Positions 1 through 64,000 of a stretch of 64,000 nucleotides of DNA are shown here, in pieces. The first letter of the stretch is position 1; each line of letters opens with the position of its first letter. A program made the translations under genes and the position numbers. This DNA is from Aurantimonas endophytica (lineage in GTDB: Bacteria; Pseudomonadota; Alphaproteobacteria; Rhizobiales; Rhizobiaceae): contig NZ_JACIEM010000001.1 in NCBI RefSeq assembly GCF_014196845.1, positions 1,178,001 to 1,242,000 of the forward strand. The letters are read 5' to 3'. Below the pieces are notes generated by a model. It did not search any database and was not told where the DNA came from. It saw only the letters and a list, made by a program, of their open reading frames with translations.

Positions 1-213
1 CCGCGAATAGGGCACGCCCTGGGTGAGCCTCGCCTGCTGCGACGCGCCGCCCGGCCCTTCCAGGCCCAGCGTACCGTCGGTCAGCGGCACGATGACATAG
101 TCGTGGCCGTGAATGTGCCAGCCGGTTTCGGCGCCTGGCGCGAAGCGCCATTCGGTCACCTTGAACCGGTCGTCATCGATATGGACGACGGGTTCTGCGG
201 TTGCCCGGCTCAT
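1..213 (-). CDS. cupin-domain protein (partial, C-terminus off window)
   Basis: The 71 visible residues run from an ATG whose first bases overlap the stop codon of the preceding aminotransferase gene (ATGA). They contain a cupin-type metal-binding motif: a Gly-Trp-His-x-His-Gly-His stretch followed by a valine-rich strand and a Pro-Leu-Thr-Asp-Gly turn. The gene runs out of the window, so the second cupin half cannot be seen. It is the last visible gene of the minus-strand catabolic operon that begins with hyuA. It could be a small dioxygenase, an isomerase or a non-catalytic sensor; nothing visible decides between these. Confidence 0.75.
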   Translation of the reverse strand, partial: MSRATAEPVVHIDDDRFKVTEWRFAPGAETGWHIHGHDYVIVPLTDGTLGLEGPGGASQQARLTQGVPYSR

Positions 214-1664
214 TCCAGACCTTCGGCAGCAACCGCTCCCGTCAGCCGCTCCAGCGTGCGGTCCATACGCGCCATGAGCTCGCCGACCTCGTCCTCGGTG
301 ATGATCATCGGTGGGCAGAGCGCCAGCTGGTCGCCGATGGCGCGGAAGATCAGGCCTTCCTCGTGGCCGATGGCGGACGCGATCTGGCCGGCGCGGCCGA
401 CCTTGGCGAAGGGACGCCGGGTGGGCTTGTCGGCGACGAGCTCGACCGCGCCGATCAGGCCGGTGCCGCGCGCTTCGCCGACCAGCGGATGATCCGCGAA
501 GGAGCGCAGGCCGGCCTGGAAGACGCCTTCCAGGCGCGCCGCATTGCCGAACAGGTCGCGCTCTTCCATGATCGCGAGGTTTTCCAGCGCCACCGCCGTC
601 GCCACCGGGTGCCCGCTGGCCGTGAAGCCATGGCCGAAGATGCCGAGCTTCTCGGAATTGTCGGCGATCACCTGGTAGATCGGTTCGGACAGCATGATGG
701 CCGCCAGCGGCATGTAGGACGAGGTGATCTGCTTCGACAGCGTCATGATATCGGGCGTGAAGCCGTATTTCTGGCAGCCGAACGGCGTGCCGAGGCGCCC
801 GAAGCCGCAGATGACCTCGTCGGCGACGAGCAGGATGTCGTTGGCGCGGCAGATCCGCTCTACGCCTTCCCAGTAGCCGACCGGCGGTGGCAGGACACCG
901 CCGGCTGCGATCAGCGGCTCGCCGATGAGGGCAGCGATCGTATCGGCCCCTTCGGACAGGATCACCGCTTCCAGCTCTGCCAGCAGGCGAGCCGTGAAGT
1001 CCGCCTCGCTCTCGCCTTCGGTACCGAACCGATAGAAATGCGGGCAGGTCAGGTGGTGCACCGGGATCGCCGGCAGGTCGAAATCCTTGTGGTTCACCGG
1101 TAGTCCGGTGAGGCTGCCGGCTGCGATCGTGATGCCGTGATAGCCCTTGATGCGTGACAGGAACTTCTTCTTCTTCGGCCGGCCGAGCGCGTTGTTCATG
1201 TACCAGACCATCTTCACGATCGTGTCGTTGGCTTCCGAGCCCGACGACGTGAAGAAGGCGCGTGTCAGCGGCTCGGGTGTCATTTCCGCCAGTTTCTCGG
1301 CCAGCCGGATCGACGGCTCATGACCCTTGGACGAGAAGGTGTGGTAATAAGGCAGCTTCAGCATCTGCTTGTAGGCAACGTCCGCCAGCCGCTTCTCGGA
1401 GAAGCCGACGCCGACCGACCACAGCCCAGCCAGACCCTCGATATATTCCTTGCCGCGGTCGTCATAGACGTGGATGCCATCGCCCCGCGCAATCACCAGC
1501 GGGCCGTTCTTCTCGTGCAGACGCAGGTTGGTGTTGGGGTGCAGCGTGTGGGCAATGTCTGCCGCCGCGAGCGAGTTCGAGAGCGTGTCCATGGCAGCCT
1601 TCAGATGCTGGAGCGAATGGTGGACTTCGAGGCTTTCCTCGATGCCGTGGGTGAGCATGATCAT
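210..1664 (-). CDS. class III (omega) aminotransferase, PLP-dependent
   Basis: This 484-residue protein is a fold-type I PLP enzyme of the beta-alanine/omega-amino acid:pyruvate transaminase group. It has the SGSEAND phosphate-binding loop near residues 141-147, the ADEVICGFGR motif with the pyridine-binding Asp at 282, and the Schiff-base lysine at about 311 in TLSKQITS. The start chosen overlaps the stop of the upstream PxpA-like gene (ATGA), which implies translational coupling. Most relatives begin nearer Met25, so that internal ATG is a credible alternative. In this operon it probably removes an amino group freed when a cyclic amide is opened. The true amino donor is not visible from sequence. 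Confidence 0.93.
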   Translation of the reverse strand: MIMLTHGIEESLEVHHSLQHLKAAMDTLSNSLAAADIAHTLHPNTNLRLHEKNGPLVIARGDGIHVYDDRGKEYIEGLAGLWSVGVGFSEKRLADVAYKQMLKLPYYHTFSSKGHEPSIRLAEKLAEMTPEPLTRAFFTSSGSEANDTIVKMVWYMNNALGRPKKKKFLSRIKGYHGITIAAGSLTGLPVNHKDFDLPAIPVHHLTCPHFYRFGTEGESEADFTARLLAELEAVILSEGADTIAALIGEPLIAAGGVLPPPVGYWEGVERICRANDILLVADEVICGFGRLGTPFGCQKYGFTPDIMTLSKQITSSYMPLAAIMLSEPIYQVIADNSEKLGIFGHGFTASGHPVATAVALENLAIMEERDLFGNAARLEGVFQAGLRSFADHPLVGEARGTGLIGAVELVADKPTRRPFAKVGRAGQIASAIGHEEGLIFRAIGDQLALCPPMIITEDEVGELMARMDRTLERLTGAVAAEGLE

Positions 1665-2401
1665 GGCCGGGCAGTCCCGGCGCCCGGCGCCGTATCGATG
1701 ACCCGGCGCACCCGCTCGGCGACGTCGCGGGCGTTCGGCGGATCGGAGTGGATGCAGACGGTCTGGAACTCGACCTTGCGCACGCTGCCGTCGGTCGCGA
1801 CCAGTTCGCCCTCCGTCAGCGCGCGGGTCATGCGTTGCTCGATCGCATCGAGATCGATCGCCGATTGCTGACGCGGGATGATCAGGCTGCCATCCGGCGC
1901 ATAGGTGAGATCGGGGAAGAATTCGCCCAGGAACGGCACGCCAAGCTCGCTCGCAGCCGTCTCATGGCAGGTGCCCGCCAGGCCGAAGACCGGCACGCCG
2001 AAGGGTTTGACGGCCGCGGCGATGGCGCGGGCCGTATCCATGTCGCGCGCGGCCATGCCGTAGATGATGCCGTGCGGCTTCACATGGGAAAGCGCGACGC
2101 CCTCGGCGCCGAGGATGCCGCAAAGCGCGCCGATCTGGTAGAGGAAGGCAGCCGTCAGTTCCTCAGGCTGCAGTCTCATCTCGCGCCGGCCGAACCCTTC
2201 TCGATCGGGCAGGCCGGGATGCGCGCCGACGGCCTTGCCGTGGGACTTGGCCAGCCGCACCGTCTTCAGCATCGTCCAGGGATCGGAGGCATGGAAGCCG
2301 CAGGCGACGTTGGCGCAGTCGATATGCGGCATGATGCCGGCATCGTCCCCGAAGCGCCAGTTTCCATAGCTCTCGCCCATGTCGCAGTTCAGTGTGACCA
2401 T
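1661..2401 (-). CDS. LamB/YcsF family protein, 5-oxoprolinase subunit A-like
   Basis: The 246-residue protein begins with the family hallmark Leu-Asn-Cys-Asp-Met-Gly-Glu-Ser. It continues with CANVACGFHASDP and VGAHPGLPDREGFGRR, and carries the HVKPHG motif in the middle. In Escherichia coli PxpA works with PxpB and PxpC as an ATP-dependent 5-oxoprolinase. No pxpB or pxpC is present here; the ATP-dependent partners nearby are HyuA and HyuB. The frame is open far upstream, but that extension is antisense to nothing real and overlaps the molybdenum subunit; the family start is the ATG used here, 32 nt after that gene's stop. I infer a role in lactam opening. Confidence 0.9.
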   Translation of the reverse strand: MVTLNCDMGESYGNWRFGDDAGIMPHIDCANVACGFHASDPWTMLKTVRLAKSHGKAVGAHPGLPDREGFGRREMRLQPEELTAAFLYQIGALCGILGAEGVALSHVKPHGIIYGMAARDMDTARAIAAAVKPFGVPVFGLAGTCHETAASELGVPFLGEFFPDLTYAPDGSLIIPRQQSAIDLDAIEQRMTRALTEGELVATDGSVRKVEFQTVCIHSDPPNARDVAERVRRVIDTAPGAGTARP

Positions 2402-2433
2402 CGTCTTCGCTTCGTGGCTCGGTTTCGCTGGCG

Positions 2434-4794
2434 TCAGCTGGGCGTGTTCTGAGTCCAGCCTGGTGCGATGTGCGGAAAAGCGGGTCGTGGCTCCCGGTCG
2501 TGCAGGAGCCGCAGCACGCGCGGCGGGGTGAGCGGCAGCCTGTCGACCGGTTTGCCGATGGCGTTGGAAACGGCGCAGCCGATGGCTGCCCCCACCGCCA
2601 GGATCGGCACCTCGCCCGCCCCTTTGGTGCCGAGCGGCCCGATCGACGGCGCGCCTTCGTAGAGATCGATCGCCACCGGCACGACGTCGCCGGCCAGCGG
2701 GACGCGATAGGTCTCGAAGCCGTCCTGCGCGATTCGGCCATCGGCGGTGATGGTGACCTCCTCGTGCAGCGCATAGCCGAGGCCCTGCACGACGCCGCCC
2801 TGGATCTGGCTGTAGATGGCGCGCGGGTTGAGCGCCCGCCCGACATCCTGCACCACGCGATAGGCCAGGACCTCGATGATGCCCGTGTCCGGGTCGACCG
2901 CGACTTCCGCCTCGTGGACGACGAAGACCGGGATATCGAGCGCGTCGATGAAATGGCCCATGGCGCAGCCGGCCATGGCGGGGGTGTTCTTCGCCGTGAA
3001 GGCACCGCTGCCGCTGATCGGCCCGGTCGTCGCCTGCGCATGCGCGACGACGGCGGGGATCGTCGTGCCCGATCCCGGACGCCCGGCGATCTCGACGCGT
3101 CCCTTGGACAGGACAAGGTCTTCCGGCTTCGCCTGCAGCATCTCGCCGGCCGTGCGCAGGAGCTTCTGGCGCACGTCGTCGCAGGCGGCAACGCTCGCCG
3201 CGCCGATGGAAACCGTCGTGCGCCCGCCGCCGACCCCGGCGTCGAGGCCGGCGGCATCGGTATCCGCCTCGCGCACGATGACCTGATCGGGGTCGAGGCC
3301 GAGCTGGCCGGCAACGATCTGCGGCAGCGCCTGCACCATCGTTCCCGAACCGATCTCGACACCCGACGTCACCAGCGTCGCGCTGCCATCGGCATTGAGG
3401 TTGACCGTCGCGGTCGAGGGGCCGACGAAGACGAACCAGGTGCCGACCGTCGTTGCGCGGCCGTAAAGCCGGCCGTCGGCGAGATGCTCGAGCGTGCCGG
3501 TCCTTTCGCGGAGCGCGTCCATGCGGTGGAGCATAGGCTCCAGAACATCGCCCTCGAAGACCTGTCCCGTCGGCCCGAGGTCGGCGTCGCCGAGCACGTT
3601 CTCCTTGCGGAACGCGATCGGGTCGAAGCCCATCGCCGCGCAGATCTCGTCCGTATGCCGCTCCAGCGCGAACGTGTTGTAGACGCCATTGCACGCCCGA
3701 AACGCGCCATTCGGCGGCGTGTTCGTATAGACCGCACGGCTGGTGATCGCGATCGCGCCGACGCGGTAGTTGCCGCCCAGCGTGTGAGACGTCATCGTCG
3801 TCAGGAAGACCTGCTCGCCGCCATAGGCGCCGCAGTCCATCAGCACGACTGCCTCGCGCCCGACGATCTCGCCTTCGGCCGTCACCGCCGAGCGGATCCG
3901 GATCTCCGCGTTCTCGCGGCACAGGCACGTCGCCATTTCTTCCTGGCGGGTGTTCTCGAGGATCACGCCGCGACCGGTCATCCTGGCGAGCACGGCCGTG
4001 ATCGGCTCGATCGAGGCATCGAACTTCAGCCCGAAGCCGCCGCCGACCGGCGGAACGGTGACCCGGACATGGCCGGGCGGCAGCTGCATGACGCGGCCGG
4101 TGACGTTGCGCACCGTCCAGGGCACCTGCGTCGAGGTCTGGATATGGGCGCGTCCGTCCTCCCACGAACCGATCGCCACGCGCGGTTCGAACGGCACATG
4201 GCTCTGGCGTCCGACACCGATGCTGCTTTCGATGATGGTCACGTCGGGACGCGCGAAGGCGGCTTCCACGTCGCCGCGGCTCGACTTCGCCTCCCAGGCG
4301 ATGTTGCCCGAGCCCGACCCGCCCTCGGCCAGGACGTCATAACTGCGCCAGTCCTCGTGGATTAGCCGAGCGCCCTGTGCCAGCGCCTCTTCCATGGTCG
4401 TGAGGGCCGCGACCGGCTCGATCTCGATGACGACCGCCTTCAGCGCCTCGCGAGCCAGTTCCACGGTCTCGGCGGCGACCGCGACGATCGGCTCGCCATG
4501 GTAGCGGATCGTGTCGATGGCGAGCAGCGGATGGTCGGCAATGCCGATGCCGTAGAGGCCGGGCGCATCCTGCCCCGTGACCACGCCGCGCACGCCGGGA
4601 CAGTCCCAGACGGCGGAGACGTCGAGTTTGACGATCCTTCCTGCGGGCACGGTCGAGCGCAGCAGCACGGCATGGAGCATGTCCGGCCGCGCCCGGTCGA
4701 TCGTGTATTTCGTGCGCCCGCGCAATTTGTCCTGCGCGTCGCGACGCGGCAGGTTCATGACGGTCGCAGCTTCCGGCGTCAGCAGCTCAGACAT
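2434..4794 (-). CDS. xanthine dehydrogenase family, molybdopterin-binding subunit
   Basis: This 786-residue large subunit belongs to the molybdenum hydroxylase family (xanthine dehydrogenase, CO dehydrogenase, nicotinate and isoquinoline hydroxylases). The N-terminal a/b hammerhead domain precedes a GGGFGLKFD cofactor loop near residue 250 and a GVVQGLGYAL segment. The catalytic Glu lies at about 728 in KGAGE. Its first 8 nt overlap the iron-sulfur gene, and the FAD gene overlaps that in turn, so a three-subunit L/M/S complex is encoded. Such enzymes hydroxylate N-heterocycles or oxidise aldehydes using water-derived oxygen. The substrate is not predictable; neighbours suggest an N-heterocycle whose product is a cyclic amide. 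Confidence 0.95.
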   Translation of the reverse strand: MSELLTPEAATVMNLPRRDAQDKLRGRTKYTIDRARPDMLHAVLLRSTVPAGRIVKLDVSAVWDCPGVRGVVTGQDAPGLYGIGIADHPLLAIDTIRYHGEPIVAVAAETVELAREALKAVVIEIEPVAALTTMEEALAQGARLIHEDWRSYDVLAEGGSGSGNIAWEAKSSRGDVEAAFARPDVTIIESSIGVGRQSHVPFEPRVAIGSWEDGRAHIQTSTQVPWTVRNVTGRVMQLPPGHVRVTVPPVGGGFGLKFDASIEPITAVLARMTGRGVILENTRQEEMATCLCRENAEIRIRSAVTAEGEIVGREAVVLMDCGAYGGEQVFLTTMTSHTLGGNYRVGAIAITSRAVYTNTPPNGAFRACNGVYNTFALERHTDEICAAMGFDPIAFRKENVLGDADLGPTGQVFEGDVLEPMLHRMDALRERTGTLEHLADGRLYGRATTVGTWFVFVGPSTATVNLNADGSATLVTSGVEIGSGTMVQALPQIVAGQLGLDPDQVIVREADTDAAGLDAGVGGGRTTVSIGAASVAACDDVRQKLLRTAGEMLQAKPEDLVLSKGRVEIAGRPGSGTTIPAVVAHAQATTGPISGSGAFTAKNTPAMAGCAMGHFIDALDIPVFVVHEAEVAVDPDTGIIEVLAYRVVQDVGRALNPRAIYSQIQGGVVQGLGYALHEEVTITADGRIAQDGFETYRVPLAGDVVPVAIDLYEGAPSIGPLGTKGAGEVPILAVGAAIGCAVSNAIGKPVDRLPLTPPRVLRLLHDREPRPAFPHIAPGWTQNTPS

Positions 4795-5278
4795 GGGCGC
4801 GCTCCGCTGCCGGTGCCGCCCGGTCCTTCAGAAGATCGACCACCGCGTCGATGATCCGCTCATAGCCGGTACAGCGGCAGATATTGCCGGTCATGGCCGC
4901 CTTGATCGCCGGGCGGTCGGCGTCCGGATTGTCGCGCACGAAGGCAGACAGGCTCATCACCATGCCGGGAAAGCACATGCCGCACTGGACGACATCGGCG
5001 TCGGCAAAGGCGGCCTGCAACGGGTGCAGCGGCTCACGCCCGCTGCCGAGACCTTCGATGGTCGTGACGTCGCACCCGGCGATGAGGCCGACCGGCTTCA
5101 GGCAGGCCATCTGCGGTTCGCCGTCGACATGCACGGTGCAGGCGCCGCAGAAGCCTTCGCGGCAGACCGCCTTGGTGCCGGTCAGGAAGTACTCCTGCCG
5201 AAGGACGTCGATCAGCGGCGTCATCGGGTCGTCGTGGAAGCGGCAGGTCTGGCCGTTCAGCCTGAAGGTGACACTCAT
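4787..5278 (-). CDS. (2Fe-2S)-binding subunit of the molybdenum hydroxylase
   Basis: The 163-residue small subunit carries both expected [2Fe-2S] clusters. The N-terminal plant-ferredoxin-like cluster is CREGFCGAC plus a later Cys, and the C-terminal cluster has QCGMCFPGM followed by NICRCTGY. It passes electrons from the molybdenum centre to the FAD subunit. Length is normal for the family. It overlaps the FAD gene by the 4-nt ATGA and the large-subunit gene by 8 nt, indicating coupled synthesis of the three subunits. Confidence 0.95.
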   Translation of the reverse strand: MSVTFRLNGQTCRFHDDPMTPLIDVLRQEYFLTGTKAVCREGFCGACTVHVDGEPQMACLKPVGLIAGCDVTTIEGLGSGREPLHPLQAAFADADVVQCGMCFPGMVMSLSAFVRDNPDADRPAIKAAMTGNICRCTGYERIIDAVVDLLKDRAAPAAERAHV

Positions 5279-6126
5279 GCCCGGGTCTCCAGCCTCGGCA
5301 GGGCGGCCGTCGCGCGGTGCACGAGTGCGGGCAGAACCTGGCAGCGATACCAGCCCTCCGCCTCGACACCGTCGCGGCCGGTGAATTCCTTGTGCTCGCG
5401 GGCGAGGTCCGCCGCGTGGTCAGGAAGGCCGAGCGCTTCGGGCTCCCCCATCAGCGCAGCTTCCAGCGAGGTCCAGCGTCGCGCTTGCGTCTCGACCGCG
5501 CCGACCGCGACGCGGATCGCCCCCTCGCGATCGACTGCGATGGAGACGATCGCCGCCGGATAATCGCCGGCCTTGCGCAGCGGCAGCCGCGCATGGGCGC
5601 TCGCCACCACGTCGCGGCGCAGGTGCAGGCGCGTCAGCAACGCCTTTCCCAGCAGGTCCCGCCGCTCCTTGAGAAACTCGGGCATCTTGAGGAGCAGCGT
5701 GCCTTCCGGCGTCGCAAGCTCGACCATCGCACCGTAGGCAAGGAAAGCCGGCACCAGATCGGCGGCCGGAAAATCCACCGTACAGAGATTGCCGCCAACG
5801 GTGGCGACGCGGCGGATAGCAGGATTGGCCGCGCCCTCGGCTGCGGCCACGAGCCCCTCGAGGCCCGCAAGATTCCGCAGCGCATCCGCCAGCATGGCGT
5901 GGGTGGCGGAGACGCCGATCGTGATCCGGTCGGCCTCGATCGCGATCTCCGTCATCGCCGGGATGGCGGAGAGAACAACGACGGATGCGGGCAGGCCCTG
6001 CCCCCGCAGCGGATCGCGCATGACCCATGTGCCGCCCGCCAGCACGGTCGCACCCTGGCGACGTGCTGCCAAAGCCATGTCTATGCAGTCGGCGACGGCA
6101 AACTGCCGTTCCGTGCCCTGCGACAT
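5275..6126 (-). CDS. FAD-binding medium subunit of the molybdenum hydroxylase
   Basis: The 283-residue protein has the FAD-binding PCMH-type motifs of the xanthine dehydrogenase M subunit: a VLAGGTWVMRD loop near residue 30 (usually AGGTdL) and ATVGGNLCT near residue 108. A CO-dehydrogenase flavoprotein C-terminal domain follows. A GAGGG ribosome-binding site lies about 9 nt before the ATG. It follows hyuB after a 159-nt gap, the widest gap in this operon, so an internal promoter is possible there. It accepts electrons from the iron-sulfur subunit. Confidence 0.92.
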   Translation of the reverse strand: MSQGTERQFAVADCIDMALAARRQGATVLAGGTWVMRDPLRGQGLPASVVVLSAIPAMTEIAIEADRITIGVSATHAMLADALRNLAGLEGLVAAAEGAANPAIRRVATVGGNLCTVDFPAADLVPAFLAYGAMVELATPEGTLLLKMPEFLKERRDLLGKALLTRLHLRRDVVASAHARLPLRKAGDYPAAIVSIAVDREGAIRVAVGAVETQARRWTSLEAALMGEPEALGLPDHAADLAREHKEFTGRDGVEAEGWYRCQVLPALVHRATAALPRLETRA

Positions 6127-6285
6127 CGATCAAACCCTCTGAACTGCCATACCTTTGCGGCACCGCAGCATCATCTTTGCCCAGGACGAGCCGTCTGTGA
6201 AATAGTAGTTCCGCGATTATCATATCGAGAAAAGTGATAGCCGGGCCGGCGCCGCGACAGTATCAGCCGCGGCACCGGCAGTCGG

Positions 6286-8253
6286 TCACGTCCAGTGCGC
6301 CACCGTTCGCTTCTCGAAGCTCTCGCGGAACTGCTCGGTGGTCTTCGGCAGCACTTCGCCCGTCTCCCAGTCGAGGATCGTGGCATAGCGGCGGATGGCG
6401 TCCAGAGCGTCGATCTCGCCCGTCTTGTATTTGCGCGCCACTTCCTCCGGATCGCTGCGAGCCCATTCCGTTCGCGCAGCCCGAATTTCCGCTCGCTTCG
6501 CCTGTGTCGCCGCCTCATCGACCTCGAACGCGCAGAGGTCCCGGTCGATCTCGCGAATGACGACCCCGTAATCCTTCGCCGCACGGTCGATCGAGACATA
6601 GTCGTCGATCACGTCCTCCATGACCCGTTTCGGGTCTCGCTCCAGAGGATCGCCGAAGCCGCCGCCGCCCGCTGTCGGTCGTGCGAACTCGTCGCCGGTG
6701 AAGACCGGATGGTCGGAGAACACCGAGCCAAGCCAGGTCGGCTCCTTCGACCCGGCGCGGGTCAGCGTCAGGCCGTGCGGCATCGACGGCAGGCCGCCCT
6801 CGACGCCCCAGACCACGGCCCGCTCGCGGTCGCAGATATAGGACATGACCGCACCCTCGGCTTCCAGAAGGAGTGACGTCTTCTGGACCCCGACGCCGCC
6901 ACGCCATTTGCCGGGCCCGGCCGAATCCTGCTTGATCTGGAACTCGGTGGTGCGGGTCGGGTTGACCCGCTCGTTGCCCTCGTTGGGCTGGGACATCAGG
7001 CCGGTGCCGAAGCAGGCGGTGGTGACATCGGCGCCGTCCTTGCCGTTGCGCCCGCCCCAGCCGCCCGGCAGCCACTCGTAGAACATGAAGATCGGCTTTT
7101 CCGGCTTGCGGGCGTCGCGTCCGCCGGCCAGCAGATATTCGAGGTTGAAGGCGCAGGCGATGGCACGTTCCGGCATGATCTTCGACCACATCTCGAAGAT
7201 CGCGTTCATGATCTTCTCGAACGGCATCAGGAAGCCGGTGACGGCCACCGGCCATTCGGCGCTGACGATGCTGTCCTTGGGCGCCGTCACCTTGATCATC
7301 CGGTAGAAGCCGCTGTTCAGCGGCAGGTCGGGGAAGAACGTCTTGGTACCTGCGACGACCGCCGAGAAGGTGGCGCCGTGGGCCGAATTGTACATCGAAC
7401 CGATCGTCGGATGGCTGCCGGTGAAATCGTAGGTGATCTCGTCGCCCTTGATCGTCATCTTGATGCGGATCGGGATCATGCCCTCGCCGCCGGCCGGGTC
7501 GCGGTCGATATAGTCCACCGTCTCCCAGGTGCCGTCGGGCAGGTCGGCGATGCGCTTGCGCACCGCGCGCTCGACATAGTCCTGCACTTCCTCCATGCCG
7601 CGCGTGACCTGGTCGCGACCGTATTTGCGCACGAGCCTCAGGATCTCGCGCTCGGCCACCTGTGTCGCCTGCGCCTGGCTGTGGATGTCGCCGATGATCG
7701 AGGCCGGGTCGCGTGTCTGCGCGGCAATCAGGTTGGCGACGTCGGAGCAGAAGCGACCCTTGTGGAAGAGCCGCACCGGCGTGATGCGCATGCCTTCGCG
7801 GAACATGTCGCGCGCCGTCACGTCGAAGGAACCGGGCACCGAGCCGCCGAGATCCGACCAGTGACCGTTCGACTGCGAGAAGCCGATCAGCGTGTCCTCG
7901 TCGAAGATCGGCCGGACGAGGCGCACGCCGGAGAAGTGCGTGCCGCCGGCATAAGGGTCGTTGATGGCGTAGACGTCGCCCGGCGCCATGTCGCCCTCGA
8001 AGTGGCGGATGACCTCCTTGCAGGTGTTGTGGAGCGTGCCGACGTGGACGGCGATGTCGTAGTTGCCCTGCGCGACCGAGTTGCCTTCGGCGTCGTGCAG
8101 CGCGTTGGAGAAGTCGCGGTTGTAGATGACGAAGGAATAGCAGGTGCGCAGCATCTGCTCGGCCATCTGGTCGACGGTGGTGATGAAGGAGTTCTTCAGC
8201 ACCTCGAAGGTCACGGGATCGAGCCTGTTCTCCGGCTTCGTGTCCATGTCCAT
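6286..8253 (-). CDS. hyuB: hydantoinase B/oxoprolinase family protein (HyuB)
   Basis: This 655-residue protein is the HyuB-type subunit of ATP-dependent N-methylhydantoinase/oxoprolinase enzymes. It shows DPVTFEVLKNSF near residue 12, the NDPYAGGTH motif around residues 97-105, FSQSNGHWSDLGG, and the C-terminal RPTAGGGGFGDPLERDP. It starts four bases after hyuA stops. HyuA and HyuB together cleave the amide bond of a five-membered lactam or hydantoin (or carboxylate a related ring) at the cost of ATP. Distinguishing hydantoinase, oxoprolinase and acetone/acetophenone-carboxylase-like roles is not possible from sequence alone, although the operon favours ring opening. Confidence 0.93.
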   Translation of the reverse strand: MDMDTKPENRLDPVTFEVLKNSFITTVDQMAEQMLRTCYSFVIYNRDFSNALHDAEGNSVAQGNYDIAVHVGTLHNTCKEVIRHFEGDMAPGDVYAINDPYAGGTHFSGVRLVRPIFDEDTLIGFSQSNGHWSDLGGSVPGSFDVTARDMFREGMRITPVRLFHKGRFCSDVANLIAAQTRDPASIIGDIHSQAQATQVAEREILRLVRKYGRDQVTRGMEEVQDYVERAVRKRIADLPDGTWETVDYIDRDPAGGEGMIPIRIKMTIKGDEITYDFTGSHPTIGSMYNSAHGATFSAVVAGTKTFFPDLPLNSGFYRMIKVTAPKDSIVSAEWPVAVTGFLMPFEKIMNAIFEMWSKIMPERAIACAFNLEYLLAGGRDARKPEKPIFMFYEWLPGGWGGRNGKDGADVTTACFGTGLMSQPNEGNERVNPTRTTEFQIKQDSAGPGKWRGGVGVQKTSLLLEAEGAVMSYICDRERAVVWGVEGGLPSMPHGLTLTRAGSKEPTWLGSVFSDHPVFTGDEFARPTAGGGGFGDPLERDPKRVMEDVIDDYVSIDRAAKDYGVVIREIDRDLCAFEVDEAATQAKRAEIRAARTEWARSDPEEVARKYKTGEIDALDAIRRYATILDWETGEVLPKTTEQFRESFEKRTVAHWT

Positions 8254-8257
8254 GGGC

Positions 8258-10288
8258 TCAGCCTTTCGTCATGGTAATGAGGATGTTCATGAAGGCGTCG
8301 ACCGATGCGGTCGTCCCGGGCGGCACCACGGTGGTGGAATCGAACTGCTCGACGATGGCCGGGCCATCGAAGGCAGCGCCCGCTTTCAGGTCGTCGCGCT
8401 GATAAAGCGCCGCATCGTGCGCCATGCCATCGAACCAGACCTCGCGGCGACCGACAGGCTCCGCCACGTGCGCCCTCACCTCGTGCTTCGGCAGATCGGC
8501 CTTGGGCACGATGCCGACGGCCTTGACCGCGACGCGGAAGATGGTCACCGGCGCATCCTCGCGGCGGAAGTTGAACTCGCGCTCGTGCTCGGAATGGAAA
8601 GCGTCGACCAACGCCGAAACACTCTCGATCCTGGCCGGCGCAGAAACCGATAGGGCGCGCCACTGGCCCTGGTACATCATCTCGACGCTGCGCTGCAGCG
8701 CCATGTCGGCCGGCTCGACACCCTCGTGCGTCAGGCGTTCGATGGCCTGCGCCTCCATGCGGCCGAACGCGGACTCCATGTCGGCCGGCGCGACGCTCGA
8801 CGCATCCGCCATGAAGCTGTCGGAGAAGTCGTGCTGGACATCGACCAGCAGGCACCCGAGCGCCGAGGTCACGCCGGGGTTCGGCGGCACGATCACGGTC
8901 GGGATCGCCAGTTCCTTCGCCACCGCCGCACCGTGCAGCGCGCCGGCGCCGCCGAAGGCGACCAGTGCGAAGTCGCGGGGATCGTAGCCGCGGCTGATCG
9001 AGAGGAGACGCACGGCGTTGGCCATGTTGGCATTGGCCACCGCGATGATGGCTTCGGCTGCCTCGTGCAGTTCCATCTGGAACGGGTCGGCAACGGTCTC
9101 CTGCACGGCTTGCTTCGCCAGCGAAGGATCCAGTGTGATCTTGCCGCCGGCAAGGCTCGTGCCGAGGCGCCCCAGCACGACATTTGCGTCGGTGTTGGTC
9201 GCGGTCCCGTTGCCGTTCTTGTAGCAGGCCGGCCCCGGATGCGCGCCGGCCGACTGCGGGCCGTTGCGCAAGCTGCCGCCCTCGTCCTGCCAGGCGAGCG
9301 AGCCGCCGCCGGCGCCGATCGTCAGCACCTCGATCGACGGGAAGCGGATCGGGTAGCCATATTCGATGTACCAGTCCTTGGTGATGCGCGGCTCGCCTGC
9401 CCAGGCGAGCGAAACGTCGGTCGAGGTGCCACCCATGTCGAAGCCGATGGAATTGGGAAAGCCGCACAAATTGCCGATGAAGCGGCTCGCGATCGCGCCC
9501 GCCGCGATCCCCGAACCGGCAAGGCGGGCCGAGAAATCCCTGACGCTGGCGGGCGTCATCACGCCGCCGCCCGAGTGCAGCAGCAGGAGGTCACGCCCGT
9601 AACCGGCCTCCGCCAGTTTTTCCCCCAGCCGGGAAACGTAGTCGACCACGACCGGCGCGCAGACCGCGTTGGCCATCGTCGTCGAAAACCGCTCGTGCTC
9701 GAAGATTTCCGGCATCACTTCGGACGACACAGATACCGGCACGTCGGGCATGACCTCCGCCAGGATCTCGCGCATGCGCCGCTCGTTGGCGCCGTTGACG
9801 TAGGAGTTCATGAAGCAGACGGCGATCGACTTCACCTCGCGCTTCTTCAGGACTTCGGCGACGCGCCGTGCGTCCTCCTCGTCGAGCGCCTCGAGTATCG
9901 CGCCGTTGGCGTCCACGCGCTCGCGCACCGTCAGTCGATCGCGGCGCGGAATGTAGGGCTTGGCGACATCCTTGTAGGTGTCCCAGAGGTCCTCCTTGTT
10001 GGCGCGGCGGATCTCCACCACGTCGCGGAACCCCTCGGTGCAGACCATGGCTGCGCGCGGCAGGCGCCGCGTGATCAGCGCGTTGGTGGCAACCGTCGTG
10101 CCGTGGGAGAACATCGTGACCTCGGCGAGATCGATCCTGCCCTGCTCGACGCCGTTCATGATCGCCTGCATGGGATCTTGCGGCGTCGACGCGGTCTTCT
10201 CGATCCGGATCGCGCCTGTCTCTTCGTCCATGATGCAGATGTCGGTGAAGGTGCCCCCGACATCCACGGCCACTCTGGTCTTCGTCAT
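8258..10288 (-). CDS. hyuA: hydantoinase/oxoprolinase family ATP-binding subunit (HyuA)
   Basis: The 676-residue protein has the ASKHA-type nucleotide-binding core: VAVDVGGTFTDICIMD at the N-terminus, SHGTTVATNAL near residue 62, GFDMGGTSTDVS in the second half-site and GAGGGSLAW. The C-terminal hydantoinase A domain includes GGAGALHG. It is the ATP-hydrolysing partner of the hyuB product directly downstream. It is the first gene of the catabolic operon after luxR, with a 410-bp gap that probably holds the operon promoter. Confidence 0.94.
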   Translation of the reverse strand: MTKTRVAVDVGGTFTDICIMDEETGAIRIEKTASTPQDPMQAIMNGVEQGRIDLAEVTMFSHGTTVATNALITRRLPRAAMVCTEGFRDVVEIRRANKEDLWDTYKDVAKPYIPRRDRLTVRERVDANGAILEALDEEDARRVAEVLKKREVKSIAVCFMNSYVNGANERRMREILAEVMPDVPVSVSSEVMPEIFEHERFSTTMANAVCAPVVVDYVSRLGEKLAEAGYGRDLLLLHSGGGVMTPASVRDFSARLAGSGIAAGAIASRFIGNLCGFPNSIGFDMGGTSTDVSLAWAGEPRITKDWYIEYGYPIRFPSIEVLTIGAGGGSLAWQDEGGSLRNGPQSAGAHPGPACYKNGNGTATNTDANVVLGRLGTSLAGGKITLDPSLAKQAVQETVADPFQMELHEAAEAIIAVANANMANAVRLLSISRGYDPRDFALVAFGGAGALHGAAVAKELAIPTVIVPPNPGVTSALGCLLVDVQHDFSDSFMADASSVAPADMESAFGRMEAQAIERLTHEGVEPADMALQRSVEMMYQGQWRALSVSAPARIESVSALVDAFHSEHEREFNFRREDAPVTIFRVAVKAVGIVPKADLPKHEVRAHVAEPVGRREVWFDGMAHDAALYQRDDLKAGAAFDGPAIVEQFDSTTVVPPGTTASVDAFMNILITMTKG

Positions 10289-10698
10289 GCTCTTCCTCGC
10301 AAGGCTGTTTCAGTAGACAACAGTCCGCTCCTGCCGCGACGGGAGCCGCGGCGTCTCGTATCGGCTGTTCGCAGGCATCCCGGGGCAGGCGCGGCTCTGG
10401 CGACTTGCCCGCATACACGAAGGCGTCGCCCGTGCCGTTCCGCAAACGGCCGAAGCCCGGACGACCACGCTGGCAAGCCTGCAACTTTCTGCGATGGCGT
10501 CGCTACCGCCAGGTTCATCGTGCGCTGCGACACCACGACTGAAAGCCGCCAGCACGGGGTCGGATCGGCGATCAGTACCGCCGCCATCTCGTTGCGCCGC
10601 CCCTCCTCGAGGAAGGCGGAATGCGGCATCACGGTGCAGCGGCATCCCTCACGGCTGAGGCCTTGTCCATCACGGAGTCCGTGCATTCGAGCTCCGCG
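10289..10698. other. 410-bp intergenic gap between luxR and hyuA
   Basis: I find no gene with recognisable protein features here on either strand. It lies upstream of hyuA and downstream of luxR, both on the minus strand, so it is the likely site of the catabolic operon's promoter. I saw no copy of the palindrome found upstream of the hydrolase gene and no clear terminator hairpin. Confidence 0.5.
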
Positions 10699-11469
10699 TC
10701 ACGAAGTGCCAATCAGTCGGTAATGTGCGGCCCGGGCGATGAGCTGCGCTCGATTGGTCGCCGAAAGCTTTCGGGCTGCCGCATTCAGATGCATCACCAC
10801 CGTCGGCACCGCGCGTTCGAGACGCTTCGATATCTCCTTCGCGGACAGGCCCTGGGCCGCATAGGCGACGCATTCGCGCTCGCGCGGCGTGAGGCTGATG
10901 GGTCGAGCCCGCAGCGCCTCCTCGTCGAACAGGGGATAGATCTTTTCGTGCAGCACATGGGCAAATAGCGCGAAGGTCGCGACATTGCCGCCGATGGTCG
11001 CCTCGAAGTCGTCGTCGGCATCCTGCCGGACCCCCGTCACGACGGCGCACTCGCCGTCCGGCATGTGGACCGGGACCGTGACACCGCAAGTGATCCGCAT
11101 GTCGTGGACATAGTCCACCACCGGTTTGTGCGCCGGCGCGAGGATCCGGTTCAGCGGCGTCTTGCCGTCGCTGCGATAGGACCAGGCGAACGGCAGATGC
11201 GACCGGAACGCAAGCTGCTGCACCGGGTCGATCTGGTAGAAACCATCCTCGCACCAGACCTTGGCCATATCTGCCGGCAGATTGCGCATCGAGAGGAAGG
11301 AGGGCGTCACCACCGCGCCATCATGCGAGAACTTCACCGGGGTGAAGTCGTAGATCAGCGAGGTGAGCTCGAAACGGGGGAGCGCGTCCTGGGCGAGGAG
11401 CATCCGCTCGTCCAGGCTACGGCCTAACGAGAAATAAGCATCCATTTCCGAAATATCATTCAATTTCAA
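10699..11469 (-). CDS. LuxR-family solo of the plant-responsive (PAB/PipR-like) type
   Basis: The 256-residue protein has an N-terminal autoinducer-binding domain (about 20-165) and a C-terminal GerE helix-turn-helix (about 190-245, LTPRERECVAYAAQGLSAK). Aligned on the invariant Asp-Pro (81-82, TraR 70-71), Trp96 matches TraR W85. The positions of TraR W57 and Y61 are Met68 and Trp72. Those two substitutions mark the PAB LuxR solos (OryR, XccR, PsoR, PipR), which answer plant-derived compounds rather than acyl-homoserine lactones. No luxI is in the window. It is divergent from a pip-like gene, as in that subfamily. The start codon appears to be TTG without a strong ribosome-binding site; the ATG at 11445 is an alternative. 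Confidence 0.92.
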   Translation of the reverse strand: MKLNDISEMDAYFSLGRSLDERMLLAQDALPRFELTSLIYDFTPVKFSHDGAVVTPSFLSMRNLPADMAKVWCEDGFYQIDPVQQLAFRSHLPFAWSYRSDGKTPLNRILAPAHKPVVDYVHDMRITCGVTVPVHMPDGECAVVTGVRQDADDDFEATIGGNVATFALFAHVLHEKIYPLFDEEALRARPISLTPRERECVAYAAQGLSAKEISKRLERAVPTVVMHLNAAARKLSATNRAQLIARAAHYRLIGTS

Positions 11470-11475
11470 TGATAT
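11453..11475. repeat. perfect 8-bp inverted repeat over the luxR start
   Basis: The arms ATATCATT and AATGATAT are separated by 7 nt and span the proposed TTG initiation codon of luxR. It could be an operator for autoregulation, or a hairpin in the luxR mRNA that limits translation. Nothing else in the window repeats it. Confidence 0.45.
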
Positions 11476-11543
11476 CGCCCGCTTTGGCTAATTCTGCGTC
11501 ATGTTTACATTCTAAGCGGTGCGGCGCAAGAATTGCGTGAGCG

Positions 11544-11563
11544 ACCTATCATTTCTGATAGCT
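11544..11563. promoter_or_regulatory. lux-box-like palindrome upstream of the pip-dpp operon
   Basis: The 20-bp element ACCTATCATTTCTGATAGCT contains a perfect CTATCA-N4-TGATAG dyad. Its length and position, centred about 86 bp before the hydrolase ATG, suit a LuxR-type activator site next to the -35 region. PAB LuxR solos bind such elements before pip genes; binding here is inferred. Confidence 0.7.
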
Positions 11564-11639
11564 GGCGGCTGCCGCGGCGCAGCCGTTACGATCCCTGGGT
11601 TCGCTGTTGAATGACAGCGATTGCAGGGGAGATGGCAGC

Positions 11640-12530
11640 ATGTGGCGCGAGATCGAGCCGGACGAACGGCAGGAAGTCGAGGTCGAGGGCTACAAGGTCG
11701 TCACCTACAGCTACGGTTCCGGCGACGACGTGGTGTTCTGCCTGAATGGCGGCCCGGGCCTGCCCTGCGACTATCTGCGCGATTCCCACTCCTGCCTGAT
11801 CGACCACGGCTACCGCGTGGTGGCCTTCGACCAGTTGGGCACCGGCGCGTCGGACCGGCCGACAGACCCGGCGCTATGGACCATAACCCGCTATGTCGAG
11901 GAGGTGGAGACCGTGCGCCAGGCCCTCGGCCTGGGCAAGGTCCATCTCGTCGGCCAGTCCTGGGGCGGCTGGCTGTCGATCGAATACGCCCTCACCTATC
12001 CCGACGCGCTGCGCACGCTGACGCTCGAGAACACGGCAGCCGACATTCCGCATCTGGTGCGCGAACTGGAACGGTTGCGTGAGGCGCTCGGCGCAGAGAC
12101 CGTGGCGATGATGCAGCGGCACGAGGCCGAAGGCACGCTCGACCATCCGGAATACCAGGCCGCGATCACCGTCCTGAACTATCGCCATGTGTGCCGGCTG
12201 TCCGAGTGGCCCGCGCCGGTGCAGCGTTCGCTCGGCGACTGGAACATGGGGCCCTACGAGACGATCCAGGGGCCGAACGAGTTTCTCTACACCGGCAATC
12301 TGAAGGACTGGAACCGCATTCCCGACATGCACCGGATCACCGTCCCGGTGCTGATCACCGTCGGCCAGCATGACGAGCTGACACCGGCCTGTGCCGCAAA
12401 GATGAAGCACGCTCTGCCCGATGCCGAGCTCAAGGTCTTCCCCAATTCCAGCCACATGCCCTTCTTCGAGGAGCCGGAAGCCTTCTATCCGGTCCTCGTC
12501 GATTTCCTGAAGCGTCGCGGCGGCGGATGA
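11640..12530 (+). CDS. pip: proline iminopeptidase-like alpha/beta hydrolase (PipA-like)
   Basis: This 296-residue S33-family alpha/beta hydrolase has the oxyanion-hole motif NGGPG (36-40), the nucleophile elbow GQSWGG with Ser107, an acid in GQHDELTP and a C-terminal His in NSSHMPFF. The ATG was chosen because AGGGGAG lies 8 nt upstream; an in-frame TTG 33 nt earlier has no ribosome-binding site. It is the first gene of an operon with a complete peptide importer and is divergent from a PAB-type luxR. In the Pseudomonas PipR system the equivalent gene, pipA, is activated by the regulator and trims the signal or related peptides. The natural substrate here is unknown. Confidence 0.9.
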   Translation: MWREIEPDERQEVEVEGYKVVTYSYGSGDDVVFCLNGGPGLPCDYLRDSHSCLIDHGYRVVAFDQLGTGASDRPTDPALWTITRYVEEVETVRQALGLGKVHLVGQSWGGWLSIEYALTYPDALRTLTLENTAADIPHLVRELERLREALGAETVAMMQRHEAEGTLDHPEYQAAITVLNYRHVCRLSEWPAPVQRSLGDWNMGPYETIQGPNEFLYTGNLKDWNRIPDMHRITVPVLITVGQHDELTPACAAKMKHALPDAELKVFPNSSHMPFFEEPEAFYPVLVDFLKRRGGG

Positions 12531-12579
12531 GCGCAGCAGTGGCGGCCATGCATTCCACAGACGCGGAAGGCTGACGGCG

Positions 12580-13518
12580 ATGCACCGCTATCGCTTCGTT
12601 CTGTACAGGCCCCTCCAGCTCCTGCCGGTGCTCTTGGGCATCAGCATCATCACCTTCGTCCTGGTTCGCTCGATTCCGGGCGACCCGGCGCGGATCCTGC
12701 TCGGCACCCGCGCCACGCCGTCGGCTCTCGCCCGTATCCGCGACCAGTACGGGCTCGATGACCCGCTCTGGATCCAGTATTTCTACTTCCTGAAAAATCT
12801 CGCCGACGGCGAGATGGGCCGCTCGATCCTCTACAAGGTCGACGTCCTCGGCCTGATCCTCGGTCGCCTCGAGCCGACCCTCGTTCTCGTCTCCGGCAGC
12901 GTCCTTCTCTCTCTGGCCTTCGCCATCCCGCTGGCGACGTTCGCGGCCCGCAATCGCGGCGGGATCGTCGACCAGGGCGTGCGGCTCTTGTCCACTGCAG
13001 GGCTCGGCATGCCTGCCTTCTGGCTGGGCCTCATGCTGATCATCGTGTTCAGCGTGCAACTCGACCTCTTCCCCGTCTCCGGCTACGGCACCACGCCGCT
13101 CGACAAGCTGCACCACATGGTGCTGCCCTGCCTGACCATCGCGCTGTCGCTGTCGGCTGTGCTGACGCGCAGCCTGCGCGCCAGCCTCATCGCGGAGATG
13201 CAGTCGGATGCTTCCACCGCTGCGCGGGCGCGCGGCCTGCCGGAAAGCCTTGTCTTCCGGCGCCATGTCCTGCCGAACTCGCTGATCCCGACGCTGAACC
13301 TTCTGGCCGTCAATATCGGCTGGCTGATCGGCGGGACGGTCGTCGTGGAAAGCGTCTTCGCCATTCCCGGCATGGGGCAGCTGCTCATCCGGGCAATCTT
13401 CACCCGCGACTACATGGTGGTCCAGGGCGTGGCCATGGTGTTCGCCCTCGCCTCCGTTCTCGTCAATTTCCTCGCCGACGTCCTGACCGTCACGCTCGAT
13501 CCGCGCGTGCGGCTGTGA
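12580..13518 (+). CDS. ABC peptide transporter permease, DppB-type
   Basis: This 312-residue integral membrane protein is a DppB/OppB permease with about six transmembrane segments. The first is at residues 12-32, followed by the family motif RSIPGDPARILLG. The cytoplasmic EAA-loop lies in TAARARGLPESLVFRRHVLPN-like sequence near residue 210. It is the second gene of the pip operon, 49 nt after the hydrolase, and its stop overlaps the GTG start of the partner permease. It forms the translocation channel with that partner. Confidence 0.94.
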   Translation: MHRYRFVLYRPLQLLPVLLGISIITFVLVRSIPGDPARILLGTRATPSALARIRDQYGLDDPLWIQYFYFLKNLADGEMGRSILYKVDVLGLILGRLEPTLVLVSGSVLLSLAFAIPLATFAARNRGGIVDQGVRLLSTAGLGMPAFWLGLMLIIVFSVQLDLFPVSGYGTTPLDKLHHMVLPCLTIALSLSAVLTRSLRASLIAEMQSDASTAARARGLPESLVFRRHVLPNSLIPTLNLLAVNIGWLIGGTVVVESVFAIPGMGQLLIRAIFTRDYMVVQGVAMVFALASVLVNFLADVLTVTLDPRVRL

Positions 13519-14375
13519 GCGAGATCGCGCTCCCTCCCCCGATGCAGGCTACAGGCCGCCGGCGTTTAACCCGCCGCGTTCCCCAGCCGCTGCTCGTCGG
13601 CGGAGGGCTGCTCGCCTTCTTCGTGGTGCTCGCCGTCGGGGCGCCGGTGATCGCACCTTATGACCCGATCTACCAGGACATCTCCGCCCGGCTGGCGGGG
13701 CCCAGCCTGGCGCACCCGTTCGGCACCGACAATTTCGGTCGCGATATCCTGTCACGCGTCATCTGGGGCACGCGGATCGACCTGCAGATCGCCGTCATCG
13801 GCGTGGTGTTCCCATTCATCATCGGCACGATCGCGGGAACCCTCGCGGGCTATTTCGGCGGCGTGACCGACACGCTGTTCATGCGCCTCGTCGACATCAT
13901 CCTCGCCTTTCCGTTTCTCGTCCTGATGCTGGCGATCATCGCCATCCTCGGGCCGGGCCTCGCCAGCTTCTACATCGCCATGGCGCTGGTCGGCTGGGTC
14001 TCCTACGCGCGACTGGTCCGCGCCCAGATCCTGGTGCTGCGGCAGAGCGACTTCGCCCTTGCCGCGAGGAGCCTCGGCTTTTCCCACGGGCGGATCATGT
14101 TCCGGCATCTCCTGCCGAACGCGATGATCGGCTCGATCGTCTTCGCCATGTCGGACGCGGTCCTCGTCCTCCTGAACGGCGCCGCCATCAGCTATCTCGG
14201 CCTCGGCGTCCAGCCGCCGACGGCCGAGTGGGGCATCATGGTCGCCGAAGGCCAGGCTTTCATCTCGACCGCCTGGTGGATCGCCACGTTCCCGGGCCTT
14301 GCCATCGTGCTTCTCGCCTTCGGGTTCAGCCTGCTCGCCGACGGCCTCGGCGAGAAGCTCGGGGTGCACCGATGA
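13515..14375 (+). CDS. ABC peptide transporter permease, DppC-type
   Basis: The 286-residue DppC/OppC permease begins at a GTG overlapping the previous stop (GTGA). It has the N-terminal OppC-N segment with APYDP, the GTDNFGRDILSR motif near residue 77, about six membrane spans, and the EAA-loop around AARSLGFSHGRIMFRHLLPN. It pairs with the preceding permease. The following ATPase gene starts within its stop codon. Confidence 0.94.
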   Translation: MSEIALPPPMQATGRRRLTRRVPQPLLVGGGLLAFFVVLAVGAPVIAPYDPIYQDISARLAGPSLAHPFGTDNFGRDILSRVIWGTRIDLQIAVIGVVFPFIIGTIAGTLAGYFGGVTDTLFMRLVDIILAFPFLVLMLAIIAILGPGLASFYIAMALVGWVSYARLVRAQILVLRQSDFALAARSLGFSHGRIMFRHLLPNAMIGSIVFAMSDAVLVLLNGAAISYLGLGVQPPTAEWGIMVAEGQAFISTAWWIATFPGLAIVLLAFGFSLLADGLGEKLGVHR

Positions 14376-15373
14376 ACGCGCCCCTCTTCACGGTGCAGGG
14401 GCTGAACGTCGAGGCCGCGACGGAGACGGGGCGCCATCGCATCGTCGACGGCGTCTCTTTCGAGTTGCGGCAAGGCGAGATCCTCGGTCTCGTCGGCGAA
14501 AGCGGCTCGGGCAAGACCATGGCCTGCCGGGCGCTTCTGCGACTCCTGCCGAGCCGCGACCTGTCGATCTGCGGCGGCAGTGTCCGGTTCGACGGGCAGG
14601 AACTCACGGACCTCTCCGATCAGGCATTCGCCGCCATTCGCGGCAAGCGGATCGCGATGATCTTCCAGAACCCCGCAAGTCACCTCGACCCGGTGATGAG
14701 GATCGGCGACCAGATTGCCGAGACGGTCCGGTTTCATGAGGGCGGCAGCCGGCGAAACGCTCATGCGAAAGCCGTGGCGCTCCTGAGCCAGGTCGGCATT
14801 CCCGATCCTTCCGAGCGCGCACATGCCTATCCCCACGAATTCTCAGGCGGCATGCGCCAGCGGGCGATGATCGCCCTGGCGCTCGCCTCCGACCCGGACG
14901 TGCTGATCGCCGACGAGCCGACCACGGCACTCGACGTTACCGTCCAGGCGCAAATCCTGCGGCTCCTGAAAGACCTGCGCGACCGCAGCGGTCTCTCGAT
15001 CATCTTCATCACGCATGATCTCGGCGTCGTCGCGCAGCTATGCGACACGATCTGCGTGCTCTATGGCGGCCGCGTCTGCGAGCTGGGGCCGAAGCGCGAG
15101 ATCCTTGCCCTTCCGCGGCACCCGTACACGGCCGGGCTGCTGGGCTGCCAGCCGGCGCTCGGCACCGGCCGGGGCCGGCTGCAGACGATCGCCGGCCAGC
15201 CGCCGACCGTCGACCAAATGCCGGCCGGCTGCCGCTTCCACCCGCGTTGCGCGAACGAGACCGCGATCTGTTCGCGGATCCAGCCGCCGCTGGAAGCCTT
15301 CGCGTCAGCCCATGTCGCGGCCTGCTACAATCCGGTCGGCAGCAGCCTGCCTCGTGTCAGGGAGAGTGCCTGA
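14372..15373 (+). CDS. ABC peptide transporter ATP-binding protein, DppD-type
   Basis: The 333-residue ATPase has Walker A GESGSGKT, an LSGG-equivalent reading FSGGMRQR, Walker [13 protein letters not shown] and an H-loop ITHDLG. The C-terminal oligopeptide-transporter extension has cysteines in [11 protein letters not shown]. That extension is typical of DppD/OppD and can carry a [4Fe-4S] cluster in some members. The ATG overlaps the upstream stop (ATGA). It powers import together with the DppF-type subunit. Confidence 0.95.
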
Positions 15374-16401
15374 TGCGGGCGGCGCCACTCGTCGAGACCG
15401 ATGATGTCGTGCTGCACTTCCCCGTCTCGGGCGGCGGCCCGCTCGGCCTGTCCCGCCGCACGGTGAAGGCGCTGAACGGGGTCTCGTTGACGGTGCGTCC
15501 CGGCGAGACGATCGGCATCGTCGGTGAATCCGGGTCGGGCAAGTCGACCCTTGGCCGGGCCCTCCTCGGCCTTGAGGAGGTGACGAGCGGCCATGTGACG
15601 TTCGACGGCATCGACGTCACGTCGGGCAGGCGTCAGGACCTCGTCAGGCTACGACACGAGACGGCGATGGTGTTCCAGGATCCGATGAACGCCCTCAACC
15701 CGCGGCTTCGCGTCGGCGAGGCCATCGCGGAAGTGCTGCGGGTCCACAAGAAGGTGCCGACGAAGCGCATCGGCCAGCGCGTCGCCGAGCTCCTGGGCCT
15801 CGTCGGACTCGATCCGGCGCTGGCCTCGCGCCGGCCGCAGGCGTTGAGCGGTGGCCAGTGCCAGCGCGTCGGCATCGCACGGGCGCTGGCGGTCGAGCCG
15901 AAGCTGATCGTCGCCGACGAATGCGTCGCCGCGCTCGACGTCTCGATCCAGGGCCAGATCATCAACCTGTTCATCGACCTTAAGGAACGGATGGACCTCA
16001 CCCTGGTCTTCATCGCCCACGATCTGTCGATCGTGCGCCGGCTCTGCGACCGGGTGGCCGTGATGTATCTCGGCAGGATCGTCGAGGAAGGTCCGACGGA
16101 GGCGGTCTTCGCCGCGCCGCGCCACCCCTATACCGCCGCGCTGATCGCCTCGATCCCGGAGATCGACCCGGACATCCCGCTGCCCGCCGCGCCGATGCAG
16201 GGCGAGCCGCCGAGCCCGCTCGACCTGCCGGCCGGCTGCCCCTTCCATCCGCGCTGCCCCTATGCCGAACCGCAGTGCCGGACCGACCCGCCGCCGACGC
16301 TGCGGCGCCGTGACAACCACGGCTGGGCCTGCATCCTCGACCCGAGCCATCTGCCCCCACCCGCTACCCGCCTTCCAAACGCGACAGGAGAGCATCCATG
16401 A
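15373..16401 (+). CDS. ABC peptide transporter ATP-binding protein, DppF-type
   Basis: The 342-residue second ATPase has Walker A GESGSGKSTL, signature LSGGQCQRVGIARAL, Walker B IVADECVAALDVS and an H-loop IAHDLS. Walker B has Cys where Pro is usual (DEC rather than DEP), a mild oddity that leaves the catalytic Glu intact. A GCPFHPRCPYAEPQC C-terminal extension is present. The start overlaps the previous stop as TGATG, and its stop overlaps the binding-protein start. Confidence 0.95.
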   Translation: MRAAPLVETDDVVLHFPVSGGGPLGLSRRTVKALNGVSLTVRPGETIGIVGESGSGKSTLGRALLGLEEVTSGHVTFDGIDVTSGRRQDLVRLRHETAMVFQDPMNALNPRLRVGEAIAEVLRVHKKVPTKRIGQRVAELLGLVGLDPALASRRPQALSGGQCQRVGIARALAVEPKLIVADECVAALDVSIQGQIINLFIDLKERMDLTLVFIAHDLSIVRRLCDRVAVMYLGRIVEEGPTEAVFAAPRHPYTAALIASIPEIDPDIPLPAAPMQGEPPSPLDLPAGCPFHPRCPYAEPQCRTDPPPTLRRRDNHGWACILDPSHLPPPATRLPNATGEHP

Positions 16402-17915
16402 GCAGAAAGACGACATTGCAGCTTGCCACCGCCACGGCGCTGGCCGCGCTGACGCTCGGCACCAGCATTGCCGAAGCCGCCGGCATCCTCAGCATCGGCC
16501 GGCGCGAGGATTCGACCACCTTCGACCCGATCGCCACGGCGCAGAACATCGATTTCTGGGTGTTCATGAACGTCTTCGACGTTCTGGTCCGGGTCGACAA
16601 GACCGGCACCAAGCTCGAACCGGGCCTGGCGGAAAACTGGACCATATCCGACGACGGCCTCACCTACACGATGAGCCTTCGCGACGCGAAATTCTCGGAC
16701 GGTTCGCCGATCACGGCCGAGGACGTCATCTATTCGCTGACGCGGCTGCGCGACGATGAATTGTCGCTTTGGAGCGATGGCTACAAGATCATCGAGTCGA
16801 TGGACGGTCCGGACGACCGGACGGTCGTCATCACCCTGTCGTCGCCCTCGGCGCCTTTCCTGTCGACGCTGGCGATGCCCGGTGCCTCGATCATTTCCAA
16901 GGCCGGCATGGAGGAGATGGGCGAAGAGGCCTATGCGGCCGATCCGGTCGCCTCCGGCGCCTTCACCGTCGCCGACTGGATCCGCGGCGACCGCGTGATC
17001 CTGGAGAAGAACCCGAATTTCTGGCAGGCCGACCGGGTCCGGCTGGACGGCGTCGAGTGGATTTCGATCCCGGATGACAATACCCGCATGCTGAACGTCC
17101 AGGCGGGGCAGATCGACGCCGCGATCTTCGTGCCGTTCTCGCGCGTCGAGCAGCTCCAGCAGGATCCGGAGCTGACCGTCCATCTTGAGCCCTCGACCCG
17201 CGAGGACGCTCTCCTGATCAACCACGCAAACGAACCGCTTGGAAACAAGGAGGTGCGCCAGGCGCTCGATTTCGCGATCAACAAGCAGGAGGTCATCGAC
17301 GCCGTCACATTCGGGATCGGCGAGGTCGCCAATTCCTACGTCCCGAAGGGGGCGCTGTACTACTATCCCGACAATCTGCTCCGGCCGCACGATCCCGAGA
17401 AGGCCAAGGCGCTTCTGGAGGAGGCCGGCGTCAGCGACCTGTCGCTCGACTATCTGGTGAAGGCCGGCGACGAGGTGGACGAGCAGATTGCCGTCCTGCT
17501 GCAGCGCCAGCTCTCCGAAGCCGGCGTCGAGGTCAACATCCAGAAGGTCGACGCCAGCCAGCAATGGGACATGCTCGTCGACGGCCAGTTCGACCTCGCC
17601 GTGGGCTACTGGACCAACGACATCCTTGATCCCGACCAGAAGACCACCTTCGTGCTCGGGAACGATACGAACATGAACTACATGACCCGCTACGACGCCC
17701 CCGAGGTCGCGCAGATGGTCGCCGATGCCCGGATCGAGATGGACGTCGGCAAGCGCGAAGAGATGTATGTCGAGCTGCAGAAGCAGGCCAAGGAGGACGT
17801 GAACTGGATCGACCTCTACTACAGCCCCTTCATCAACGTCTCTCGCAAGAACATCGAGAATTTCTACCAGAACCCGCTCGGCCGCTTCTTCCTGGAAGAC
17901 ACCGTCAAGAACTGA
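16398..17915 (+). CDS. periplasmic peptide-binding protein, family 5 (DppA-like)
   Basis: This 505-residue solute-binding protein has a Sec signal peptide ending near TSIAEA-AG (about residue 27). The family 5 core follows: STTFDPIATAQN near 40, EPGLAENWTISDDGLTYT, and the FSDGSPITAEDV motif. It captures the peptide-like ligand in the periplasm and delivers it to the Dpp-type permeases. It is unusually the last gene of its operon, and a strong terminator hairpin follows. In the PipR system the cognate binding protein is needed for uptake of the plant-derived signal, so this protein is the best candidate receptor for the ligand of the nearby LuxR. Confidence 0.93.
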   Translation: MSRKTTLQLATATALAALTLGTSIAEAAGILSIGRREDSTTFDPIATAQNIDFWVFMNVFDVLVRVDKTGTKLEPGLAENWTISDDGLTYTMSLRDAKFSDGSPITAEDVIYSLTRLRDDELSLWSDGYKIIESMDGPDDRTVVITLSSPSAPFLSTLAMPGASIISKAGMEEMGEEAYAADPVASGAFTVADWIRGDRVILEKNPNFWQADRVRLDGVEWISIPDDNTRMLNVQAGQIDAAIFVPFSRVEQLQQDPELTVHLEPSTREDALLINHANEPLGNKEVRQALDFAINKQEVIDAVTFGIGEVANSYVPKGALYYYPDNLLRPHDPEKAKALLEEAGVSDLSLDYLVKAGDEVDEQIAVLLQRQLSEAGVEVNIQKVDASQQWDMLVDGQFDLAVGYWTNDILDPDQKTTFVLGNDTNMNYMTRYDAPEVAQMVADARIEMDVGKREEMYVELQKQAKEDVNWIDLYYSPFINVSRKNIENFYQNPLGRFFLEDTVKN

Positions 17916-17968
17916 GGTTCGGGTCTAGACACCGTCGTCCGGGTTGATTTCGCCCACCCGACATCCGG

Positions 17969-17997
17969 AAATGGCGTGGCTTCAGGCCACGCCATTT
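17969..17997. terminator. 12-bp stem hairpin after the pip-dpp operon
   Basis: Perfect arms AAATGGCGTGGC and GCCACGCCATTT flank a TTCAG loop 54 nt after the binding-protein stop. A short A/T edge rather than a long U tract follows. It could stop transcription from both directions, since the opposing transporter operon ends to its right. Confidence 0.75.
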
Positions 17998-18341
17998 CGA
18001 TTCCCCGCATCGCGCCTGCCAGGCCGCCTGGAGCCAGCCACCGACCGGCGTACGTGGCTGCCCCGTCTCATGACGGCCTCGGCCCGACTGCAGAGAGCGA
18101 ATCTCTCCCGCCGCATGAACGGAGCGTGTCCGCTTCCTGCAAGGTGCCCGATCGGACCGCATCGGCCGTCCAGTACCAAACCTGCCGCCGGGCTGAATGC
18201 AGCGCCGGCATGCGCGAGCGTTCGATCGACGCCCGGTTCCGACGCGCGATCAACGGCCGCCGGTGCCCCGGCGACCACTAACGTCCATGCTATCGACGCG
18301 ATGGTCGGCGCGTTTCCCGGTGACGCCCGGCGACCGGTCGC
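17998..18341. other. intergenic stretch, no gene recognised
   Basis: This lies between two converging operons. The frames that stay open here have no recognisable domain, no ribosome-binding site and no neighbour overlap. I see nothing functional beyond the hairpin just to the left. Confidence 0.5.
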
Positions 18342-19145
18342 TCAGGCCTCTGCCCTGCGCCGGATTGCCCTCAGCACGACGCCGGCGAGGAGGAGCAAGG
18401 CGGCGGCGGTCAGTGTGCTCATGGTTCCAAGCGCCGGGACCATCGGCGTGTAGCCGGCGACCATCTTCGCGTAGAGCCATTTCGGCACCGTGGAATCGGC
18501 TCCCGCCGTGTAGAGCGACAGCGGGAAGTTGCCCCACGACAGCAGGAAGGCGAAGATCGCCCCGGACCAGATGCCGGGCCACAGGATCGGCAGCGTGACT
18601 TCGCGCAGGATGAACAGCCGGCTGGCGCCGAGATCGGCCGCCGCCTCCTCGACGCTCTTGTCGAAGCTGTAGACCTTGATCGCGATCACCAGCGTGACGA
18701 CCGGGATGATCCAGATGAGGTGGGCCACCGCCGCCGTGTGCCAGCTCGGCTGGATGCCGAGGGCGTTGAACCACAGGAGCAGCGCCAGGCCGAGGACGGG
18801 CTGCGGGAAGAAGATCGGCAGGAGGACGAGCTTCTGATAGAGCCGCCGGCCTTTCCAGTCGTAGCGGGCAAAAGCCAGTGCGCCGAAGAAGGCGACGACG
18901 ACCGAGACGACCGTCACGATGGCGGCGATCGCGAGCGAGGTCTTGACCAGCGTCGCGATCTCGATCGACGCGACGGTCCGCGACCACCATTCCAGCGAGA
19001 AGGCCCGGACCGGGAACATGAAGTAGCGGCCCTTCGACAGGCCCGCGAGCGCACCGCACAGGATCGGCAGGTAGACCACGACGAGGACGAGCCCGGTCCA
19101 GGTCCAGATGAAGGCATCGATACGGCGTTCGGAACGCTGGCTCAC
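18342..19145 (-). CDS. ABC transporter permease, PotC-type (polyamine-like)
   Basis: The 267-residue permease has about six transmembrane segments and the EAA-loop in EEAAADLGASRLFILREVTLP. The start is a GTG five bases past the stop of the PotB-type gene. A longer open frame exists upstream but is antisense noise. It is the last gene of the potD-A-B-C-like minus-strand operon. It belongs to the spermidine/putrescine/2-aminoethylphosphonate permease group; the actual ligand cannot be read from it. Confidence 0.92.
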   Translation of the reverse strand: MSQRSERRIDAFIWTWTGLVLVVVYLPILCGALAGLSKGRYFMFPVRAFSLEWWSRTVASIEIATLVKTSLAIAAIVTVVSVVVAFFGALAFARYDWKGRRLYQKLVLLPIFFPQPVLGLALLLWFNALGIQPSWHTAAVAHLIWIIPVVTLVIAIKVYSFDKSVEEAAADLGASRLFILREVTLPILWPGIWSGAIFAFLLSWGNFPLSLYTAGADSTVPKWLYAKMVAGYTPMVPALGTMSTLTAAALLLLAGVVLRAIRRRAEA

Positions 19146-19150
19146 CGGTC

Positions 19151-20131
19151 TCACTTTCGCCCGAGGATGCGATCGAGGTCGAGCCGGGCCATCACGACGA
19201 GCGACAGTCCGCTCACGACGACCATCAGCAGCACCGCGAGGGCCGAGCCGAGCGGCCAGTTCTGGGCATAGGTGAAGGCGGTCTCGATGTCGTGGGTCAC
19301 GGTGATGATCGCCTGTCCGCCGAGGATCTTCGATTCGGCCAGCGCGCCGGCGCCGAGCACGAAGCTCAGCAGCATGCCGATCAGGATGCCGGGCATCGCC
19401 AGCGGCAGCTCGATCTCGCGCCAGATCATCCATCGGCCGGCGCCGAGATCGCGCGCCGCGTCGACGAGGTCGCGGGGCACCATCGACAGGCCCAGCACCA
19501 GCGGAAACAGCATGAACGGCAGGTAGACATAGGCCATGCCGAAGAGGATGACGCCGGGCGTGTAGAGAACCTCGGGCCCGCCGGAGAAGCCGAGGGCCTT
19601 CAGCCCGCCGTCGAGAACGCCGTTGCGAATGAAGAACAGCACCCAGCCATAGAGCCGGACGTTCTCGGAGACGAAGAGCGGGAAGACGAAGAGGATGCTG
19701 ATGAAGCCGGACCAGCGGCCGAAGACGCGCACGAGGCCGACCGCGATCGGATAGGCGACGATCGCCAGAACCACAACGGTCAGCACCGCAAGCAGGATCG
19801 ACCATGCGAACGAGGTCCAGACAGTGTTGCCCGGCGCGACGATCGCGGCGTAATTGTCGAGGGTAAAGGAGCTGAAGACGTCGTAGCTGCGCGGCGTCGC
19901 GAAGGAATAGGCAAGGACCGTCAGCAGCGGCGCGACGAAGCCGAAGAGCAGCACCAGCAGCAGCGGTACAGAGGCCCGCAGGCCGGCGGATAGAGGCAGC
20001 CAGCCCGCGAGGGAGAGTTCGGCGCGGGGCGTCGGGACGGTTGAAATGGAGGGCCCCGCTGCCGCGCTTGCCTGCGCTGTCCGCTCTGTCCGTCCTGCGC
20101 CCGATGCGGCTCCCAGCCCGATCCCGCTCAA
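19151..20131 (-). CDS. ABC transporter permease, PotB-type (polyamine-like)
   Basis: About 326 residues; the membrane core starts near residue 45 (LRASVPLLLVLLFGF) and includes NVRLYGWV and the EAA-loop around VDAARDLGAGRWMIWREIELPLAMPG. No ATG or GTG fits between the upstream stop and the first membrane span. I chose a TTG one base after the ATPase gene's stop, which leaves a low-complexity Ala/Thr/Ser N-terminal tail of about 40 residues. The start is the uncertain part; the identity is not. It pairs with the PotC-type permease. Confidence 0.9.
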   Translation of the reverse strand: MSGIGLGAASGAGRTERTAQASAAAGPSISTVPTPRAELSLAGWLPLSAGLRASVPLLLVLLFGFVAPLLTVLAYSFATPRSYDVFSSFTLDNYAAIVAPGNTVWTSFAWSILLAVLTVVVLAIVAYPIAVGLVRVFGRWSGFISILFVFPLFVSENVRLYGWVLFFIRNGVLDGGLKALGFSGGPEVLYTPGVILFGMAYVYLPFMLFPLVLGLSMVPRDLVDAARDLGAGRWMIWREIELPLAMPGILIGMLLSFVLGAGALAESKILGGQAIITVTHDIETAFTYAQNWPLGSALAVLLMVVVSGLSLVVMARLDLDRILGRK

Positions 20132-20132
20132 C

Positions 20133-21320
20133 TCAGACCTCGACCACGATGGCGTCCCGGGCGTCCCAGCCCACCAAGACTGGCTGGTCGACAACGGCGG
20201 TTCGTCCGAGGCCGCGCGAAACTTCCGCCAGCATGACGCTGCTACCGACGCGGATCTGGTACTGCACCCGGGAGCCCAGCGAATACTCGTTGTAGAGAAC
20301 GCCCGAGAGGCAGTTGTCGGCCTCCCCCGGCCCTTGCACGAAGCGCAGGAACTCCGGCCGCACGACGACCGCGACCTCGGTGGCATCGGCCAAACGCTCC
20401 GGCAGGGCGAGCTTCAGCGGCGCCGTGCATTCCGGCGCCGTCCAGCCGCCACCCGTCGCCGATCGCCGCGCCGTCAGCACGTTGACCTCGCCGACGAACT
20501 CCGAGACGAAACGGTTGGCGGGGCGCGTGTAGATTTCCTCCGGCGTTCCGACCTGAACGAGGCGGCCGGCGCGCATGACGCCGATGCGGTCCGACATCAC
20601 CAGCGCCTCCTCCAGGCTGTGGGTGATGTAGACGAAGGTCTTGCCACTTTCCTTGTGAAGGTCCTTCAGCTCCTTCTCGAGCGCCTTCTTCAGCTTGTAG
20701 TCCAGCGCCGAGAGCGGCTCGTCGAAGAAGAGGATATCCGGGTCGTAGGCAAAGGCTCGGGCGAGCGCGACGCGCTGCTTCTCGCCGCCCGAACACTGCA
20801 TCACGTTCCGGCCGTAATGTCCCTCTGGCAGGCGGACCATCTTCATGAGCTCCAGCGCCCGCCGCCGGCGCTCGGCCGGCGCCATGCCGCGGACCTTGAG
20901 GGCGAATTCGATGTTGCGCCCGACAGTCATGTGCGGGAAGAGCGCCAGAGACTGGAAGACGAGGCAGGTCGGCCGCTTGTTCGGCGGCGTGTCGTTGATC
21001 TTGTGGCCGCGCAGCGTGATGTTGCCCTCGCTCGGGCTTTCCATCCCGGCCAGCATGCGCAGCAGTGTCGTCTTGCCCGAACCGGAGGGTCCGACGATGG
21101 TCAGGAACTCGCCTTCGCGGATGTCGAGGTCGATCCGCTCGACGGCGGCGAAATCCTTGAACATCTTGCGCACGCCGACCAGCTGCAGCACCGGCAAGCC
21201 CGAGGAACCGCTCCCCGCCTCGGCGGTCTCAGCCGGTGTCCCGGCGGCGGGCTTCATGTCGACAGGAACCATGTTCATCGCGACATCCAGGGAGCGATCC
21301 CGTTGTTCGGACCGGACCAT
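20133..21320 (-). CDS. ABC transporter ATP-binding protein, PotA-type
   Basis: The 395-residue ATPase has Walker [15 protein letters not shown]-loop VFQSLALFPH, Walker B ILFFDEPLSALD, H-loop ITHSLEEAL and a C-terminal TOBE-type domain. The signature reads CSGGEKQRV instead of the usual LSGGQ; Ser-Gly-Gly is kept, so activity is likely. An N-terminal tail of about 40 residues precedes the ABC core, and internal Met codons in it could be the true start. It energises the polyamine-type importer. Confidence 0.93.
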   Translation of the reverse strand: MVRSEQRDRSLDVAMNMVPVDMKPAAGTPAETAEAGSGSSGLPVLQLVGVRKMFKDFAAVERIDLDIREGEFLTIVGPSGSGKTTLLRMLAGMESPSEGNITLRGHKINDTPPNKRPTCLVFQSLALFPHMTVGRNIEFALKVRGMAPAERRRRALELMKMVRLPEGHYGRNVMQCSGGEKQRVALARAFAYDPDILFFDEPLSALDYKLKKALEKELKDLHKESGKTFVYITHSLEEALVMSDRIGVMRAGRLVQVGTPEEIYTRPANRFVSEFVGEVNVLTARRSATGGGWTAPECTAPLKLALPERLADATEVAVVVRPEFLRFVQGPGEADNCLSGVLYNEYSLGSRVQYQIRVGSSVMLAEVSRGLGRTAVVDQPVLVGWDARDAIVVEV

Positions 21321-21378
21321 GGGTCCGGACGGAGGGTCCGCCCCGTCCGGCTCCGGGAGCCGGCCAGAGCGGACGTGT

Positions 21379-22521
21379 CTATTTCGACCGCTTGGCGGCG
21401 GTCATGATGTCGAGGGCCGCGGCGTAATCCGGGACGATGTCGTATTCGACGGAGCGGCTCATGTCCTCCTCCAGCGTGTCGTACTGGATGGCGGCGAGCT
21501 GGTCCGGGGTGAACAGCTCGAAGCACTTCGGATTGCCCATCTGGCTCACCGGATTGAACGTGCCTTCCGCAAAGGCGACCGTGTGGGCCATCTCGGGCGT
21601 CTGGACGTATTTCAGGAATTCCGTCGCGAGCGGGGAAAGGTTCGGGTTGTTCACCGTCGAGGTGACCTCGATCCACGAGATGCCGCCCTTGCCGTCCATC
21701 GGGCCCGACAGCGGGCTGATCGCCTCCAGCTCGAGATAGCCGTCGGCGCGCGCCGGGGAGACCGAATAGGTGCCGCCGGTCATCTGCAGGTCGATCTCGC
21801 CGGACACGAGGGCCTGGTTCATCGTGGCGATGTCGCCGACCATCTTGGCACCGCCGAACACGCGCTGGGCGGTCTCGGCGAATTTCTGCATCTCCGCTTC
21901 GTCATGGACCTTGAAGGGATCGATGCCGGCGATCAGGAAGAGGTTGAAGACGTTCCAGTCGTCCGATTCCTGGATGCCGTAGCGCCCTGCGAGGGCCGGA
22001 TCATTGAAGATCTCCCAGCCCTGCTCCTCGGCCGTCGCCTTGGAGATCTTGTCGGTGTTGACGACGAAGCTGTAGGGCCCGAAGCGCTGGACGATGCCGA
22101 GAAGTTCGGCGCCGTCCTCGCTCATCGCCCAGCGATACGGGGCCTTGAACTGCGGCAGCATCGCGTCGAAGAGGGGCTCGAACTCGTCCCGGGGCAGCGG
22201 CTTGATCAGCCCCTCCGGATACATCACCTTGCGGGCCCAGGGATTGTTGACGTTGATGAGATCCCAGACCGACGTCTCCCCCGCCCGCAGGCGATTGATC
22301 ATCGTCGGGTCGTTGGTCAGGCTTTCGGCCCGGACGGTCGCGCCCTGCGACGTGCGGAACGGGTCGAGGACCTGCGCCGAGTTGTAGCCTTCCCAGCAGA
22401 GGATGTTCAGTTCGGTTTCGCGCGCCGCGTGCGCGGTCCGTGTCATCGCGGCGGGAAGGCCGAACGCCATCGCGCCGGTGCCCATGAGCTGCAATACGTC
22501 TCGTCTCGACATCGTGGCCAT
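21379..22521 (-). CDS. polyamine-type extracellular solute-binding protein (PotD-like)
   Basis: This 380-residue binding protein starts at an ATG preceded by GAGGGAG. Its signal sequence has a twin-arginine motif, SRRDVLQL, followed by a hydrophobic run ending TAHA, so Tat export is likely. The mature part begins with a LNILCWEGYNSAQVLDPF strand typical of spermidine/putrescine binding proteins. It is the first gene of its operon. A perfect dyad operator candidate lies in the promoter region it shares with the divergent SDR gene. Confidence 0.93.
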   Translation of the reverse strand: MATMSRRDVLQLMGTGAMAFGLPAAMTRTAHAARETELNILCWEGYNSAQVLDPFRTSQGATVRAESLTNDPTMINRLRAGETSVWDLINVNNPWARKVMYPEGLIKPLPRDEFEPLFDAMLPQFKAPYRWAMSEDGAELLGIVQRFGPYSFVVNTDKISKATAEEQGWEIFNDPALAGRYGIQESDDWNVFNLFLIAGIDPFKVHDEAEMQKFAETAQRVFGGAKMVGDIATMNQALVSGEIDLQMTGGTYSVSPARADGYLELEAISPLSGPMDGKGGISWIEVTSTVNNPNLSPLATEFLKYVQTPEMAHTVAFAEGTFNPVSQMGNPKCFELFTPDQLAAIQYDTLEEDMSRSVEYDIVPDYAAALDIMTAAKRSK

Positions 22522-22645
22522 ATGGGGAACTCCCTCTCGCGTGGTGATCCGAACCCTGGCCGGCGCCGCTGCGCGTTGCCTCGACGTCGTGACGGAGGCG
22601 ACACGCGGCATCGGAGCCGCTCATGTTGCGGCAGCTAACAACAAG

Positions 22646-22666
22646 AATGTTGGGTTTACAACATTT
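22646..22666. promoter_or_regulatory. dyad operator between the transporter operon and SDR
   Basis: AATGTTG and CAACATT form a perfect 7-bp dyad with a 6-nt spacer. The core TGTTGG-N5-CAACATTT recurs exactly, with the same spacing, upstream of the kinase gene. The position suits one repressor controlling both divergent promoters; the nearby DeoR-type protein is the natural candidate. Confidence 0.7.
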
Positions 22667-22746
22667 TTTTGGTCATGCATCCTTGCCACGTTTTCGGGCC
22701 GGATCTTGTCGCGGTCTCATCACCCTGAGCAGGAGGGAACCACTGC

Positions 22747-23523
22747 ATGCTGGCATCGCTGGAAGGCCGCACGGTCATCGTGACGGGGGGCAGCAAGGGG
22801 ATCGGTCTCGGCCTGGCCAGACGTTTCGGCGAGGCGGGGCTGGACGTCATGGTCGTCTCCCGCAACCTGTCGGAGGCCGAAACCGCCGCAGCCGGTATCG
22901 GTCCGAAGGCCTTCGGCTTCGCCGCCGATGTCTCCGACGCAGGCGCTGCGGAGGCGATGGCGACCGCCTGCCTCGAACGGACCGGCCGCATCGACATCCT
23001 CTGCGCCAATGCCGGCATCTTCCCCGCCGCCAAGCTCGACGAGATGACCGCCGCCGACTTCGACCATGTCATCGGCGTTAATCTGCGCGGCACCTTCCTG
23101 TCTGTGAAGGCCTGCCTGCCGGCGATGAAGGCGGCGCGCAAGGGACGGATCGTCCTCACCTCGTCGATCACCGGGCCGATCACCGGCTATCCCGGCTGGT
23201 CCCATTACGGGGCCAGCAAGGCCGGCCAGCTAGGCTTCATGCGGACGGCCGCGATCGAACTTGCGCCCTTCGGCATCACCGTGAACGCGGTCGGCCCCGG
23301 CAACATCCGTACCGAAGGCCTCGACGAACTCGGCGCCGACTATATCGCCAAGATGGCCGCTTCGATCCCGATGAAGCGATTGGGCTCGGTCGCCGACATT
23401 GCGAATGCCGCGCTGTTCCTCGCCTCCGACGAGGCTGCCTACATCACGGGCCAGATGCTCGTCGTCGACGGGGGGCAGATCCTGCCGGAATCGCTCGGGG
23501 CGCTGGAGGCCATGGACGCCTGA
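22747..23523 (+). CDS. SDR-family NAD(P)-dependent oxidoreductase
   Basis: The 258-residue classical short-chain dehydrogenase has the cofactor motif TGGSKGIG (residues 14-21), CANAG in place of NNAG, the catalytic Ser in LTSSITG and YGASK. The C-terminal VDGG motif is also present. It is divergent from the polyamine-type importer and convergent with the phospho-lyase gene, from which it is separated by a hairpin. A shared operator upstream suggests it oxidises or reduces an alcohol or semialdehyde in the same pathway. The substrate is unknown. Confidence 0.93.
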
Positions 23524-23541
23524 GACAGGAGGGGCCGACGC

Positions 23542-23563
23542 CGAGCCGGATCAGGCCGGCTCG
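23542..23563. terminator. bidirectional hairpin between SDR and phospho-lyase
   Basis: Arms CGAGCCGG and CCGGCTCG surround a 6-nt loop that contains the stop codon of the minus-strand phospho-lyase. It sits 18 nt after the SDR stop. There is no U tract, so its strength is uncertain. Confidence 0.55.
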
Positions 23564-24885
23564 CTCGCCAGGAAATCGTCCAGCGCATCGACGAAGAAGT
23601 CGGCATTCTCGCGAGAGAACGGCAGCGGCGGGCGGATCTTAAGCGTATTGCCGAACGGACCGGCAGCGCCAATCAGGATGCCGCGATCGCGCAGGCCGTT
23701 GATGGCCCGGCGCGCCAGGGCTGCATCCGGCGTTCTCGCCTCGGGCTCGGACACGAATTCGAGGCCGACGAAAAGGCCCGCCCCGCGCACGTCGCCGATC
23801 GACGGCCGCAGCCGGGCGAGATCGCGCAGCCGGCCCATGAGATAGGTCCCGACCTCCTTCGCGTTCTCCATGAGCCCCTCGTCCTCGATCGCGTCAAGGA
23901 CGGCGAGCCCGGCAGCGGCGGCAACCGGGCTGCCGCCGAACGTGTTGAAATAGCCGACCGCGTCGCAGAAGGATTGCAGGACATCGGCCCGCACCGCGAC
24001 GCCGCCCATCGGGTAGCCGTTGCCCATCGGCTTGCCCATGGTAACGATGTCGGGAACGACGCCATGCCGCTCGAAGCCCCAGAAGCCGTCCCCCGTGCGG
24101 CCGAAGCCCGGCTGCACTTCATCGGCGATGAAGAGGCCGCCGTGGCGATGCACGACCTCGATCGCATCCTGCATGAAGCCGGGAGGATCGGCGTAGATGC
24201 CGTCGCTCGAGAAGATCGAGTCCGCGACGAAACCGGCAAAGCCGGCGCCGCTCGTTTTCAGCTCGTGGATCGCGCGGTCGAGGTCGGCGGCAAAATCTGC
24301 GCTGAGATCATTGGTCGGTCGGCGATAGGCGTCCGGCGCGGGGATGGCGCGAACATGAGCCGGCAGCGTCCTGCCCGGCATCGACGACGGAGAGATCGCC
24401 GTCACCGCGGCGGAGTTGCCGTGATAGGCCGTCTCGGTGACGACGAAACCCTCGCCGCCCGTCCAGTTGGTCGCCAGCCGCAGAGCGAGGTCGTTGCTCT
24501 CCGTGCCCGTACAGGTGAGCATGAGATGGGCAAGGCTCTCGGGAAGCTTTGCCAGCAGTCGCTCGGCATAGGTGTGGACGTTGTCGTAGAGATAGCGGGT
24601 GTGGATGTTGAGGACTGCGGCCTGCCGCGCCATCGCCTCCACCACCTTGGGGTGGCAGTGGCCGACGGACGGAACGTTGTTGTAAACGTCGAGATAGCGT
24701 GTCCCGTCGGCGGCCTGCATGAACACGCCTTCGGCGGAGACCATGTGGACCGGCCGTTCGTAGAACAGCACCGAAGCTGGCCCGAAGGTCCGTGCCCGGC
24801 GGTCGAGCAGGGCTTTGGTCTCGGCGTCGACCGCGGCGGCCCGCGCCGGATCGAAGCGGTTCATCGCGAGAATTTCCAGAGTCAT
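23551..24885 (-). CDS. class III PLP enzyme, AGXT2L-type phospho-lyase-like
   Basis: The 444-residue PLP enzyme has the PLP Asp at 255 in ADEVQPGFGR and the Schiff-base Lys at 285 in TMGKPMGNGYP. It resembles ethanolamine-phosphate and 5-phosphohydroxylysine phospho-lyases (AGXT2L1/AGXT2L2) more than true transaminases: NNVPSVGHCHP near 69, NIHTRYLYDNVH, FNTFGGSPVAAAAGLAVLD and IGDVRGAGLFVGLEFV. Those enzymes eliminate phosphate and ammonia from an O-phosphorylated amino alcohol. The adjacent gene, 11 nt upstream, is an APH-fold kinase, the same pairing as hydroxylysine kinase with its lyase. An ordinary aminotransferase role is the alternative. GAAGG precedes the ATG; Met8 is a second possible start. 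Confidence 0.88.
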   Translation of the reverse strand: MTLEILAMNRFDPARAAAVDAETKALLDRRARTFGPASVLFYERPVHMVSAEGVFMQAADGTRYLDVYNNVPSVGHCHPKVVEAMARQAAVLNIHTRYLYDNVHTYAERLLAKLPESLAHLMLTCTGTESNDLALRLATNWTGGEGFVVTETAYHGNSAAVTAISPSSMPGRTLPAHVRAIPAPDAYRRPTNDLSADFAADLDRAIHELKTSGAGFAGFVADSIFSSDGIYADPPGFMQDAIEVVHRHGGLFIADEVQPGFGRTGDGFWGFERHGVVPDIVTMGKPMGNGYPMGGVAVRADVLQSFCDAVGYFNTFGGSPVAAAAGLAVLDAIEDEGLMENAKEVGTYLMGRLRDLARLRPSIGDVRGAGLFVGLEFVSEPEARTPDAALARRAINGLRDRGILIGAAGPFGNTLKIRPPLPFSRENADFFVDALDDFLASEPA

Positions 24886-24896
24886 CTTGAATGCCT

Positions 24897-25940
24897 TCAG
24901 CCGCGGCGTGCGAGATAGGCGCGCGCCAGATCGAGCGTGCCCTGCGTATAGGCGGTCCCGCAGCTCATCGCCGTCGGCGTCTCGGAATGGGAGGCGATCC
25001 AGGCGGTCAGGAGGATCCGGCGCAGCATGACGAAGACCGGCAGCATGGCTTCGTCCTCGGCCGTGACCGGCGCCGCTGTCCGGTAGCCCTCGATCCACGC
25101 AGTCTGCCAGCGCGACAGGTCCGGCGCGTCCTCGAGGAAGCTCACCGCGGCGGCGAAATCGTACATGAACCAGGACAGGCCACAGTCGTCGAAATCGATG
25201 ACGCCGAGCCGCTCGCCCTCGGCGAGGAGATTGGCGAGCCTCAGATCCGCATGGACGAGCCCGAAACGCTCCGGCCCCTTGCCATAGGCGGCGAGACGGG
25301 CCTCGAGATCATCGACGGTCCGCGACAGAAGAAGCCGCCCATCCGCGGTCAATCCCAGCCCGTCGCGCCAGTCCCCCCAATGCGGCGACGCGCCGACGGT
25401 CGTCTCGAAATCCCAGGTCTTGCGGGTGAAACCATCCGGCCGGATCCAGTTGCGACTGTGGGCATGCAGGCTGGCATTGACGACGCCGAGCCGGCGGAAC
25501 CAGGGCACGAGATCGCCGGCGGCATCGGGCTCCCGGCCGGCCATGAAGGTGAAGGCGACGACATGGCGCGTCTGCCCGCCGGACTGGAAGGCACCGAGCA
25601 ACGTACCATCCCGGCGCGGGATCGGCCGCGGCGTCTCCACCACCCCGTCGGCGCGCAGCGCCTCGATCCAGGCGAGTTCGGCGAGGATCTCGGGCGTGGT
25701 GTGGTAGCCCGGGCGCTGGACGCGGAGCACGGTCACCGACCCGTCAGCGGGGTTCTCGGCGGTGAAGGTGGCGTTCTCCGAAATCGTCAGCAGGCGCAGC
25801 TTCGAGGCTGCCGGCAATCCCCAGTGGGGAAGTTCGCCGCGCAGCCCGCCTTCGATCGCGGTCAGGAATTCCTCGTCGTACAGCGTCGTCATCTCACCGA
25901 CCGTCTCGCAAGGCTCGCACAGGGGACGCAGAAGCGCCAT
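24897..25940 (-). CDS. aminoglycoside phosphotransferase-fold small-molecule kinase
   Basis: The roughly 347-residue APH/choline-kinase-fold protein has the catalytic loop LVHADLRLANLL (H-x-D-x4-N) and the metal-binding IDFDDCG. Relatives include hydroxylysine kinase, homoserine kinase II and choline/ethanolamine kinases. Placed directly before an AGXT2L-type lyase, it probably phosphorylates the hydroxyl of an amino alcohol that the lyase then eliminates. The true start may be Met17 (25892), because homologous folds begin about there and neither ATG has a strong ribosome-binding site. A TGTTGG-N5-CAACATTT dyad lies about 50 nt upstream. An antibiotic-resistance role is unlikely in this context. 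Confidence 0.88.
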   Translation of the reverse strand: MALLRPLCEPCETVGEMTTLYDEEFLTAIEGGLRGELPHWGLPAASKLRLLTISENATFTAENPADGSVTVLRVQRPGYHTTPEILAELAWIEALRADGVVETPRPIPRRDGTLLGAFQSGGQTRHVVAFTFMAGREPDAAGDLVPWFRRLGVVNASLHAHSRNWIRPDGFTRKTWDFETTVGASPHWGDWRDGLGLTADGRLLLSRTVDDLEARLAAYGKGPERFGLVHADLRLANLLAEGERLGVIDFDDCGLSWFMYDFAAAVSFLEDAPDLSRWQTAWIEGYRTAAPVTAEDEAMLPVFVMLRRILLTAWIASHSETPTAMSCGTAYTQGTLDLARAYLARRG

Positions 25941-25987
25941 CGCCGCCCGAGCGCCAATGCAGGTGGCATCAGAATAGCAGGCTGAAT

Positions 25988-26006
25988 TGTTGGATGTCCA
26001 ACATTT
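25988..26006. promoter_or_regulatory. second copy of the dyad operator, before the kinase
   Basis: TGTTGG-N5-CAACATTT matches the copy in the transporter/SDR promoter at every specified position. Here the dyad extends as TGTTGGA-TG-TCCAACA. It lies between the DeoR-type gene's stop and the kinase start, fitting repression of the kinase/lyase pair. Confidence 0.72.
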
Positions 26007-26063
26007 CAGTCGTGCGGGGCGTGTGGATCGACAGTGGGCGGCGGCGCGCAGGCTTGCGGTGGG

Positions 26064-26906
26064 TCAGGGAGCGACAACGACTTCGGTGCCGGCACGAAGC
26101 AGGGCGGCCTTCAACGTGCCGTCGGCCGGACGGTCGGTAACGAGGTGGCCGATGTCCTTCCATGCGCCGAAACGGGCCGGAAAGATCCGCTCGAACTTGG
26201 AATGGTCGGCGACGACGATCGTGGCGGCGGCGCGCGCGATCATCGCGGCATAGATGGCCGCTGCCTCGATCAGCGCGTCGTTGGCGCCCTCCGTCGTCAG
26301 GCCGCTGGCCCCCAGGATCGCGACGTCGGCGGAGAAATCGGCGAGGAACGACTGCGTGTGGACGCCCACCGTGGCGCCTTCCGCCCCGAGATAGGTGCCC
26401 GGCGCCATCTGTATCGTGATCGTCGGATTACCGGCCATCACCGTGGCGACGCCGAATGAATGGGTGAAGACGACGAGATCGCGATGGTCGGCGGCGATGC
26501 GGCGGGCGGTATGGACGGTCGTCGCCCCGGAGCCGATCATCAGTACCTGGCCGGACTTCACCAGGCGGGAGGCAGCACGCGCGATGCGCTCGCGTTCGGG
26601 GACGAAGAGATGATGACGCTCGGTGACGTTCGGCTCCGAGCTCAGCCGTCGGACGGCACCACCATAGGTCCGGCTAAGCCGGCCGATCGCCGTCAGCTCG
26701 TCGAGGTCGCGCCGGATCGTCTCGGTCGAGACGGAAAGCAGCGCGGCGAGATCGGCGACCCGCAGGCTGGGGCCCTCCTCCAGCTCCGCCAGGATGCGAC
26801 TCTGGCGCGCGCTCTTCTTCAATCGCATGGGTTCGGCCGCATCGGGATCTTCCGCATCGCTCGTCGGCGCACCCTGCGAGAAGTCCCCGGCCGGATCAAC
26901 CGCCAT
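26064..26906 (-). CDS. DeoR/GlpR-family transcriptional repressor
   Basis: About 280 residues. A DeoR N-terminal helix-turn-helix (RQSRILAELEEGP, then VSTETIRRDLDEL and LSRTYGGAV) is followed by the DeoRC ligand-binding domain with IGSGATTVH and a late VVADHSKFER. Family members bind phosphorylated small molecules, which fits a pathway that begins with a kinase. The ATG one base after the DmpA-like stop is used; Met27 (26828) gives the more usual family N-terminus. It probably binds the two TGTTGG-N5-CAACATTT sites nearby. It is likely co-transcribed with the upstream peptidase gene. Confidence 0.92.
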   Translation of the reverse strand: MAVDPAGDFSQGAPTSDAEDPDAAEPMRLKKSARQSRILAELEEGPSLRVADLAALLSVSTETIRRDLDELTAIGRLSRTYGGAVRRLSSEPNVTERHHLFVPERERIARAASRLVKSGQVLMIGSGATTVHTARRIAADHRDLVVFTHSFGVATVMAGNPTITIQMAPGTYLGAEGATVGVHTQSFLADFSADVAILGASGLTTEGANDALIEAAAIYAAMIARAAATIVVADHSKFERIFPARFGAWKDIGHLVTDRPADGTLKAALLRAGTEVVVAP

Positions 26907-26907
26907 G

Positions 26908-27987
26908 CTACCGACGTAACGCATGCCGCAGCTGGTCATGATCAAGAGCGGCAACGAACCGGGCGTCCTTTCCAATCATCGGGCCGGCGGCGACCAGGGC
27001 GTTGAGAACCGCCTCCTCGACCGCCTCGACCGCCGCCATGAACAGCGGATCGAGGCCGTCGTGGGCCAGTGCGTCCAGGCGGAAGCGCGCCGGCTCCGGC
27101 AGGCAGCCGGGATCGTTGGCGGTCGAGAAGGCGAGGAAGAGGTCGCCGGAATTGTTTCCCGACGGCGTCCCGCCGCGCCCGATGCCGATGGCCGCCCTGC
27201 GTGCCAGTCGCTCGAGCTGGATGGAGAGCAGCGGCGCGTCGGTCGCCAGCACGACGATTATCGAGCCCCGCTCGGCCGCAAACAGGCGATGCTCCGGCAT
27301 CTCGAGGCCGACGGGATGGCCGCAGACCGTCAGCCAGGGGCGCAAGCCGTGATTGGCCTGGACCAGCGCTCCCACCGTGAACGCCTCGCCGTCGACGTCG
27401 ACGCGGCGCGACGCCGTGCCGGTGCCCGCCTTGAACTCGTAGGCGATCATCCCCGTGCCGCCGCCGACCGAACCCTCTGCGACGGCGCCCGTGGACGCCT
27501 GCTCGATCGCCTGGCGCACATGGTCCTCGCCGACGTGGAAACCCTCGATGTCGTTGAGATAGCCGTCATAGGTCTCGGCGACGACCGGGAGGACCCAGAG
27601 CCCCCTGCGGATCCGGCTCGGAAACGCCGACACCATGTACCGCGCCGTCGCGTGGTGGGCGATGCCGAGCGACAGGGTGTTGGTGAGGCAGATCGGCCCG
27701 GTGAACCAGCCGGCCTCCCTGATCCAGTGCGTGCCGGTCATTTCGCCGTTGCCGTTCATCGCCATGAAACCGGCCCAGACCGGATGGAGCAGGTCCGCCG
27801 GGAGGCGCGGCAGGATGGCGGTCACCCCGGTGCGCACGCACGGTTCCTCGCCGAGGATTGTCGTCATCCCCACCGAAACGCCCCTCACGTCGGTGATCGC
27901 ATTGAGCGGCCCGGGCTCGCCCGGCATCGCAAGCCCGAGGTCCCTCGCCCTTGCACCGGACGACTGCGCTCCCCTGCTGTCAGCCAT
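26908..27987 (-). CDS. P1-family aminopeptidase/amidase, DmpA-like
   Basis: This 359-residue Ntn-hydrolase of peptidase family P1 (DmpA, BapA) begins at an ATG with a strong GAGGGGAGGG site. It shows ITDVRGVSVG near the N-terminus, an internal GSVGGGTGM stretch, and the self-cleavage/nucleophile region SGNNSGDLF, where Ser becomes the N-terminal nucleophile of the small chain. Members remove N-terminal residues from peptides, amides and esters, sometimes with D- or beta-amino acids. Located upstream of the DeoR-type gene, it may release the amino alcohol or amine from an imported amide conjugate; that is inference. Confidence 0.9.
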   Translation of the reverse strand: MADSRGAQSSGARARDLGLAMPGEPGPLNAITDVRGVSVGMTTILGEEPCVRTGVTAILPRLPADLLHPVWAGFMAMNGNGEMTGTHWIREAGWFTGPICLTNTLSLGIAHHATARYMVSAFPSRIRRGLWVLPVVAETYDGYLNDIEGFHVGEDHVRQAIEQASTGAVAEGSVGGGTGMIAYEFKAGTGTASRRVDVDGEAFTVGALVQANHGLRPWLTVCGHPVGLEMPEHRLFAAERGSIIVVLATDAPLLSIQLERLARRAAIGIGRGGTPSGNNSGDLFLAFSTANDPGCLPEPARFRLDALAHDGLDPLFMAAVEAVEEAVLNALVAAGPMIGKDARFVAALDHDQLRHALRR

Positions 27988-28493
27988 CCCGGAACCCTCC
28001 CCTCGGTGCGATAATCGTCCCCCAGGCAACATAGACCCGATTGCGGGCGGCAGGTGATTCGATGCCACCACTCCGGCGCTGCGGCAGCGTGAAGCCGGTG
28101 ACGCCCTCCGCCCGACATCGCCGAACATCAAGATGGCTCATGTTTACAGGGGTTGCCCGCCGATTTCCTGCCGGACCGTTCATCAGTCGCGGCATGCCGC
28201 TGGCCGGCGATAGCCCACCGTCAACGTGGCGCCCGGCGGAGCGCGACGTCATTCTCTATGAGCGGCGCACGAGCGACCGCCTCGGGTAACGATCGGTGAT
28301 CGCTGCCGGTGCACACAGGTTTATGGTGGGCCCAGAGGCTACCGGGGCGGAATCGAGACGCTGAAACACGCGACTGAGCGCCGGCGGGATCGCGGCGAAG
28401 AGGGTCATCGGCTGAATCCTCAGATGGCCCGCCGAGGCTGACCGGCGACGGTCGACGGCAGCATCTCCGGGCAGCGCGACTGTTGGCAGTGCC
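27988..28493. other. 506-bp intergenic stretch, no supported gene
   Basis: This is the upstream side of the DmpA-like gene and the downstream side of the DUF2267 gene, both on the minus strand. Short open frames here have no recognisable domain. It must hold the promoter for the dmpA-deoR pair, but I saw no third copy of the TGTTGG-N5-CAACATTT dyad. Confidence 0.5.
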
Positions 28494-28928
28494 TCAATGG
28501 GAAGGCCACAAGCCTTGCAGCGACTTGCGCAATTCGCCGCGCACCTGGCGCGCCTCCCCTGGCGAGATGTGCTTGTCGATCAGGCGAAAGACGGCGGCGA
28601 CGGCCTTGTCCGGATCCCCCAATGCCTCGTTGCCGAATTCCTTCTCGACGCGCATCGTGAAGTCGTCCTTCGATCGATCGGTGACCTGCCAGATGAGGGA
28701 AGGCCGCCAGTTCTCGAACAGCATGCCGCGGATCAGCATAGGCAGCTGCGCGGAAAGATCCGCCACTTCCTCGAGGGTAAGCCAGTCCCGCAAAGCATGC
28801 AGAACGGCGCGCAGAAGCCGATAGGTGTTCCTTTCACTCGTCCAGCCGAGGTCCTCCGAGAGTTCGTTGACCCAATGCTGGGCCTGCTGAGCGCTCTGGG
28901 TGAAGGTGCTGATCGTTGTGTGGCTCAT
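28494..28928 (-). CDS. DUF2267 family protein
   Basis: The 144-residue soluble protein matches the DUF2267 pattern: an early HWVNELSEDLGW segment, then YRLLRAVLHALRDWLTLEEVADLSAQLP, and a PxLIRGMLFENW motif. Function is not established; such genes often sit beside universal stress and small heat-shock genes, as here. It is divergent from the universal stress protein gene across a 254-bp gap that should contain both promoters. Confidence 0.88.
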   Translation of the reverse strand: MSHTTISTFTQSAQQAQHWVNELSEDLGWTSERNTYRLLRAVLHALRDWLTLEEVADLSAQLPMLIRGMLFENWRPSLIWQVTDRSKDDFTMRVEKEFGNEALGDPDKAVAAVFRLIDKHISPGEARQVRGELRKSLQGLWPSH

Positions 28929-29182
28929 GGAGCTGGATCCGCGGTTGGAGAAGAGAAGGGAACAACGTCAGCTACGGACGAGGCGGACACATTGAGCCAG
29001 ATCAACCAACAGGGCTTGTGTCGGCATCGCCGCCGCGTGTTCGCCCGCGGTCCTCTACCGCTCCAAGGGGCGCATCTCGAACTGGCGCGCAGCTTTGATC
29101 TGACGCAATGCCCTCGCTCGAGGATCTTCCTAGTTGATGACAGACGGGCCAGATGGTCCATGCGATGCGCGGGAGATGGAAG

Positions 29183-30019
29183 ATGCGTTTCAGGACGATG
29201 CTTTGCGTCATCGGTTCGGACAGCCCGGACCGCGACCTCGAGGCCGCGCTTCGCTTGTGCGAACAGAACGGCTCGCACCTTTCGGTCCTTCTCATCGGCA
29301 TCGAGCCTTCGCCGCCTGTGGCGGAATATGCCGCGGTCGCGGAATCCTGGGTGCTGGAGCGGCAGGAGGCGGCGAAGGCGCTCGCCAAGGGCGCGGACGC
29401 CGTCAGAGCGGTTCTTGCGAAAAGCGATATTTCCGCCGACCTCGACTGCCGCCTCGCCGAACAGGCCGCCGTCGCCTCGGAGGTCGGACGCCACGCCCTC
29501 TATTCCGATCTCGTCTTCGTCGGCCCCGAACTCGCGCAATCGGGCGAGCGCCTGAAGGCCGCGACGCTGAAAGGCGCCCTCTTCGAAGCCCAGCGACCAC
29601 TTCTCATGGCGCCGCAGAATGGCAACGCGACGCTGCAGCCACGGCGCGTCCTCGTGGCCTGGTCGTCCCACCCGGAGGCGGCGCGGGCCGTGCGGGAGGG
29701 AATCGAGATTCTCGCCGCCGCCGAGATGGTGCATGTCACGATGGTCGACCCGCGCGCCAGCGAATGGGGAGACGGCCCTGAGCCAGGAGCAGACATCGCC
29801 GCCTACCTGGCCCGCCACGGCGCCAAGGTCACGGTGGACCGGCTGCCCAGCGGCGGCAATGCGGTGGCGGACGTGCTGCGCCAGCACGCCACGGATATCG
29901 ACGCGGACATGATCATGATGGGCGCCTACGGCCACTCCCGCTTACGCGAATGGATATTCGGCGGCGTCACGCGCTCCGTGACCGAATCTCCGCCGCTTTC
30001 GCTGTTTCTCGGACGATAG
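29183..30019 (+). CDS. universal stress protein, tandem UspA domains
   Basis: The 278-residue protein has two UspA-like domains. The C-terminal one (about 150-278) keeps the nucleotide-binding signature GAYGHSRLREWIFGG (G-x2-G-x9-G[ST]-like). The N-terminal one starts MRFRTMLCVIGSDSPDRD. The ATG was chosen because GGGAG lies close upstream; earlier in-frame starts lack a site. Its physiological trigger is unknown, but the neighbours (DUF2267, MgtC, Hsp20) suggest a stress group. Confidence 0.92.
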   Translation: MRFRTMLCVIGSDSPDRDLEAALRLCEQNGSHLSVLLIGIEPSPPVAEYAAVAESWVLERQEAAKALAKGADAVRAVLAKSDISADLDCRLAEQAAVASEVGRHALYSDLVFVGPELAQSGERLKAATLKGALFEAQRPLLMAPQNGNATLQPRRVLVAWSSHPEAARAVREGIEILAAAEMVHVTMVDPRASEWGDGPEPGADIAAYLARHGAKVTVDRLPSGGNAVADVLRQHATDIDADMIMMGAYGHSRLREWIFGGVTRSVTESPPLSLFLGR

Positions 30020-30178
30020 GTCCGGCCGTGGTGCCCCATGCCGCTGACGTCTTCACGTGTTGCCGCTGGCCGCCTGCCTCCTCGCCGGACGCGGCGGTGA
30101 CGCGGGGGCGCGTCCGCCGTCCGGGTTTTCGTCGCTGGAGACGATGCCAGGCTGAGCCGAAGGCTCGCGCTCCGCAAT

Positions 30179-31432
30179 ATGGACGACACTGATCTCCTCA
30201 TCCGGTTGGGCGTTGCGCTGTCGATCGGCCTGCTGGTCGGCCTCGAGCGGGGCTGGCAGACGCGCGACGAGACCCGCCACAGGCGGGCGGCCGGTCTGCG
30301 CACCTTCGCGCTCTCCGGGCTGCTCGGCGGGGTCAGCGGCACCATCGCGGCGGCCCTTGCGACACCGTTGCTGATTGGTTTCGTGTTCATCGGCTACGCG
30401 GCGGCGTTCAGTGCCTTTCACTGGCTCGGGGCCAGGACGACCGGCAATTTCTCCGCCACCACCGTCGTTTCGGGCCTCCTGACGTTCCTCCTCGGCGCCT
30501 TCGTCATCGAGGGCTCGATCCCGGCAGCAATCGCGGCGGCCGTCGCGATGACGGTTCTGCTCGCACTCCGTGAGCCGCTGCATCGATGGGTTGGAATGCT
30601 GAGCTGGGCTGAGATCCGGGCGATCCTGACCCTGCTGGCAATGACCTTCCTGCTGCTGCCCGTCCTGCCGAACCACCCGATCGACCCGTGGAACGCGATA
30701 AACCCATCGCGGATATGGGTGATGGCGATCTTCATCGCTGCCCTCTCCTTCGGCGGCTATGTGGCGGTGCGCGCCCTTGGAGACCGGATGGGGGTCCTCG
30801 TCGCCGCCATCGCCGGCGGCATGGCCTCCTCGACTGCGACCACCGTCACCCTCGCCAAACTCGGGCGCCAGCAATCCGAGGCGGCTCTCCTCCTGTCGGC
30901 GGGGATCCTCGCGGCGGGAGGGGTCATGGTGCTGCGCGTCGGGCTCGTTGCCGCCGCCCTCAACCCTCCGTTCGCTCTTGAGCTGATGCCCGTCCTTGCA
31001 GCGTTGGGGCTCGTCCTGGCATCCTGCAGCGCCATCCTGTTCTTCCGGAACGGCACGGCTGCCAAGCCGGCGCTCACGCTGAGGAACCCGCTGCAGCTTG
31101 CGGCTGCAATCAAGATGGCTGCCCTCATCGCGGTGATCCTGGCGGCCAGCGTGATCCTGCGGCAGCTGTTCGGCGATGCGGGGCTCTTGTCACTGGCAGC
31201 GATCTCGGGACTCGCGGATGTCGACGCGATCACGGTCTCCATGGCAGAGCTCGCCCGCGAGCCGGCGGCGCGCGACGCAGCGGCGAAGGCCATCACCCTC
31301 GCAGTCTTCGTCAACACTGGCGTCAAGGCCGCGCTGGCGGCTTGGCTCGGTGGAAAACCGATCGGATTCCCGGTGCTGGCGGCGAGCGTGCTCGGCGTCT
31401 GCGCCGGAGCCATCGCCTACGTCGCCGTGTAG
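30179..31432 (+). CDS. MgtC/SapB family membrane protein with DUF4010 domain
   Basis: The 417-residue protein has about 10-12 hydrophobic segments. The N-terminal MgtC-like domain shows LSIGLLVGLERGWQ (residues 14-27) and RTFALSGLLGG. The C-terminal DUF4010 domain includes GGMASSTATTVTLAKL and ISGLADVDAITVSMA. MgtC proteins are linked to growth at low magnesium and to regulation of ATP synthase; the DUF4010 type is poorly studied. It lies 159 nt after the stress protein on the same strand. Confidence 0.9.
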   Translation: MDDTDLLIRLGVALSIGLLVGLERGWQTRDETRHRRAAGLRTFALSGLLGGVSGTIAAALATPLLIGFVFIGYAAAFSAFHWLGARTTGNFSATTVVSGLLTFLLGAFVIEGSIPAAIAAAVAMTVLLALREPLHRWVGMLSWAEIRAILTLLAMTFLLLPVLPNHPIDPWNAINPSRIWVMAIFIAALSFGGYVAVRALGDRMGVLVAAIAGGMASSTATTVTLAKLGRQQSEAALLLSAGILAAGGVMVLRVGLVAAALNPPFALELMPVLAALGLVLASCSAILFFRNGTAAKPALTLRNPLQLAAAIKMAALIAVILAASVILRQLFGDAGLLSLAAISGLADVDAITVSMAELAREPAARDAAAKAITLAVFVNTGVKAALAAWLGGKPIGFPVLAASVLGVCAGAIAYVAV

Positions 31433-31508
31433 GAGCAGCCAGGGACGCAGGCGCCTCAGTTCCGCGGGGATTCGCCGCCCCGGCGGCAGCTGCCGGCAGG
31501 CGCCGCCA

Positions 31509-31937
31509 TCAGACGTCACCTGCCGATGCGTGACCGGATCCACCGGGCTTGACCTTGATCTTCTTTTCCTCGGCCCTGGAGTCGGCGGTCTTCGGCAGCC
31601 GGACGGCAAGGACCCCCTTCGCGAAGTTCGCATCGATCGCGTCGCGATCGACACCCTGCGGTGGCGGGAAGGACCGGCCGAAGGAGCCGTAACGACGCTC
31701 GGACTGATAGTAATCCTTGTGGCGCCCTTCCTTCTCTTCCTTCTTCTCGCCGGTGCTGGTCGGCATCCCGTTGGAGAGCTTGACCTCGACATCCTTCTCG
31801 TCGAGCCCCGGCTCCGCCGTGATCTCGCACTCGTCATCCTTCTCGGCGACGTCGACCGCTGGCATCCCGCCCCCGAAGACGGTGTGGAACAGCCGGGTGC
31901 TCGCGACCCTGGCTCCGCCGCGGCCAGCGGCGCCCAT
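31509..31937 (-). CDS. Hsp20/alpha-crystallin small heat-shock protein, divergent
   Basis: About 142 residues. The alpha-crystallin domain is recognisable in PAVDVAEKDDECEITAE, YYQSERRYGSFGRSF and FAKGVLAVRLPKT. Three features look degraded: the region before PAVDV is only about 25 residues (relatives have about 45, with a LFDDVFRGF segment); the usual AELPGLDEKD reads AEPGLDEKD; and the beta-strand DGVLTIRGEKK reads NGMPTSTGEKK. It may be a divergent chaperone or a gene in early decay. There is no obvious in-frame stop. Confidence 0.7.
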   Translation of the reverse strand: MGAAGRGGARVASTRLFHTVFGGGMPAVDVAEKDDECEITAEPGLDEKDVEVKLSNGMPTSTGEKKEEKEGRHKDYYQSERRYGSFGRSFPPPQGVDRDAIDANFAKGVLAVRLPKTADSRAEEKKIKVKPGGSGHASAGDV

Positions 31938-32122
31938 ACCGGATTGAGGCAGGTCAAGGCGGGCGGCGTCTCAAGCGGTAGAGCTGAAGCCATGTCCGAA
32001 AGTCCGGTCCTTGCCATGCAGGAGGTCACGGTTTGGCTCGCTGGTCGCCGCCCCCGGCACCTATGTCTTCCAGCCGTGACGACTTCGCTTCCGCCCGAGA
32101 TTACCTGCGAAAGGACCGACCC

Positions 32123-33736
32123 ATGGGTCACCCCCGCCTGACGTTTCACGGAGCCGCCAAGGCGGTCACCGGGTCCTGCTTTCGACTTGAAACCGATCAC
32201 GGCCAGATCCTGATCGATTGCGGCCTCTTTCAGGGATCGAAAACCGAGAAGGAGCTGAACCACCGGCCCTTTCCCTTCGAGCCGGAAAGCATCGCCGCCG
32301 TCATCCTCAGCCATGCCCATATCGACCACTCGGGCCTGCTGCCAAAACTGGTTCACCAAGGATTTTCCGGCCCGATCCATGCCACGCCGGCCACTGCCGA
32401 CCTGGCCGGAGTGATGCTGCCCGACAGCGCGCATATCCAGGAAATCGAGGTGGAACAGTTCAACCGCCGGGCCGCCCGACGCAATCGGGGCAAGGTCTCC
32501 CCCATCTATACCAGCCGCGACGCAGAAGCCTGCCTCGCGCTCTTTCGCCCGCAGCCCTACGATACGTGGTTTCTGGTGCTGCCGGGCCTGCGGGCGCGGT
32601 TCTGGAACGCCGGGCATCTTCTGGGTTCCGCCTCCATCGAAATCGAAGTGGACCAGGCAGTTTCGACCCGGATGCGCATTCTGTTCTCGGCTGACATCGG
32701 TCCCGACTACAAGTTGATGCACCCCGACCCCGAAGGTCCGAGCGGCGTTGATTACCTGATATGCGAGTCCACCTATGGCGATCGCGACCGGATCGATGCC
32801 ACCGCCGACCACCGCCGCACGCTCTTGTGCGACGAGGTGCGCGCGGCGATGCACCCCGACGGCGCGCTGCTGATCCCCTCCTTCGCGGTCGAGCGGGCAC
32901 AGGAACTGATCAGCGATCTCGGCCGGCTGATGGCAGAAGGCGCACTACCGACAATTCCGATCTACGTCGACAGTCCGCTTGCGACGAAGGCGACCCGCGT
33001 ATTCGCCGAGCACCACCGGGATCTCGAGGAAGGGGCGGTTCTGATGAAGGGGCTGAATTCGCCGCATTTGCACTTCACCGAGTCCCAGGAAGAGAGCATG
33101 GCTCTCGACCGGCTGCGGGGGTTCCATGTCATCATCGCCGCTTCCGGTATGTGCGAGGCAGGAAGAATCCGCCATCGCCTGAAAAACTGGCTGAGCCGCG
33201 AAGAGGCCACGGTGCTTTTCACCGGCTTCCAGGCCGTGGGCACACTCGGCCGCATCCTGCGGGACGGCGCCAAATCCGTCAGGATACAGGGCGAGGATTT
33301 TCCTGTACGCGCTCGGATCAGGTCGCTGGATCTCTATTCCGGACACGCCGACGGCACCGAGTTGCAGGAATGGGTCAAGGCCCGGCTGCCGATCCGCCAT
33401 GATGTCTTTCTGGTGCATGGCGAGGAGGCCGCCATGGAAGGTCTTGCCGTCCGTTTCAAAGATATCGTCGAGCCCGCCCATGTGCTGCGACCCGAACTGG
33501 ACGAAAGCTTTGAGCTGACGCCAATGGGGAGCCGGAGGCTCGACAGGACGGCGCCTCCGAGGATACCGCCCGAGAAAGTCGCGCGAATGGATTGGCACAA
33601 CGACGTGTCGCGTCTGATGCTTGATATCAACGACGCTCTGCGAGCCCGTCCGGACGAAGCGACCCGCAACGTTCTGATCCGGCGGCTGCGCCGGGCCCTT
33701 GAGCGCGAAGAAGGGGTGCCTCAGCGGACAAGCTGA
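32123..33736 (+). CDS. metallo-beta-lactamase-fold beta-CASP RNA-processing-type protein
   Basis: The 537-residue protein has the metal site SHAHIDHSG (His64, His66, Asp68, His69), later NAGHLLGSA and SADIGPDYK. The beta-CASP and RMMBL parts follow, with SFAVERAQEL, a YVDSPLA strand, ASGMCEAGRIRHRL and LYSGHADG. This is the CPSF73-like group of predicted exo/endoribonucleases. An AAGGA site precedes the ATG. A role in RNA turnover is known for the family; no local gene tells more. Confidence 0.92.
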   Translation: MGHPRLTFHGAAKAVTGSCFRLETDHGQILIDCGLFQGSKTEKELNHRPFPFEPESIAAVILSHAHIDHSGLLPKLVHQGFSGPIHATPATADLAGVMLPDSAHIQEIEVEQFNRRAARRNRGKVSPIYTSRDAEACLALFRPQPYDTWFLVLPGLRARFWNAGHLLGSASIEIEVDQAVSTRMRILFSADIGPDYKLMHPDPEGPSGVDYLICESTYGDRDRIDATADHRRTLLCDEVRAAMHPDGALLIPSFAVERAQELISDLGRLMAEGALPTIPIYVDSPLATKATRVFAEHHRDLEEGAVLMKGLNSPHLHFTESQEESMALDRLRGFHVIIAASGMCEAGRIRHRLKNWLSREEATVLFTGFQAVGTLGRILRDGAKSVRIQGEDFPVRARIRSLDLYSGHADGTELQEWVKARLPIRHDVFLVHGEEAAMEGLAVRFKDIVEPAHVLRPELDESFELTPMGSRRLDRTAPPRIPPEKVARMDWHNDVSRLMLDINDALRARPDEATRNVLIRRLRRALEREEGVPQRTS

Positions 33737-33867
33737 TCAAAGTCGCTGGAGTCAATGAATGAGCGCCTCATCTGAGATATCCGGCGGTCGTGTTGGAGGA
33801 CATCGGGACGTTGGGAACGCTGCCATCGCCTCCCATAGGCGCCACCGAAGTCCTGAAGCGGCAGGAG

Positions 33868-34251
33868 TTAACTCATGGCGGCGAGCGGCTCTCCTGCGTC
33901 TACCGATCCGAGCAACGCCCGCTGACCAAAAAGAGTCAGCAATATCTGTACCCGACAGTCACCAACACCTTGGATTACAAGAGCCTTGCCATCCGCCGGG
34001 CTGTTGGTCCGCCGGATGTTCGTCACGCCGGGATCGCTCTTCCTGCCCTCGAGCGCGAACTTCGGCGACGGCATACCTCAGCGCGCCATCGTCAGCACAC
34101 GCACGCCGTCTTCGCCGTTCCGAACGATCGGCGCCGTCGTGTCGGGGAAGACACCCGGCAGCGGCGGCAAGTTACCGGTCCGGTCCCGCATCGCGCGCGT
34201 GAATTGGAGGATGGCCGTCTGGCCCTTGGTGATTGAGTAGAGGTTGCCCAT
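33868..34251 (-). pseudogene. SRAP (YedK/HMCES) fragment, disrupted
   Basis: The reading frame starts MGNLYSITKGQTAI and continues GNLPPLPGVFPDTTAPIVRN, DGVRVLTMAR, a stop, then GMPSPKF and GVTNIRRTNSP. This is the N-terminal third of an SOS-response-associated peptidase (SRAP), normally MCNLYS..., with RWGMP at the break. Three lesions are visible: the catalytic Cys2 is Gly, the Trp codon TGG is TGA (34078-34080), and similarity ends after NSP, so most of the protein is missing. It cannot form the abasic-site crosslink that defines the family. Confidence 0.85.
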
Positions 34252-35109
34252 CACGGGAGGAGAGCACAGGCCGCTGAGGTGGTCGATAGGCTGGCGGCCT
34301 CGTCGGATCGCCCGAGCCACTCGCCCTTTGCAACGCACTGATACGGGTAGACGGGGCGGGTCGTCCGGCCGCCGCATCCGCGTCCGGGGTCGCCAACGCA
34401 CGGGCGAGGCCGGCGCCCGCCGACGGCCCATTCGCCCTCCCCGGAGCTGCCGGGCTGGCCCACAATCGCCACCCTGTTCGGCGGCGGAACCGCGGAGGTC
34501 ATCGAATTTCGTGCGGACTGAGCCGACGGCCGTTCCCAAAGCGGCGGCATCTCGCCATCCTCGAGCACTCCGGACCGCAGCCGTGTCGAGTGGGATTGGT
34601 AGCGCGCGATCAACAGACCGGGACATCCAAAACCTTCTACGAATGCCTTCGAGCTTTCCCCGGCTCAGCTCCGTCCAAGCTCTGCCGCTGCGGCCGAAGG
34701 GATAGGCTGACCTCGCCATTTGCAGTGCCCAATCGAGACTCTGGAAGAATAGCTGGGCGGACGAGAGTGGAGCATTTTCCTGCCATCGGTCACACGGGTC
34801 CCGGAGGCGAAAATGCGAAACCTTCCAGCGAGCGCCGACACCCCATCGCTTCTTCTCGAGCCATGTGCACCTGGCCGTATCTTCAAGTGCATGCGTTGCG
34901 CCCGGTCGTCATGCCGTCCCAGACGGCTCCCGGCACCTCAGGAACAGGATTGGCCGCCGAGGCACTCTGATCGGTCCATCCCGGGATAAGCATTATCGAC
35001 TTCGGGCAGGCCCACACGGCAGCCCTTCACTCGAAACCAAGCACGAACCGACCGGTGGGCCCACAAGCCACTCGAAGGCATCGCCGTGGGTTATGAAAGG
35101 AACTACGTC
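34252..35109. other. 858-bp stretch without a supported gene
   Basis: Open frames on both strands are Arg/Pro-rich, as expected from GC-rich non-coding DNA, and carry no domain I recognise. The stretch follows the SRAP remnant and probably represents decayed DNA. Only the last bases, with AAAGGA, belong to the ribosome-binding site of the next gene. Confidence 0.5.
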
Positions 35110-35868
35110 ATGAAGATCGTCATCATCGGCGGAACCGGGCTCATTGGCTCGAAGACCGTCGAGCGGCTAAGTCGCAAGGGTCACGCGGTCGTCGCCGCCT
35201 CGCCCAACAGCGGGGTGAACACCATCACCGGCGAAGGGTTGAGTGAAGCGCTCGCCGACGCGCAGGTGGTGCTCGACCTCGCCAATTCCCCGTCCTTCGA
35301 GGACCAGGCCGTCCTGACATTCTTCGAGACGGCGGGCCGCAACCTGCTGGCCGCTGAGGCGGCCGCCGGCGTGCAGCATCATATCGCCCTCTCGGTGGTC
35401 GGATCCGAGCGGTTGCCGGAGAGCGGCTACCTGCGCGCCAAAATGGCCCAGGAGCGCCTGATCCGGGAGTCAGGTGTTCCCTACACAATCGTCCGGTCGA
35501 CGCAGTTTCTCGAGTTCCTTCCCGGTATTGCTCAGTCAGGGACTGTGGGGAACGAGGTCACCGTCTCGTCCGCCTATTTCCAGCCGATCGCTTCCGACGA
35601 CGTCGCTGACGTCATGTCGGATGTCGCAGTATCCGCGCCGGCGGACGGCATGATCGAGATCGGCGGCCCCGACAAGGTGCGCATGAGTGACCTGGTCGAA
35701 CGGTTCCTGGAGATGACGAACGACACCCGAACCGTGATCGCGGACCCGCACGCCCGCTATTTCGGGGCCGAGCTGGATGACCAGTCGCTCGTTCCCGGGA
35801 AGGACGCTCGCCTCGGCAAGATCCGCTTCCAGGACTGGTTGAGCCGCGCGCCGCTTCCGCCGCGCTGA
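35110..35868 (+). CDS. NmrA/atypical SDR-type NAD(P)-binding protein
   Basis: The 252-residue Rossmann protein has an N-terminal IVIIGGTGLIGSKTVE motif (G-x2-G-x2-G) and no YxxxK catalytic pair, so it fits the atypical SDR/NmrA group (quinone- or NAD(P)H-sensing and isoflavone-reductase-like). YLRAKMAQERLIRESG and VPYTIVRSTQFLEF are typical. AAAGGA lies 7 nt before the ATG. It heads a plus-strand group with a haloperoxidase-like hydrolase, a cupin and a broken SDR. Confidence 0.88.
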   Translation: MKIVIIGGTGLIGSKTVERLSRKGHAVVAASPNSGVNTITGEGLSEALADAQVVLDLANSPSFEDQAVLTFFETAGRNLLAAEAAAGVQHHIALSVVGSERLPESGYLRAKMAQERLIRESGVPYTIVRSTQFLEFLPGIAQSGTVGNEVTVSSAYFQPIASDDVADVMSDVAVSAPADGMIEIGGPDKVRMSDLVERFLEMTNDTRTVIADPHARYFGAELDDQSLVPGKDARLGKIRFQDWLSRAPLPPR

Positions 35869-35932
35869 TCCCAACAGGCGAAACCCGGGCGCCAAGTCGC
35901 GGAGCCATCGCCAGACGCGAGGAATCGCAATC

Positions 35933-36913
35933 ATGCAAACGGCATCAATCCCCCTCACCCGCCGCACGCTTCTCATCGGCGCGCTGGCCACGACGGCCGC
36001 CAACCGCATCGCCGCGGCAGCGCCCGCGCCGATCACTACGCCCCTGAAACCCTCACCTGGCTCCAGCAAGGGACCCCGCACCATGACCACGATCACCACC
36101 AAGGACGGTACCGAGATCTTCTACAAGGATTGGGGGCCCCGAACGGGCCGCCCCATCGTCTTTCACCACGGCTGGCCACTGAGTGCCGACGACTGGGATG
36201 GGCAGATGCTGTTCTTCCTTGAGAAGGGTTTTCGCGTCATCGCGCACGATCGGCGCGGGCACGGCCGCTCCGATCAGGTAAGCCACGGTCACGACATGGA
36301 CCATTATGCCGCGGACGCGGCCGCGGTCATCGATCACCTCGACCTGAGGGACACCATCCACATCGGGCATTCCACCGGTGGCGGAGAAGCTGCCCGGTAT
36401 GTCGCACGCCACGGCAAGGACCGCGCGGCGAAACTCGTCCTCATCGCCGCGGTGCCGCCCCTCATGGTGAAGACACCGGCCAACCCCGGTGGCCTGCCGA
36501 TCGAGGTGTTCGATGGCCTGCGCCAGTCGCTCGCCGAGAACCGGACACAGTTCTACGTCGATTTCCCTTCCGGCCCTTTCTACGGCTTCAATCGGCCGGG
36601 CAAGTCCCCGATCCCGGCCATCGTCCAGAACTGGTGGCGGCAGGGCATGATGGGCAGCGCCCAAGCGCACTACGAAGGCATCAAGGCGTTTTCGGAAACG
36701 GACTTCACCGAAGACCTGAAGACGATCGACGTACCGTCGCTGGTCATGCACAGCAAGGACGACCAGATCGTGCCGTTCGCAGATTCAGGTCCGCTTTCCG
36801 CAGGTCTTCTGAGGAATGCCAGCCTCAAAGTCTATGACGACCTGCCGCACGGCATGTGTACCACCCATGCGGAGACAGTGAACCGCGAGCTGCTCGCTTT
36901 CATCACGTCATAG
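35933..36913 (+). CDS. alpha/beta hydrolase, non-heme haloperoxidase/perhydrolase-like, exported
   Basis: The 326-residue protein has an N-terminal twin-arginine-like signal (LTRRTLLIGALATTAA) and a linker of about 25 residues. A cofactor-free haloperoxidase core then begins MTTITTKDGTEIFYKDWG. Key residues are the FHHGWPLSADDWD oxyanion strand, the nucleophile elbow GHSTGGG, an acid in HSKDDQIVPF and His in LPHGMCTTH. Most family members are cytoplasmic and start at the internal Met50, so the export signal is a notable addition. It may make peracids or hydrolyse small esters. Confidence 0.9.
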   Translation: MQTASIPLTRRTLLIGALATTAANRIAAAAPAPITTPLKPSPGSSKGPRTMTTITTKDGTEIFYKDWGPRTGRPIVFHHGWPLSADDWDGQMLFFLEKGFRVIAHDRRGHGRSDQVSHGHDMDHYAADAAAVIDHLDLRDTIHIGHSTGGGEAARYVARHGKDRAAKLVLIAAVPPLMVKTPANPGGLPIEVFDGLRQSLAENRTQFYVDFPSGPFYGFNRPGKSPIPAIVQNWWRQGMMGSAQAHYEGIKAFSETDFTEDLKTIDVPSLVMHSKDDQIVPFADSGPLSAGLLRNASLKVYDDLPHGMCTTHAETVNRELLAFITS

Positions 36914-37007
36914 GCTCGCTGCCGCCTCCCCGCGCGAGCCTGGGTCGCCGGCCGCCACTCCCCGGGGCCGGCGCCCCTCCCATCAATGTGCCAACGGAGA
37001 CAGGACG

Positions 37008-37421
37008 ATGACGAAAACGATATTCTGTGCGATCGCCCTCGCGGGCCTGCTCGCAAGCGGATCAGAGGCCCACGATGCGAAGGGCGAAGCGGTGAACCTG
37101 GTCTATGACCACCCGCTTCCCAACGTGCCGGGCAAGAGCATGCGCGCCGTGCTTGTCGAGTACGAGCCTGGCGGAACCTCACCGGCCCATACCCATCCGG
37201 AGTCGGCGTTCATCTTCGCGACCGTGCTCGAAGGGGCGATCCGAAGCCAGGTCAATGACGGACCGGTGGTGACCTTCAGCGCCGGCGAGAGCTTTTCCGA
37301 ATATCCAGGCGACCGCCACGGCGTGAGCGAGAACGCCAGTGCCACCGAGCCGGCACGGCTACTCGCCGTGTTCGTGGTCGACACAGCGGAAACCGAGCTC
37401 ACGACGCCGACGGACGAGTGA
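37008..37421 (+). CDS. secreted single-domain cupin
   Basis: The 137-residue protein has a Sec signal peptide (MTKTIFCAIALAGLLASGSEA). A cupin barrel follows with metal-binding residues in AHTHPESAFIFATVLEG (cupin motif 1) and ESFSEYPGDRHGVSEN (motif 2). It may bind a metal in the periplasm. A catalytic role is not evident. It lies downstream of the haloperoxidase-like gene and upstream of a broken SDR gene on the same strand. Confidence 0.87.
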   Translation: MTKTIFCAIALAGLLASGSEAHDAKGEAVNLVYDHPLPNVPGKSMRAVLVEYEPGGTSPAHTHPESAFIFATVLEGAIRSQVNDGPVVTFSAGESFSEYPGDRHGVSENASATEPARLLAVFVVDTAETELTTPTDE

Positions 37422-37570
37422 GGGGGAACACCACGGACCGTCCGTTCGCTCTGACGCCGCGGCGCCGGCGTTGTGAGCACCCGAAATCGGGCCCTTCGTG
37501 CTCTGCGACAACGTCGGCAATGCGGAAGGGGCGCCGCCCGGCATCTCCAGCCCTGTTCAGGGGAACGACC

Positions 37571-38323
37571 ATGAAAACATTCGAAGGACGCGTTGCTGTG
37601 GTTACGGGCGGCAGCTCGGGTATCGGCCGGGCGACCGCCATTGGCCTCGCCAGGCAAGGAGCCAAGGTGCTGATAACCGGACGCCGGCGGCAAACGCTCG
37701 ATGAGGCCATGAGGGAGCACGCGAACGTCGACGCTCTGATCGCCGATGTCGCCGACCCCGTCGATGCCAGCCGGACCATCGGAGAAGCTCTCGGCAGATG
37801 GGGCCGCCTTGACATCCTCGTCAACAACGCCGGCGCGGGCGCCCTCTTGCCGCTGAACGCGGTCAGCCCCGAAGCAATGGCGAGCATCCTCGCCGTCAAT
37901 GTCGTCGGTCCGAGCCTCCTCGCCCGCGAAGCCCTTCCGCACCTCGCCACGACAAGGGGTACCATCGTCAACGTTTCGAGCACGTTCGGCCACAAGGCCG
38001 GAGCCGGGCTGTCGCACTATGCAGCCAGCAAGGCCGCCCTGGAGCATCTGACCCGCTGCTGGGCACTCGAACTCGCGCCCTAAGGGATTCGTGTGAATGC
38101 GGTGGCTGCGGGTCCGACCGAGTCCGGCGCACTGACCGGGATGATGGGCCTGTCCGCGGAACAGGCGGCGGCCGTCGAGGCGACGGAGCGCGCGCAAATT
38201 CCGCTCGGGCGACGCGGCAAGCCGGAAGACGTCGCCAGATGGATCCTGCATCTCGCTGATCCGGACTGTGACTGGGTCACCGGCCAGATCATCTCGATCG
38301 ACGGCGGCCTCGGCCTGACGTAA
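37571..38323 (+). pseudogene. SDR oxidoreductase with in-frame TAA
   Basis: A 250-codon SDR frame starts MKTFEGRVAVVTGGSSGIG and has NNAG, the catalytic Ser in VSSTFG and Tyr-Lys in YAASKAA. At LELAP the expected Tyr codon is TAA (38081-38083). The same frame then continues GIRVNAVAAGPTESGAL to the C-terminal IDGGLGLT. A single base change accounts for the break. The truncated product would lose the substrate-binding C-terminus. Sequencing error or readthrough cannot be excluded. Confidence 0.88.
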
Positions 38324-38437
38324 GTCACATGCCGGAACGCGATCGGACAGGCCGTTTCCGGGGATCGGCCCCTCCCACAGCACCTATGGAAACCGCCTGA
38401 CCGCCGACCGGTCAGCGCGTACCCTCAGCGACAGCGA

Positions 38438-39154
38438 TCAGGAGGCGGTCAGGGTCAGCGACCTGCCAGGCTTCGCCTCACGCACCGATGCTGGCAACGT
38501 CTCCCAAGCCCTTATCAGCGCCCCGATCGAATTAGCCTCCATCTTCCGCATGGCGTTGCCTCGGTGCAGCTTGACCGTGACCTCGCTGATGCCGAGCGCG
38601 TAGGCGATCTGCTTGTTCATCTGTCCCCGGGCGACCTCGGAGAGGACTTCTCGCTCGCGCGGCGTCAGCGTCCCGAGGCGCTCCATGTTCCGCGTCACGA
38701 TCATATGCCTCGCCCGACGGTCGGCATCCAGCGCGATGCCGGCGCTCACGGCGTCCAGCAAGGTCTGGTCCCGGACAGGCTTTGTCAGGAAGTCGATGGC
38801 CCCGGCCTTCATCGCCTCGACCGTCATCGGGATGTCGCCGTGTCCCGTCAGGAAGATGATCGGCTTGGGATTGCCAAGCTGTTTAAGCTGGCGTTGCAGA
38901 TCCAGCCCGCTCGCGCCCGGCATGCGCACATCCAGCACCAGGCATCCGGGCCTCTCCAGCACATCGGCTTCCAGAAGGTCGCGGGTCGAGGCGAAATCCA
39001 GCACCTCGAAGCCTGCCGACAGGATCAGTTCCGACAGAGATTCACGAACGGCCTCGTCGTCGTCGACGATGACGACGACAGCCCGCTCTGCATCTTCGAG
39101 CCTCGACCGTTTTGGCCGCGCCCGCTCCCGTGCGGGCGAAAGATCAGCTTGCAT
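38438..39154 (-). CDS. FixJ/NarL-type response regulator
   Basis: The 238-residue regulator has a receiver domain (about 25-140) with the acidic pocket VDDDEA, the phospho-acceptor Asp in CLVLDVRMPG and Lys in FLTKPV. A LuxR-type HTH follows (LTPREREVLSEVARGQMNKQ ...). The first 25 residues are a basic, low-similarity tail. It is the last gene of a four-gene minus-strand operon with a PAS histidine kinase; only one base separates its ATG from the preceding stop. Confidence 0.92.
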   Translation of the reverse strand: MQADLSPARERARPKRSRLEDAERAVVVIVDDDEAVRESLSELILSAGFEVLDFASTRDLLEADVLERPGCLVLDVRMPGASGLDLQRQLKQLGNPKPIIFLTGHGDIPMTVEAMKAGAIDFLTKPVRDQTLLDAVSAGIALDADRRARHMIVTRNMERLGTLTPREREVLSEVARGQMNKQIAYALGISEVTVKLHRGNAMRKMEANSIGALIRAWETLPASVREAKPGRSLTLTAS

Positions 39155-39155
39155 G

Positions 39156-39533
39156 TCACTCTCCTTTGCCAGGTTGTTTCAGTGCGTCGCCGATGGCGGC
39201 GAGCAGGATCTGCGCGTCGAAAGGCTTGCGGAAGAGGCCCCCGATGCCCGGTGCACGCCCCTGCTCCGCCAGTTCATGCCGCCCGGTGATCAGGAACACC
39301 GGGAGGGCCGGACGGTCCTGTCTCACGAGGTCTCGCAGGTGAAAGCCGTCCATGCCTGGCATGCCGATATCGGTGATCAACACGTCCAGGTCGGGCAGAC
39401 CGTTCGCGAGAAGCTCCAGGGACGACGAGAAGCAGAGCGTCGCGTAGCCGCTCGACTCCAGAAGCTCCTCCAGCGCGTCGAGGACGGTTGGATCGTCGTC
39501 GACGACCGCAACGATCGGTCTTGCGTTGGTCAA
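39156..39533 (-). CDS. stand-alone receiver (CheY-like) protein
   Basis: The 125-residue receiver has VVDDDPT, the phospho-acceptor Asp in VLITDIGMPGMDG and Lys in FRKPF, and no output domain. The start is a TTG that shares bases with the upstream stop (TTGA) and is preceded by GGGGAGAA. Placed between two FixJ-type regulators of the same operon, it may act as a phosphate sink or bridge in a relay from the kinase. Confidence 0.9.
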   Translation of the reverse strand: MTNARPIVAVVDDDPTVLDALEELLESSGYATLCFSSSLELLANGLPDLDVLITDIGMPGMDGFHLRDLVRQDRPALPVFLITGRHELAEQGRAPGIGGLFRKPFDAQILLAAIGDALKQPGKGE

Positions 39534-40177
39534 TCGTATTCTCCCCGTGGCCGACGGGAGTGGGTGATTGGTATTCCCAGTCTCTGGGCCATGCGCACGA
39601 GATCGGCGAACGAGGCCGCCATCATCTTGCGCATGACGTTCCGTCGATGGACTTCCAGGGTCGTCTCGCTGATGCCGAGCTCCGCGGCCACCTGCTTGTT
39701 GAGAAGTCCAGCGACCACAAGCGGCAGCACCTCCCTTTCGCGCGGCGTCAGGGCGAGATGGCGTTGCCTCAACGCTTCGAGCTCGGCGCGTCCGGACCGG
39801 GTCCCTCGATCCTGCGCGATCGCCGCCTCGATCGCCGCCATGAGATCCTCGCCACGGGCCGGCTTGGTCAGAAAGTCCACCGCCCCGTGCTTGATCGCTT
39901 TCACCGAGGACGGGATGTCGCCGTGCCCGGTAAGGAAGACGATCGGCGGGTGATCGCCTGCTGCAAACTGACCCTGCAACTCGAGCCCATTGATATCGGG
40001 AAGCTCCAGGTCGAGGATCAGGCAGGTGGGGGCGTCCGGCTTTTGTGCCGCGACGTACTCGCCGCCGGAGCCGAAGGCGAGCGATCGCAGTCCGTGCGCC
40101 TCCAGAAGTTCGCGAAGCGAGTCCCTGATGGCCGCATCGTCGTCGACGATCAGGACAACAGGCTCGCCCGTGCTCAT
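39530..40177 (-). CDS. FixJ/NarL-type response regulator
   Basis: The 215-residue regulator has a receiver with VDDDAA, the phospho-acceptor Asp in CLILDLELPDINGLEL and Lys in FLTKPARG. The HTH region is LTPREREVLPLVVAGLLNKQ. Glu replaces the usual Arg after the Asp (DLELP), which may alter phosphorylation kinetics. The ATG overlaps the kinase stop (ATGA), so it is the closest partner of the histidine kinase. Confidence 0.92.
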   Translation of the reverse strand: MSTGEPVVLIVDDDAAIRDSLRELLEAHGLRSLAFGSGGEYVAAQKPDAPTCLILDLELPDINGLELQGQFAAGDHPPIVFLTGHGDIPSSVKAIKHGAVDFLTKPARGEDLMAAIEAAIAQDRGTRSGRAELEALRQRHLALTPREREVLPLVVAGLLNKQVAAELGISETTLEVHRRNVMRKMMAASFADLVRMAQRLGIPITHSRRPRGEYD

Positions 40178-42681
40178 GGCGCCACCAACGGCGCGGCCGG
40201 CAGCGTGAAGACGAACCGCGCACCGCACGGCTCGTTCTGCTCGACCCATAGCCGTCCCCCGTGGGACTCGACGATGGAGCGGCAGATGGCGAGCCCCATC
40301 CCCATCCCCGCTTGCTTCGTCGTGAAGAATGGCTCGAACAGCTTTTCAGGGTTTTCGATGCCGGGCCCACGGTCGCCGATCTCGACCCGGATCGCCACCC
40401 CCTGCCGCAAGGCCCGCATGTCCATCGCTCTACCACGCGGCATGGTCTCCATCGCTTCCATGCCATTGCGCATCAGATTGATCAGCACCTGCTGGATCTG
40501 GATCCGATCGGCTGTGACGATCGGGAGATCGGCTTCTATCCGCAGATCCACGCGCACGCTCAGCCGCGCCGCCTCCTCGGCCATCAGGTCACGCGCCGCC
40601 ATGATGACGGTTTCCAGCGATGTGGCGGTTCGTGTGTCCGTGGCATGCTTGAACAAAGACCGGATCCGGCTGACGACGTCCGCCGCCGTGGTGGCGCTGT
40701 CGATGGCACGCTCCACAGTGCCCCTCGCCCGCTCGAGATTCGGCGGATCGACCGTCAGCCAGCGCTGGCAGGCGTTGGCATAGGCGACCACGGCCATCAA
40801 CGGCTGGTTGACTTCATGCGCGATCGAGGCCGAGAGCTCGGCAAGGCTCGCTGCTTGGCTGGCGCGCGCCAGGCGGTCACGGGCAAGACGCAGCTCGTCC
40901 TGCGCCCTCACTTCCCCGTCGATGTCGAGGCAGATGACGTTCCATTGCACGATGTCACCGTCGCCATTTCGCATGGGCGCGGCGCGGGTCTCGACCCACC
41001 GATATGCGCCGTCGAACCGACGTAGCCGATGCCTGCGGGCGTAGGGTTCGCCCGTAGCCAGCGAGTGGGCGTAAATTTCCCTGACGCTCGTCACGTCGTC
41101 CGGGTGGACGCCTGCATCGAGCGTTCCCGCCAATCGCGGTTTGCCCGCCTCGTCGAGTTCGTCCAGGCCGAAGCCGAGGAACTCCCGAAGCTGCTGGCTG
41201 CGGTAGACGGGTTCGCCGTCCGGCGCGGCGCAGTCGATCATCGCCGGAAGCGTCTCGACGAGCTGCCACAGGAACCGCTCCCTCTCCCGCAGCGCTTCCT
41301 GTGTCGCGATCAGGTCCTCGATGTCGACCGATACGCCGTACCACTCGACGATCGCGCCGGTCTCGTCGCGCAATGGCTCGGCGCGGCTGTCGACCCAGCG
41401 AAACTGGCCGTCGGCGCGGCGCTGGCGGTAGCGTGCAATAAGCGGCTTGCCAGTCGATATCGAGTCCGTGAGGGCCGCGTCCATTGCTTCCCGGTCGTCG
41501 GGATGGATCACCGCCAGCGAACGCGATCCGTCCGGCCCGATCATGTCTTGCAGCGTGATGCCGGTGACTTCCGTGACCCGCCTGTTCAGATAGCTGGGTA
41601 TCCCCGCGGGGTTAATGCACCAGATAAGGGCGGGCACGGTGTCGATGATCTGCTGCAAGCGCTTTTCGCGCTCGCGCAGAGCCGCTTCGGTCTTCTTGTA
41701 GACGTCGATATCGAAGCCGAGCCCGTACCAACCCGTGATGCGTCCGTCTTGGGTGCGAGTGGGTCGGATCGCGAACTGGTGCCATACATAGTCGCCTGTC
41801 GCTCGCAGGACGCGATACTCAAAGTTGAAGTGTTCGCCGGTCCGCAGGCAGGTCCGCAGCCGCGCCGCGGCGGCCTCGTAGTCGTCCGGGTGCACCCCAA
41901 GCTTCCAGCCCAGGTCGCCGCCGTCCATGAATGATTTCTCTCCCAGCCGCCGGTTCAAGGTTTCCAGCGTCATCGCGATAGAGGTCTGCGCGACCGGGGA
42001 TGCGTAGGTGAACGTCCCGCTCGGATCGAAGGCAAATGCGGCGCCGTGTAACGCTTCGACGACCTTGGCGGCCCGCACGGCGTCCGCCGTCTCTCCTAGC
42101 TCCTCTGCCGTGGTCCAGGGCTCATCCGGGGTCTGAACCATCGGCTTGACAGGGACGCTGACGCTGTACCCCGCGTCGGCGCGAAACTCGGCGTTGCGGT
42201 AGGAGCCGTCGGTCTGCCGCTGCCGGCAGGTGATGATCTGTGGGATACCACTGCGAAACGCCCGCGAGATCGCCTGCTCGGCCGCTTCACGGTCTTCGGG
42301 ATGCACGCGGGCGAGAGGTGATGCCGCTCTGCTGGCAGCATCGTCGCGGGTCCCGGGGGATAACGCGTCGGGAATGGGCGACGGCAAGCTTGCCGAGACG
42401 ATGGCGGCGATCGAAATGGCCGCGGCGAGGAATGCCGTCAGCGATAAGGCCTGTGTCCGCAGGTCATTATCGACAAGGGCGACGAGGAGAGCACATCCGA
42501 CGGCCGCCGCCAGGATGGCGAAGAGCAACCGGGCTGCCCTTCCGCGCACCAATGAAAAGAGCGCGGCGATCGGAGCCAGCAAACCTAGCGGCGACATGGT
42601 CATCGTGGCCAGGCTCAGTCCCAGGGCAGAGGCCACAAGCGAGACGGTGAGCCGTCTGCCGGGACGTTCCAAAGTCATCAC
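40174..42681 (-). CDS. membrane-anchored multi-PAS sensor histidine kinase
   Basis: The 835-residue kinase has a hydrophobic N-terminus with about three to four membrane spans (residues 12-100). One partial and three full PAS/PAC units follow (about 125-175, 205-335, 345-460 and 465-595), each ending in a typical WYG or WN...DID pattern. The HisKA His is near 622 in SIAHEVNQPL, and the ATPase has NLMRNGMEAM, DRGPGI and FFTTKQAGMGMGLAI. The HEVNQPL box and cytoplasmic PAS array resemble FixL-type kinases. Without a seen heme or flavin residue the signal is unknown. It heads the HK-RR-REC-RR operon. Confidence 0.93.
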   Translation of the reverse strand: MMTLERPGRRLTVSLVASALGLSLATMTMSPLGLLAPIAALFSLVRGRAARLLFAILAAAVGCALLVALVDNDLRTQALSLTAFLAAAISIAAIVSASLPSPIPDALSPGTRDDAASRAASPLARVHPEDREAAEQAISRAFRSGIPQIITCRQRQTDGSYRNAEFRADAGYSVSVPVKPMVQTPDEPWTTAEELGETADAVRAAKVVEALHGAAFAFDPSGTFTYASPVAQTSIAMTLETLNRRLGEKSFMDGGDLGWKLGVHPDDYEAAAARLRTCLRTGEHFNFEYRVLRATGDYVWHQFAIRPTRTQDGRITGWYGLGFDIDVYKKTEAALREREKRLQQIIDTVPALIWCINPAGIPSYLNRRVTEVTGITLQDMIGPDGSRSLAVIHPDDREAMDAALTDSISTGKPLIARYRQRRADGQFRWVDSRAEPLRDETGAIVEWYGVSVDIEDLIATQEALRERERFLWQLVETLPAMIDCAAPDGEPVYRSQQLREFLGFGLDELDEAGKPRLAGTLDAGVHPDDVTSVREIYAHSLATGEPYARRHRLRRFDGAYRWVETRAAPMRNGDGDIVQWNVICLDIDGEVRAQDELRLARDRLARASQAASLAELSASIAHEVNQPLMAVVAYANACQRWLTVDPPNLERARGTVERAIDSATTAADVVSRIRSLFKHATDTRTATSLETVIMAARDLMAEEAARLSVRVDLRIEADLPIVTADRIQIQQVLINLMRNGMEAMETMPRGRAMDMRALRQGVAIRVEIGDRGPGIENPEKLFEPFFTTKQAGMGMGLAICRSIVESHGGRLWVEQNEPCGARFVFTLPAAPLVAP

Positions 42682-43005
42682 CGTCTTGCCCCCGCCAAAC
42701 CGGTAATGGCGAACGACATCTCACTCTCCCTGGTGCTGATCGCGGATCATCGGGGATCAGGGTCTTCGTCGCACCATAAGCTTCAGGCGACGCCGAAGCA
42801 TCCGATGGAAAACCATGAGACGCGCCTCCAACAGATACACCTGTCCCTACGGCCAGTCGGGGCGACACCTCGAGCGGAGCCGACTTGCCAGCGGGCGTGA
42901 TATCGCGCCGTGCCCATCCCGAGCATGCTCTTGAGGCCGATCGATCCGGTCGGCCTTAGGAAGCCGAAGGTCCCAGGACATGTTGCTTATCGTCGACGAA
43001 AACGC
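42682..43005. other. upstream region of the histidine-kinase operon
   Basis: About 320 bp with no gene I can support. The kinase promoter must lie in the part nearest 42682. I saw no clear palindrome. Confidence 0.45.
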
Positions 43006-43227
43006 GGCGAGGAGGCCACGTTGCGTGCAGCGGGTCGCGTCACAATCTACGAGCTCGATCGTCAGTCCATCGACACGCTCTTGGCCGCTCATCCGGAGCT
43101 GGAAGAAAGCTTGGCCGGGCTCCTGCCGCGGGGCGAACTCATCGCCGATGCGACAACATCCTTCCAGGACCGTTCGGTCACGCCATCTGCGTTCGTCCGG
43201 AAGATCAGGTCAGTCATGCGTGGCTGA
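43006..43227 (+). pseudogene. possible remnant of a cNMP-binding/MscS-type C-terminus
   Basis: The frame reading GEEATLRAAGRVTIYELDRQ, then TLLAAHPELEESLAGLLPRG, resembles the end of cyclic-nucleotide-binding domains found in Crp-like proteins and some MscS channels (valine-rich strand, TIYELD, then a helix). No start codon, N-terminus or ribosome-binding site is visible, so it would be a decayed fragment. The similarity is short and this call is tentative. Confidence 0.3.
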
Positions 43228-43531
43228 CACCTGAGGCTGCACCCTCCCCGTCAGTTCATCGCTTCGCGGGGTGAAGGCGGCGCGTATCAAGCCTGATCGA
43301 GCGATCAGGTCGCACGCGACGGCGGCGAATCCAGGTCGAGGGCTAGATGGCCCTTCCCGCGTCGACACCGCTCAACAGAAATCGTCTGCCGACAGGCGCG
43401 TGTTCCTCGTCCAGGGCGGTACCGACCTTGTCTTACGTCGTTCACGGCGGCAGTCTCCGAAGACAAGAAAAGGGCGCGAACTCATCCATGAGTGCGCGCC
43501 CCGTTCGGCCTTCGACGGATGGGCTGGATGG

Positions 43532-44449
43532 TCAGTAGTCCCAGTAGGCCGGGACCCAACGAAAGGCGTCGCCAGCGACCGCTACCCTGCCGACGGACGG
43601 GAACGGCAAGTGGGTGGCCACCAACTGTTCGCCTGTTTCCGCCAGTTCCTGCAAAAGACGAAGCCGGACACGGGCGGCCTCTTCGGGGTCATGCTCGAAG
43701 CCATTGTGCCAGTCGGGCTGCTCGAATCCCACCGTGAACACGGCGTCACCGGCGAAGGTCAGTCGTTCCCCACCGGACGAAAGGCGCACCACACTGTGCC
43801 CCGGCGTGTGACCGCCGGTGCGACGGACGACCACGCCCGGTGCCACCTCATGCTCCTCCTCGAATGGCCGAAAATGGGCTCGGTACTCTTCCGCGAAGCG
43901 CTTGGCGGTCGCCCGTAGCGCGTCCGGGAACCCCGGCGGCATGAAAACATGGGAGAAGTCGGGCGATTCCCAGAACTTGATCTCGGCGGCCGCCACGTGG
44001 ATCCGCAGATCCGGACGCAGGCGTTCTTTCACCCCGTCGACGAGCAACCCGCCGACGTGGTCCATGTGCATGTGGGTGAGCACCACGTCGGTCACCGAGG
44101 CCAGATCGATGCCGGCGGCTTCCAGCCGCTGGATCAACTGTCCGGCCCGCGGCAGGTTGAGGTTTGGGTCCAGCCCCAGCCCTGCGTCGACGAGGATGGT
44201 CTGATCGCCGCTCTTCACGACGACGACGTTGAGCGACCAGTCGAAGGCGTCCGGCGGCAGGAACATGTTCTCGAGCCATGCGGACCGTGCGGCCGGGTCG
44301 GCGTTGTGTCCCAGCATTTCGGTCGGCAGGGGGAGCACCCCGTCGCTGACGATCAGCACGTCGATCTCGCCGACCTGCACCGCGTACCGCGACGGAACCA
44401 ACTCGCCTGATTCCGGCCGGTCGAAATGTGAAGTGTTGTTCGAGCTCAT
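43532..44449 (-). CDS. metallo-beta-lactamase-fold hydrolase
   Basis: The 305-residue MBL-fold protein has the metal motif LTHMHMDHVGG, a second His in TGGHTPGHS and the bridging Asp in FAGDAVF. The fold is shared by lactonases, glyoxalase II-like enzymes and alkyl sulfatases. It resembles the broad N-acyl homoserine lactone hydrolase-like branch, but nothing proves a lactone substrate. It is monocistronic; a long AT-containing gap lies upstream. Confidence 0.9.
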   Translation of the reverse strand: MSSNNTSHFDRPESGELVPSRYAVQVGEIDVLIVSDGVLPLPTEMLGHNADPAARSAWLENMFLPPDAFDWSLNVVVVKSGDQTILVDAGLGLDPNLNLPRAGQLIQRLEAAGIDLASVTDVVLTHMHMDHVGGLLVDGVKERLRPDLRIHVAAAEIKFWESPDFSHVFMPPGFPDALRATAKRFAEEYRAHFRPFEEEHEVAPGVVVRRTGGHTPGHSVVRLSSGGERLTFAGDAVFTVGFEQPDWHNGFEHDPEEAARVRLRLLQELAETGEQLVATHLPFPSVGRVAVAGDAFRWVPAYWDY

Positions 44450-44790
44450 ATCTATCTCCTTCAGACCGTCGCCCTACGCGCGGCGTTTGCGACGGTAAGT
44501 CGGAGAGCATCGTCAAACGATTGGATCGGGGGATAGGATTAGCAGCGCGGGAGGATAGGTATTCCTCGGCCTTATGTGCATGTCAGGTGTGGGGCTCGGT
44601 CATTGGTTCTGAACCGAGATCGTTCTCGTCCTGGTCCTCTTCATGGGAACCCGCGCGATTGCCGATGCTCGAGCGACTGAGGAGGCGAGACCCGGATGCC
44701 ATACGACTGACACGCTGTTTGCCCAGACGACGCCTGTACAATTCGCGGCCGACGCTGGGGCTGCGCCGACCGCCGACAGGGAACTCATTG
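44450..44790. other. 341-bp divergent intergenic region
   Basis: It separates the MBL-fold gene from a small secreted-protein gene on the opposite strand and must hold both promoters. A perfect GGTTC-T-GAACC dyad (near 44610) is the only structure I noticed. No gene is supported. Confidence 0.45.
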
Positions 44791-45108
44791 ATGCGCCTAC
44801 TCCTAATCGCCCTTCCACTCCTGCTGGCGGCGACTGCCGCGCACGCGTCGTCCGACGATGCCTGGGCAGATCTCAACCTGGCGGTCGCCGAGAAATGCGC
44901 TGCGGCCAGCGGACTGAAACATGCTCACGTGTCCGAGCTGGTGCTCTTCGACGACACGCTGAACAAGGTGGCGACGCTGGTCACCGGCGTCTTTCCTCAG
45001 AAGGCTCTCAAGGGTGCCAAGGGCAAGATGCTGTGCATCTACGACAAGCAAAGCAAGAAGGTTTGGGTTGACGAGGCCACCGGTTGGAGCGCGCCTGACC
45101 TCCGCTGA
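44791..45108 (+). CDS. small secreted protein, unknown function
   Basis: The 105-residue product has a clear Sec signal peptide (MRLLLIALPLLLAATAAHA) and a mature domain of about 85 residues with Lys-rich loops (KALKGAKGKMLCIYDKQ) and two Cys (CAAAS and MLCIYD) that could form a disulfide in the periplasm. AGGGAA precedes the ATG. I do not recognise the family. Only the signal and composition support it as a real gene. Confidence 0.7.
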   Translation: MRLLLIALPLLLAATAAHASSDDAWADLNLAVAEKCAAASGLKHAHVSELVLFDDTLNKVATLVTGVFPQKALKGAKGKMLCIYDKQSKKVWVDEATGWSAPDLR

Positions 45109-45180
45109 TCAGAAACGGCGGCGCGTTTAGGTAGCCTCATCGGGGATCAGTCCGCTCACCAGGAACCGCACCGACTAGGC

Positions 45181-45381
45181 CGACAGCGAACAGTCACGTT
45201 CCGATCGGAGGCGAGCAGTTCGCGCCGGAGCGCGTCGTTGAACCCTTTGACCGCCGTTGCGCTCCTTCTCTTCTGCGGCGCGACCGTCGCCCTGTTCCGG
45301 TTTCGGCTGGGGGCGGTGCCGGTGCTTCTTGGCGCAGCCGTCGCAGGCGCGGCCTGGCAGTATCTGCACGGCGTATTTTGA
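45181..45381 (+). pseudogene. possible ChrA-type membrane-domain remnant
   Basis: The frame ending at TGA 45379-45381 reads LNPLTAVALLLFCGATVALF, then FRLGAVPVLLGAAVAGAAWQ. Two hydrophobic helices with a basic turn match the C-terminal end of chromate-transporter (CHR) domains. No start codon or upstream CHR sequence is present. It is probably the tail of a deleted transporter, but the match is short. Confidence 0.3.
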
Positions 45382-45442
45382 GCCGGCTGGGGCTCACCGA
45401 AGGCAGAGATCGGCGCTCTTGGCTTACCTGGCATCCAGCCAT

Positions 45443-45991
45443 TCAGACCGAACGATCCGTGATCGAGCCGTAGCGACCGTCTGCATAGATGAGGCCCGTC
45501 CCTCCGGTTGCCGCGACGGCCCGGACCGCGCCGAGGATTATCGCGTGGCTGTGGCGCGCGATAATCTCCTCTACTTCGCAGTCGATCGAGGCGAGCGCGC
45601 CATCGAGCGCCGCGGCGCCCGTTGCGAGCTGGTACCAGTTCGCGCCCTTGTAGCGACTCTCGCCCTTCAGTCCGCCGAACCCCGCGAAACGTTCGGCCAC
45701 CTCGCGCTGGTCAACGCTGAGAATATTGATGCAGAAGTACCCGTACCGACGAATGGCCTCCCATGTCGAAGAGCCGAGATTGATGCTTACCACCATGGTC
45801 TCGGGCTCCATCGACAGCGAATGGGCCGACGTCACCGTCGCCCCCGTTCGGTCACCCTCGGGACCCGCCGTTACGACACTGACGCCACCGGCGAGCCCCC
45901 GCATCGCGCGCCGCAGGCCGTGATGTGTCACGACCTCGTCCGCCCGGGAATTAGCGACGAGCATCAATGGAGACCGGGGAAGAGGAGACAC
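45443..45991 (-). CDS. flavin reductase (FMN-binding, NAD(P)H:flavin oxidoreductase-like)
   Basis: The 182-residue protein is a flavin-reductase-like split-barrel: MRGLAGGVSVVTAGPEGDRTGATVTSAHSLSM near the N-terminus (partner-oxidoreductase motif), then a VSINLGSSTWEAIRR helix and a C-terminal DGRYGSI. It can supply reduced FMN to two-component monooxygenases. The SsuD-type enzyme 3 kb away needs such a partner and no other flavin reductase is in the window. A GTG start with AAAGG about 8-9 nt upstream is used; ATG at 45964 is an alternative. It follows the hydrolase gene in one operon. Confidence 0.88.
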   Translation of the reverse strand: MSPLPRSPLMLVANSRADEVVTHHGLRRAMRGLAGGVSVVTAGPEGDRTGATVTSAHSLSMEPETMVVSINLGSSTWEAIRRYGYFCINILSVDQREVAERFAGFGGLKGESRYKGANWYQLATGAAALDGALASIDCEVEEIIARHSHAIILGAVRAVAATGGTGLIYADGRYGSITDRSV

Positions 45992-46013
45992 CGGATCGCC
46001 CTTTCACGCCGGC

Positions 46014-46649
46014 TCAACGGACGCCGGTCCCGGTGTCGTGTCCGCGCGCCAGATGCGGCCGGACCTCGCTCCACCAGCTTCGCGGCCGGGCGTTCGCGGT
46101 CGAGGATCGGGCCGCGCGCCCCCGCAGCCCGTCGGCGAGCGTCATGGCGTCGGGCCAAGGGCCGAAGCCACTGGCAATGTTGATGTGACCTGCCTCGCCG
46201 AGATCATAGAGGGTAGAACCCCAAGCATCGGCCTGCCTTTCCGCCTGTTCGAAGCTCATGAAGGGATCATTGCGGCTGGCGACCAGGAGCGAGGTGAAGG
46301 GGAGCGCGCCATTCGCCGCGGTCGCGAACGCGCCGACCGTCGGATACCTCTCGGAAAGGGCCCGGGCGTCGGCCGGGGCCACAAGCAGAGCCCCGCCGAC
46401 ATGCGACGCGGACGGTCGGCTAGCCAAGGCGGCGACGAGCGAGCAGCCGAGGCTGTGGGCGACCAGGATGACCCCGGGCACCGATCCCGCGATCCGCGCC
46501 TCGAGCGCATGAAGCCAGTCCGTGAACAGCGGCTTCGACCAGTTCTCCTGCTCGATCATCTCGGCCCGCTCATCGCCTTCAGCCCAATGGAATTGCCAGT
46601 GACCGGGAGGTGAACCGTTCAGCCCGGGAACAATCAGGGTCTCGATCAT
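46014..46649 (-). CDS. RBBP9/YdeN-type serine hydrolase
   Basis: The 211-residue small alpha/beta hydrolase has IVPGLNGSPPGHWQFHW at the N-terminus and the nucleophile elbow AHSLGC. The acid lies in ASRNDPFMSFEQAERQAD and the catalytic His in EAGHINIASGFG. These match the RBBP9/YdeN family. Its substrates are unknown. It is upstream of the flavin-reductase gene, and a dyad site shared with sulfur genes lies about 70 nt before its ATG. Confidence 0.88.
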   Translation of the reverse strand: MIETLIVPGLNGSPPGHWQFHWAEGDERAEMIEQENWSKPLFTDWLHALEARIAGSVPGVILVAHSLGCSLVAALASRPSASHVGGALLVAPADARALSERYPTVGAFATAANGALPFTSLLVASRNDPFMSFEQAERQADAWGSTLYDLGEAGHINIASGFGPWPDAMTLADGLRGRAARSSTANARPRSWWSEVRPHLARGHDTGTGVR

Positions 46650-46717
46650 GTGAGCACCGCTTCCTCTCGTTGCGATGGCAAACATTACCGCCCGGGCTGG
46701 GGGGCGGGAAAACATTA

Positions 46718-46734
46718 TATACTAATTCGGTAGA
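46718..46734. promoter_or_regulatory. Rrf2-type operator candidate before the hydrolase operon
   Basis: On the minus strand this reads TCTACCGAATTAGTATA. It agrees with the site upstream of cysP at 11 of the first 14 positions. It lies between the preceding gene's stop and the hydrolase start, in promoter position. Confidence 0.55.
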
Positions 46735-46761
46735 CTAATGAGGAATGATGGACCGCGGTCC

Positions 46762-48126
46762 TCAGCCCGATGTGGGGGCAAGTGTCTCCCGGCGGTCGCG
46801 TAGTGTCCGCGCCAACGCGGCACACTGCGCACGGATGTCCGGTATCGCGGTTATCTCCCAGAACCGGGCGCGGGTGACGGGGCCAACGGCATAGAGCCGT
46901 GGCGAGGAAATCCCGTCGGCCCCGACGATCGCACAATGCTTGTCGACATCGATCCCGACCAGAAGCGGGTCCAGTCGTGCCGCGCCGCGGTCGATCATTC
47001 GCCCTACCAGTCGTCCGCTGCCATCGGTCGGATCGCGAAGGATCCCGGTGCAGTCGATCAACCGGTCTGAATCAAGTGCCACCGCATCACCGCCCCGGCG
47101 CCGGATCCTGATCGCTATGCGACCCGCGTCACGGCGAGCCTCTTCGAGGCGCCCCGCGAGGATCTGCAAATGGTCTTCCGAAAGTGCCACTTGCAGAGAG
47201 GCCGCGGCCTGCGGGGCCAGGCGATGGCGGTGCACCTCCCAGAAGGTCCGGGCATGACGCAAGAAGCGACGCTTCGAATCCACGGATAGCGATTGCCAGA
47301 GCGCCTGCGTGTGCGGGCGAAGCGCGTCGATGACGTCGCGCCAATCGCTGCCCTCCGCCTCGGCCCATCGCACGGTGCGGCGTAGCCACCGCAGAAGGTA
47401 CGTTACGCTCGTGCCGAAGGGGATGTCGGCCGGGTCGAGCTTGAGCGGTTCGGAGGGTGCGTGGACCTGCGGCAGGAGCCCGCGGCGCGACACGGCGACG
47501 ATCCGACCGCGGTGCCCTCCTGCCCTGAGAAGCGCGACATTGTCGACCATCGAGAGGCCGGTCCCGACAATGACCACGGCGTCGTCCGGGCCGATGCCCA
47601 GCTCCTCCCGGCTGCACCAGGGGCCGGAATAGGGTGTGGTGTCATCGTACTCCGGAACCGCATGGCCGGTCGCCAGCACGACAAGGCCTGCGATCTCGGT
47701 TCGCCCGTCGGCGAGGGTCGCCGAAACGCCGCCCTTGAAGGCGACGAGGTCGACGCAGTCTCCCTGAATGACGCGCAGGCGCCCGTCGTCCATCCACGGC
47801 GCGACAAGGCTCGTCAAATACTCCCGGTAGACCGGGCGGGGAACGAAGCAGAAGCGATCGGCGCAGCCCAGTCGGGCGGCATGGCCGCTCTCCGTCAGCC
47901 ACCGCCAGAAATGATCGGGATCGTCCGGAAAGGCGCTCATCCCCCCGGCGCGGGTATTGAGGAGGTGGTCCCGCTCCTCAGTGCCATAAGCGACACCTGC
48001 CCCGATCGTCGGACGTCTCTCGACAATGCTGACGTCGAGACGAGCGTCACTGTCTCGCAATAGATGCGCCGCGAGGATAACGCCGCTCGCGCCGCCACCG
48101 ACGATGAGGATCCGTTCAGGGGTCAT
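46762..48126 (-). CDS. FAD/NAD(P)-binding protein (NAD_binding_9/YdhS-like)
   Basis: The 454-residue flavoprotein has an N-terminal Rossmann motif ILIVGGGASGVILAAHLL and an acidic strand end VERRPTIGAGVAYG. NTRAGGMSAFPDDPDHF and a second Rossmann site, VVIVGTGLSMVD, near the middle are typical of this oxidoreductase group. It follows the Rrf2-type gene by 28 nt on the same strand, so the regulator probably controls it. The chemical role is not known; by location it may serve sulfur metabolism. Confidence 0.87.
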   Translation of the reverse strand: MTPERILIVGGGASGVILAAHLLRDSDARLDVSIVERRPTIGAGVAYGTEERDHLLNTRAGGMSAFPDDPDHFWRWLTESGHAARLGCADRFCFVPRPVYREYLTSLVAPWMDDGRLRVIQGDCVDLVAFKGGVSATLADGRTEIAGLVVLATGHAVPEYDDTTPYSGPWCSREELGIGPDDAVVIVGTGLSMVDNVALLRAGGHRGRIVAVSRRGLLPQVHAPSEPLKLDPADIPFGTSVTYLLRWLRRTVRWAEAEGSDWRDVIDALRPHTQALWQSLSVDSKRRFLRHARTFWEVHRHRLAPQAAASLQVALSEDHLQILAGRLEEARRDAGRIAIRIRRRGGDAVALDSDRLIDCTGILRDPTDGSGRLVGRMIDRGAARLDPLLVGIDVDKHCAIVGADGISSPRLYAVGPVTRARFWEITAIPDIRAQCAALARTLRDRRETLAPTSG

Positions 48127-48154
48127 CGTCCCACCCGAGAGGCCGGATCTTGCC

Positions 48155-48613
48155 TTAAAGGTTGGCTGTCAGTTCCCGGAATTCCACCTCGATGGAACCG
48201 CTTGCATTGGCGACATCGGCAAGGGTCCGTTCGTCGAGCACGGCCGAGATCGCGTTCCGGACCTCCAGCATGATCCGGCGTACCGAGCAGACACGCTCGT
48301 TCACGCAATCCTCGCAGCGCCGATACGCTGTCCGGCTGGCGCAGGGGATCGGCGCTAAGGGCCCTTCCAACACGCGCAGGACATGACCGACCCGGATCTC
48401 GTCCGCGGGCCGCGACAATGCGTACCCGCCCCCGCGCCCCTTCCGGGCATGCACCATCCCCGCGGTGCGCAGTTCGCCGAGGATGGCGTCCAGGAACTTT
48501 TTGGAAATGTTGTGGGCCGATGCGATCTCTTCCGACAGCGCGCGTTGGCCCTCGGGCAGTTCCGCCAGATGTAGCATGGCCTTGAGGCCGTACTTGCCCT
48601 TCATCGTCAGCAT
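48155..48613 (-). CDS. Rrf2-family transcriptional regulator with four cysteines
   Basis: The 152-residue protein has the Rrf2 winged helix (MKGKYGLKAML, SKKFLDAILGELRTAG, RKGRGGGYAL) and a cysteine loop C-x8-C-x2-C-x5-C in PCASRTAYRRCEDC. That spacing is identical in the second Rrf2 gene at the far end of the sulfur island. Rrf2 proteins such as IscR and RirA bind Fe-S clusters; CymR senses cysteine status. I infer a sulfur or redox sensor. The ATG at MLTMKGKYG is used; an upstream GTG is possible. Confidence 0.92.
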   Translation of the reverse strand: MLTMKGKYGLKAMLHLAELPEGQRALSEEIASAHNISKKFLDAILGELRTAGMVHARKGRGGGYALSRPADEIRVGHVLRVLEGPLAPIPCASRTAYRRCEDCVNERVCSVRRIMLEVRNAISAVLDERTLADVANASGSIEVEFRELTANL

Positions 48614-48751
48614 CGCGGGGAGCACTCATCACTCGGGAAGGCATATCGGATCGAACGATCCCGAACCCAATTAGGCCGCCATGATCCCCGACGCCAGCCC
48701 CGACCGGCGGGCCGGTCTCGGCAGATCGTCCGATGCTCCGCCGCAGCCCCA

Positions 48752-48919
48752 TCAACGCGGGTGTTCCGCGGCGGTTCGTTGAGCCATGATCAACGGGCCG
48801 CCCTCCCGAACCTTGTCAAGAGACGCAGGCGCAGGATCGAACGGGCCGATGCCCATGACGGCAGCGACCACCAGGGAGACGCTGGCGACGATCAGGACGG
48901 TATCCCGAGCCCGTTTCAT
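48752..48919 (-). CDS. small single-span membrane protein, hypothetical
   Basis: A 55-residue frame begins MKRARDTVLIVASVSLVVAA, a basic N-terminus followed by one hydrophobic segment, and ends with a polar tail. It starts 29 nt after the SsuD-type gene on the same strand. No family is recognised and the ribosome-binding site is weak (GGAAAG 14 nt away), so it may be a chance frame. Confidence 0.4.
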   Translation of the reverse strand: MKRARDTVLIVASVSLVVAAVMGIGPFDPAPASLDKVREGGPLIMAQRTAAEHPR

Positions 48920-48948
48920 GCGATCGAGGTGCTTTCCACCGTGCCGTC

Positions 48949-50130
48949 TCACGACGCGCTCGCCACGCGGCGCTCCGGAATGGCGGTGTTGGCGATGACC
49001 TCGCCGACCGCCTTGAGATCGTCCGGCGCGCTCGTGCGAGGATCGTCATGGTCCAGGGCAAGCCGCGGCAGCACCCGCTCGCCGAAGGAGTAGGCCTCTT
49101 CCAGATGCGGGTAACCGGAGAGGATGAACGTGTCGATGCCGACGCGGCGGTACTCGTCGATCCATTCGGCAACCGTCTCGGCATCCCCGACCAGCGCGGT
49201 GCCGGCGCCCCCGCGCACCAGTCCGACCCCGGCCCAGAGATTGGGGCTGATCTCCAGCTTGGTGCGGTCACCGCCGTGCAAGGCGCGCATGCGGCTCTGC
49301 CCGACCGAATCCTGGCGGGCCAGTTGCTTCTGCGCCCGCGCGATCGTCTCGTCGTCGAGCTTGGAGATGAGGTTCTCGGCTGCCTTCCAGGCTTCCGCGT
49401 TCGTCTCGCGGACGATGACATGGAGTCGGATCCCGAAAGACATGTCCCGACCGACCCTTCCGGCCGCCTCGCGCACCCTCGCGACCTTCTCGGCAACCGC
49501 CTGGGGCGGCTCGCCCCAGGTCAGGTATTTGTCGATGGTGCTGGCCGCGACCTCAATCCCGGCGTCGGACGAGCCACCGAAATAGAGTGGCGGATAGGGG
49601 CGCTGATGCGAGCGGAAGAGGAGTTGCCCATCCTCGATCCTGAGGTGCTTGCCCGCGTAGTTGACTGTCTCGCCCGAGAGCTCTGCCTTGTAGATGTCGA
49701 GGAACTCGCGCGTCACCTCGTAGCGCTCGTCATGAGCAAGGAAGATCCCGTCGCCGGCGTTCTCCACGGGGTCGCCGCCCGTCACGACGTTGATGAGCAG
49801 GCGCCCGCCCGAGATCCGGTCCAGTGTCGCGGTCATGCGGGCGGCCAGTGTGGGAGAGAGCAGCCCCGGGCGCACAGCGACCAGGAAGCGCAGCCGCTGC
49901 GTCTGCGGCGCGAGTGCCGATGCCACCACCCACGAATCCTCGCAGGAGCGGCCCGTCGGCAGGAGAACGCCATAATAGCCGAGTTGGTCGGCCGCCTGCG
50001 CCACCTGCTTCAGATAGCCGATGTCGACCACGCGGCCACCTTCGGCTGCGCCAAGGTAGCGTCCGTCGCCATGGGTTGGCAGGAACCAGAGCACCTTGAT
50101 TTTCTCGGGAATTGCGTCGGAACCGGTCAT
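48949..50130 (-). CDS. ssuD: FMNH2-dependent alkanesulfonate monooxygenase-like (SsuD)
   Basis: The 393-residue luciferase-like monooxygenase matches SsuD in length and motifs: [14 protein letters not shown] near the N-terminus, [43 protein letters not shown] and FGGSSDAG. SsuD cleaves alkanesulfonates to sulfite and an aldehyde using FMNH2 from a separate flavin reductase. It is divergent from an SsuABC-type importer, and a dyad operator candidate lies between them. A close relative acting on dimethylsulfone products (SfnG/SfnC-like) is the main alternative. Confidence 0.92.
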
Positions 50131-50200
50131 CGTCGTCCTCGCTGGCGAATGGGCATGACAAACGTATCCGCGCGGCCGGTCCCCGGACAGGAACGATCAG

Positions 50201-50226
50201 TCTATTTATACGATAGATTGAGTAGA
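50201..50226. promoter_or_regulatory. overlapping Rrf2-type operator candidates, ssuD/ssuA promoter
   Basis: A TCTAT-N7-ATAGA dyad (50201-50217) overlaps TCTACTCAATCTATCGT on the minus strand (50210-50226). The second resembles the sites upstream of cysP and the hydrolase operon. It sits between ssuD and ssuA and could control both. Confidence 0.5.
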
Positions 50227-50311
50227 TTATTGCTCGTCGTGCTGACTGGCGGCGGCATAGGCTTCTCCTCATCGCCACCGATGGATCGGGGCAACGGCAA
50301 GGAGAACCGCC

Positions 50312-51316
50312 TTGAAAGCTTTCCTACGCAGCCTCGTCGCATCCGCCGCACTCCTTATGGCCCCGGTGTCGATGGACCGCGCCTGGTCGGCGGAAACGAT
50401 CCGCATCGTCGAGCAGTTCGGGACGATCTACCTGCCGCTTCACGTCATCCGCGACCAGAAGCTCCTCGAGAAGCATGCCGCGGCGCTTGGCCTGGAGGAT
50501 GTCGAGGTGGAGTGGGCGAAACTGTCGGGGGGAGCGGCGATCAACGATGCCCTCCTGTCCGGCAACGTCGATGTCGCCGCGGCGGGCATCGGCCCGTTCC
50601 TGACCCTCTGGGACCGGACCGACGGCGCCGTGAAGATCATCGGCGGTCTGGCCCACCAGCCGAACTACCTGATCACGTCACGCCCGGATATCCAGAGCCT
50701 CGAGGATTTCAAGCCGGAGGACAAGATTGCCCTCCCTGCGGTCGGCGTCTCGGTCCAGTCCCGCATCCTACAGATGGCCGCCGAGAAGACCTTCGGCGAA
50801 GGCCAGCATGCCCGGCTCGACAACAACACCGTCTCCCTGCCGCATCCGGACGCGACGGCGGCCCTGCTTTCGGGCTCGACCGAGATCGCGGCGCACCTCT
50901 CGAACTCGCCGTTCCAGGAGCGTGCGCTGGAGGATCCGAGCATCCATCGGATATTCTCCTCGTACGACATCCTCGGCGGACCCGTGACGCCCACCTACGT
51001 CTACGCCACCGTCGATTTCCGGGAACAGCATCCGGAGCTGTTCGAGGCCTTCCTCCTGGCTTTCCGGGAAGCGTCCGCCTGGATCGAGGCGAACAAGGCC
51101 GAGGCGGCCGAGACCTATGTCCGCGTCGAGAACTCGAGCCTCGACCCAGCCTTCGTCCAGTCCCTGCTGGAGTCGCCCGATTCACTCTACACGCTGGTGC
51201 CGGCGCGCTCCTTCGACTTCGCCGACTTCCTGTACAGGACCGGTGCCATCAAGAAGCAGGCGACGAGCTGGAAGGACTACACGTTCGAGGAACTCCACGG
51301 CGAGGAGGGAAGCTGA
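50312..51316 (+). CDS. ssuA: sulfonate/nitrate-type ABC substrate-binding protein (SsuA-like)
   Basis: The 334-residue periplasmic binding protein starts at TTG, fixed by an AAGGAG site 7 nt upstream. A signal peptide ends near AWSAE. The mature part begins TIRIVEQFGTIYLPLHV and carries LSGNVDVAAAGIGPFLTLW. It belongs to the NMT1/SsuA/TauA family that binds sulfonates, nitrate or other small ligands. Beside an SsuD-type gene, a sulfonate is the likely ligand. Confidence 0.88.
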   Translation: MKAFLRSLVASAALLMAPVSMDRAWSAETIRIVEQFGTIYLPLHVIRDQKLLEKHAAALGLEDVEVEWAKLSGGAAINDALLSGNVDVAAAGIGPFLTLWDRTDGAVKIIGGLAHQPNYLITSRPDIQSLEDFKPEDKIALPAVGVSVQSRILQMAAEKTFGEGQHARLDNNTVSLPHPDATAALLSGSTEIAAHLSNSPFQERALEDPSIHRIFSSYDILGGPVTPTYVYATVDFREQHPELFEAFLLAFREASAWIEANKAEAAETYVRVENSSLDPAFVQSLLESPDSLYTLVPARSFDFADFLYRTGAIKKQATSWKDYTFEELHGEEGS

Positions 51317-52128
51317 TGTTGGCCCGCACCGAGCCTTTCCCGGAACCGCCTCCGGCATTCGAGGCGCGTAGCCTGACGCTTGATTACACCACGGCCAAGG
51401 GCCCGCTGCGCGCCGTCGACGACGTCAGCTTCTCGGCCTACGAGGGCGAGCGGCTGGTGCTCCTGGGACGCTCGGGTTGCGGCAAGTCCTCGATCCTGAA
51501 GGCGGTGGCGGGGTTCATCACCCCGACGTCGGGTGAGATCAACGTAAAGGGCCGCCGCGTCACCGGTGCCGGACCCGACCGCATCGTCGTGTTCCAGGAG
51601 TTCGACCAGTTGCTGCCCTGGAAGACGGTCCGAGAGAACGTCGCCTTCCCGCTTCGTGTGGCCGCCGACGTGCCGCGTGCCGAGGCTCGGGAACGGGCCG
51701 AGGAAGCCCTTCGCAAGGTCGGACTGGAACGAGCGATCGACGTCTATCCGCACACGCTCTCGGGCGGCATGAAGCAACGCGCCGCCATCGCGCGGGCGTT
51801 GGTAACGAACGCCGACGTTCTCCTGATGGACGAGCCGTTTGCGGCGCTCGATGCGTTGACGCGCCGGCGCCTCCAGGCAGATCTGCTGAAGCTCGCCGAG
51901 GACGAAGGCTTCACGCTCCTCTTCGTCACGCACTCGATCGAGGAAGCGATCCTGATCGGCACTCGTCTGCATCTCCTATCGGCGCATCCCGGGCGGACGA
52001 TCGCCACTTTCGACACGGCCGAATTCGATCTCGGCAACAGCGGCGGCGCCAGGTTCGATGGGGTAGTCAAGGAGGTGAACGGCCTTCTGTTCGAGGAACA
52101 TGACGAGGAGGAACTCGCGCATGTCTGA
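51316..52128 (+). CDS. ssuB: ABC transporter ATP-binding protein (SsuB/TauB-like)
   Basis: The 270-residue ATPase has Walker A LLGRSGCGKSS, Q-loop VFQEFDQLLPWKTV, signature LSGGMKQRAAIARAL, Walker B LLMDEPFAALD and H-loop VTHSIEEA. Its ATG shares a base with the ssuA stop (TGATG), and its end overlaps the permease start by 8 nt. It drives sulfonate-type import. Confidence 0.93.
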   Translation: MLARTEPFPEPPPAFEARSLTLDYTTAKGPLRAVDDVSFSAYEGERLVLLGRSGCGKSSILKAVAGFITPTSGEINVKGRRVTGAGPDRIVVFQEFDQLLPWKTVRENVAFPLRVAADVPRAEARERAEEALRKVGLERAIDVYPHTLSGGMKQRAAIARALVTNADVLLMDEPFAALDALTRRRLQADLLKLAEDEGFTLLFVTHSIEEAILIGTRLHLLSAHPGRTIATFDTAEFDLGNSGGARFDGVVKEVNGLLFEEHDEEELAHV

Positions 52129-52948
52129 GATCGCCGGAGATCGTCCCGGGCCGCTCGCCGCGCCGATCGCGCTGCCCGAATGGGGCGTCGCCTCGCTTCG
52201 CAAGCTCGCCATACTCGCGGTCCTTGCTCTGGCCTGGCAGGCGGCGGCCGTCTGGACGGCAAAGCCCATCCTGCTTCCAAGCTTCACGCAGACGATGGCC
52301 GCGCTCGCCGAGGGACTTCTGAACGAGGGCCTCGTGTCCTCGTCATGGACCTCCCTGTCGGTACTCTTGAAGGGTTATGCGCTGGCGGTAGCGATCGCGT
52401 TCCTACTCGTTTCGCTGGCGGTGGCGAATGGTTTCGCGCGCGAGACGCTGCGCACGCTGATCTCGATGTTCAACCCGCTTCCCGCCATAGCGATCCTGCC
52501 CCTGGCGATGCTCTGGTTCGGGCTCGGCGAGAAAAGCCTTCTCTTCGTGCTCGTCCATGCGGTCCTGTGGCCGTTCGCGCTGGCGACCCTCGGCGGCTTC
52601 GATGCGGTCCCGGAGACCCAGCGACTCGTCGGGCGCAACTACGGCCTGAGAGGCCCGGCCTATGTCTTCCGCATCCTCATTCCGGCGGCGCTCCCCTCGA
52701 TCATCTATGGGCTCAAGATCGGCTGGGCCTTCGCCTGGCGCACGCTCATCGCGGCCGAACTCGTCTTCGGGGTCTCGTCAGGCCAGGGTGGACTCGGCTG
52801 GTACATCTTCCGCAACCGTAACGAGCTCTTCACCGACAAGGTGTTCGCCGGGCTCGCGCTGGTCATCATCATCGGCCTTCTCGTAGAAGGCGTCGTGTTC
52901 CGCGCACTCGAGGCCATGACCGTCCGTAAATGGGGTATGCAACGCTAG
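52121..52948 (+). CDS. ssuC: ABC transporter permease (SsuC/TauC-like)
   Basis: The 275-residue permease has about six membrane spans. The first begins near residue 26 (LRKLAILAVLALAWQ), and later come MFNPLPAIAILPLAMLWFG and the EAA-loop region VGRNYGLRGPAYVFRILIP. A GAGGAGGAA site precedes the ATG. It completes the ssuABC importer. Confidence 0.93.
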   Translation: MSEIAGDRPGPLAAPIALPEWGVASLRKLAILAVLALAWQAAAVWTAKPILLPSFTQTMAALAEGLLNEGLVSSSWTSLSVLLKGYALAVAIAFLLVSLAVANGFARETLRTLISMFNPLPAIAILPLAMLWFGLGEKSLLFVLVHAVLWPFALATLGGFDAVPETQRLVGRNYGLRGPAYVFRILIPAALPSIIYGLKIGWAFAWRTLIAAELVFGVSSGQGGLGWYIFRNRNELFTDKVFAGLALVIIIGLLVEGVVFRALEAMTVRKWGMQR

Positions 52949-52982
52949 GTCTGCCAGCATGCCCTGCCACCACCTTGACACT

Positions 52983-54716
52983 TCATGCCCACCAGGCCCG
53001 AAGCGCCAGCGTGGCCGCGCCGATGACAGCGATCGTCACGGGCCATCCGACCTTGATGAAGTCGACGAAGCGATAGCCCGCCAGGCCCATCACGATGGTG
53101 TTGTTGTGGTGGCCGATCGGGGTAAGGAAGTCGATGGAGGCCCCCAGCGCCACCGCGAGCAGCAACGGCTCGGGCGCAATGCCCGCTGCGGTGGCGGCAC
53201 CTAGTGCGATAGGACCGAGGATTATTGCCGTCGACGCGTTGTTCACGAACGGCGTGATGACGACGGCGACGAACAATAGGGCCACCGATAGGACGAGCGC
53301 ACTCTGGCCGGGCACTATCGTCATCAGGCCGCCCGCGAGGACCGAGGCGGCGCCGGTGGAGCCTACCGCAAGGCCCAGCGGGATCATCGTCGCCAGCATG
53401 ATCAGGATCGGCCAGTCAAGTGCAGCCAGACCCTTGCGGAGGTTGAGGCTGCCCGTCGCGGCCAGGAAGAATACAACCAGGCCGAAGGCAAGCTCAGGCG
53501 GGGCGAGGCCAAAGGCGGCGAAGGTGACACCGCCGGCAAAGGCCAGGATCGGCGCCCAATGGCTCTCCGCGGCCTCCGACTGTGGCTTCGGCCACAACGG
53601 CAAGATGTCGGCCTCCTCGACAGCCTCTCCGATCGCCTCCGGATCGCCTGTCAGATAGAGCACGTCGCCGATCGATAGCTGAAGGTCGGCGAGCGAGCCC
53701 TCGATGCGCGGCGTGTGCGTCGCGACCGCGATGATCCCGATGCCCCGCGAGGCAAGCCCCTCCAGAGCGCCGATCCGCGACCCGACGAGGACGCTCTCGG
53801 GCATGATGACGGCCTCAACGCGCTGCGTATTGGCGGAGCTGTGCAGTGCTTTCGGTAGCAACATTGCGCCGGATGCCAAACCTTCCTCCAGCTCCTGGAG
53901 ACCGATCTCGATCAGCAGCGTGTCGCCTGCCTCTATCCTCGTGCCACGTCGCTGGAACAGGATGTTCTCGCCGGCGCGGCGCATTGCATGGATGGTCAGC
54001 CCAGTGTCGGCAGCGGGCGTTCCTGCCAAGGGTGAGCGCGGTCCGATCTGAACCTCGCTGACGACGGTCCGAAACGATTGCGGCGGCGAGCGTCCGGCTC
54101 CGGTCGACTTGCTTCCCAGGATGCGGCGCGGCCATGTGACGATGACGAGAAGGCCCGCGAGGGCCGCCGGAACGCCAACCCAGGCGAAGTCGAAGAACGT
54201 AAAGCCCGTTCCGGTCGCGTCAGCGAGCTGACTGCTGACAATCAAATTGGCCGGCGTCCCGATGACCGAGCAGAGCCCGCCCAACAGAGCGGCAAAGCTT
54301 ACCGGCATCAGGATGCGCCGGCTGTCCAGTGCCGTGACTCGGCAGACACTCGTCACGACAGGCAGCATCAGTGCCAGCGCGCCAATATTGTTCATGAACA
54401 CCGACAGGGTCGCAGTGAGCAGGCAGAGGACGGTGAGAACCCGGATCTCGGTGGGGGCAATCACAGGAATCCGGCGGGTAACGGCATCCAAGATCGCAGA
54501 GTGGCCCAGGACCTGCACGATGAGAAGAATCTCCACCACCGTGATGAAGGCAGGATGGGAGAATCCGGCGAAAGCCTGCACCGGCGGGACCAAGCCAAGC
54601 GCGACGCCCAGGCCGAGGCCACCCAGCGCGACGACCTCCATGCGGATGCGATCGAGGGCGAAGACGATGAGCATGCCGACCAGCAGTACGAGGATCGCGG
54701 CCTGCTCGAAATTCAT
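52983..54716 (-). CDS. SLC13-family anion permease with RCK-C domains
   Basis: The 577-residue transporter has two sets of about five to six membrane spans (residues 1-185 and 395-577). Between them lie two cytosolic TrkA-C/RCK-C domains (about 205-290 and 300-375). Motifs include TLSVFMNNIGALALMLP and VVITPFVNNASTAIILGP. Such proteins (SAC1-like) import sulfate or dicarboxylates. In this island sulfate is the likely cargo. It is downstream of cysA on the same strand after a 142-nt gap. Confidence 0.9.
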   Translation of the reverse strand: MNFEQAAILVLLVGMLIVFALDRIRMEVVALGGLGLGVALGLVPPVQAFAGFSHPAFITVVEILLIVQVLGHSAILDAVTRRIPVIAPTEIRVLTVLCLLTATLSVFMNNIGALALMLPVVTSVCRVTALDSRRILMPVSFAALLGGLCSVIGTPANLIVSSQLADATGTGFTFFDFAWVGVPAALAGLLVIVTWPRRILGSKSTGAGRSPPQSFRTVVSEVQIGPRSPLAGTPAADTGLTIHAMRRAGENILFQRRGTRIEAGDTLLIEIGLQELEEGLASGAMLLPKALHSSANTQRVEAVIMPESVLVGSRIGALEGLASRGIGIIAVATHTPRIEGSLADLQLSIGDVLYLTGDPEAIGEAVEEADILPLWPKPQSEAAESHWAPILAFAGGVTFAAFGLAPPELAFGLVVFFLAATGSLNLRKGLAALDWPILIMLATMIPLGLAVGSTGAASVLAGGLMTIVPGQSALVLSVALLFVAVVITPFVNNASTAIILGPIALGAATAAGIAPEPLLLAVALGASIDFLTPIGHHNNTIVMGLAGYRFVDFIKVGWPVTIAVIGAATLALRAWWA

Positions 54717-54858
54717 CGTCCCTGCCGTTTCCGGTCACGCCAAACACCCGCCGGGAAAAGGCGAGCGCACGGTCGAGACCTACCACGGCTGCGAACAGGA
54801 TCGTAGGGTCAGCACCGGGCGCGCGAAGTGATCGGCGGGCACCAGGGGCTCAAGGCTG

Positions 54859-55986
54859 TCAGAAGGTGGTTGCCAGCATCCGTTCGATTTCCTGATCCTT
54901 GTCGTCGCTGGTGTCCTCGAACGGCGCGGGTTCGGGGACCAGCGCTCTGGTGTCTGGAAAGACCTTCCATTTCCCGGGGCGGAATGCGATCCGACCGTTC
55001 GTGCCCGCCGGGTGTTCCACCGGCAGCTCGATCTCGATGCGGTCCCGGGCCCCGCCGACGTCGAGTTCGACCCGGCGCGTGCCGGCCACCCGCCGGCTCG
55101 CGGCCACCGTCCCGGCAATGCAGCCGCCGCAGCCATCGCGCAGCTCGATGTCGTGCGGCCGGAAATAGAGGGTCGCCCGCCCCTCCGGCAGGCCCTTGGC
55201 CTCGATCCCGATCGAACGGTCCTGAAGCCAGAGCTGGCCATTCTCGACCCGCACCGGCAGCGTGCTGGAATCGCCGATGAAGCCATAGACGAACGGCGAG
55301 TTCGGACTGTCATAGACGTCGTCGGCCGAGCCGACCTGCTCGATGCGCCCCTGGCTCATCACCACCACGCGGTCGGCGAGTTCCAAGGCCTCTTCCTGGT
55401 CGTGGGTGACAAAGACGGTGGTATGGCCGGTCTGGTCGTGGATCTCGCGCAGCCAACGCCGAAGCTCGCGGCGCACCTGCGCGTCCAGGGCGCCGAACGG
55501 CTCGTCCAGCAACAGCACCCGCGGCTCGATGGCCAGCGCACGAGCCAACGCGACGCGCTGGCGCTGCCCGCCAGAGAGCTGGCTCGGGAACCGGTTCTCC
55601 AGGCCCGATAGCTGGACGAGATCGAGCAGTTCGGAGGCGCGGCGGCGGATATCGGCCTTGGACGGCCGCGAAGCGCCCGGCCGCACCTGCAGGCCGAAGC
55701 CGATATTGTCGGCGACGCTCATGTGCCGGAACAGCGCGTAGTGCTGAAAAACGAACCCGACATTGCGCTCCTGCACCGACTTGCGCGAGGCATCCTCGTC
55801 GCCGAACAGGATTGCACCGGCCGTCGGGAAATCGAGACCCGCGATCAGCCGCAGCAGCGTCGTCTTGCCGGAGCCGGACGGTCCCAAGAGGGCGATCAGC
55901 TCGCCGGAGCGGATGTCGAGCGAGACGTCGTGAAGCGCCGGGAACTTGTCGAATTCCTTGCGCACGTTCCGGACGCTGACTTCCAT
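54859..55986 (-). CDS. cysA: sulfate/thiosulfate ABC transporter ATP-binding protein
   Basis: The 375-residue CysA has Walker [16 protein letters not shown]-loop [11 protein letters not shown], signature [15 protein letters not shown], Walker [12 protein letters not shown] and H-loop [14 protein letters not shown]-like C-terminal domain carries the CysA-typical FRPHDIEL strand. It follows cysW by 102 nt and completes the cysP-T-W-A set. Confidence 0.95.
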
Positions 55987-56088
55987 CTTGCCGTTCCTTC
56001 CAACACTCGTCGCAGAGGGGGCAGGCCGCCTCGCGCTGATCATTCCGGCTGCCCGTCCGGACAGCCATTCGTCTTGTCATGCCGACGG

Positions 56089-56994
56089 CTAGTGGCCCCG
56101 GCTACCGGCGAGCTGGTCGGCATAGCGCCATTCGAGCCAGGACTTGACGGCAAGGGTCACCAGCGCGAGCCCCGCCAGCACGGCGGCGAGGCTGAAGGCC
56201 GAGACCTGCGCCAGGGCCCGAAACTCCTGGTAGTAGAGCTCGATCTGCAGCGGCATGGTGACGGTCTCGCCGCGCAGCTTGCCCGAGATCACCGCGACCG
56301 CGCCGAACTCGCCCATGGCCCGGGCATTGCAGAGCAGCACGCCATAAAGCAGCGCCCATTTGACGTTGGGCAGCGTCACCCGCCAGAAGGTTTGCCAGCC
56401 GGACGCGCCCAGCGACAAGGCCGCCTCCTCGTCGCCGGTCCCCTGGTCCTGCATCAGCGGAATGAGCTCGCGGGCAACGAACGGGAAGGTCACGAAGACG
56501 GTGGCCAGGACAACGCCCGGGACGGCGAAGATGACGCGGATGCCGTAGTCCTCGAGCAGCCAGGCGCCGATCGGGGTGAATGGTCCGAGCAGCAGGACGT
56601 AGACCAGTCCGGCGACCACCGGCGATACCGAAAACGGCAGGTCGATCAGCGAGATCAACAGCGAGCGGCCGCGGAAGCGATGCTTGGCGATCGCCCAGGC
56701 GGCGGCGATGCCGAACAAGACGTTGAGCGGGACGGCAATGGCGGCGACCAGCAGCGTCAGACCGATGGCCGCTATGGCGTCGGGGTCGTTGAACGTCGCC
56801 AGGGCCGCGCCGAGGCCGAGGCTAAGGGCCTGAACGAACACTGCGATGAGCGGCATCAGCACGAAGATCGCCAAGAGGACCACCACCGACGCAATCAGGA
56901 GATTGCGCACCCAGCGCGCCTCGGTGACCGGCGAGCGCATCGGGCGTGTCGCTTCCCGTGCCTCGGGCAGGCTCTCCATGGCCGCGTCAACCAT
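56089..56994 (-). CDS. cysW: sulfate ABC transporter permease CysW
   Basis: The 301-residue permease has about six membrane spans and the CysW-type motif DLPFSVSPVVAGLVYVLL. The EAA-loop is around LSLGASGWQTFWRVTLPNVKWALLYG, with GEFGAVAVISG after it. Its first 8 nt overlap the cysT gene. It pairs with CysT. Confidence 0.95.
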   Translation of the reverse strand: MVDAAMESLPEAREATRPMRSPVTEARWVRNLLIASVVVLLAIFVLMPLIAVFVQALSLGLGAALATFNDPDAIAAIGLTLLVAAIAVPLNVLFGIAAAWAIAKHRFRGRSLLISLIDLPFSVSPVVAGLVYVLLLGPFTPIGAWLLEDYGIRVIFAVPGVVLATVFVTFPFVARELIPLMQDQGTGDEEAALSLGASGWQTFWRVTLPNVKWALLYGVLLCNARAMGEFGAVAVISGKLRGETVTMPLQIELYYQEFRALAQVSAFSLAAVLAGLALVTLAVKSWLEWRYADQLAGSRGH

Positions 56995-57826
56995 TGCCGA
57001 ACCTCCGATAGCTCCAGGCCTGGAGGAAATTGACGAGCAGCAGGATGGCGAAGGATATGGTCAGCATGACGGCCGCGATGGCGGCCGCGGCGGCATATTC
57101 GCGCTCCTCCAGGCGGAACACGATGAGCAGCGGCAGGATCTCCGTCTGGCGCGGGATGTTGCCGGCGATGAAGATCACCGAGCCGTACTCCCCCACCGCC
57201 CGGGCGAAGGCCAGGGCGAAGCCGGTGAGGATCGCCGGGATCAGCGGCGGCAGGATGACGCGCAGGATCGTCGTGCGCCGCGGTGCGCCGAGCGTCGCCG
57301 CAGCCTCCTCCACCTCGCGATTGACGTCCTCGAGCACCGGCTGGACGGTCCGCACCACGAAAGGCAGGCCGATGAAGACCAGCGCGATCCAGATGCCGAC
57401 CGGCGTGTAGGCGATAGTGATGCCGTAAGGCGTGAAGAGGCTGCCAATCCAGCCCTGCGGGACATAAAGCGCCGTCAGCGCGATACCCGCCACCGCGGTC
57501 GGCAAGGCGAAGGGAAGATCGATGATCGCATCGAGCAGGCGGCGACCCGTGAAGTCATAGCGCACCAGGACCCAGGCGGTGAGGACGCCGATGACGACGT
57601 TGAACAGCGCAGCCAGCAGCGACGTGCCGAAACTCAGTTGCAAGGCAGCGAGGAAGCGGGGTCCCGTCACGATCCGCACGAAGGATTCCCAATCGAGCTC
57701 GAACGTTTTCAGGAAGAGCCCGACGATCGGAATGATCACGATCAGCATCAGGTAGAAGACCGTGAAGCCGAAGGTCAGCCGGAAGCCGGGGATGATGCTC
57801 GGCTCGCGAAATCTGATATTCGCCAT
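56987..57826 (-). CDS. cysT: sulfate ABC transporter permease CysT
   Basis: The 279-residue permease starts with a short basic tail and has six spans. It shows DLPFALPTAVAGIALTALY, the EAA-loop in EEAAATLGAPRRTTILRVILP, and GEYGSVIFIAGNIP, all typical of CysT/CysU. It follows the binding-protein gene by 78 nt and overlaps cysW. Confidence 0.95.
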   Translation of the reverse strand: MANIRFREPSIIPGFRLTFGFTVFYLMLIVIIPIVGLFLKTFELDWESFVRIVTGPRFLAALQLSFGTSLLAALFNVVIGVLTAWVLVRYDFTGRRLLDAIIDLPFALPTAVAGIALTALYVPQGWIGSLFTPYGITIAYTPVGIWIALVFIGLPFVVRTVQPVLEDVNREVEEAAATLGAPRRTTILRVILPPLIPAILTGFALAFARAVGEYGSVIFIAGNIPRQTEILPLLIVFRLEEREYAAAAAIAAVMLTISFAILLLVNFLQAWSYRRFGNG

Positions 57827-57904
57827 TCGCCCGTCCTGATGCTTGCATGATGAAGGCGGGATGCCGGGAAGCCCGACACCCCGTCGCTGTGGCGATGCCG
57901 AAGG

Positions 57905-58924
57905 TCAGTCGTTCGAATAGATCTTGTCGAAGATCCCGCCGTCGCCGAAATGCTCCGGCTGGGCCTTGGCCCAACCGCCGAACACGTCGTCGATCTTCAC
58001 CAGCTTCACCTCGGGGAAAGCCTCCAGATCGGCGGCGTCGACCTGGTCCGGATAGAGCGGCCGGTAGAAATTGCGGGCGAAGATCGCCTGCGATTCCGGA
58101 GAATAGAGCTCGTCGAGAAAAGCCTTGGCGAGTTCACGCTTGCCGTTGCCGTCGACGTTCTTGTCGACGATCGCGACCTTCACCTCGGCGAGGATCGAGA
58201 GCGAGGGGACGACGATCTCGTACTCGCCGGCGCCGAACTCCTTCAGCGACAGGAGCGCCTCGTTTTCCCAGGCGATCAGGACGTCGCCGACCTTGTTCTG
58301 CACGAAGGTGTTAGTGGAACCGCGCGCGCCGGTGTCGAGCACCGGCACGTTCCGGTAAATCGAGGCGACGAAGTCCTGCGCCTTCTGCGCATCCCCGCCC
58401 GAGCGGTCGAGTTCGTAGGCCCAGGCGGCGAGATAGTTCCAGCGCGCCCCGCCCGACGTCTTGGGATTGGGCGTAATGACCTCTACCCCTTCCCTGGCCA
58501 GATCGTCCCAGTCCTTGATGTCTGTTGGATTGCCGGAGCGGACCAGAAACACGATCGTCGACGTGTACGGCGAAGACGCCGCCGGAAACTCGCTCTGCCA
58601 GCCCGGCTCGATCAGGCCGGCCTCTTCGATGCCGAGAATGTCGCCTTCGAGCGGGAAGGTGACGACGTCGGCGGGCAGGCCTTCGACCACGGAGCGCACC
58701 TGCGCCCCGGAGCCGCCATGGCTGTTGCTGACCGTCACGTCCTGGCCGGTCTTTTCCTTCCACGTCTTGGCGAAATGCTCGCCATATTCACGATAAAGCT
58801 CGCGGGTCGGGTCGTAGGAGACGTTGTTGAGCGTCTCCCGGGCGATGGAAGCGCCAGCGCTGAGCAGGGGCAGTGAGGCCGCGAGAGCGGCGGTGAGAAG
58901 CAGGGACCGTCGATTGAGCAACAT
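57905..58924 (-). CDS. cysP: sulfate/thiosulfate-binding periplasmic protein
   Basis: The 339-residue binding protein has a signal peptide (MLLNRRSLLLTAALAASLPL ...) ending near ASIA. Motifs include LNNVSYDPTRELY, VSNSHGGSGAQ and the family signature NPKTSGGARWNYLAAW. The ATG chosen has GGGAG before it; an upstream in-frame Met exists but lacks a site. Sbp and CysP are close relatives, so cysP is used loosely. It is first in its operon, with a dyad operator candidate 28 nt upstream. Confidence 0.94.
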   Translation of the reverse strand: MLLNRRSLLLTAALAASLPLLSAGASIARETLNNVSYDPTRELYREYGEHFAKTWKEKTGQDVTVSNSHGGSGAQVRSVVEGLPADVVTFPLEGDILGIEEAGLIEPGWQSEFPAASSPYTSTIVFLVRSGNPTDIKDWDDLAREGVEVITPNPKTSGGARWNYLAAWAYELDRSGGDAQKAQDFVASIYRNVPVLDTGARGSTNTFVQNKVGDVLIAWENEALLSLKEFGAGEYEIVVPSLSILAEVKVAIVDKNVDGNGKRELAKAFLDELYSPESQAIFARNFYRPLYPDQVDAADLEAFPEVKLVKIDDVFGGWAKAQPEHFGDGGIFDKIYSND

Positions 58925-58951
58925 GGCTATCTCCCGTGTTAGGAGCAAAAC

Positions 58952-58968
58952 TCTATCGGTTTAGTGGT
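58952..58968. promoter_or_regulatory. Rrf2-type operator candidate upstream of cysP
   Basis: The plus strand reads TCTATCGGTTTAGTGGT. It matches the site before the hydrolase/flavin-reductase operon at 11 of 14 positions. Its closeness to the cysP start fits a repressor site. Confidence 0.58.
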
Positions 58969-59023
58969 GTATTAGAATGCGGCAACGTTCCAATTACAAG
59001 CAGCGCCCGGGAACGCAATTCTC

Positions 59024-59473
59024 CTATGCGGTCAGTTGACGCGTTTCCGCATCCGCCGCCCCGTCGATGCAGTCGGCGATCGTCGTGCCGTCGAGCACGT
59101 CGCGGGTCGCCAACGCGACGCGGGCGAAGACCCGCCGGACTTCGCAGCTCTTTTCCTCGCGGCAGTCCTCGCAGCGGCGGTAGGCCATCCGGCTGAGACA
59201 GGGCAGCGGGGCAATGGGACCATCGACGATCCGCATCACCGCGCCGAACGTGATCGTATCGGGGCTTTTCAGCAGCATGTAGCCGCCGGCCTTGCCGCGT
59301 CGGCTGACGACGATGCCATGGTGCTTCAGATCCAGGAGGATCTGCTCCAGGAACTTCTTCGGGATCCGCTGCTGTTCGGCGATCTGCGAGATCATCTGGA
59401 TCTCATTGCTGCCATGCGACGGGGCAAGGGCGATCAGGGCCCGGAGCGCGTATTTCGCCTTCTGTGAAATCAT
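59024..59473 (-). CDS. Rrf2-family transcriptional regulator with four cysteines
   Basis: The 149-residue Rrf2 protein has the winged helix (MISQKAKYALRALIALA, IPKKFLEQILLDLKHHG, RRGKAGGYML) and a C-x8-C-x2-C-x5-C loop in PCLSRMAYRRCEDC, the same spacing as its paralogue near ssuD. It is upstream of cysP on the same strand, separated by the region with the operator candidate. I infer it controls the sulfate importer in response to cysteine, Fe-S or redox state. Confidence 0.93.
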   Translation of the reverse strand: MISQKAKYALRALIALAPSHGSNEIQMISQIAEQQRIPKKFLEQILLDLKHHGIVVSRRGKAGGYMLLKSPDTITFGAVMRIVDGPIAPLPCLSRMAYRRCEDCREEKSCEVRRVFARVALATRDVLDGTTIADCIDGAADAETRQLTA

Positions 59474-60202
59474 TTGTCTCGCAGTCAGTTCGAGGCTTGG
59501 GTCCTGCGGATGATCCCGCTCAATAGCGTCTACGGTGCTTGTTGTCAGTGCGGGAACGATGCTTTACCAGTTACACGACAAGATGGGTCGTGTAATGCCA
59601 GAATGGTGCACGAAGGTCGAGCCGACACTAGGGGCGGGGTTGCGCGGCACGGACCGGACTATTCCGCATGGCATTCGATGGCTGGCATATCTCACGACAT
59701 GTAGATGGCACCCTCCAAAATCGACCATAAGGACGGTAGCGGCACTCGCAACAACGATGACCCTCGACGGTTGGATGTTGCGAGGCGCCGGGGCGCGGAA
59801 CTACGTGCTCTGGCAAAATGGCCGCACGATGCAGGAGGCACGCCTGCCGATGCTCGTTCTTCCGATGTCCCGGGGTCGCCTTTCCGCTTTGCAGCTCAAT
59901 GTCTTCCTTGCGGTCGAGTTGACGGCCGCCCGAGCCCGGCTGAACGACCCGTTGCACTGCGCCCCGCCTGCGGATGGAAGCGGAGAGCTGGAAACGATTA
60001 TGGACTCGATCGCTACTGATACGGGTTTCACCGTTTCCGATCCAATTCGGGTTCATAAGCAGGCGTCTGCCGGTCTGACTAATTGCCTGAGTATGATTAG
60101 GTGATTTCGTCGGACAGCGAGCCGAGTTTCTTCGAGCTCGCCCCCGCCCGCGTCCTTCTCGCGAACCCGTCCCTCCGGCGACGGTTTCCGTGACGGCCGT
60201 TG
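59474..60202. other. 729-bp stretch, no supported gene
   Basis: The longest open frame here, on the plus strand (59535-60104), has no recognisable domain and no ribosome-binding site. It contains the promoter of the Rrf2 gene at its left end. The remainder may be decayed sequence. Confidence 0.45.
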
Positions 60203-60424
60203 TCATGGGGTGCGTGATGGGTGCCAAGCGCTACGGATCGACCCCGAACAGACGCCTGGCAAACCTAGCAGAGCGCTCATCATCAAGGCCTTGCGCATGA
60301 TGAGGAACTGCTCGCCTTGCACCTTTGCCTGCGGAACAGCCCCGTCCCGGGCTGAAGCGACCTGCGGAAAGCCGCCGAGAAGAACGAGAGCAATGATGAA
60401 CCCGATGATGCGGAGCCGTGTCAT
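60203..60424 (-). CDS. small exported protein coupled to a DUF2955 gene
   Basis: The 73-residue product has a signal-peptide-like N-terminus (MTRLRIIGFIIALVLLGGF, then VASA) and a short basic mature part with a second hydrophobic stretch. Its ATG overlaps the DUF2955 stop (ATGA), which suggests it is translated with the efflux pair. The E. coli aaeXAB operon also carries a small protein, AaeX, but this one has a different position and sequence. I do not recognise a family. Confidence 0.6.
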   Translation of the reverse strand: MTRLRIIGFIIALVLLGGFPQVASARDGAVPQAKVQGEQFLIMRKALMMSALLGLPGVCSGSIRSAWHPSRTP

Positions 60425-61476
60425 CGGGCCTTCGAAACCGGAAGCGATGGCAAAGTGGCCCCCAGCTTCGGCCACAGTAGCGCGCCCATGAGCATCGCGT
60501 ACGAAACCGCGATCACTATGTAGCCGATACGCGTCGAAAAGGATTCCGCCGCCGTCCCCGGGAGCGGCGACACACCGGCGCCGAAGACCAGGAGGAAGGT
60601 CGTGAGCGCGCCCGCGTAGACCTTTGCGGACGCCGATAACGACGCGGCCCTGCCGCCGAAAACCAGCCCCGCGAGCAGCACGAGAACGAACATCGACAGC
60701 AGCGACGGCCGTATCTCGAGAAGCACGAACGCCGCCGAGGCGGCAATGCCGCCGATGAGGTTGATGAGCACGAGTCCGACGGCCGCGCGTGCCCCGGCGG
60801 ACAGATCCAGTTGAGTCTGGATCGAGGCCACGGTGATCGGGATCACCATCGCCGTCGCCCATTCGTCCTTTGTCAGGCAGAGCGTGACGATCAGGAGCAG
60901 GATCACGGCGTCCGCCGCGGCACGCAGCAGCGGGCGGGAGTGTATGGGAAGAGGCGCTGGCGGTGGGTCATTCGAGCCGATGTCGGGGACGACGGCATGG
61001 GCCAGCCACGTCAAGACGACCCCGCTGGCAATCCCGTATGTCAGAACCGCCAAGGCCGAGGTGCCGAGATCCCGGTGCAGGACGGTCAGCAACGGCACCA
61101 TTATCCCGACCACCAGCAGGAGGAAGACCGCGGCGCCGCCTCGGCCCGTGGCCTGTGCGTGGAAACAGGCGAAGTAGAAGAGGCCGAGAAGCGGAAGCAG
61201 GACCATCGGCTCGTCCGCCGTCGTGGCGGCGACGCCCTGGAGAACCACCCCTGCGACAACGACGAAGCCGATTGTGGCGGCCGTCTGAGCCAGTGAAAGC
61301 GGGCGGGAACTGGCGATCAGGAACTGGGCAGCAAAGAGCGGCCCCAGGAAGGGGATGATCGCGCCGGACGCTACCGACCAGGTGAACCCCACCGAAACCG
61401 CCAAGGCGATCCGCAGACCCTTTCGCCTCGCCCGGGCGAAGTCAGACTCATCGAATGATTGGGTCCTAGCTGGCAT
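60421..61476 (-). CDS. DUF2955/FUSC-like efflux membrane protein
   Basis: The 351-residue protein has about ten membrane segments. It belongs to the DUF2955 group, related to the aromatic-acid exporter (FUSC/AaeB) fold. Motifs include ALAVSVGFTWSVASGAIIPF near residue 30 and LTKDEWATAMVIPITVASIQ. It overlaps the HlyD-type gene by 11 nt. With that periplasmic adaptor it probably exports small organic acids or toxic compounds. Confidence 0.87.
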   Translation of the reverse strand: MPARTQSFDESDFARARRKGLRIALAVSVGFTWSVASGAIIPFLGPLFAAQFLIASSRPLSLAQTAATIGFVVVAGVVLQGVAATTADEPMVLLPLLGLFYFACFHAQATGRGGAAVFLLLVVGIMVPLLTVLHRDLGTSALAVLTYGIASGVVLTWLAHAVVPDIGSNDPPPAPLPIHSRPLLRAAADAVILLLIVTLCLTKDEWATAMVIPITVASIQTQLDLSAGARAAVGLVLINLIGGIAASAAFVLLEIRPSLLSMFVLVLLAGLVFGGRAASLSASAKVYAGALTTFLLVFGAGVSPLPGTAAESFSTRIGYIVIAVSYAMLMGALLWPKLGATLPSLPVSKAR

Positions 61477-62608
61477 AGGTCAGGTACGAGACGAACCGCA
61501 TCCAGTAGCGACCGATGGCGTTCGTGACCGGATGATCGCCCGTATAGACCACGACATTGGCCTGGGACCCGTAGCGGACCCCCTTCGGGAGACCGTCGTC
61601 GAGGGTCAGCCGCACCGGGAAGCTCTGGGGTGTGCGGACCCAGCCGGTCTCAGTCGCGACCTTTGGAAGCCCTGTCTGCGGATCGACGCTGCCCTGCGCG
61701 ACGCCGAGCCCGACGCTCTCGACCGTGGCGTTGAACAGCTTGCCGGGCAGGACGTCGAACAGCACCTCGGCGGGGCTGCCGACGGCGATCTTCTCGAGAC
61801 TGTTCTCCTTGAAGGCAGCCGTTATCCAGATGGTGTTCACGTCGATGAACGTCATGGCGCGCTCGCCTGCGCTGACGAACCCGCCCACTGAGAGCTGGAG
61901 ATTGGTGACGACCCCATCCGCCGGTGCCAGAACGGTCGTGCGGAGCAGGTCGAGCTGGGCGCGTTCGAGCGTCGCGAGCGCCTCCCTGAGCTGCGGGTTG
62001 TTGTCGCCTGCCGGACCCAGCGCTTCCCGGGCCTCGCTCAGCGACGCCTCCGCGGCGACGACCGAGGCATCGAGCTGGTCGACCTCAGCCTGGGCGTTGT
62101 CGAGCCTCGCTGCAGAATAGACACCGCGCCTGACCAGTTCCGCCGTCCGGCTGGCCTGCTCCTCGGCGTTGTCGCGCGCCGCGCGCGCCTCGACGACGCG
62201 GGCCTGCGCCACGTCGACCGAGGCGGTGGACGCACCGATGCCCTGCCCCACCTGCGCAAGCCGAGCCTCCGCCTCGCCCACTGCCAGCTCGTACTGCCGC
62301 GGGTCGATGCGGAACAGCATCTGGCCGGGCATGACCCGCGAATTGTCGACCGCGCCGACCTCGATCACGCGGCCTCCCACCTCCGGTGCGATGCCGACGA
62401 CATAAGCCTGAACGGTGGCCTGCGAGGACGAGGGTGTTCGCCGCTCCATGAAGATCCCGACAATCACGAAGACGGCCGCGAGAAGCACGACTCCGATGGC
62501 GATTGGCCGCAGGGGATTGCCGCTTCGAGGCTGCGGACGATCGTTCGACTCTCTGACCGTCTCCGCGTTCATTCCGTCGGTCGTCATTGCGCTCGACTTG
62601 CCCTTCAC
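61466..62608 (-). CDS. HlyD/EmrA-type membrane fusion protein
   Basis: The roughly 380-residue adaptor has one N-terminal membrane anchor (about 32-53), then a biotinyl-lipoyl half-motif with VVGIAPEVGGRVIEVG. A coiled-coil hairpin rich in Ala/Glu/Arg (about 110-215) follows, then a second lipoyl half (TTVLAPADGVVTNLQLSVGG) and a C-terminal barrel. It links the DUF2955 pump to the outer membrane. The GTG start has GGAAG close upstream; the ATG at 62587 is an alternative. Confidence 0.92.
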   Translation of the reverse strand: MKGKSSAMTTDGMNAETVRESNDRPQPRSGNPLRPIAIGVVLLAAVFVIVGIFMERRTPSSSQATVQAYVVGIAPEVGGRVIEVGAVDNSRVMPGQMLFRIDPRQYELAVGEAEARLAQVGQGIGASTASVDVAQARVVEARAARDNAEEQASRTAELVRRGVYSAARLDNAQAEVDQLDASVVAAEASLSEAREALGPAGDNNPQLREALATLERAQLDLLRTTVLAPADGVVTNLQLSVGGFVSAGERAMTFIDVNTIWITAAFKENSLEKIAVGSPAEVLFDVLPGKLFNATVESVGLGVAQGSVDPQTGLPKVATETGWVRTPQSFPVRLTLDDGLPKGVRYGSQANVVVYTGDHPVTNAIGRYWMRFVSYLTYAS

Positions 62609-63089
62609 CCCGCTTCCGAACCTAACGGACGACAGCCGGGCCAGGATCGGCGACGCGATCTGTACGAACGATCGGCGTCTGGACCCTCTTCCCGAAACGG
62701 CCGTTGAGAATGAAGATGCGGACGATCAACACCACGTTGCGTAGCCGTTCGAGCCTTCGATGATCGGGCCAACGCCCATGTGCGTCCAAACTCGGCGCAC
62801 GCGCCACGAAAGCCGCCTCCATTCTCGCACCAGCAGCATTAAACGCAAGATAGCGCGGCATTGTACAGCGGAAAAAAGAGGAGTATCTTGCAATCTAATA
62901 CAAAATCGCTGCTCTCTGGAGAGTGCAGCGCAAAATTCATATGACTTTCTTAGAATTAATGCCTTCCTTGACCCTTGTTAGATTTATACTTAATGCATAC
63001 GCTGCAAATCACGTAGTTTCTGGGATGCCGTGTTGCTCGTCGGGCGATGTCGAACGAAAACGAAGGTCGCCCGCTTACTCCCGTTCTTT
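62609..63089. other. divergent promoter region with an AT-rich segment
   Basis: It separates the HlyD-type gene from the MarC gene and must carry both promoters. From about 62840 to 63010 base composition turns clearly AT-rich against GC-rich neighbours. No gene is supported. Confidence 0.6.
62908..62929. repeat. near-perfect 22-bp inverted repeat in the AT-rich gap
   Basis: GCTGC-T-CTCT and AGAG-T-GCAGC pair across a GG centre with one T/T mismatch. It may be an operator or a hairpin. It lies about 160 nt before the MarC start. Confidence 0.5.
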
Positions 63090-63755
63090 ATGGCGAAAGC
63101 GCTCATGGATCTGGCTGTAATTACTCTGGACACCGTCACGACGCTGTTGCTCCTATTGCTAATAGGCCTAGGCCCGAAAATTGCGCTGGTGCCGTTCCTG
63201 GAAAAATCCAAGAACTTCCCGCCGGAGGTACAGCGCGCCATTGGCCGACGCATGGTGATTACGGCTGTCTCGGCTGCGGTGATCGTATTCCTGACCGGAG
63301 CCCTCCTCTTGAAACTGCTCCACATCACGCCCGGCGCTGTGGCGGCAGCAGGAGGAATCATCCTGGCCCTTCTCGCTGTACGGATGGCTCTGGGGAAAGG
63401 CGACGAGGTTGAGCACGAGGTCACCATACCGACCGATCCGCTTAAGTTGGCCGTCTATCCTCTCGCCGTGCCTTATCTCTTTAACCCGGTCGGCATCACG
63501 GTATTGATCATTGCCTCTGAAGCAGCCGGCTCCCTGGCGGCCTCCGCGCTAGTGCTTGGATTGGTTCTTTTGGTCGGCGCGCTCGACTATCTGATCTTCA
63601 GCAACATCGACAAGGTTGCGAAGCGAGTTAATCCGACTTCCCTCGTTGTTTCCGAAATCGTCTTCGGAGTTTTGTTGACGGCGGTCGCAGTTCAGCTTTT
63701 CGTCTACGGGCTTGGACTTCTCGGCGTACTGGAGCCAAACGTGACACCACACTGA
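63090..63755 (+). CDS. MarC family integral membrane protein
   Basis: The 221-residue protein has six hydrophobic segments and the family features LLIGLGPKIALVPFLE near residue 25 and PLAVPYLFNPVGITVLIIAS near 125 (an NPxG loop). MarC proteins are widespread and of unsettled function; the early claim of multidrug resistance has not held. The ATG used lacks a strong ribosome-binding site; Met6 (63105) is possible. Codon use is somewhat more AT-rich than in the genes to its left. Confidence 0.9.
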   Translation: MAKALMDLAVITLDTVTTLLLLLLIGLGPKIALVPFLEKSKNFPPEVQRAIGRRMVITAVSAAVIVFLTGALLLKLLHITPGAVAAAGGIILALLAVRMALGKGDEVEHEVTIPTDPLKLAVYPLAVPYLFNPVGITVLIIASEAAGSLAASALVLGLVLLVGALDYLIFSNIDKVAKRVNPTSLVVSEIVFGVLLTAVAVQLFVYGLGLLGVLEPNVTPH

Positions 63756-64000
63756 CCGACGGGTTCCAAAAAAACCGGTTCGAATGGATCCTGGGTTTCG
63801 TCACCCCCGAAGCGGCTGCGGCGTGTCATCACGGCGGGCTGCGAACGCAATGCCGATCGCGGCGACGACGGCCGCTGGGAGCAATCAGAGATGCCGCCTC
63901 AGACAATAGCCGTGGCCGGACGGCGAGGGAGGCGTTGATGAACTCGAACCTGGCGCCTCGTGTTTCAACATCGCTTAGACGCGTGGCTTTCGACGCTTCT

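Follow-up and report, generated by a model that had tools for sequence, protein, structure and literature searches.

A probable PipR-type (PAB) LuxR signal-import module, reduced and pipA-less, in Aurantimonas endophytica

A luxR gene of Aurantimonas endophytica stands divergent from a gene for a proline-iminopeptidase-like hydrolase and a set of importer genes, and the question raised by this locus is whether it is the full PipR/PipA/Aap module, as a sequence-only reading had claimed, or something less. The window analyzed here is a stretch of 64,000 nucleotides (NZ_JACIEM010000001.1, positions 1,178,001 to 1,242,000). Modules of this type are thought to sense small plant-made molecules; for the one in the window, ligand and activity are predictions. 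The locus was confirmed at positions 10699-17915 of the window, with the binding-protein gene ending at 17915, and comprises the following features.

10699..11469, (-) strand: LuxR, assigned as a PAB/PipR-type solo, 256 aa, TTG start (start codon uncertain); Pfam Autoind_bind and GerE
11544..11563, (+) strand: 20-bp lux-box-type palindrome ACCTATCATTTCTGATAGCT, predicted LuxR operator; centre at -86.5 from the pip ATG
11640..12530, (+) strand: AapA-type proline-iminopeptidase-family hydrolase (pip; alpha/beta hydrolase, GQSWGG); TIGR01250
12580..13518, (+) strand: importer permease B; BPD_transp_1, synteny
13515..14375, (+) strand: importer permease C, GTG start, 4-bp overlap; BPD_transp_1, junctions
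14372..15373, (+) strand: importer ATPase D; ABC_tran and oligo_HPY, start set in this analysis
15373..16401, (+) strand: importer ATPase F; ABC_tran and oligo_HPY, start set in this analysis
16398..17915, (+) strand: AapF-type solute-binding protein; best PDB match 7kz8/7kz9 AapF

Receptor, peptidase and importer

The LuxR product matched Autoind_bind (PF03472) at 83.2 bits and GerE (PF00196) at 47.6 bits. Residues were numbered by alignment to TraR of known structure (2q0o), which was gap-free from Met68 to Asp81-Pro82. Met68 falls on the residue W57 of TraR and Trp72 on Y61. Asp81-Pro82 (D70, P71), Trp96 (W85) and Gly129 (G113) are unchanged, and the residues noted overall were M68/W72/D81/P82/Q84/W96/V117/G129. 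The alignment thus bore out the substitutions and retained residues first reported for this protein, and neither position reverts to the TraR pattern: 57 is occupied by Met, and 61 by Trp in place of Tyr. The W57/Y61 numbering agrees with PMC10134790. At the further PAB specificity patch, whose pattern in section 7 of PMC7301841 includes Q73, V101 and L/M105, the window LuxR has Q and V, with V at 105. Among the 110 distinct sequences of loci that carry both peptidases, 109 have Met at 57 and all 110 have Trp at 61, and the association of signature and neighbours is therefore not a chance one.

With TIGR01250, the model for the proline iminopeptidase family (cut-off 167.65), the pip product reached a score of 275.6 bits. 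It was 87–92% identical to its homologs in the LuxR clade described below (11 rows, one gene being entered twice as L070 and L175), 71–81% identical to the 110 canonical aapA genes and 37% identical to a PipA-type protein; on sequence identity, the peptidase adjoining LuxR is of the AapA type, not PipA. As originally described, luxR on the (-) strand is divergent from a complete pip-B-C-D-F-binding protein operon on the (+) strand with overlap at nearly every junction: pip and permease B are separated by 49 bp and the other four of five junctions overlap (B/C by 4 bp, C/D by 4, D/F by 1, F/binding protein by 4). The binding protein matched AapF (7kz8/7kz9) at 702 bits in the PDB search, with the next match at 174 bits, and by this score is an AapF ortholog. 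P. fluorescens P5A locus L157 served as the reference for the Pseudomonas sp. GM79 PipR/PipA/AapA-F system; it encodes a near-identical AapF (1035 bits) and carries an aapA-importer operon, luxR and pipA. The window binding protein is 62.7% identical to its L157 counterpart.

A cognate luxI, whose presence elsewhere would have spoken for an AHL response, was looked for and not found in the genome (97.85% complete). The sole Autoind_synth match (27.9 bits), on another contig, was rejected as an AHL synthase; the same protein belongs to the FeeM family (136.2 bits).

The predicted operator

The palindrome at 11544–11563 stands before the peptidase-importer operon and is conserved before aapA-importer operons elsewhere. 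Its centre at -86.5 compares with -91.5 for aapA in GM79 (PMC4981722). It is the sole site with 0–1 mismatches in its own genome; five canonical genomes scanned alongside (G661, G765, G1067, G713, G603) have two such sites each, and canonical loci carry two operators, one before aapA and one before pipA. Only sites with 0–1 mismatches are meaningful, because at ≤2 mismatches a reversed control pattern, counted with mismatch classes pooled, was roughly as common as the motif, or commoner, in several genomes (control 2 vs motif 3 in the window's own genome; 7 vs 4 in G661).

An operator of at least 15 bits was present upstream in 11/11 group B loci, in L066 and in 109/110 canonical loci, scores that are partly circular since, of the 28 upstream sites read, all but one (27) had gone into the matrix. 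Downstream, such an operator occurred in 0/11 group B loci vs 107/110 canonical loci, and 0/512 random segments contained one. The 28 loci of the palindrome comparison include one genome twice (L107, L187). By a simple consensus count, L182 and L187 did not rise above the best of their own shuffles, and L107 beat its best shuffle by one, as did two members of the clade, L174 and L175. A literature search for five exact operator strings turned up one paper, which was unrelated; the site could have been published under another spelling. A separate 23-bp palindrome overlaps the luxR start; it was absent among the repeats listed for the 27 other loci of the comparison (at most five per locus) and was set aside.

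The pipA-less clade and its relatives

A scorable LuxR was present in 183 loci; 43 of identical core sequence were collapsed, and 61 of the resulting 140 sequences were used for the LuxR tree. OryR, NesR and PipR themselves were not in the tree; L157 represented PipR on account of its AapF. Nine other loci (L204, L205, L009, L010, L011, L012, L209, L210, L211) stand outside the counts for groups A–D, and the long rows L204, L205 and L209–L211 were removed from the final tree; in an earlier tree, L204 and L205 had been long-branched neighbours of the window's clade (91/91, not starred). The window LuxR sits in a 12-sequence clade (support 100/100) that has Jiella and Aurantimonas among its members and is nested among PAB-type loci of canonical arrangement, including Pseudomonas L157.

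No PipA-type gene was found in the 12 clade genomes; the best match to a PipA-type protein in every one was 37–39% identical and of the AapA type. PipA was likewise not found in the window locus or its genome, so the claim of a full module did not hold: of a strictly defined PipR/PipA/Aap module, the five-gene importer with its AapF-type binding protein is present, and the luxR-controlled downstream pipA is absent. Its place downstream of luxR is occupied by hyuA, no pipA remnant was found in 10289–10698 at E≤10, and the locus has no second operator. Judging from the tree, the absence of pipA in the clade is probably a single loss. The importer remains linked in 11/12 clade loci; in the member G1060, luxR and the operator lie at a contig end and AapA lies elsewhere in the genome, the 12 kb read around it containing no importer permease.

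The receptor pocket is altered on the same branch. TraR position 49 is K in 96/110 canonical loci vs G/S/A in 12/12 clade members, and position 58 is H/R in 93/110 vs V/A/I/G/S in 12/12; position 105 is L/M in 110/110 vs V in 11/12, and I at position 110 occurs in 0/110 vs 12/12. The ligand therefore probably differs from that of canonical systems. Since pipA loss and pocket change amount to one evolutionary event, their association is without statistical support. By the same rule, clade-specific columns numbered 3/505 in the binding protein vs 11/256 in LuxR; the binding protein is thus barely altered, which suggests that the compound imported by the clade may be unchanged from canonical systems.

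Like L157, the window has luxR divergent from an AapA-type peptidase and a five-gene importer with an AapF-type binding protein. Unlike L157, it is without pipA, its operator is of an alphaproteobacterial type that was not found in L157 (another motif is present there), its residue at TraR 57 is M where L157 has W, and it differs at pocket positions 49, 53, 58, 105 and 110. NesR of Sinorhizobium meliloti, known here from PMC10134790 alone, is described there with pip and a peptide transporter; the same subgroup is said to include Rhizobium, Agrobacterium, Shinella, Aureimonas and Rhodobacter. NesR-type loci (L034–L038 and others of Rhizobiaceae) share the window's importer-side gene order, operator consensus and Met/Trp signature, with LuxR identities of 47–49% for L034–L038. 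Unlike the window, they have a pipA gene on the downstream side of luxR, preceded by a separate operator (27–29 bits in L034, L036, L037 and L038), and the two ATPases form one ORF in the annotated L034 and L036–L038 but two ORFs in the window. The luxR-pip-importer loci L088 and L089, from Jiella sp. LLJ827 and Aurantimonas sp. CSK15Z-1, share the lack of pipA, the operator and the pocket pattern; both carry a tandem second AapA-like gene, whereas the window has a single peptidase.

The occurrence of the module in an alphaproteobacterium had been put forward as new. That claim fails, because NesR and other alphaproteobacterial loci are already published (PMC10134790 and PMC4338825, a table in the latter giving pip/peptide transporter - luxR - pip with W57M and Y61W), and because the terminal position of the binding-protein gene, correctly observed, is the usual order in the canonical loci shown. 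What is new here is the comparison showing a pipA-less clade with one operator and an altered pocket.

Proposed working and alternatives

Signature, tree, importer orthology and operator agree with the first assignment of the protein as a PAB LuxR solo with a pip neighbour and, with the lack of a true luxI, are the grounds on which membership among PAB/PipR-type solos with a peptidase and Aap-type importer holds at the sequence level. The module is a known receptor-module type in reduced form, a modest variant and not a new system. We assign a probability of roughly 0.75 to its being a PipR-subfamily (PAB) signal-import module in a Rhizobiales genome, nearest to Aurantimonadaceae loci and with the importer arm of the circuit alone left. 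The AapF-type binding protein and ABC importer would, by homology, take up a small compound of peptide-like or amide nature; LuxR with bound ligand would then occupy the single palindrome and activate the pip-B-C-D-F-binding protein operon. In GM79, peptidase mutants raise PipR output and an importer mutant abolishes it (PMC4981722). By analogy with these mutants, added importer would give positive feedback, and hydrolysis of the signal or its relatives by the AapA-type peptidase would give negative feedback. The canonical second arm, an operator and pipA downstream of luxR, is absent from the clade.

It is unlikely that the module senses HEHEAA, the ethanolamine-derived compound of Pseudomonas PipR, with the missing pipA and pocket changes being neutral. 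The conserved binding protein speaks for such sensing, 149/505 alignment columns being invariant across 107 sequences, but the PipR residues K, T, W and H (PMC7301841, section 7), mapped in this analysis to TraR 49, 53, 57 and 58, are S, L, M and A in the window LuxR, and a close AapF homolog from another species does not bind HEHEAA (PMC10134790). An HEHEAA response is not supported, because the clade alters pocket positions proposed to set specificity. The LuxR domains and the conserved DP, W85 and G113 would also suit a receptor for acyl-homoserine lactones of neighbours; with residues of the PAB pattern at four positions (M 57, W 61, Q 73, V 101), no LuxI found and an importer linked to luxR, this is highly improbable.

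Control of the neighbouring catabolic operon (hyuA-hyuB-molybdenum hydroxylase-pxpA-aminotransferase, 210–10288), which would have the LuxR govern chiefly the catabolism of lactams or N-heterocycles, is very unlikely. The operon lies on luxR's strand, 410 bp downstream and in the place of canonical pipA, but the intervening 10289–10698 contains no operator, and none of the operon's seven proteins was matched in the other 11 loci of the clade that were read, L175 offering only 366 bases behind luxR. Having no operator and not standing beside luxR in these 11 relatives, it is probably a bystander and not the notable part of the module it had been taken for. There is little probability, too, in a plain peptide-scavenging operon with a degenerate or unused LuxR. 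Between the window and Aurantimonas, pip (89%), permease B (85%) and binding protein (83%) are better conserved than LuxR (62%), a search at E≤1e-25 detected the LuxR in 0/7 further genomes of the genus, and the importer of G1060 is not beside luxR; against this, the clade's LuxR translations are all free of internal stops, and LuxR is kept with an operator of 0–1 mismatches in 11/12 genomes (2 mismatches in the twelfth) across 7 genera.

The reduced signal-import module may also be an instance of something wider, which we offer tentatively and hold to be possible rather than probable: the core of PipR-type signalling would be an operator-controlled importer operon with exchangeable peptidases, and the clade would have lost pipA with a rebuilt pocket for a new, less polar ligand. 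An operator copy stands before the importer operon as aapA-importer in canonical loci and the window's clade, as pipA-importer in group C (degenerate site), and in group D before an unrelated Opp-type importer, the neighbouring pipA being without a site. Exceptions are L204, with a 12.5-bit site only, and L157, with its other motif; in L205 no operator site and no importer was seen.

A regulated, adjacent pip gene is called a universal feature of the circuit in PMC10134790, and the pipA promoter was the reporter used in GM79 (PMC4981722). In the clade pipA is wholly missing while regulator, operator, AapA and a mostly linked importer persist. This pattern speaks for control of import as the core function. 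The operator consensus makes regulon prediction possible, and the version with one operator and one peptidase is a small setting for testing the feedback model and the ligand change.

Loci sampled and the window module

LuxR relatives were drawn from 385 class, 397 order, 394 family and 8 genus genomes (draws that overlap and differ in their E-value limits), from plasmids (486 records matched; 5 used, among the 40 matches listed) and from named genomes (80 kept of 208). Forty stretches of up to 20 kb each were read around the loci; for some loci the flanks read were just 1.5 kb per side, and for L070 just 366 bases downstream. A scorable LuxR was present in 183 loci, reduced to 140 once identical core sequences were collapsed. 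Because Rhizobium is overrepresented among the 140, the arrangement numbers are sequence counts, not frequencies or events.

10699-11469, minus strand: LuxR with autoinducer-binding and GerE domains

The sequence-only reading had assigned this LuxR the signature of the PAB (plant-responsive, OryR/PipR-type) solos, and a gap-free alignment with TraR of known structure confirmed Met68 at W57 and Trp72 at Y61; Asp81-Pro82 aligned with TraR 70-71, and Trp96 and Gly129 were retained. The divergent pip with a full importer was also borne out: 170 bp from luxR, a peptidase gene of the proline-iminopeptidase family (TIGR01250, 275.6 bits) was followed by two permeases, two ATPases and one family-5 binding protein, and overlapping junctions were found at the last four of five (4, 4, 1 and 4 bases). 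A 23-bp near-perfect palindrome, ATATCATTCAATTTCAATGATAT, lies across the luxR start codon (11453-11475) and did not occur among the repeats listed in the 27 further loci compared.

The closest solved relative of the window binding protein was AapF of the Pseudomonas PipR system (7kz8/7kz9; 702 bits, runner-up 174 bits). The binding protein of L157 (P. fluorescens P5A, from the named-genome scan) scored 1035 bits against the same entry and, as the layout there is aapA-importer, luxR, pipA, this locus was taken as the PipR reference. Judged from its sequence, the window pip is of the AapA type: it shared 87–92% identity with its own clade (11 rows, one gene entered twice), 71–81% with the 110 aapA genes of canonical loci, 74.5% with that of L157 and 37% with the PipA type.

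In this genome, which spans 5.04 Mb on 9 contigs and is 97.85% complete, a second LuxR-type protein is encoded on a different contig and one Autoind_synth match lies on a third:

L003 1120-1989, own genome contig C5: FeeM-type N-acyl amino acid synthase, the genome's only Autoind_synth match

Since this match belongs to the FeeM family (136.2 bits vs 27.9 for Autoind_synth), no AHL synthase was found in these 9 contigs at 97.85% completeness.

Arrangements, predicted operator and the absence of pipA

A palindrome, RCCTATCANNNNTGATAGCT, emerged as shared when the luxR-pip intergenic stretches were read in 28 loci, one genome being represented twice. A 21-point consensus taken from the same 28 stretches, with 100 shuffles of each as control, scored 14–21 in 27 of them (best shuffle per locus, 13–15); scores at L182 and L187 were no higher than their own best shuffle and those at L107, L174 and L175 were one above. 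L157 failed the consensus (12 vs 14 for its best shuffle); the luxR region of this Pseudomonas reference (9776-10714) has Trp at TraR 57 and is without the alphaproteobacterial operator. A matrix was built from 27 upstream sites, downstream sites being left out, and applied at a threshold of at least 15 bits, which random segments reached in 0/512 cases.

Gene arrangements around luxR (140 loci) and operator sites of at least 15 bits; upstream scores are partly circular because the matrix derives from those 27 sites
A, 110/140, divergent aapA and pipA downstream of luxR: upstream 109/110, downstream (before pipA) 107/110
B, 11/140 including the window, aapA present, pipA absent: upstream 11/11, downstream 0/11
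C, 5/140, luxR-pipA-importer without aapA: upstream 0/5, downstream 2/5
D, 4/140, divergent pipA and unrelated Opp-type importer: upstream 0/4, downstream (before that importer) 4/4
Other, 10/140: upstream 1/10 (L066), downstream 0/10

The group A misses were L157, on either side of luxR, and, downstream only, L083 and L199. All five C sites, before pipA-importer, shared one degenerate operator form (12.7–17.4 bits). In group D, found within the window's family, the operator stood before the unrelated importer and the adjoining pipA was without one, and the importer appears to have been swapped while the regulator stayed.

L194 10249-10271: group D operator before Opp-type importer
L196 9840-9862: the same
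L197 9648-9670: the same
L213 9835-9857: the same

Among the ten other loci, L204 (Met/Trp signature) carried a PipA-type gene upstream of luxR and in the same orientation, with an unrelated ABC importer downstream of luxR, preceded by a 12.5-bit site; L205 (Leu/Trp) had pipA behind luxR, with neither importer nor operator-type site seen at the locus. L066 (genome G1060) was counted as a twelfth B member because its LuxR falls in the B clade, the operator is present and pipA is absent; the remainder were distant.

L171 9187-10295, L214 5882-6769: G1060 pieces; luxR and operator at the contig end, then the first aapA codons only; AapA-type gene elsewhere

As the G1060 contig stops right behind the operator and the AapA-type gene (85% identity to the window's) lies on a separate contig with no importer permease within the 12 kb read, the module there is rearranged or broken.

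In 12/12 B genomes the top match to the PipA-type protein was a gene of 37–39% identity, namely the AapA-type gene, which adjoins luxR except in G1060, where it lies on the separate contig. Additional weaker matches occurred in G962, G897 and G818, and there were no further ones in the 12 genomes at E ≤ 1e-20; no pipA remnant was found in the window gap behind luxR. The module was thus not the full one claimed, pipA being missing and the PipA type found in neither locus nor genome. A tandem second AapA-like peptidase gene preceded the permeases in L168, L170 and L172 (also L107/L187 and L127), at 57–59% identity to the respective query.

Allowing up to 2 mismatches, the own genome gave 3 operator matches, at 11545-11563 (0 mismatches), on its reverse strand (2) and elsewhere (2), and the reversed control pattern gave 2; in G661 the control exceeded the motif (7 vs 4). 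Because control counts were of like size or higher, 2-mismatch sites were treated as noise and genomes were compared at 0–1 mismatches, the control not being split by mismatch number. Such a site was present at the locus in 11/12 B genomes (that of G822 has 2 mismatches), with one extra 1-mismatch site away from the locus in G897; each of five canonical genomes scanned had two, flanking luxR. In the window, the centre of the predicted operator falls at −86.5 relative to the pip ATG; the available text of PMC4981722 places the GM79 centres at −91.5 (aapA) and −71.5 (pipA).

A search with five exact operator strings returned no relevant paper. As the available parts of PMC7683790 and PMC4338825 report a 20-bp inverted repeat before pip for the group and mention a supplementary table of palindromes, respectively, at most the exact alphaproteobacterial consensus and its use in comparing arrangements may be new.

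Neighbouring genes

210-10288, minus strand: seven-gene operon, hyuA-hyuB-FAD subunit-2Fe2S subunit-molybdopterin subunit-LamB/YcsF (PxpA type)-class III aminotransferase

The operon behind luxR, which includes molybdenum-hydroxylase subunits (FAD, 2Fe2S, molybdopterin), appears to encode a pathway acting on a lactam or N-heterocycle; the top HyuA match was caprolactamase alpha (522.8 bits, below the cut-off of 1000). No operator was found for it, and none of its seven proteins was matched in the further 11 B loci read, in one of which the stretch behind luxR is only 366 bases long. Genes behind luxR common to B loci, among the 40 entries listed, were ABC ATPase-like matches, those of the close pair L173/L174 and scattered pairwise matches. 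LuxR (E ≤ 1e-25) and HyuA (E ≤ 1e-100) were each found in 0/7 other genomes of the genus, and so both are accessory there. Polyamine-type ABC importer genes (18250-25098; ATPase with TOBE domain, binding protein; 'polyamine-type' and the permeases judged from the ORF list alone) are accompanied by a short-chain dehydrogenase and another class III aminotransferase.

Receptor pocket of the pipA-less clade

Group B formed a single clade (100/100) in a 61-LuxR tree, as did C (100/100) and D (99/98), with A surrounding B (midpoint root); the same 12 grouped together (100/95) in an 87-row tree including distant rows. The pocket positions compared were those named in the available text of PMC7301841. 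TraR 49 was G/S/A in 12/12 B members vs K 96, E 7, S 3, C 2, M 1 and T 1 in A (n=110); position 58 was V/A/I/G/S in 12/12 vs H 63, R 30, Y 8, L 5, one each of F/A/N and one unread. Position 105 was V in 11/12 vs L/M in 110/110, and 110 was I in 12/12 and never in A. The K49 and H/R58 pair was absent from C and D too. Met57 is not strict, since two B members have F and L157 has W.

The window module is predicted to be of PAB/PipR type: that reading stood by the features tested, apart from the missing pipA and from position 105, which departs from the PAB pattern. Its supposed novelty in an alphaproteobacterium did not survive: this kind of module is already known, in alphaproteobacteria too, and the available text of PMC10134790 assigns a LuxR of Aureimonas to the pip subgroup and describes flanking arrangements as very conserved. 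No variant of the present form, a clade without pipA and with a single operator and an altered pocket, turned up among the papers listed in literature searches, whose aims were broader than pipA loss alone.

Columns specific to B (at least 90% in B and <5% in A once L157 is set aside; one rule for both proteins) numbered 11/256 in LuxR vs 3/505 in the binding protein. On this difference, along one branch, the importer may bring in the same compound class, with the receptor reading the compound or its product differently.
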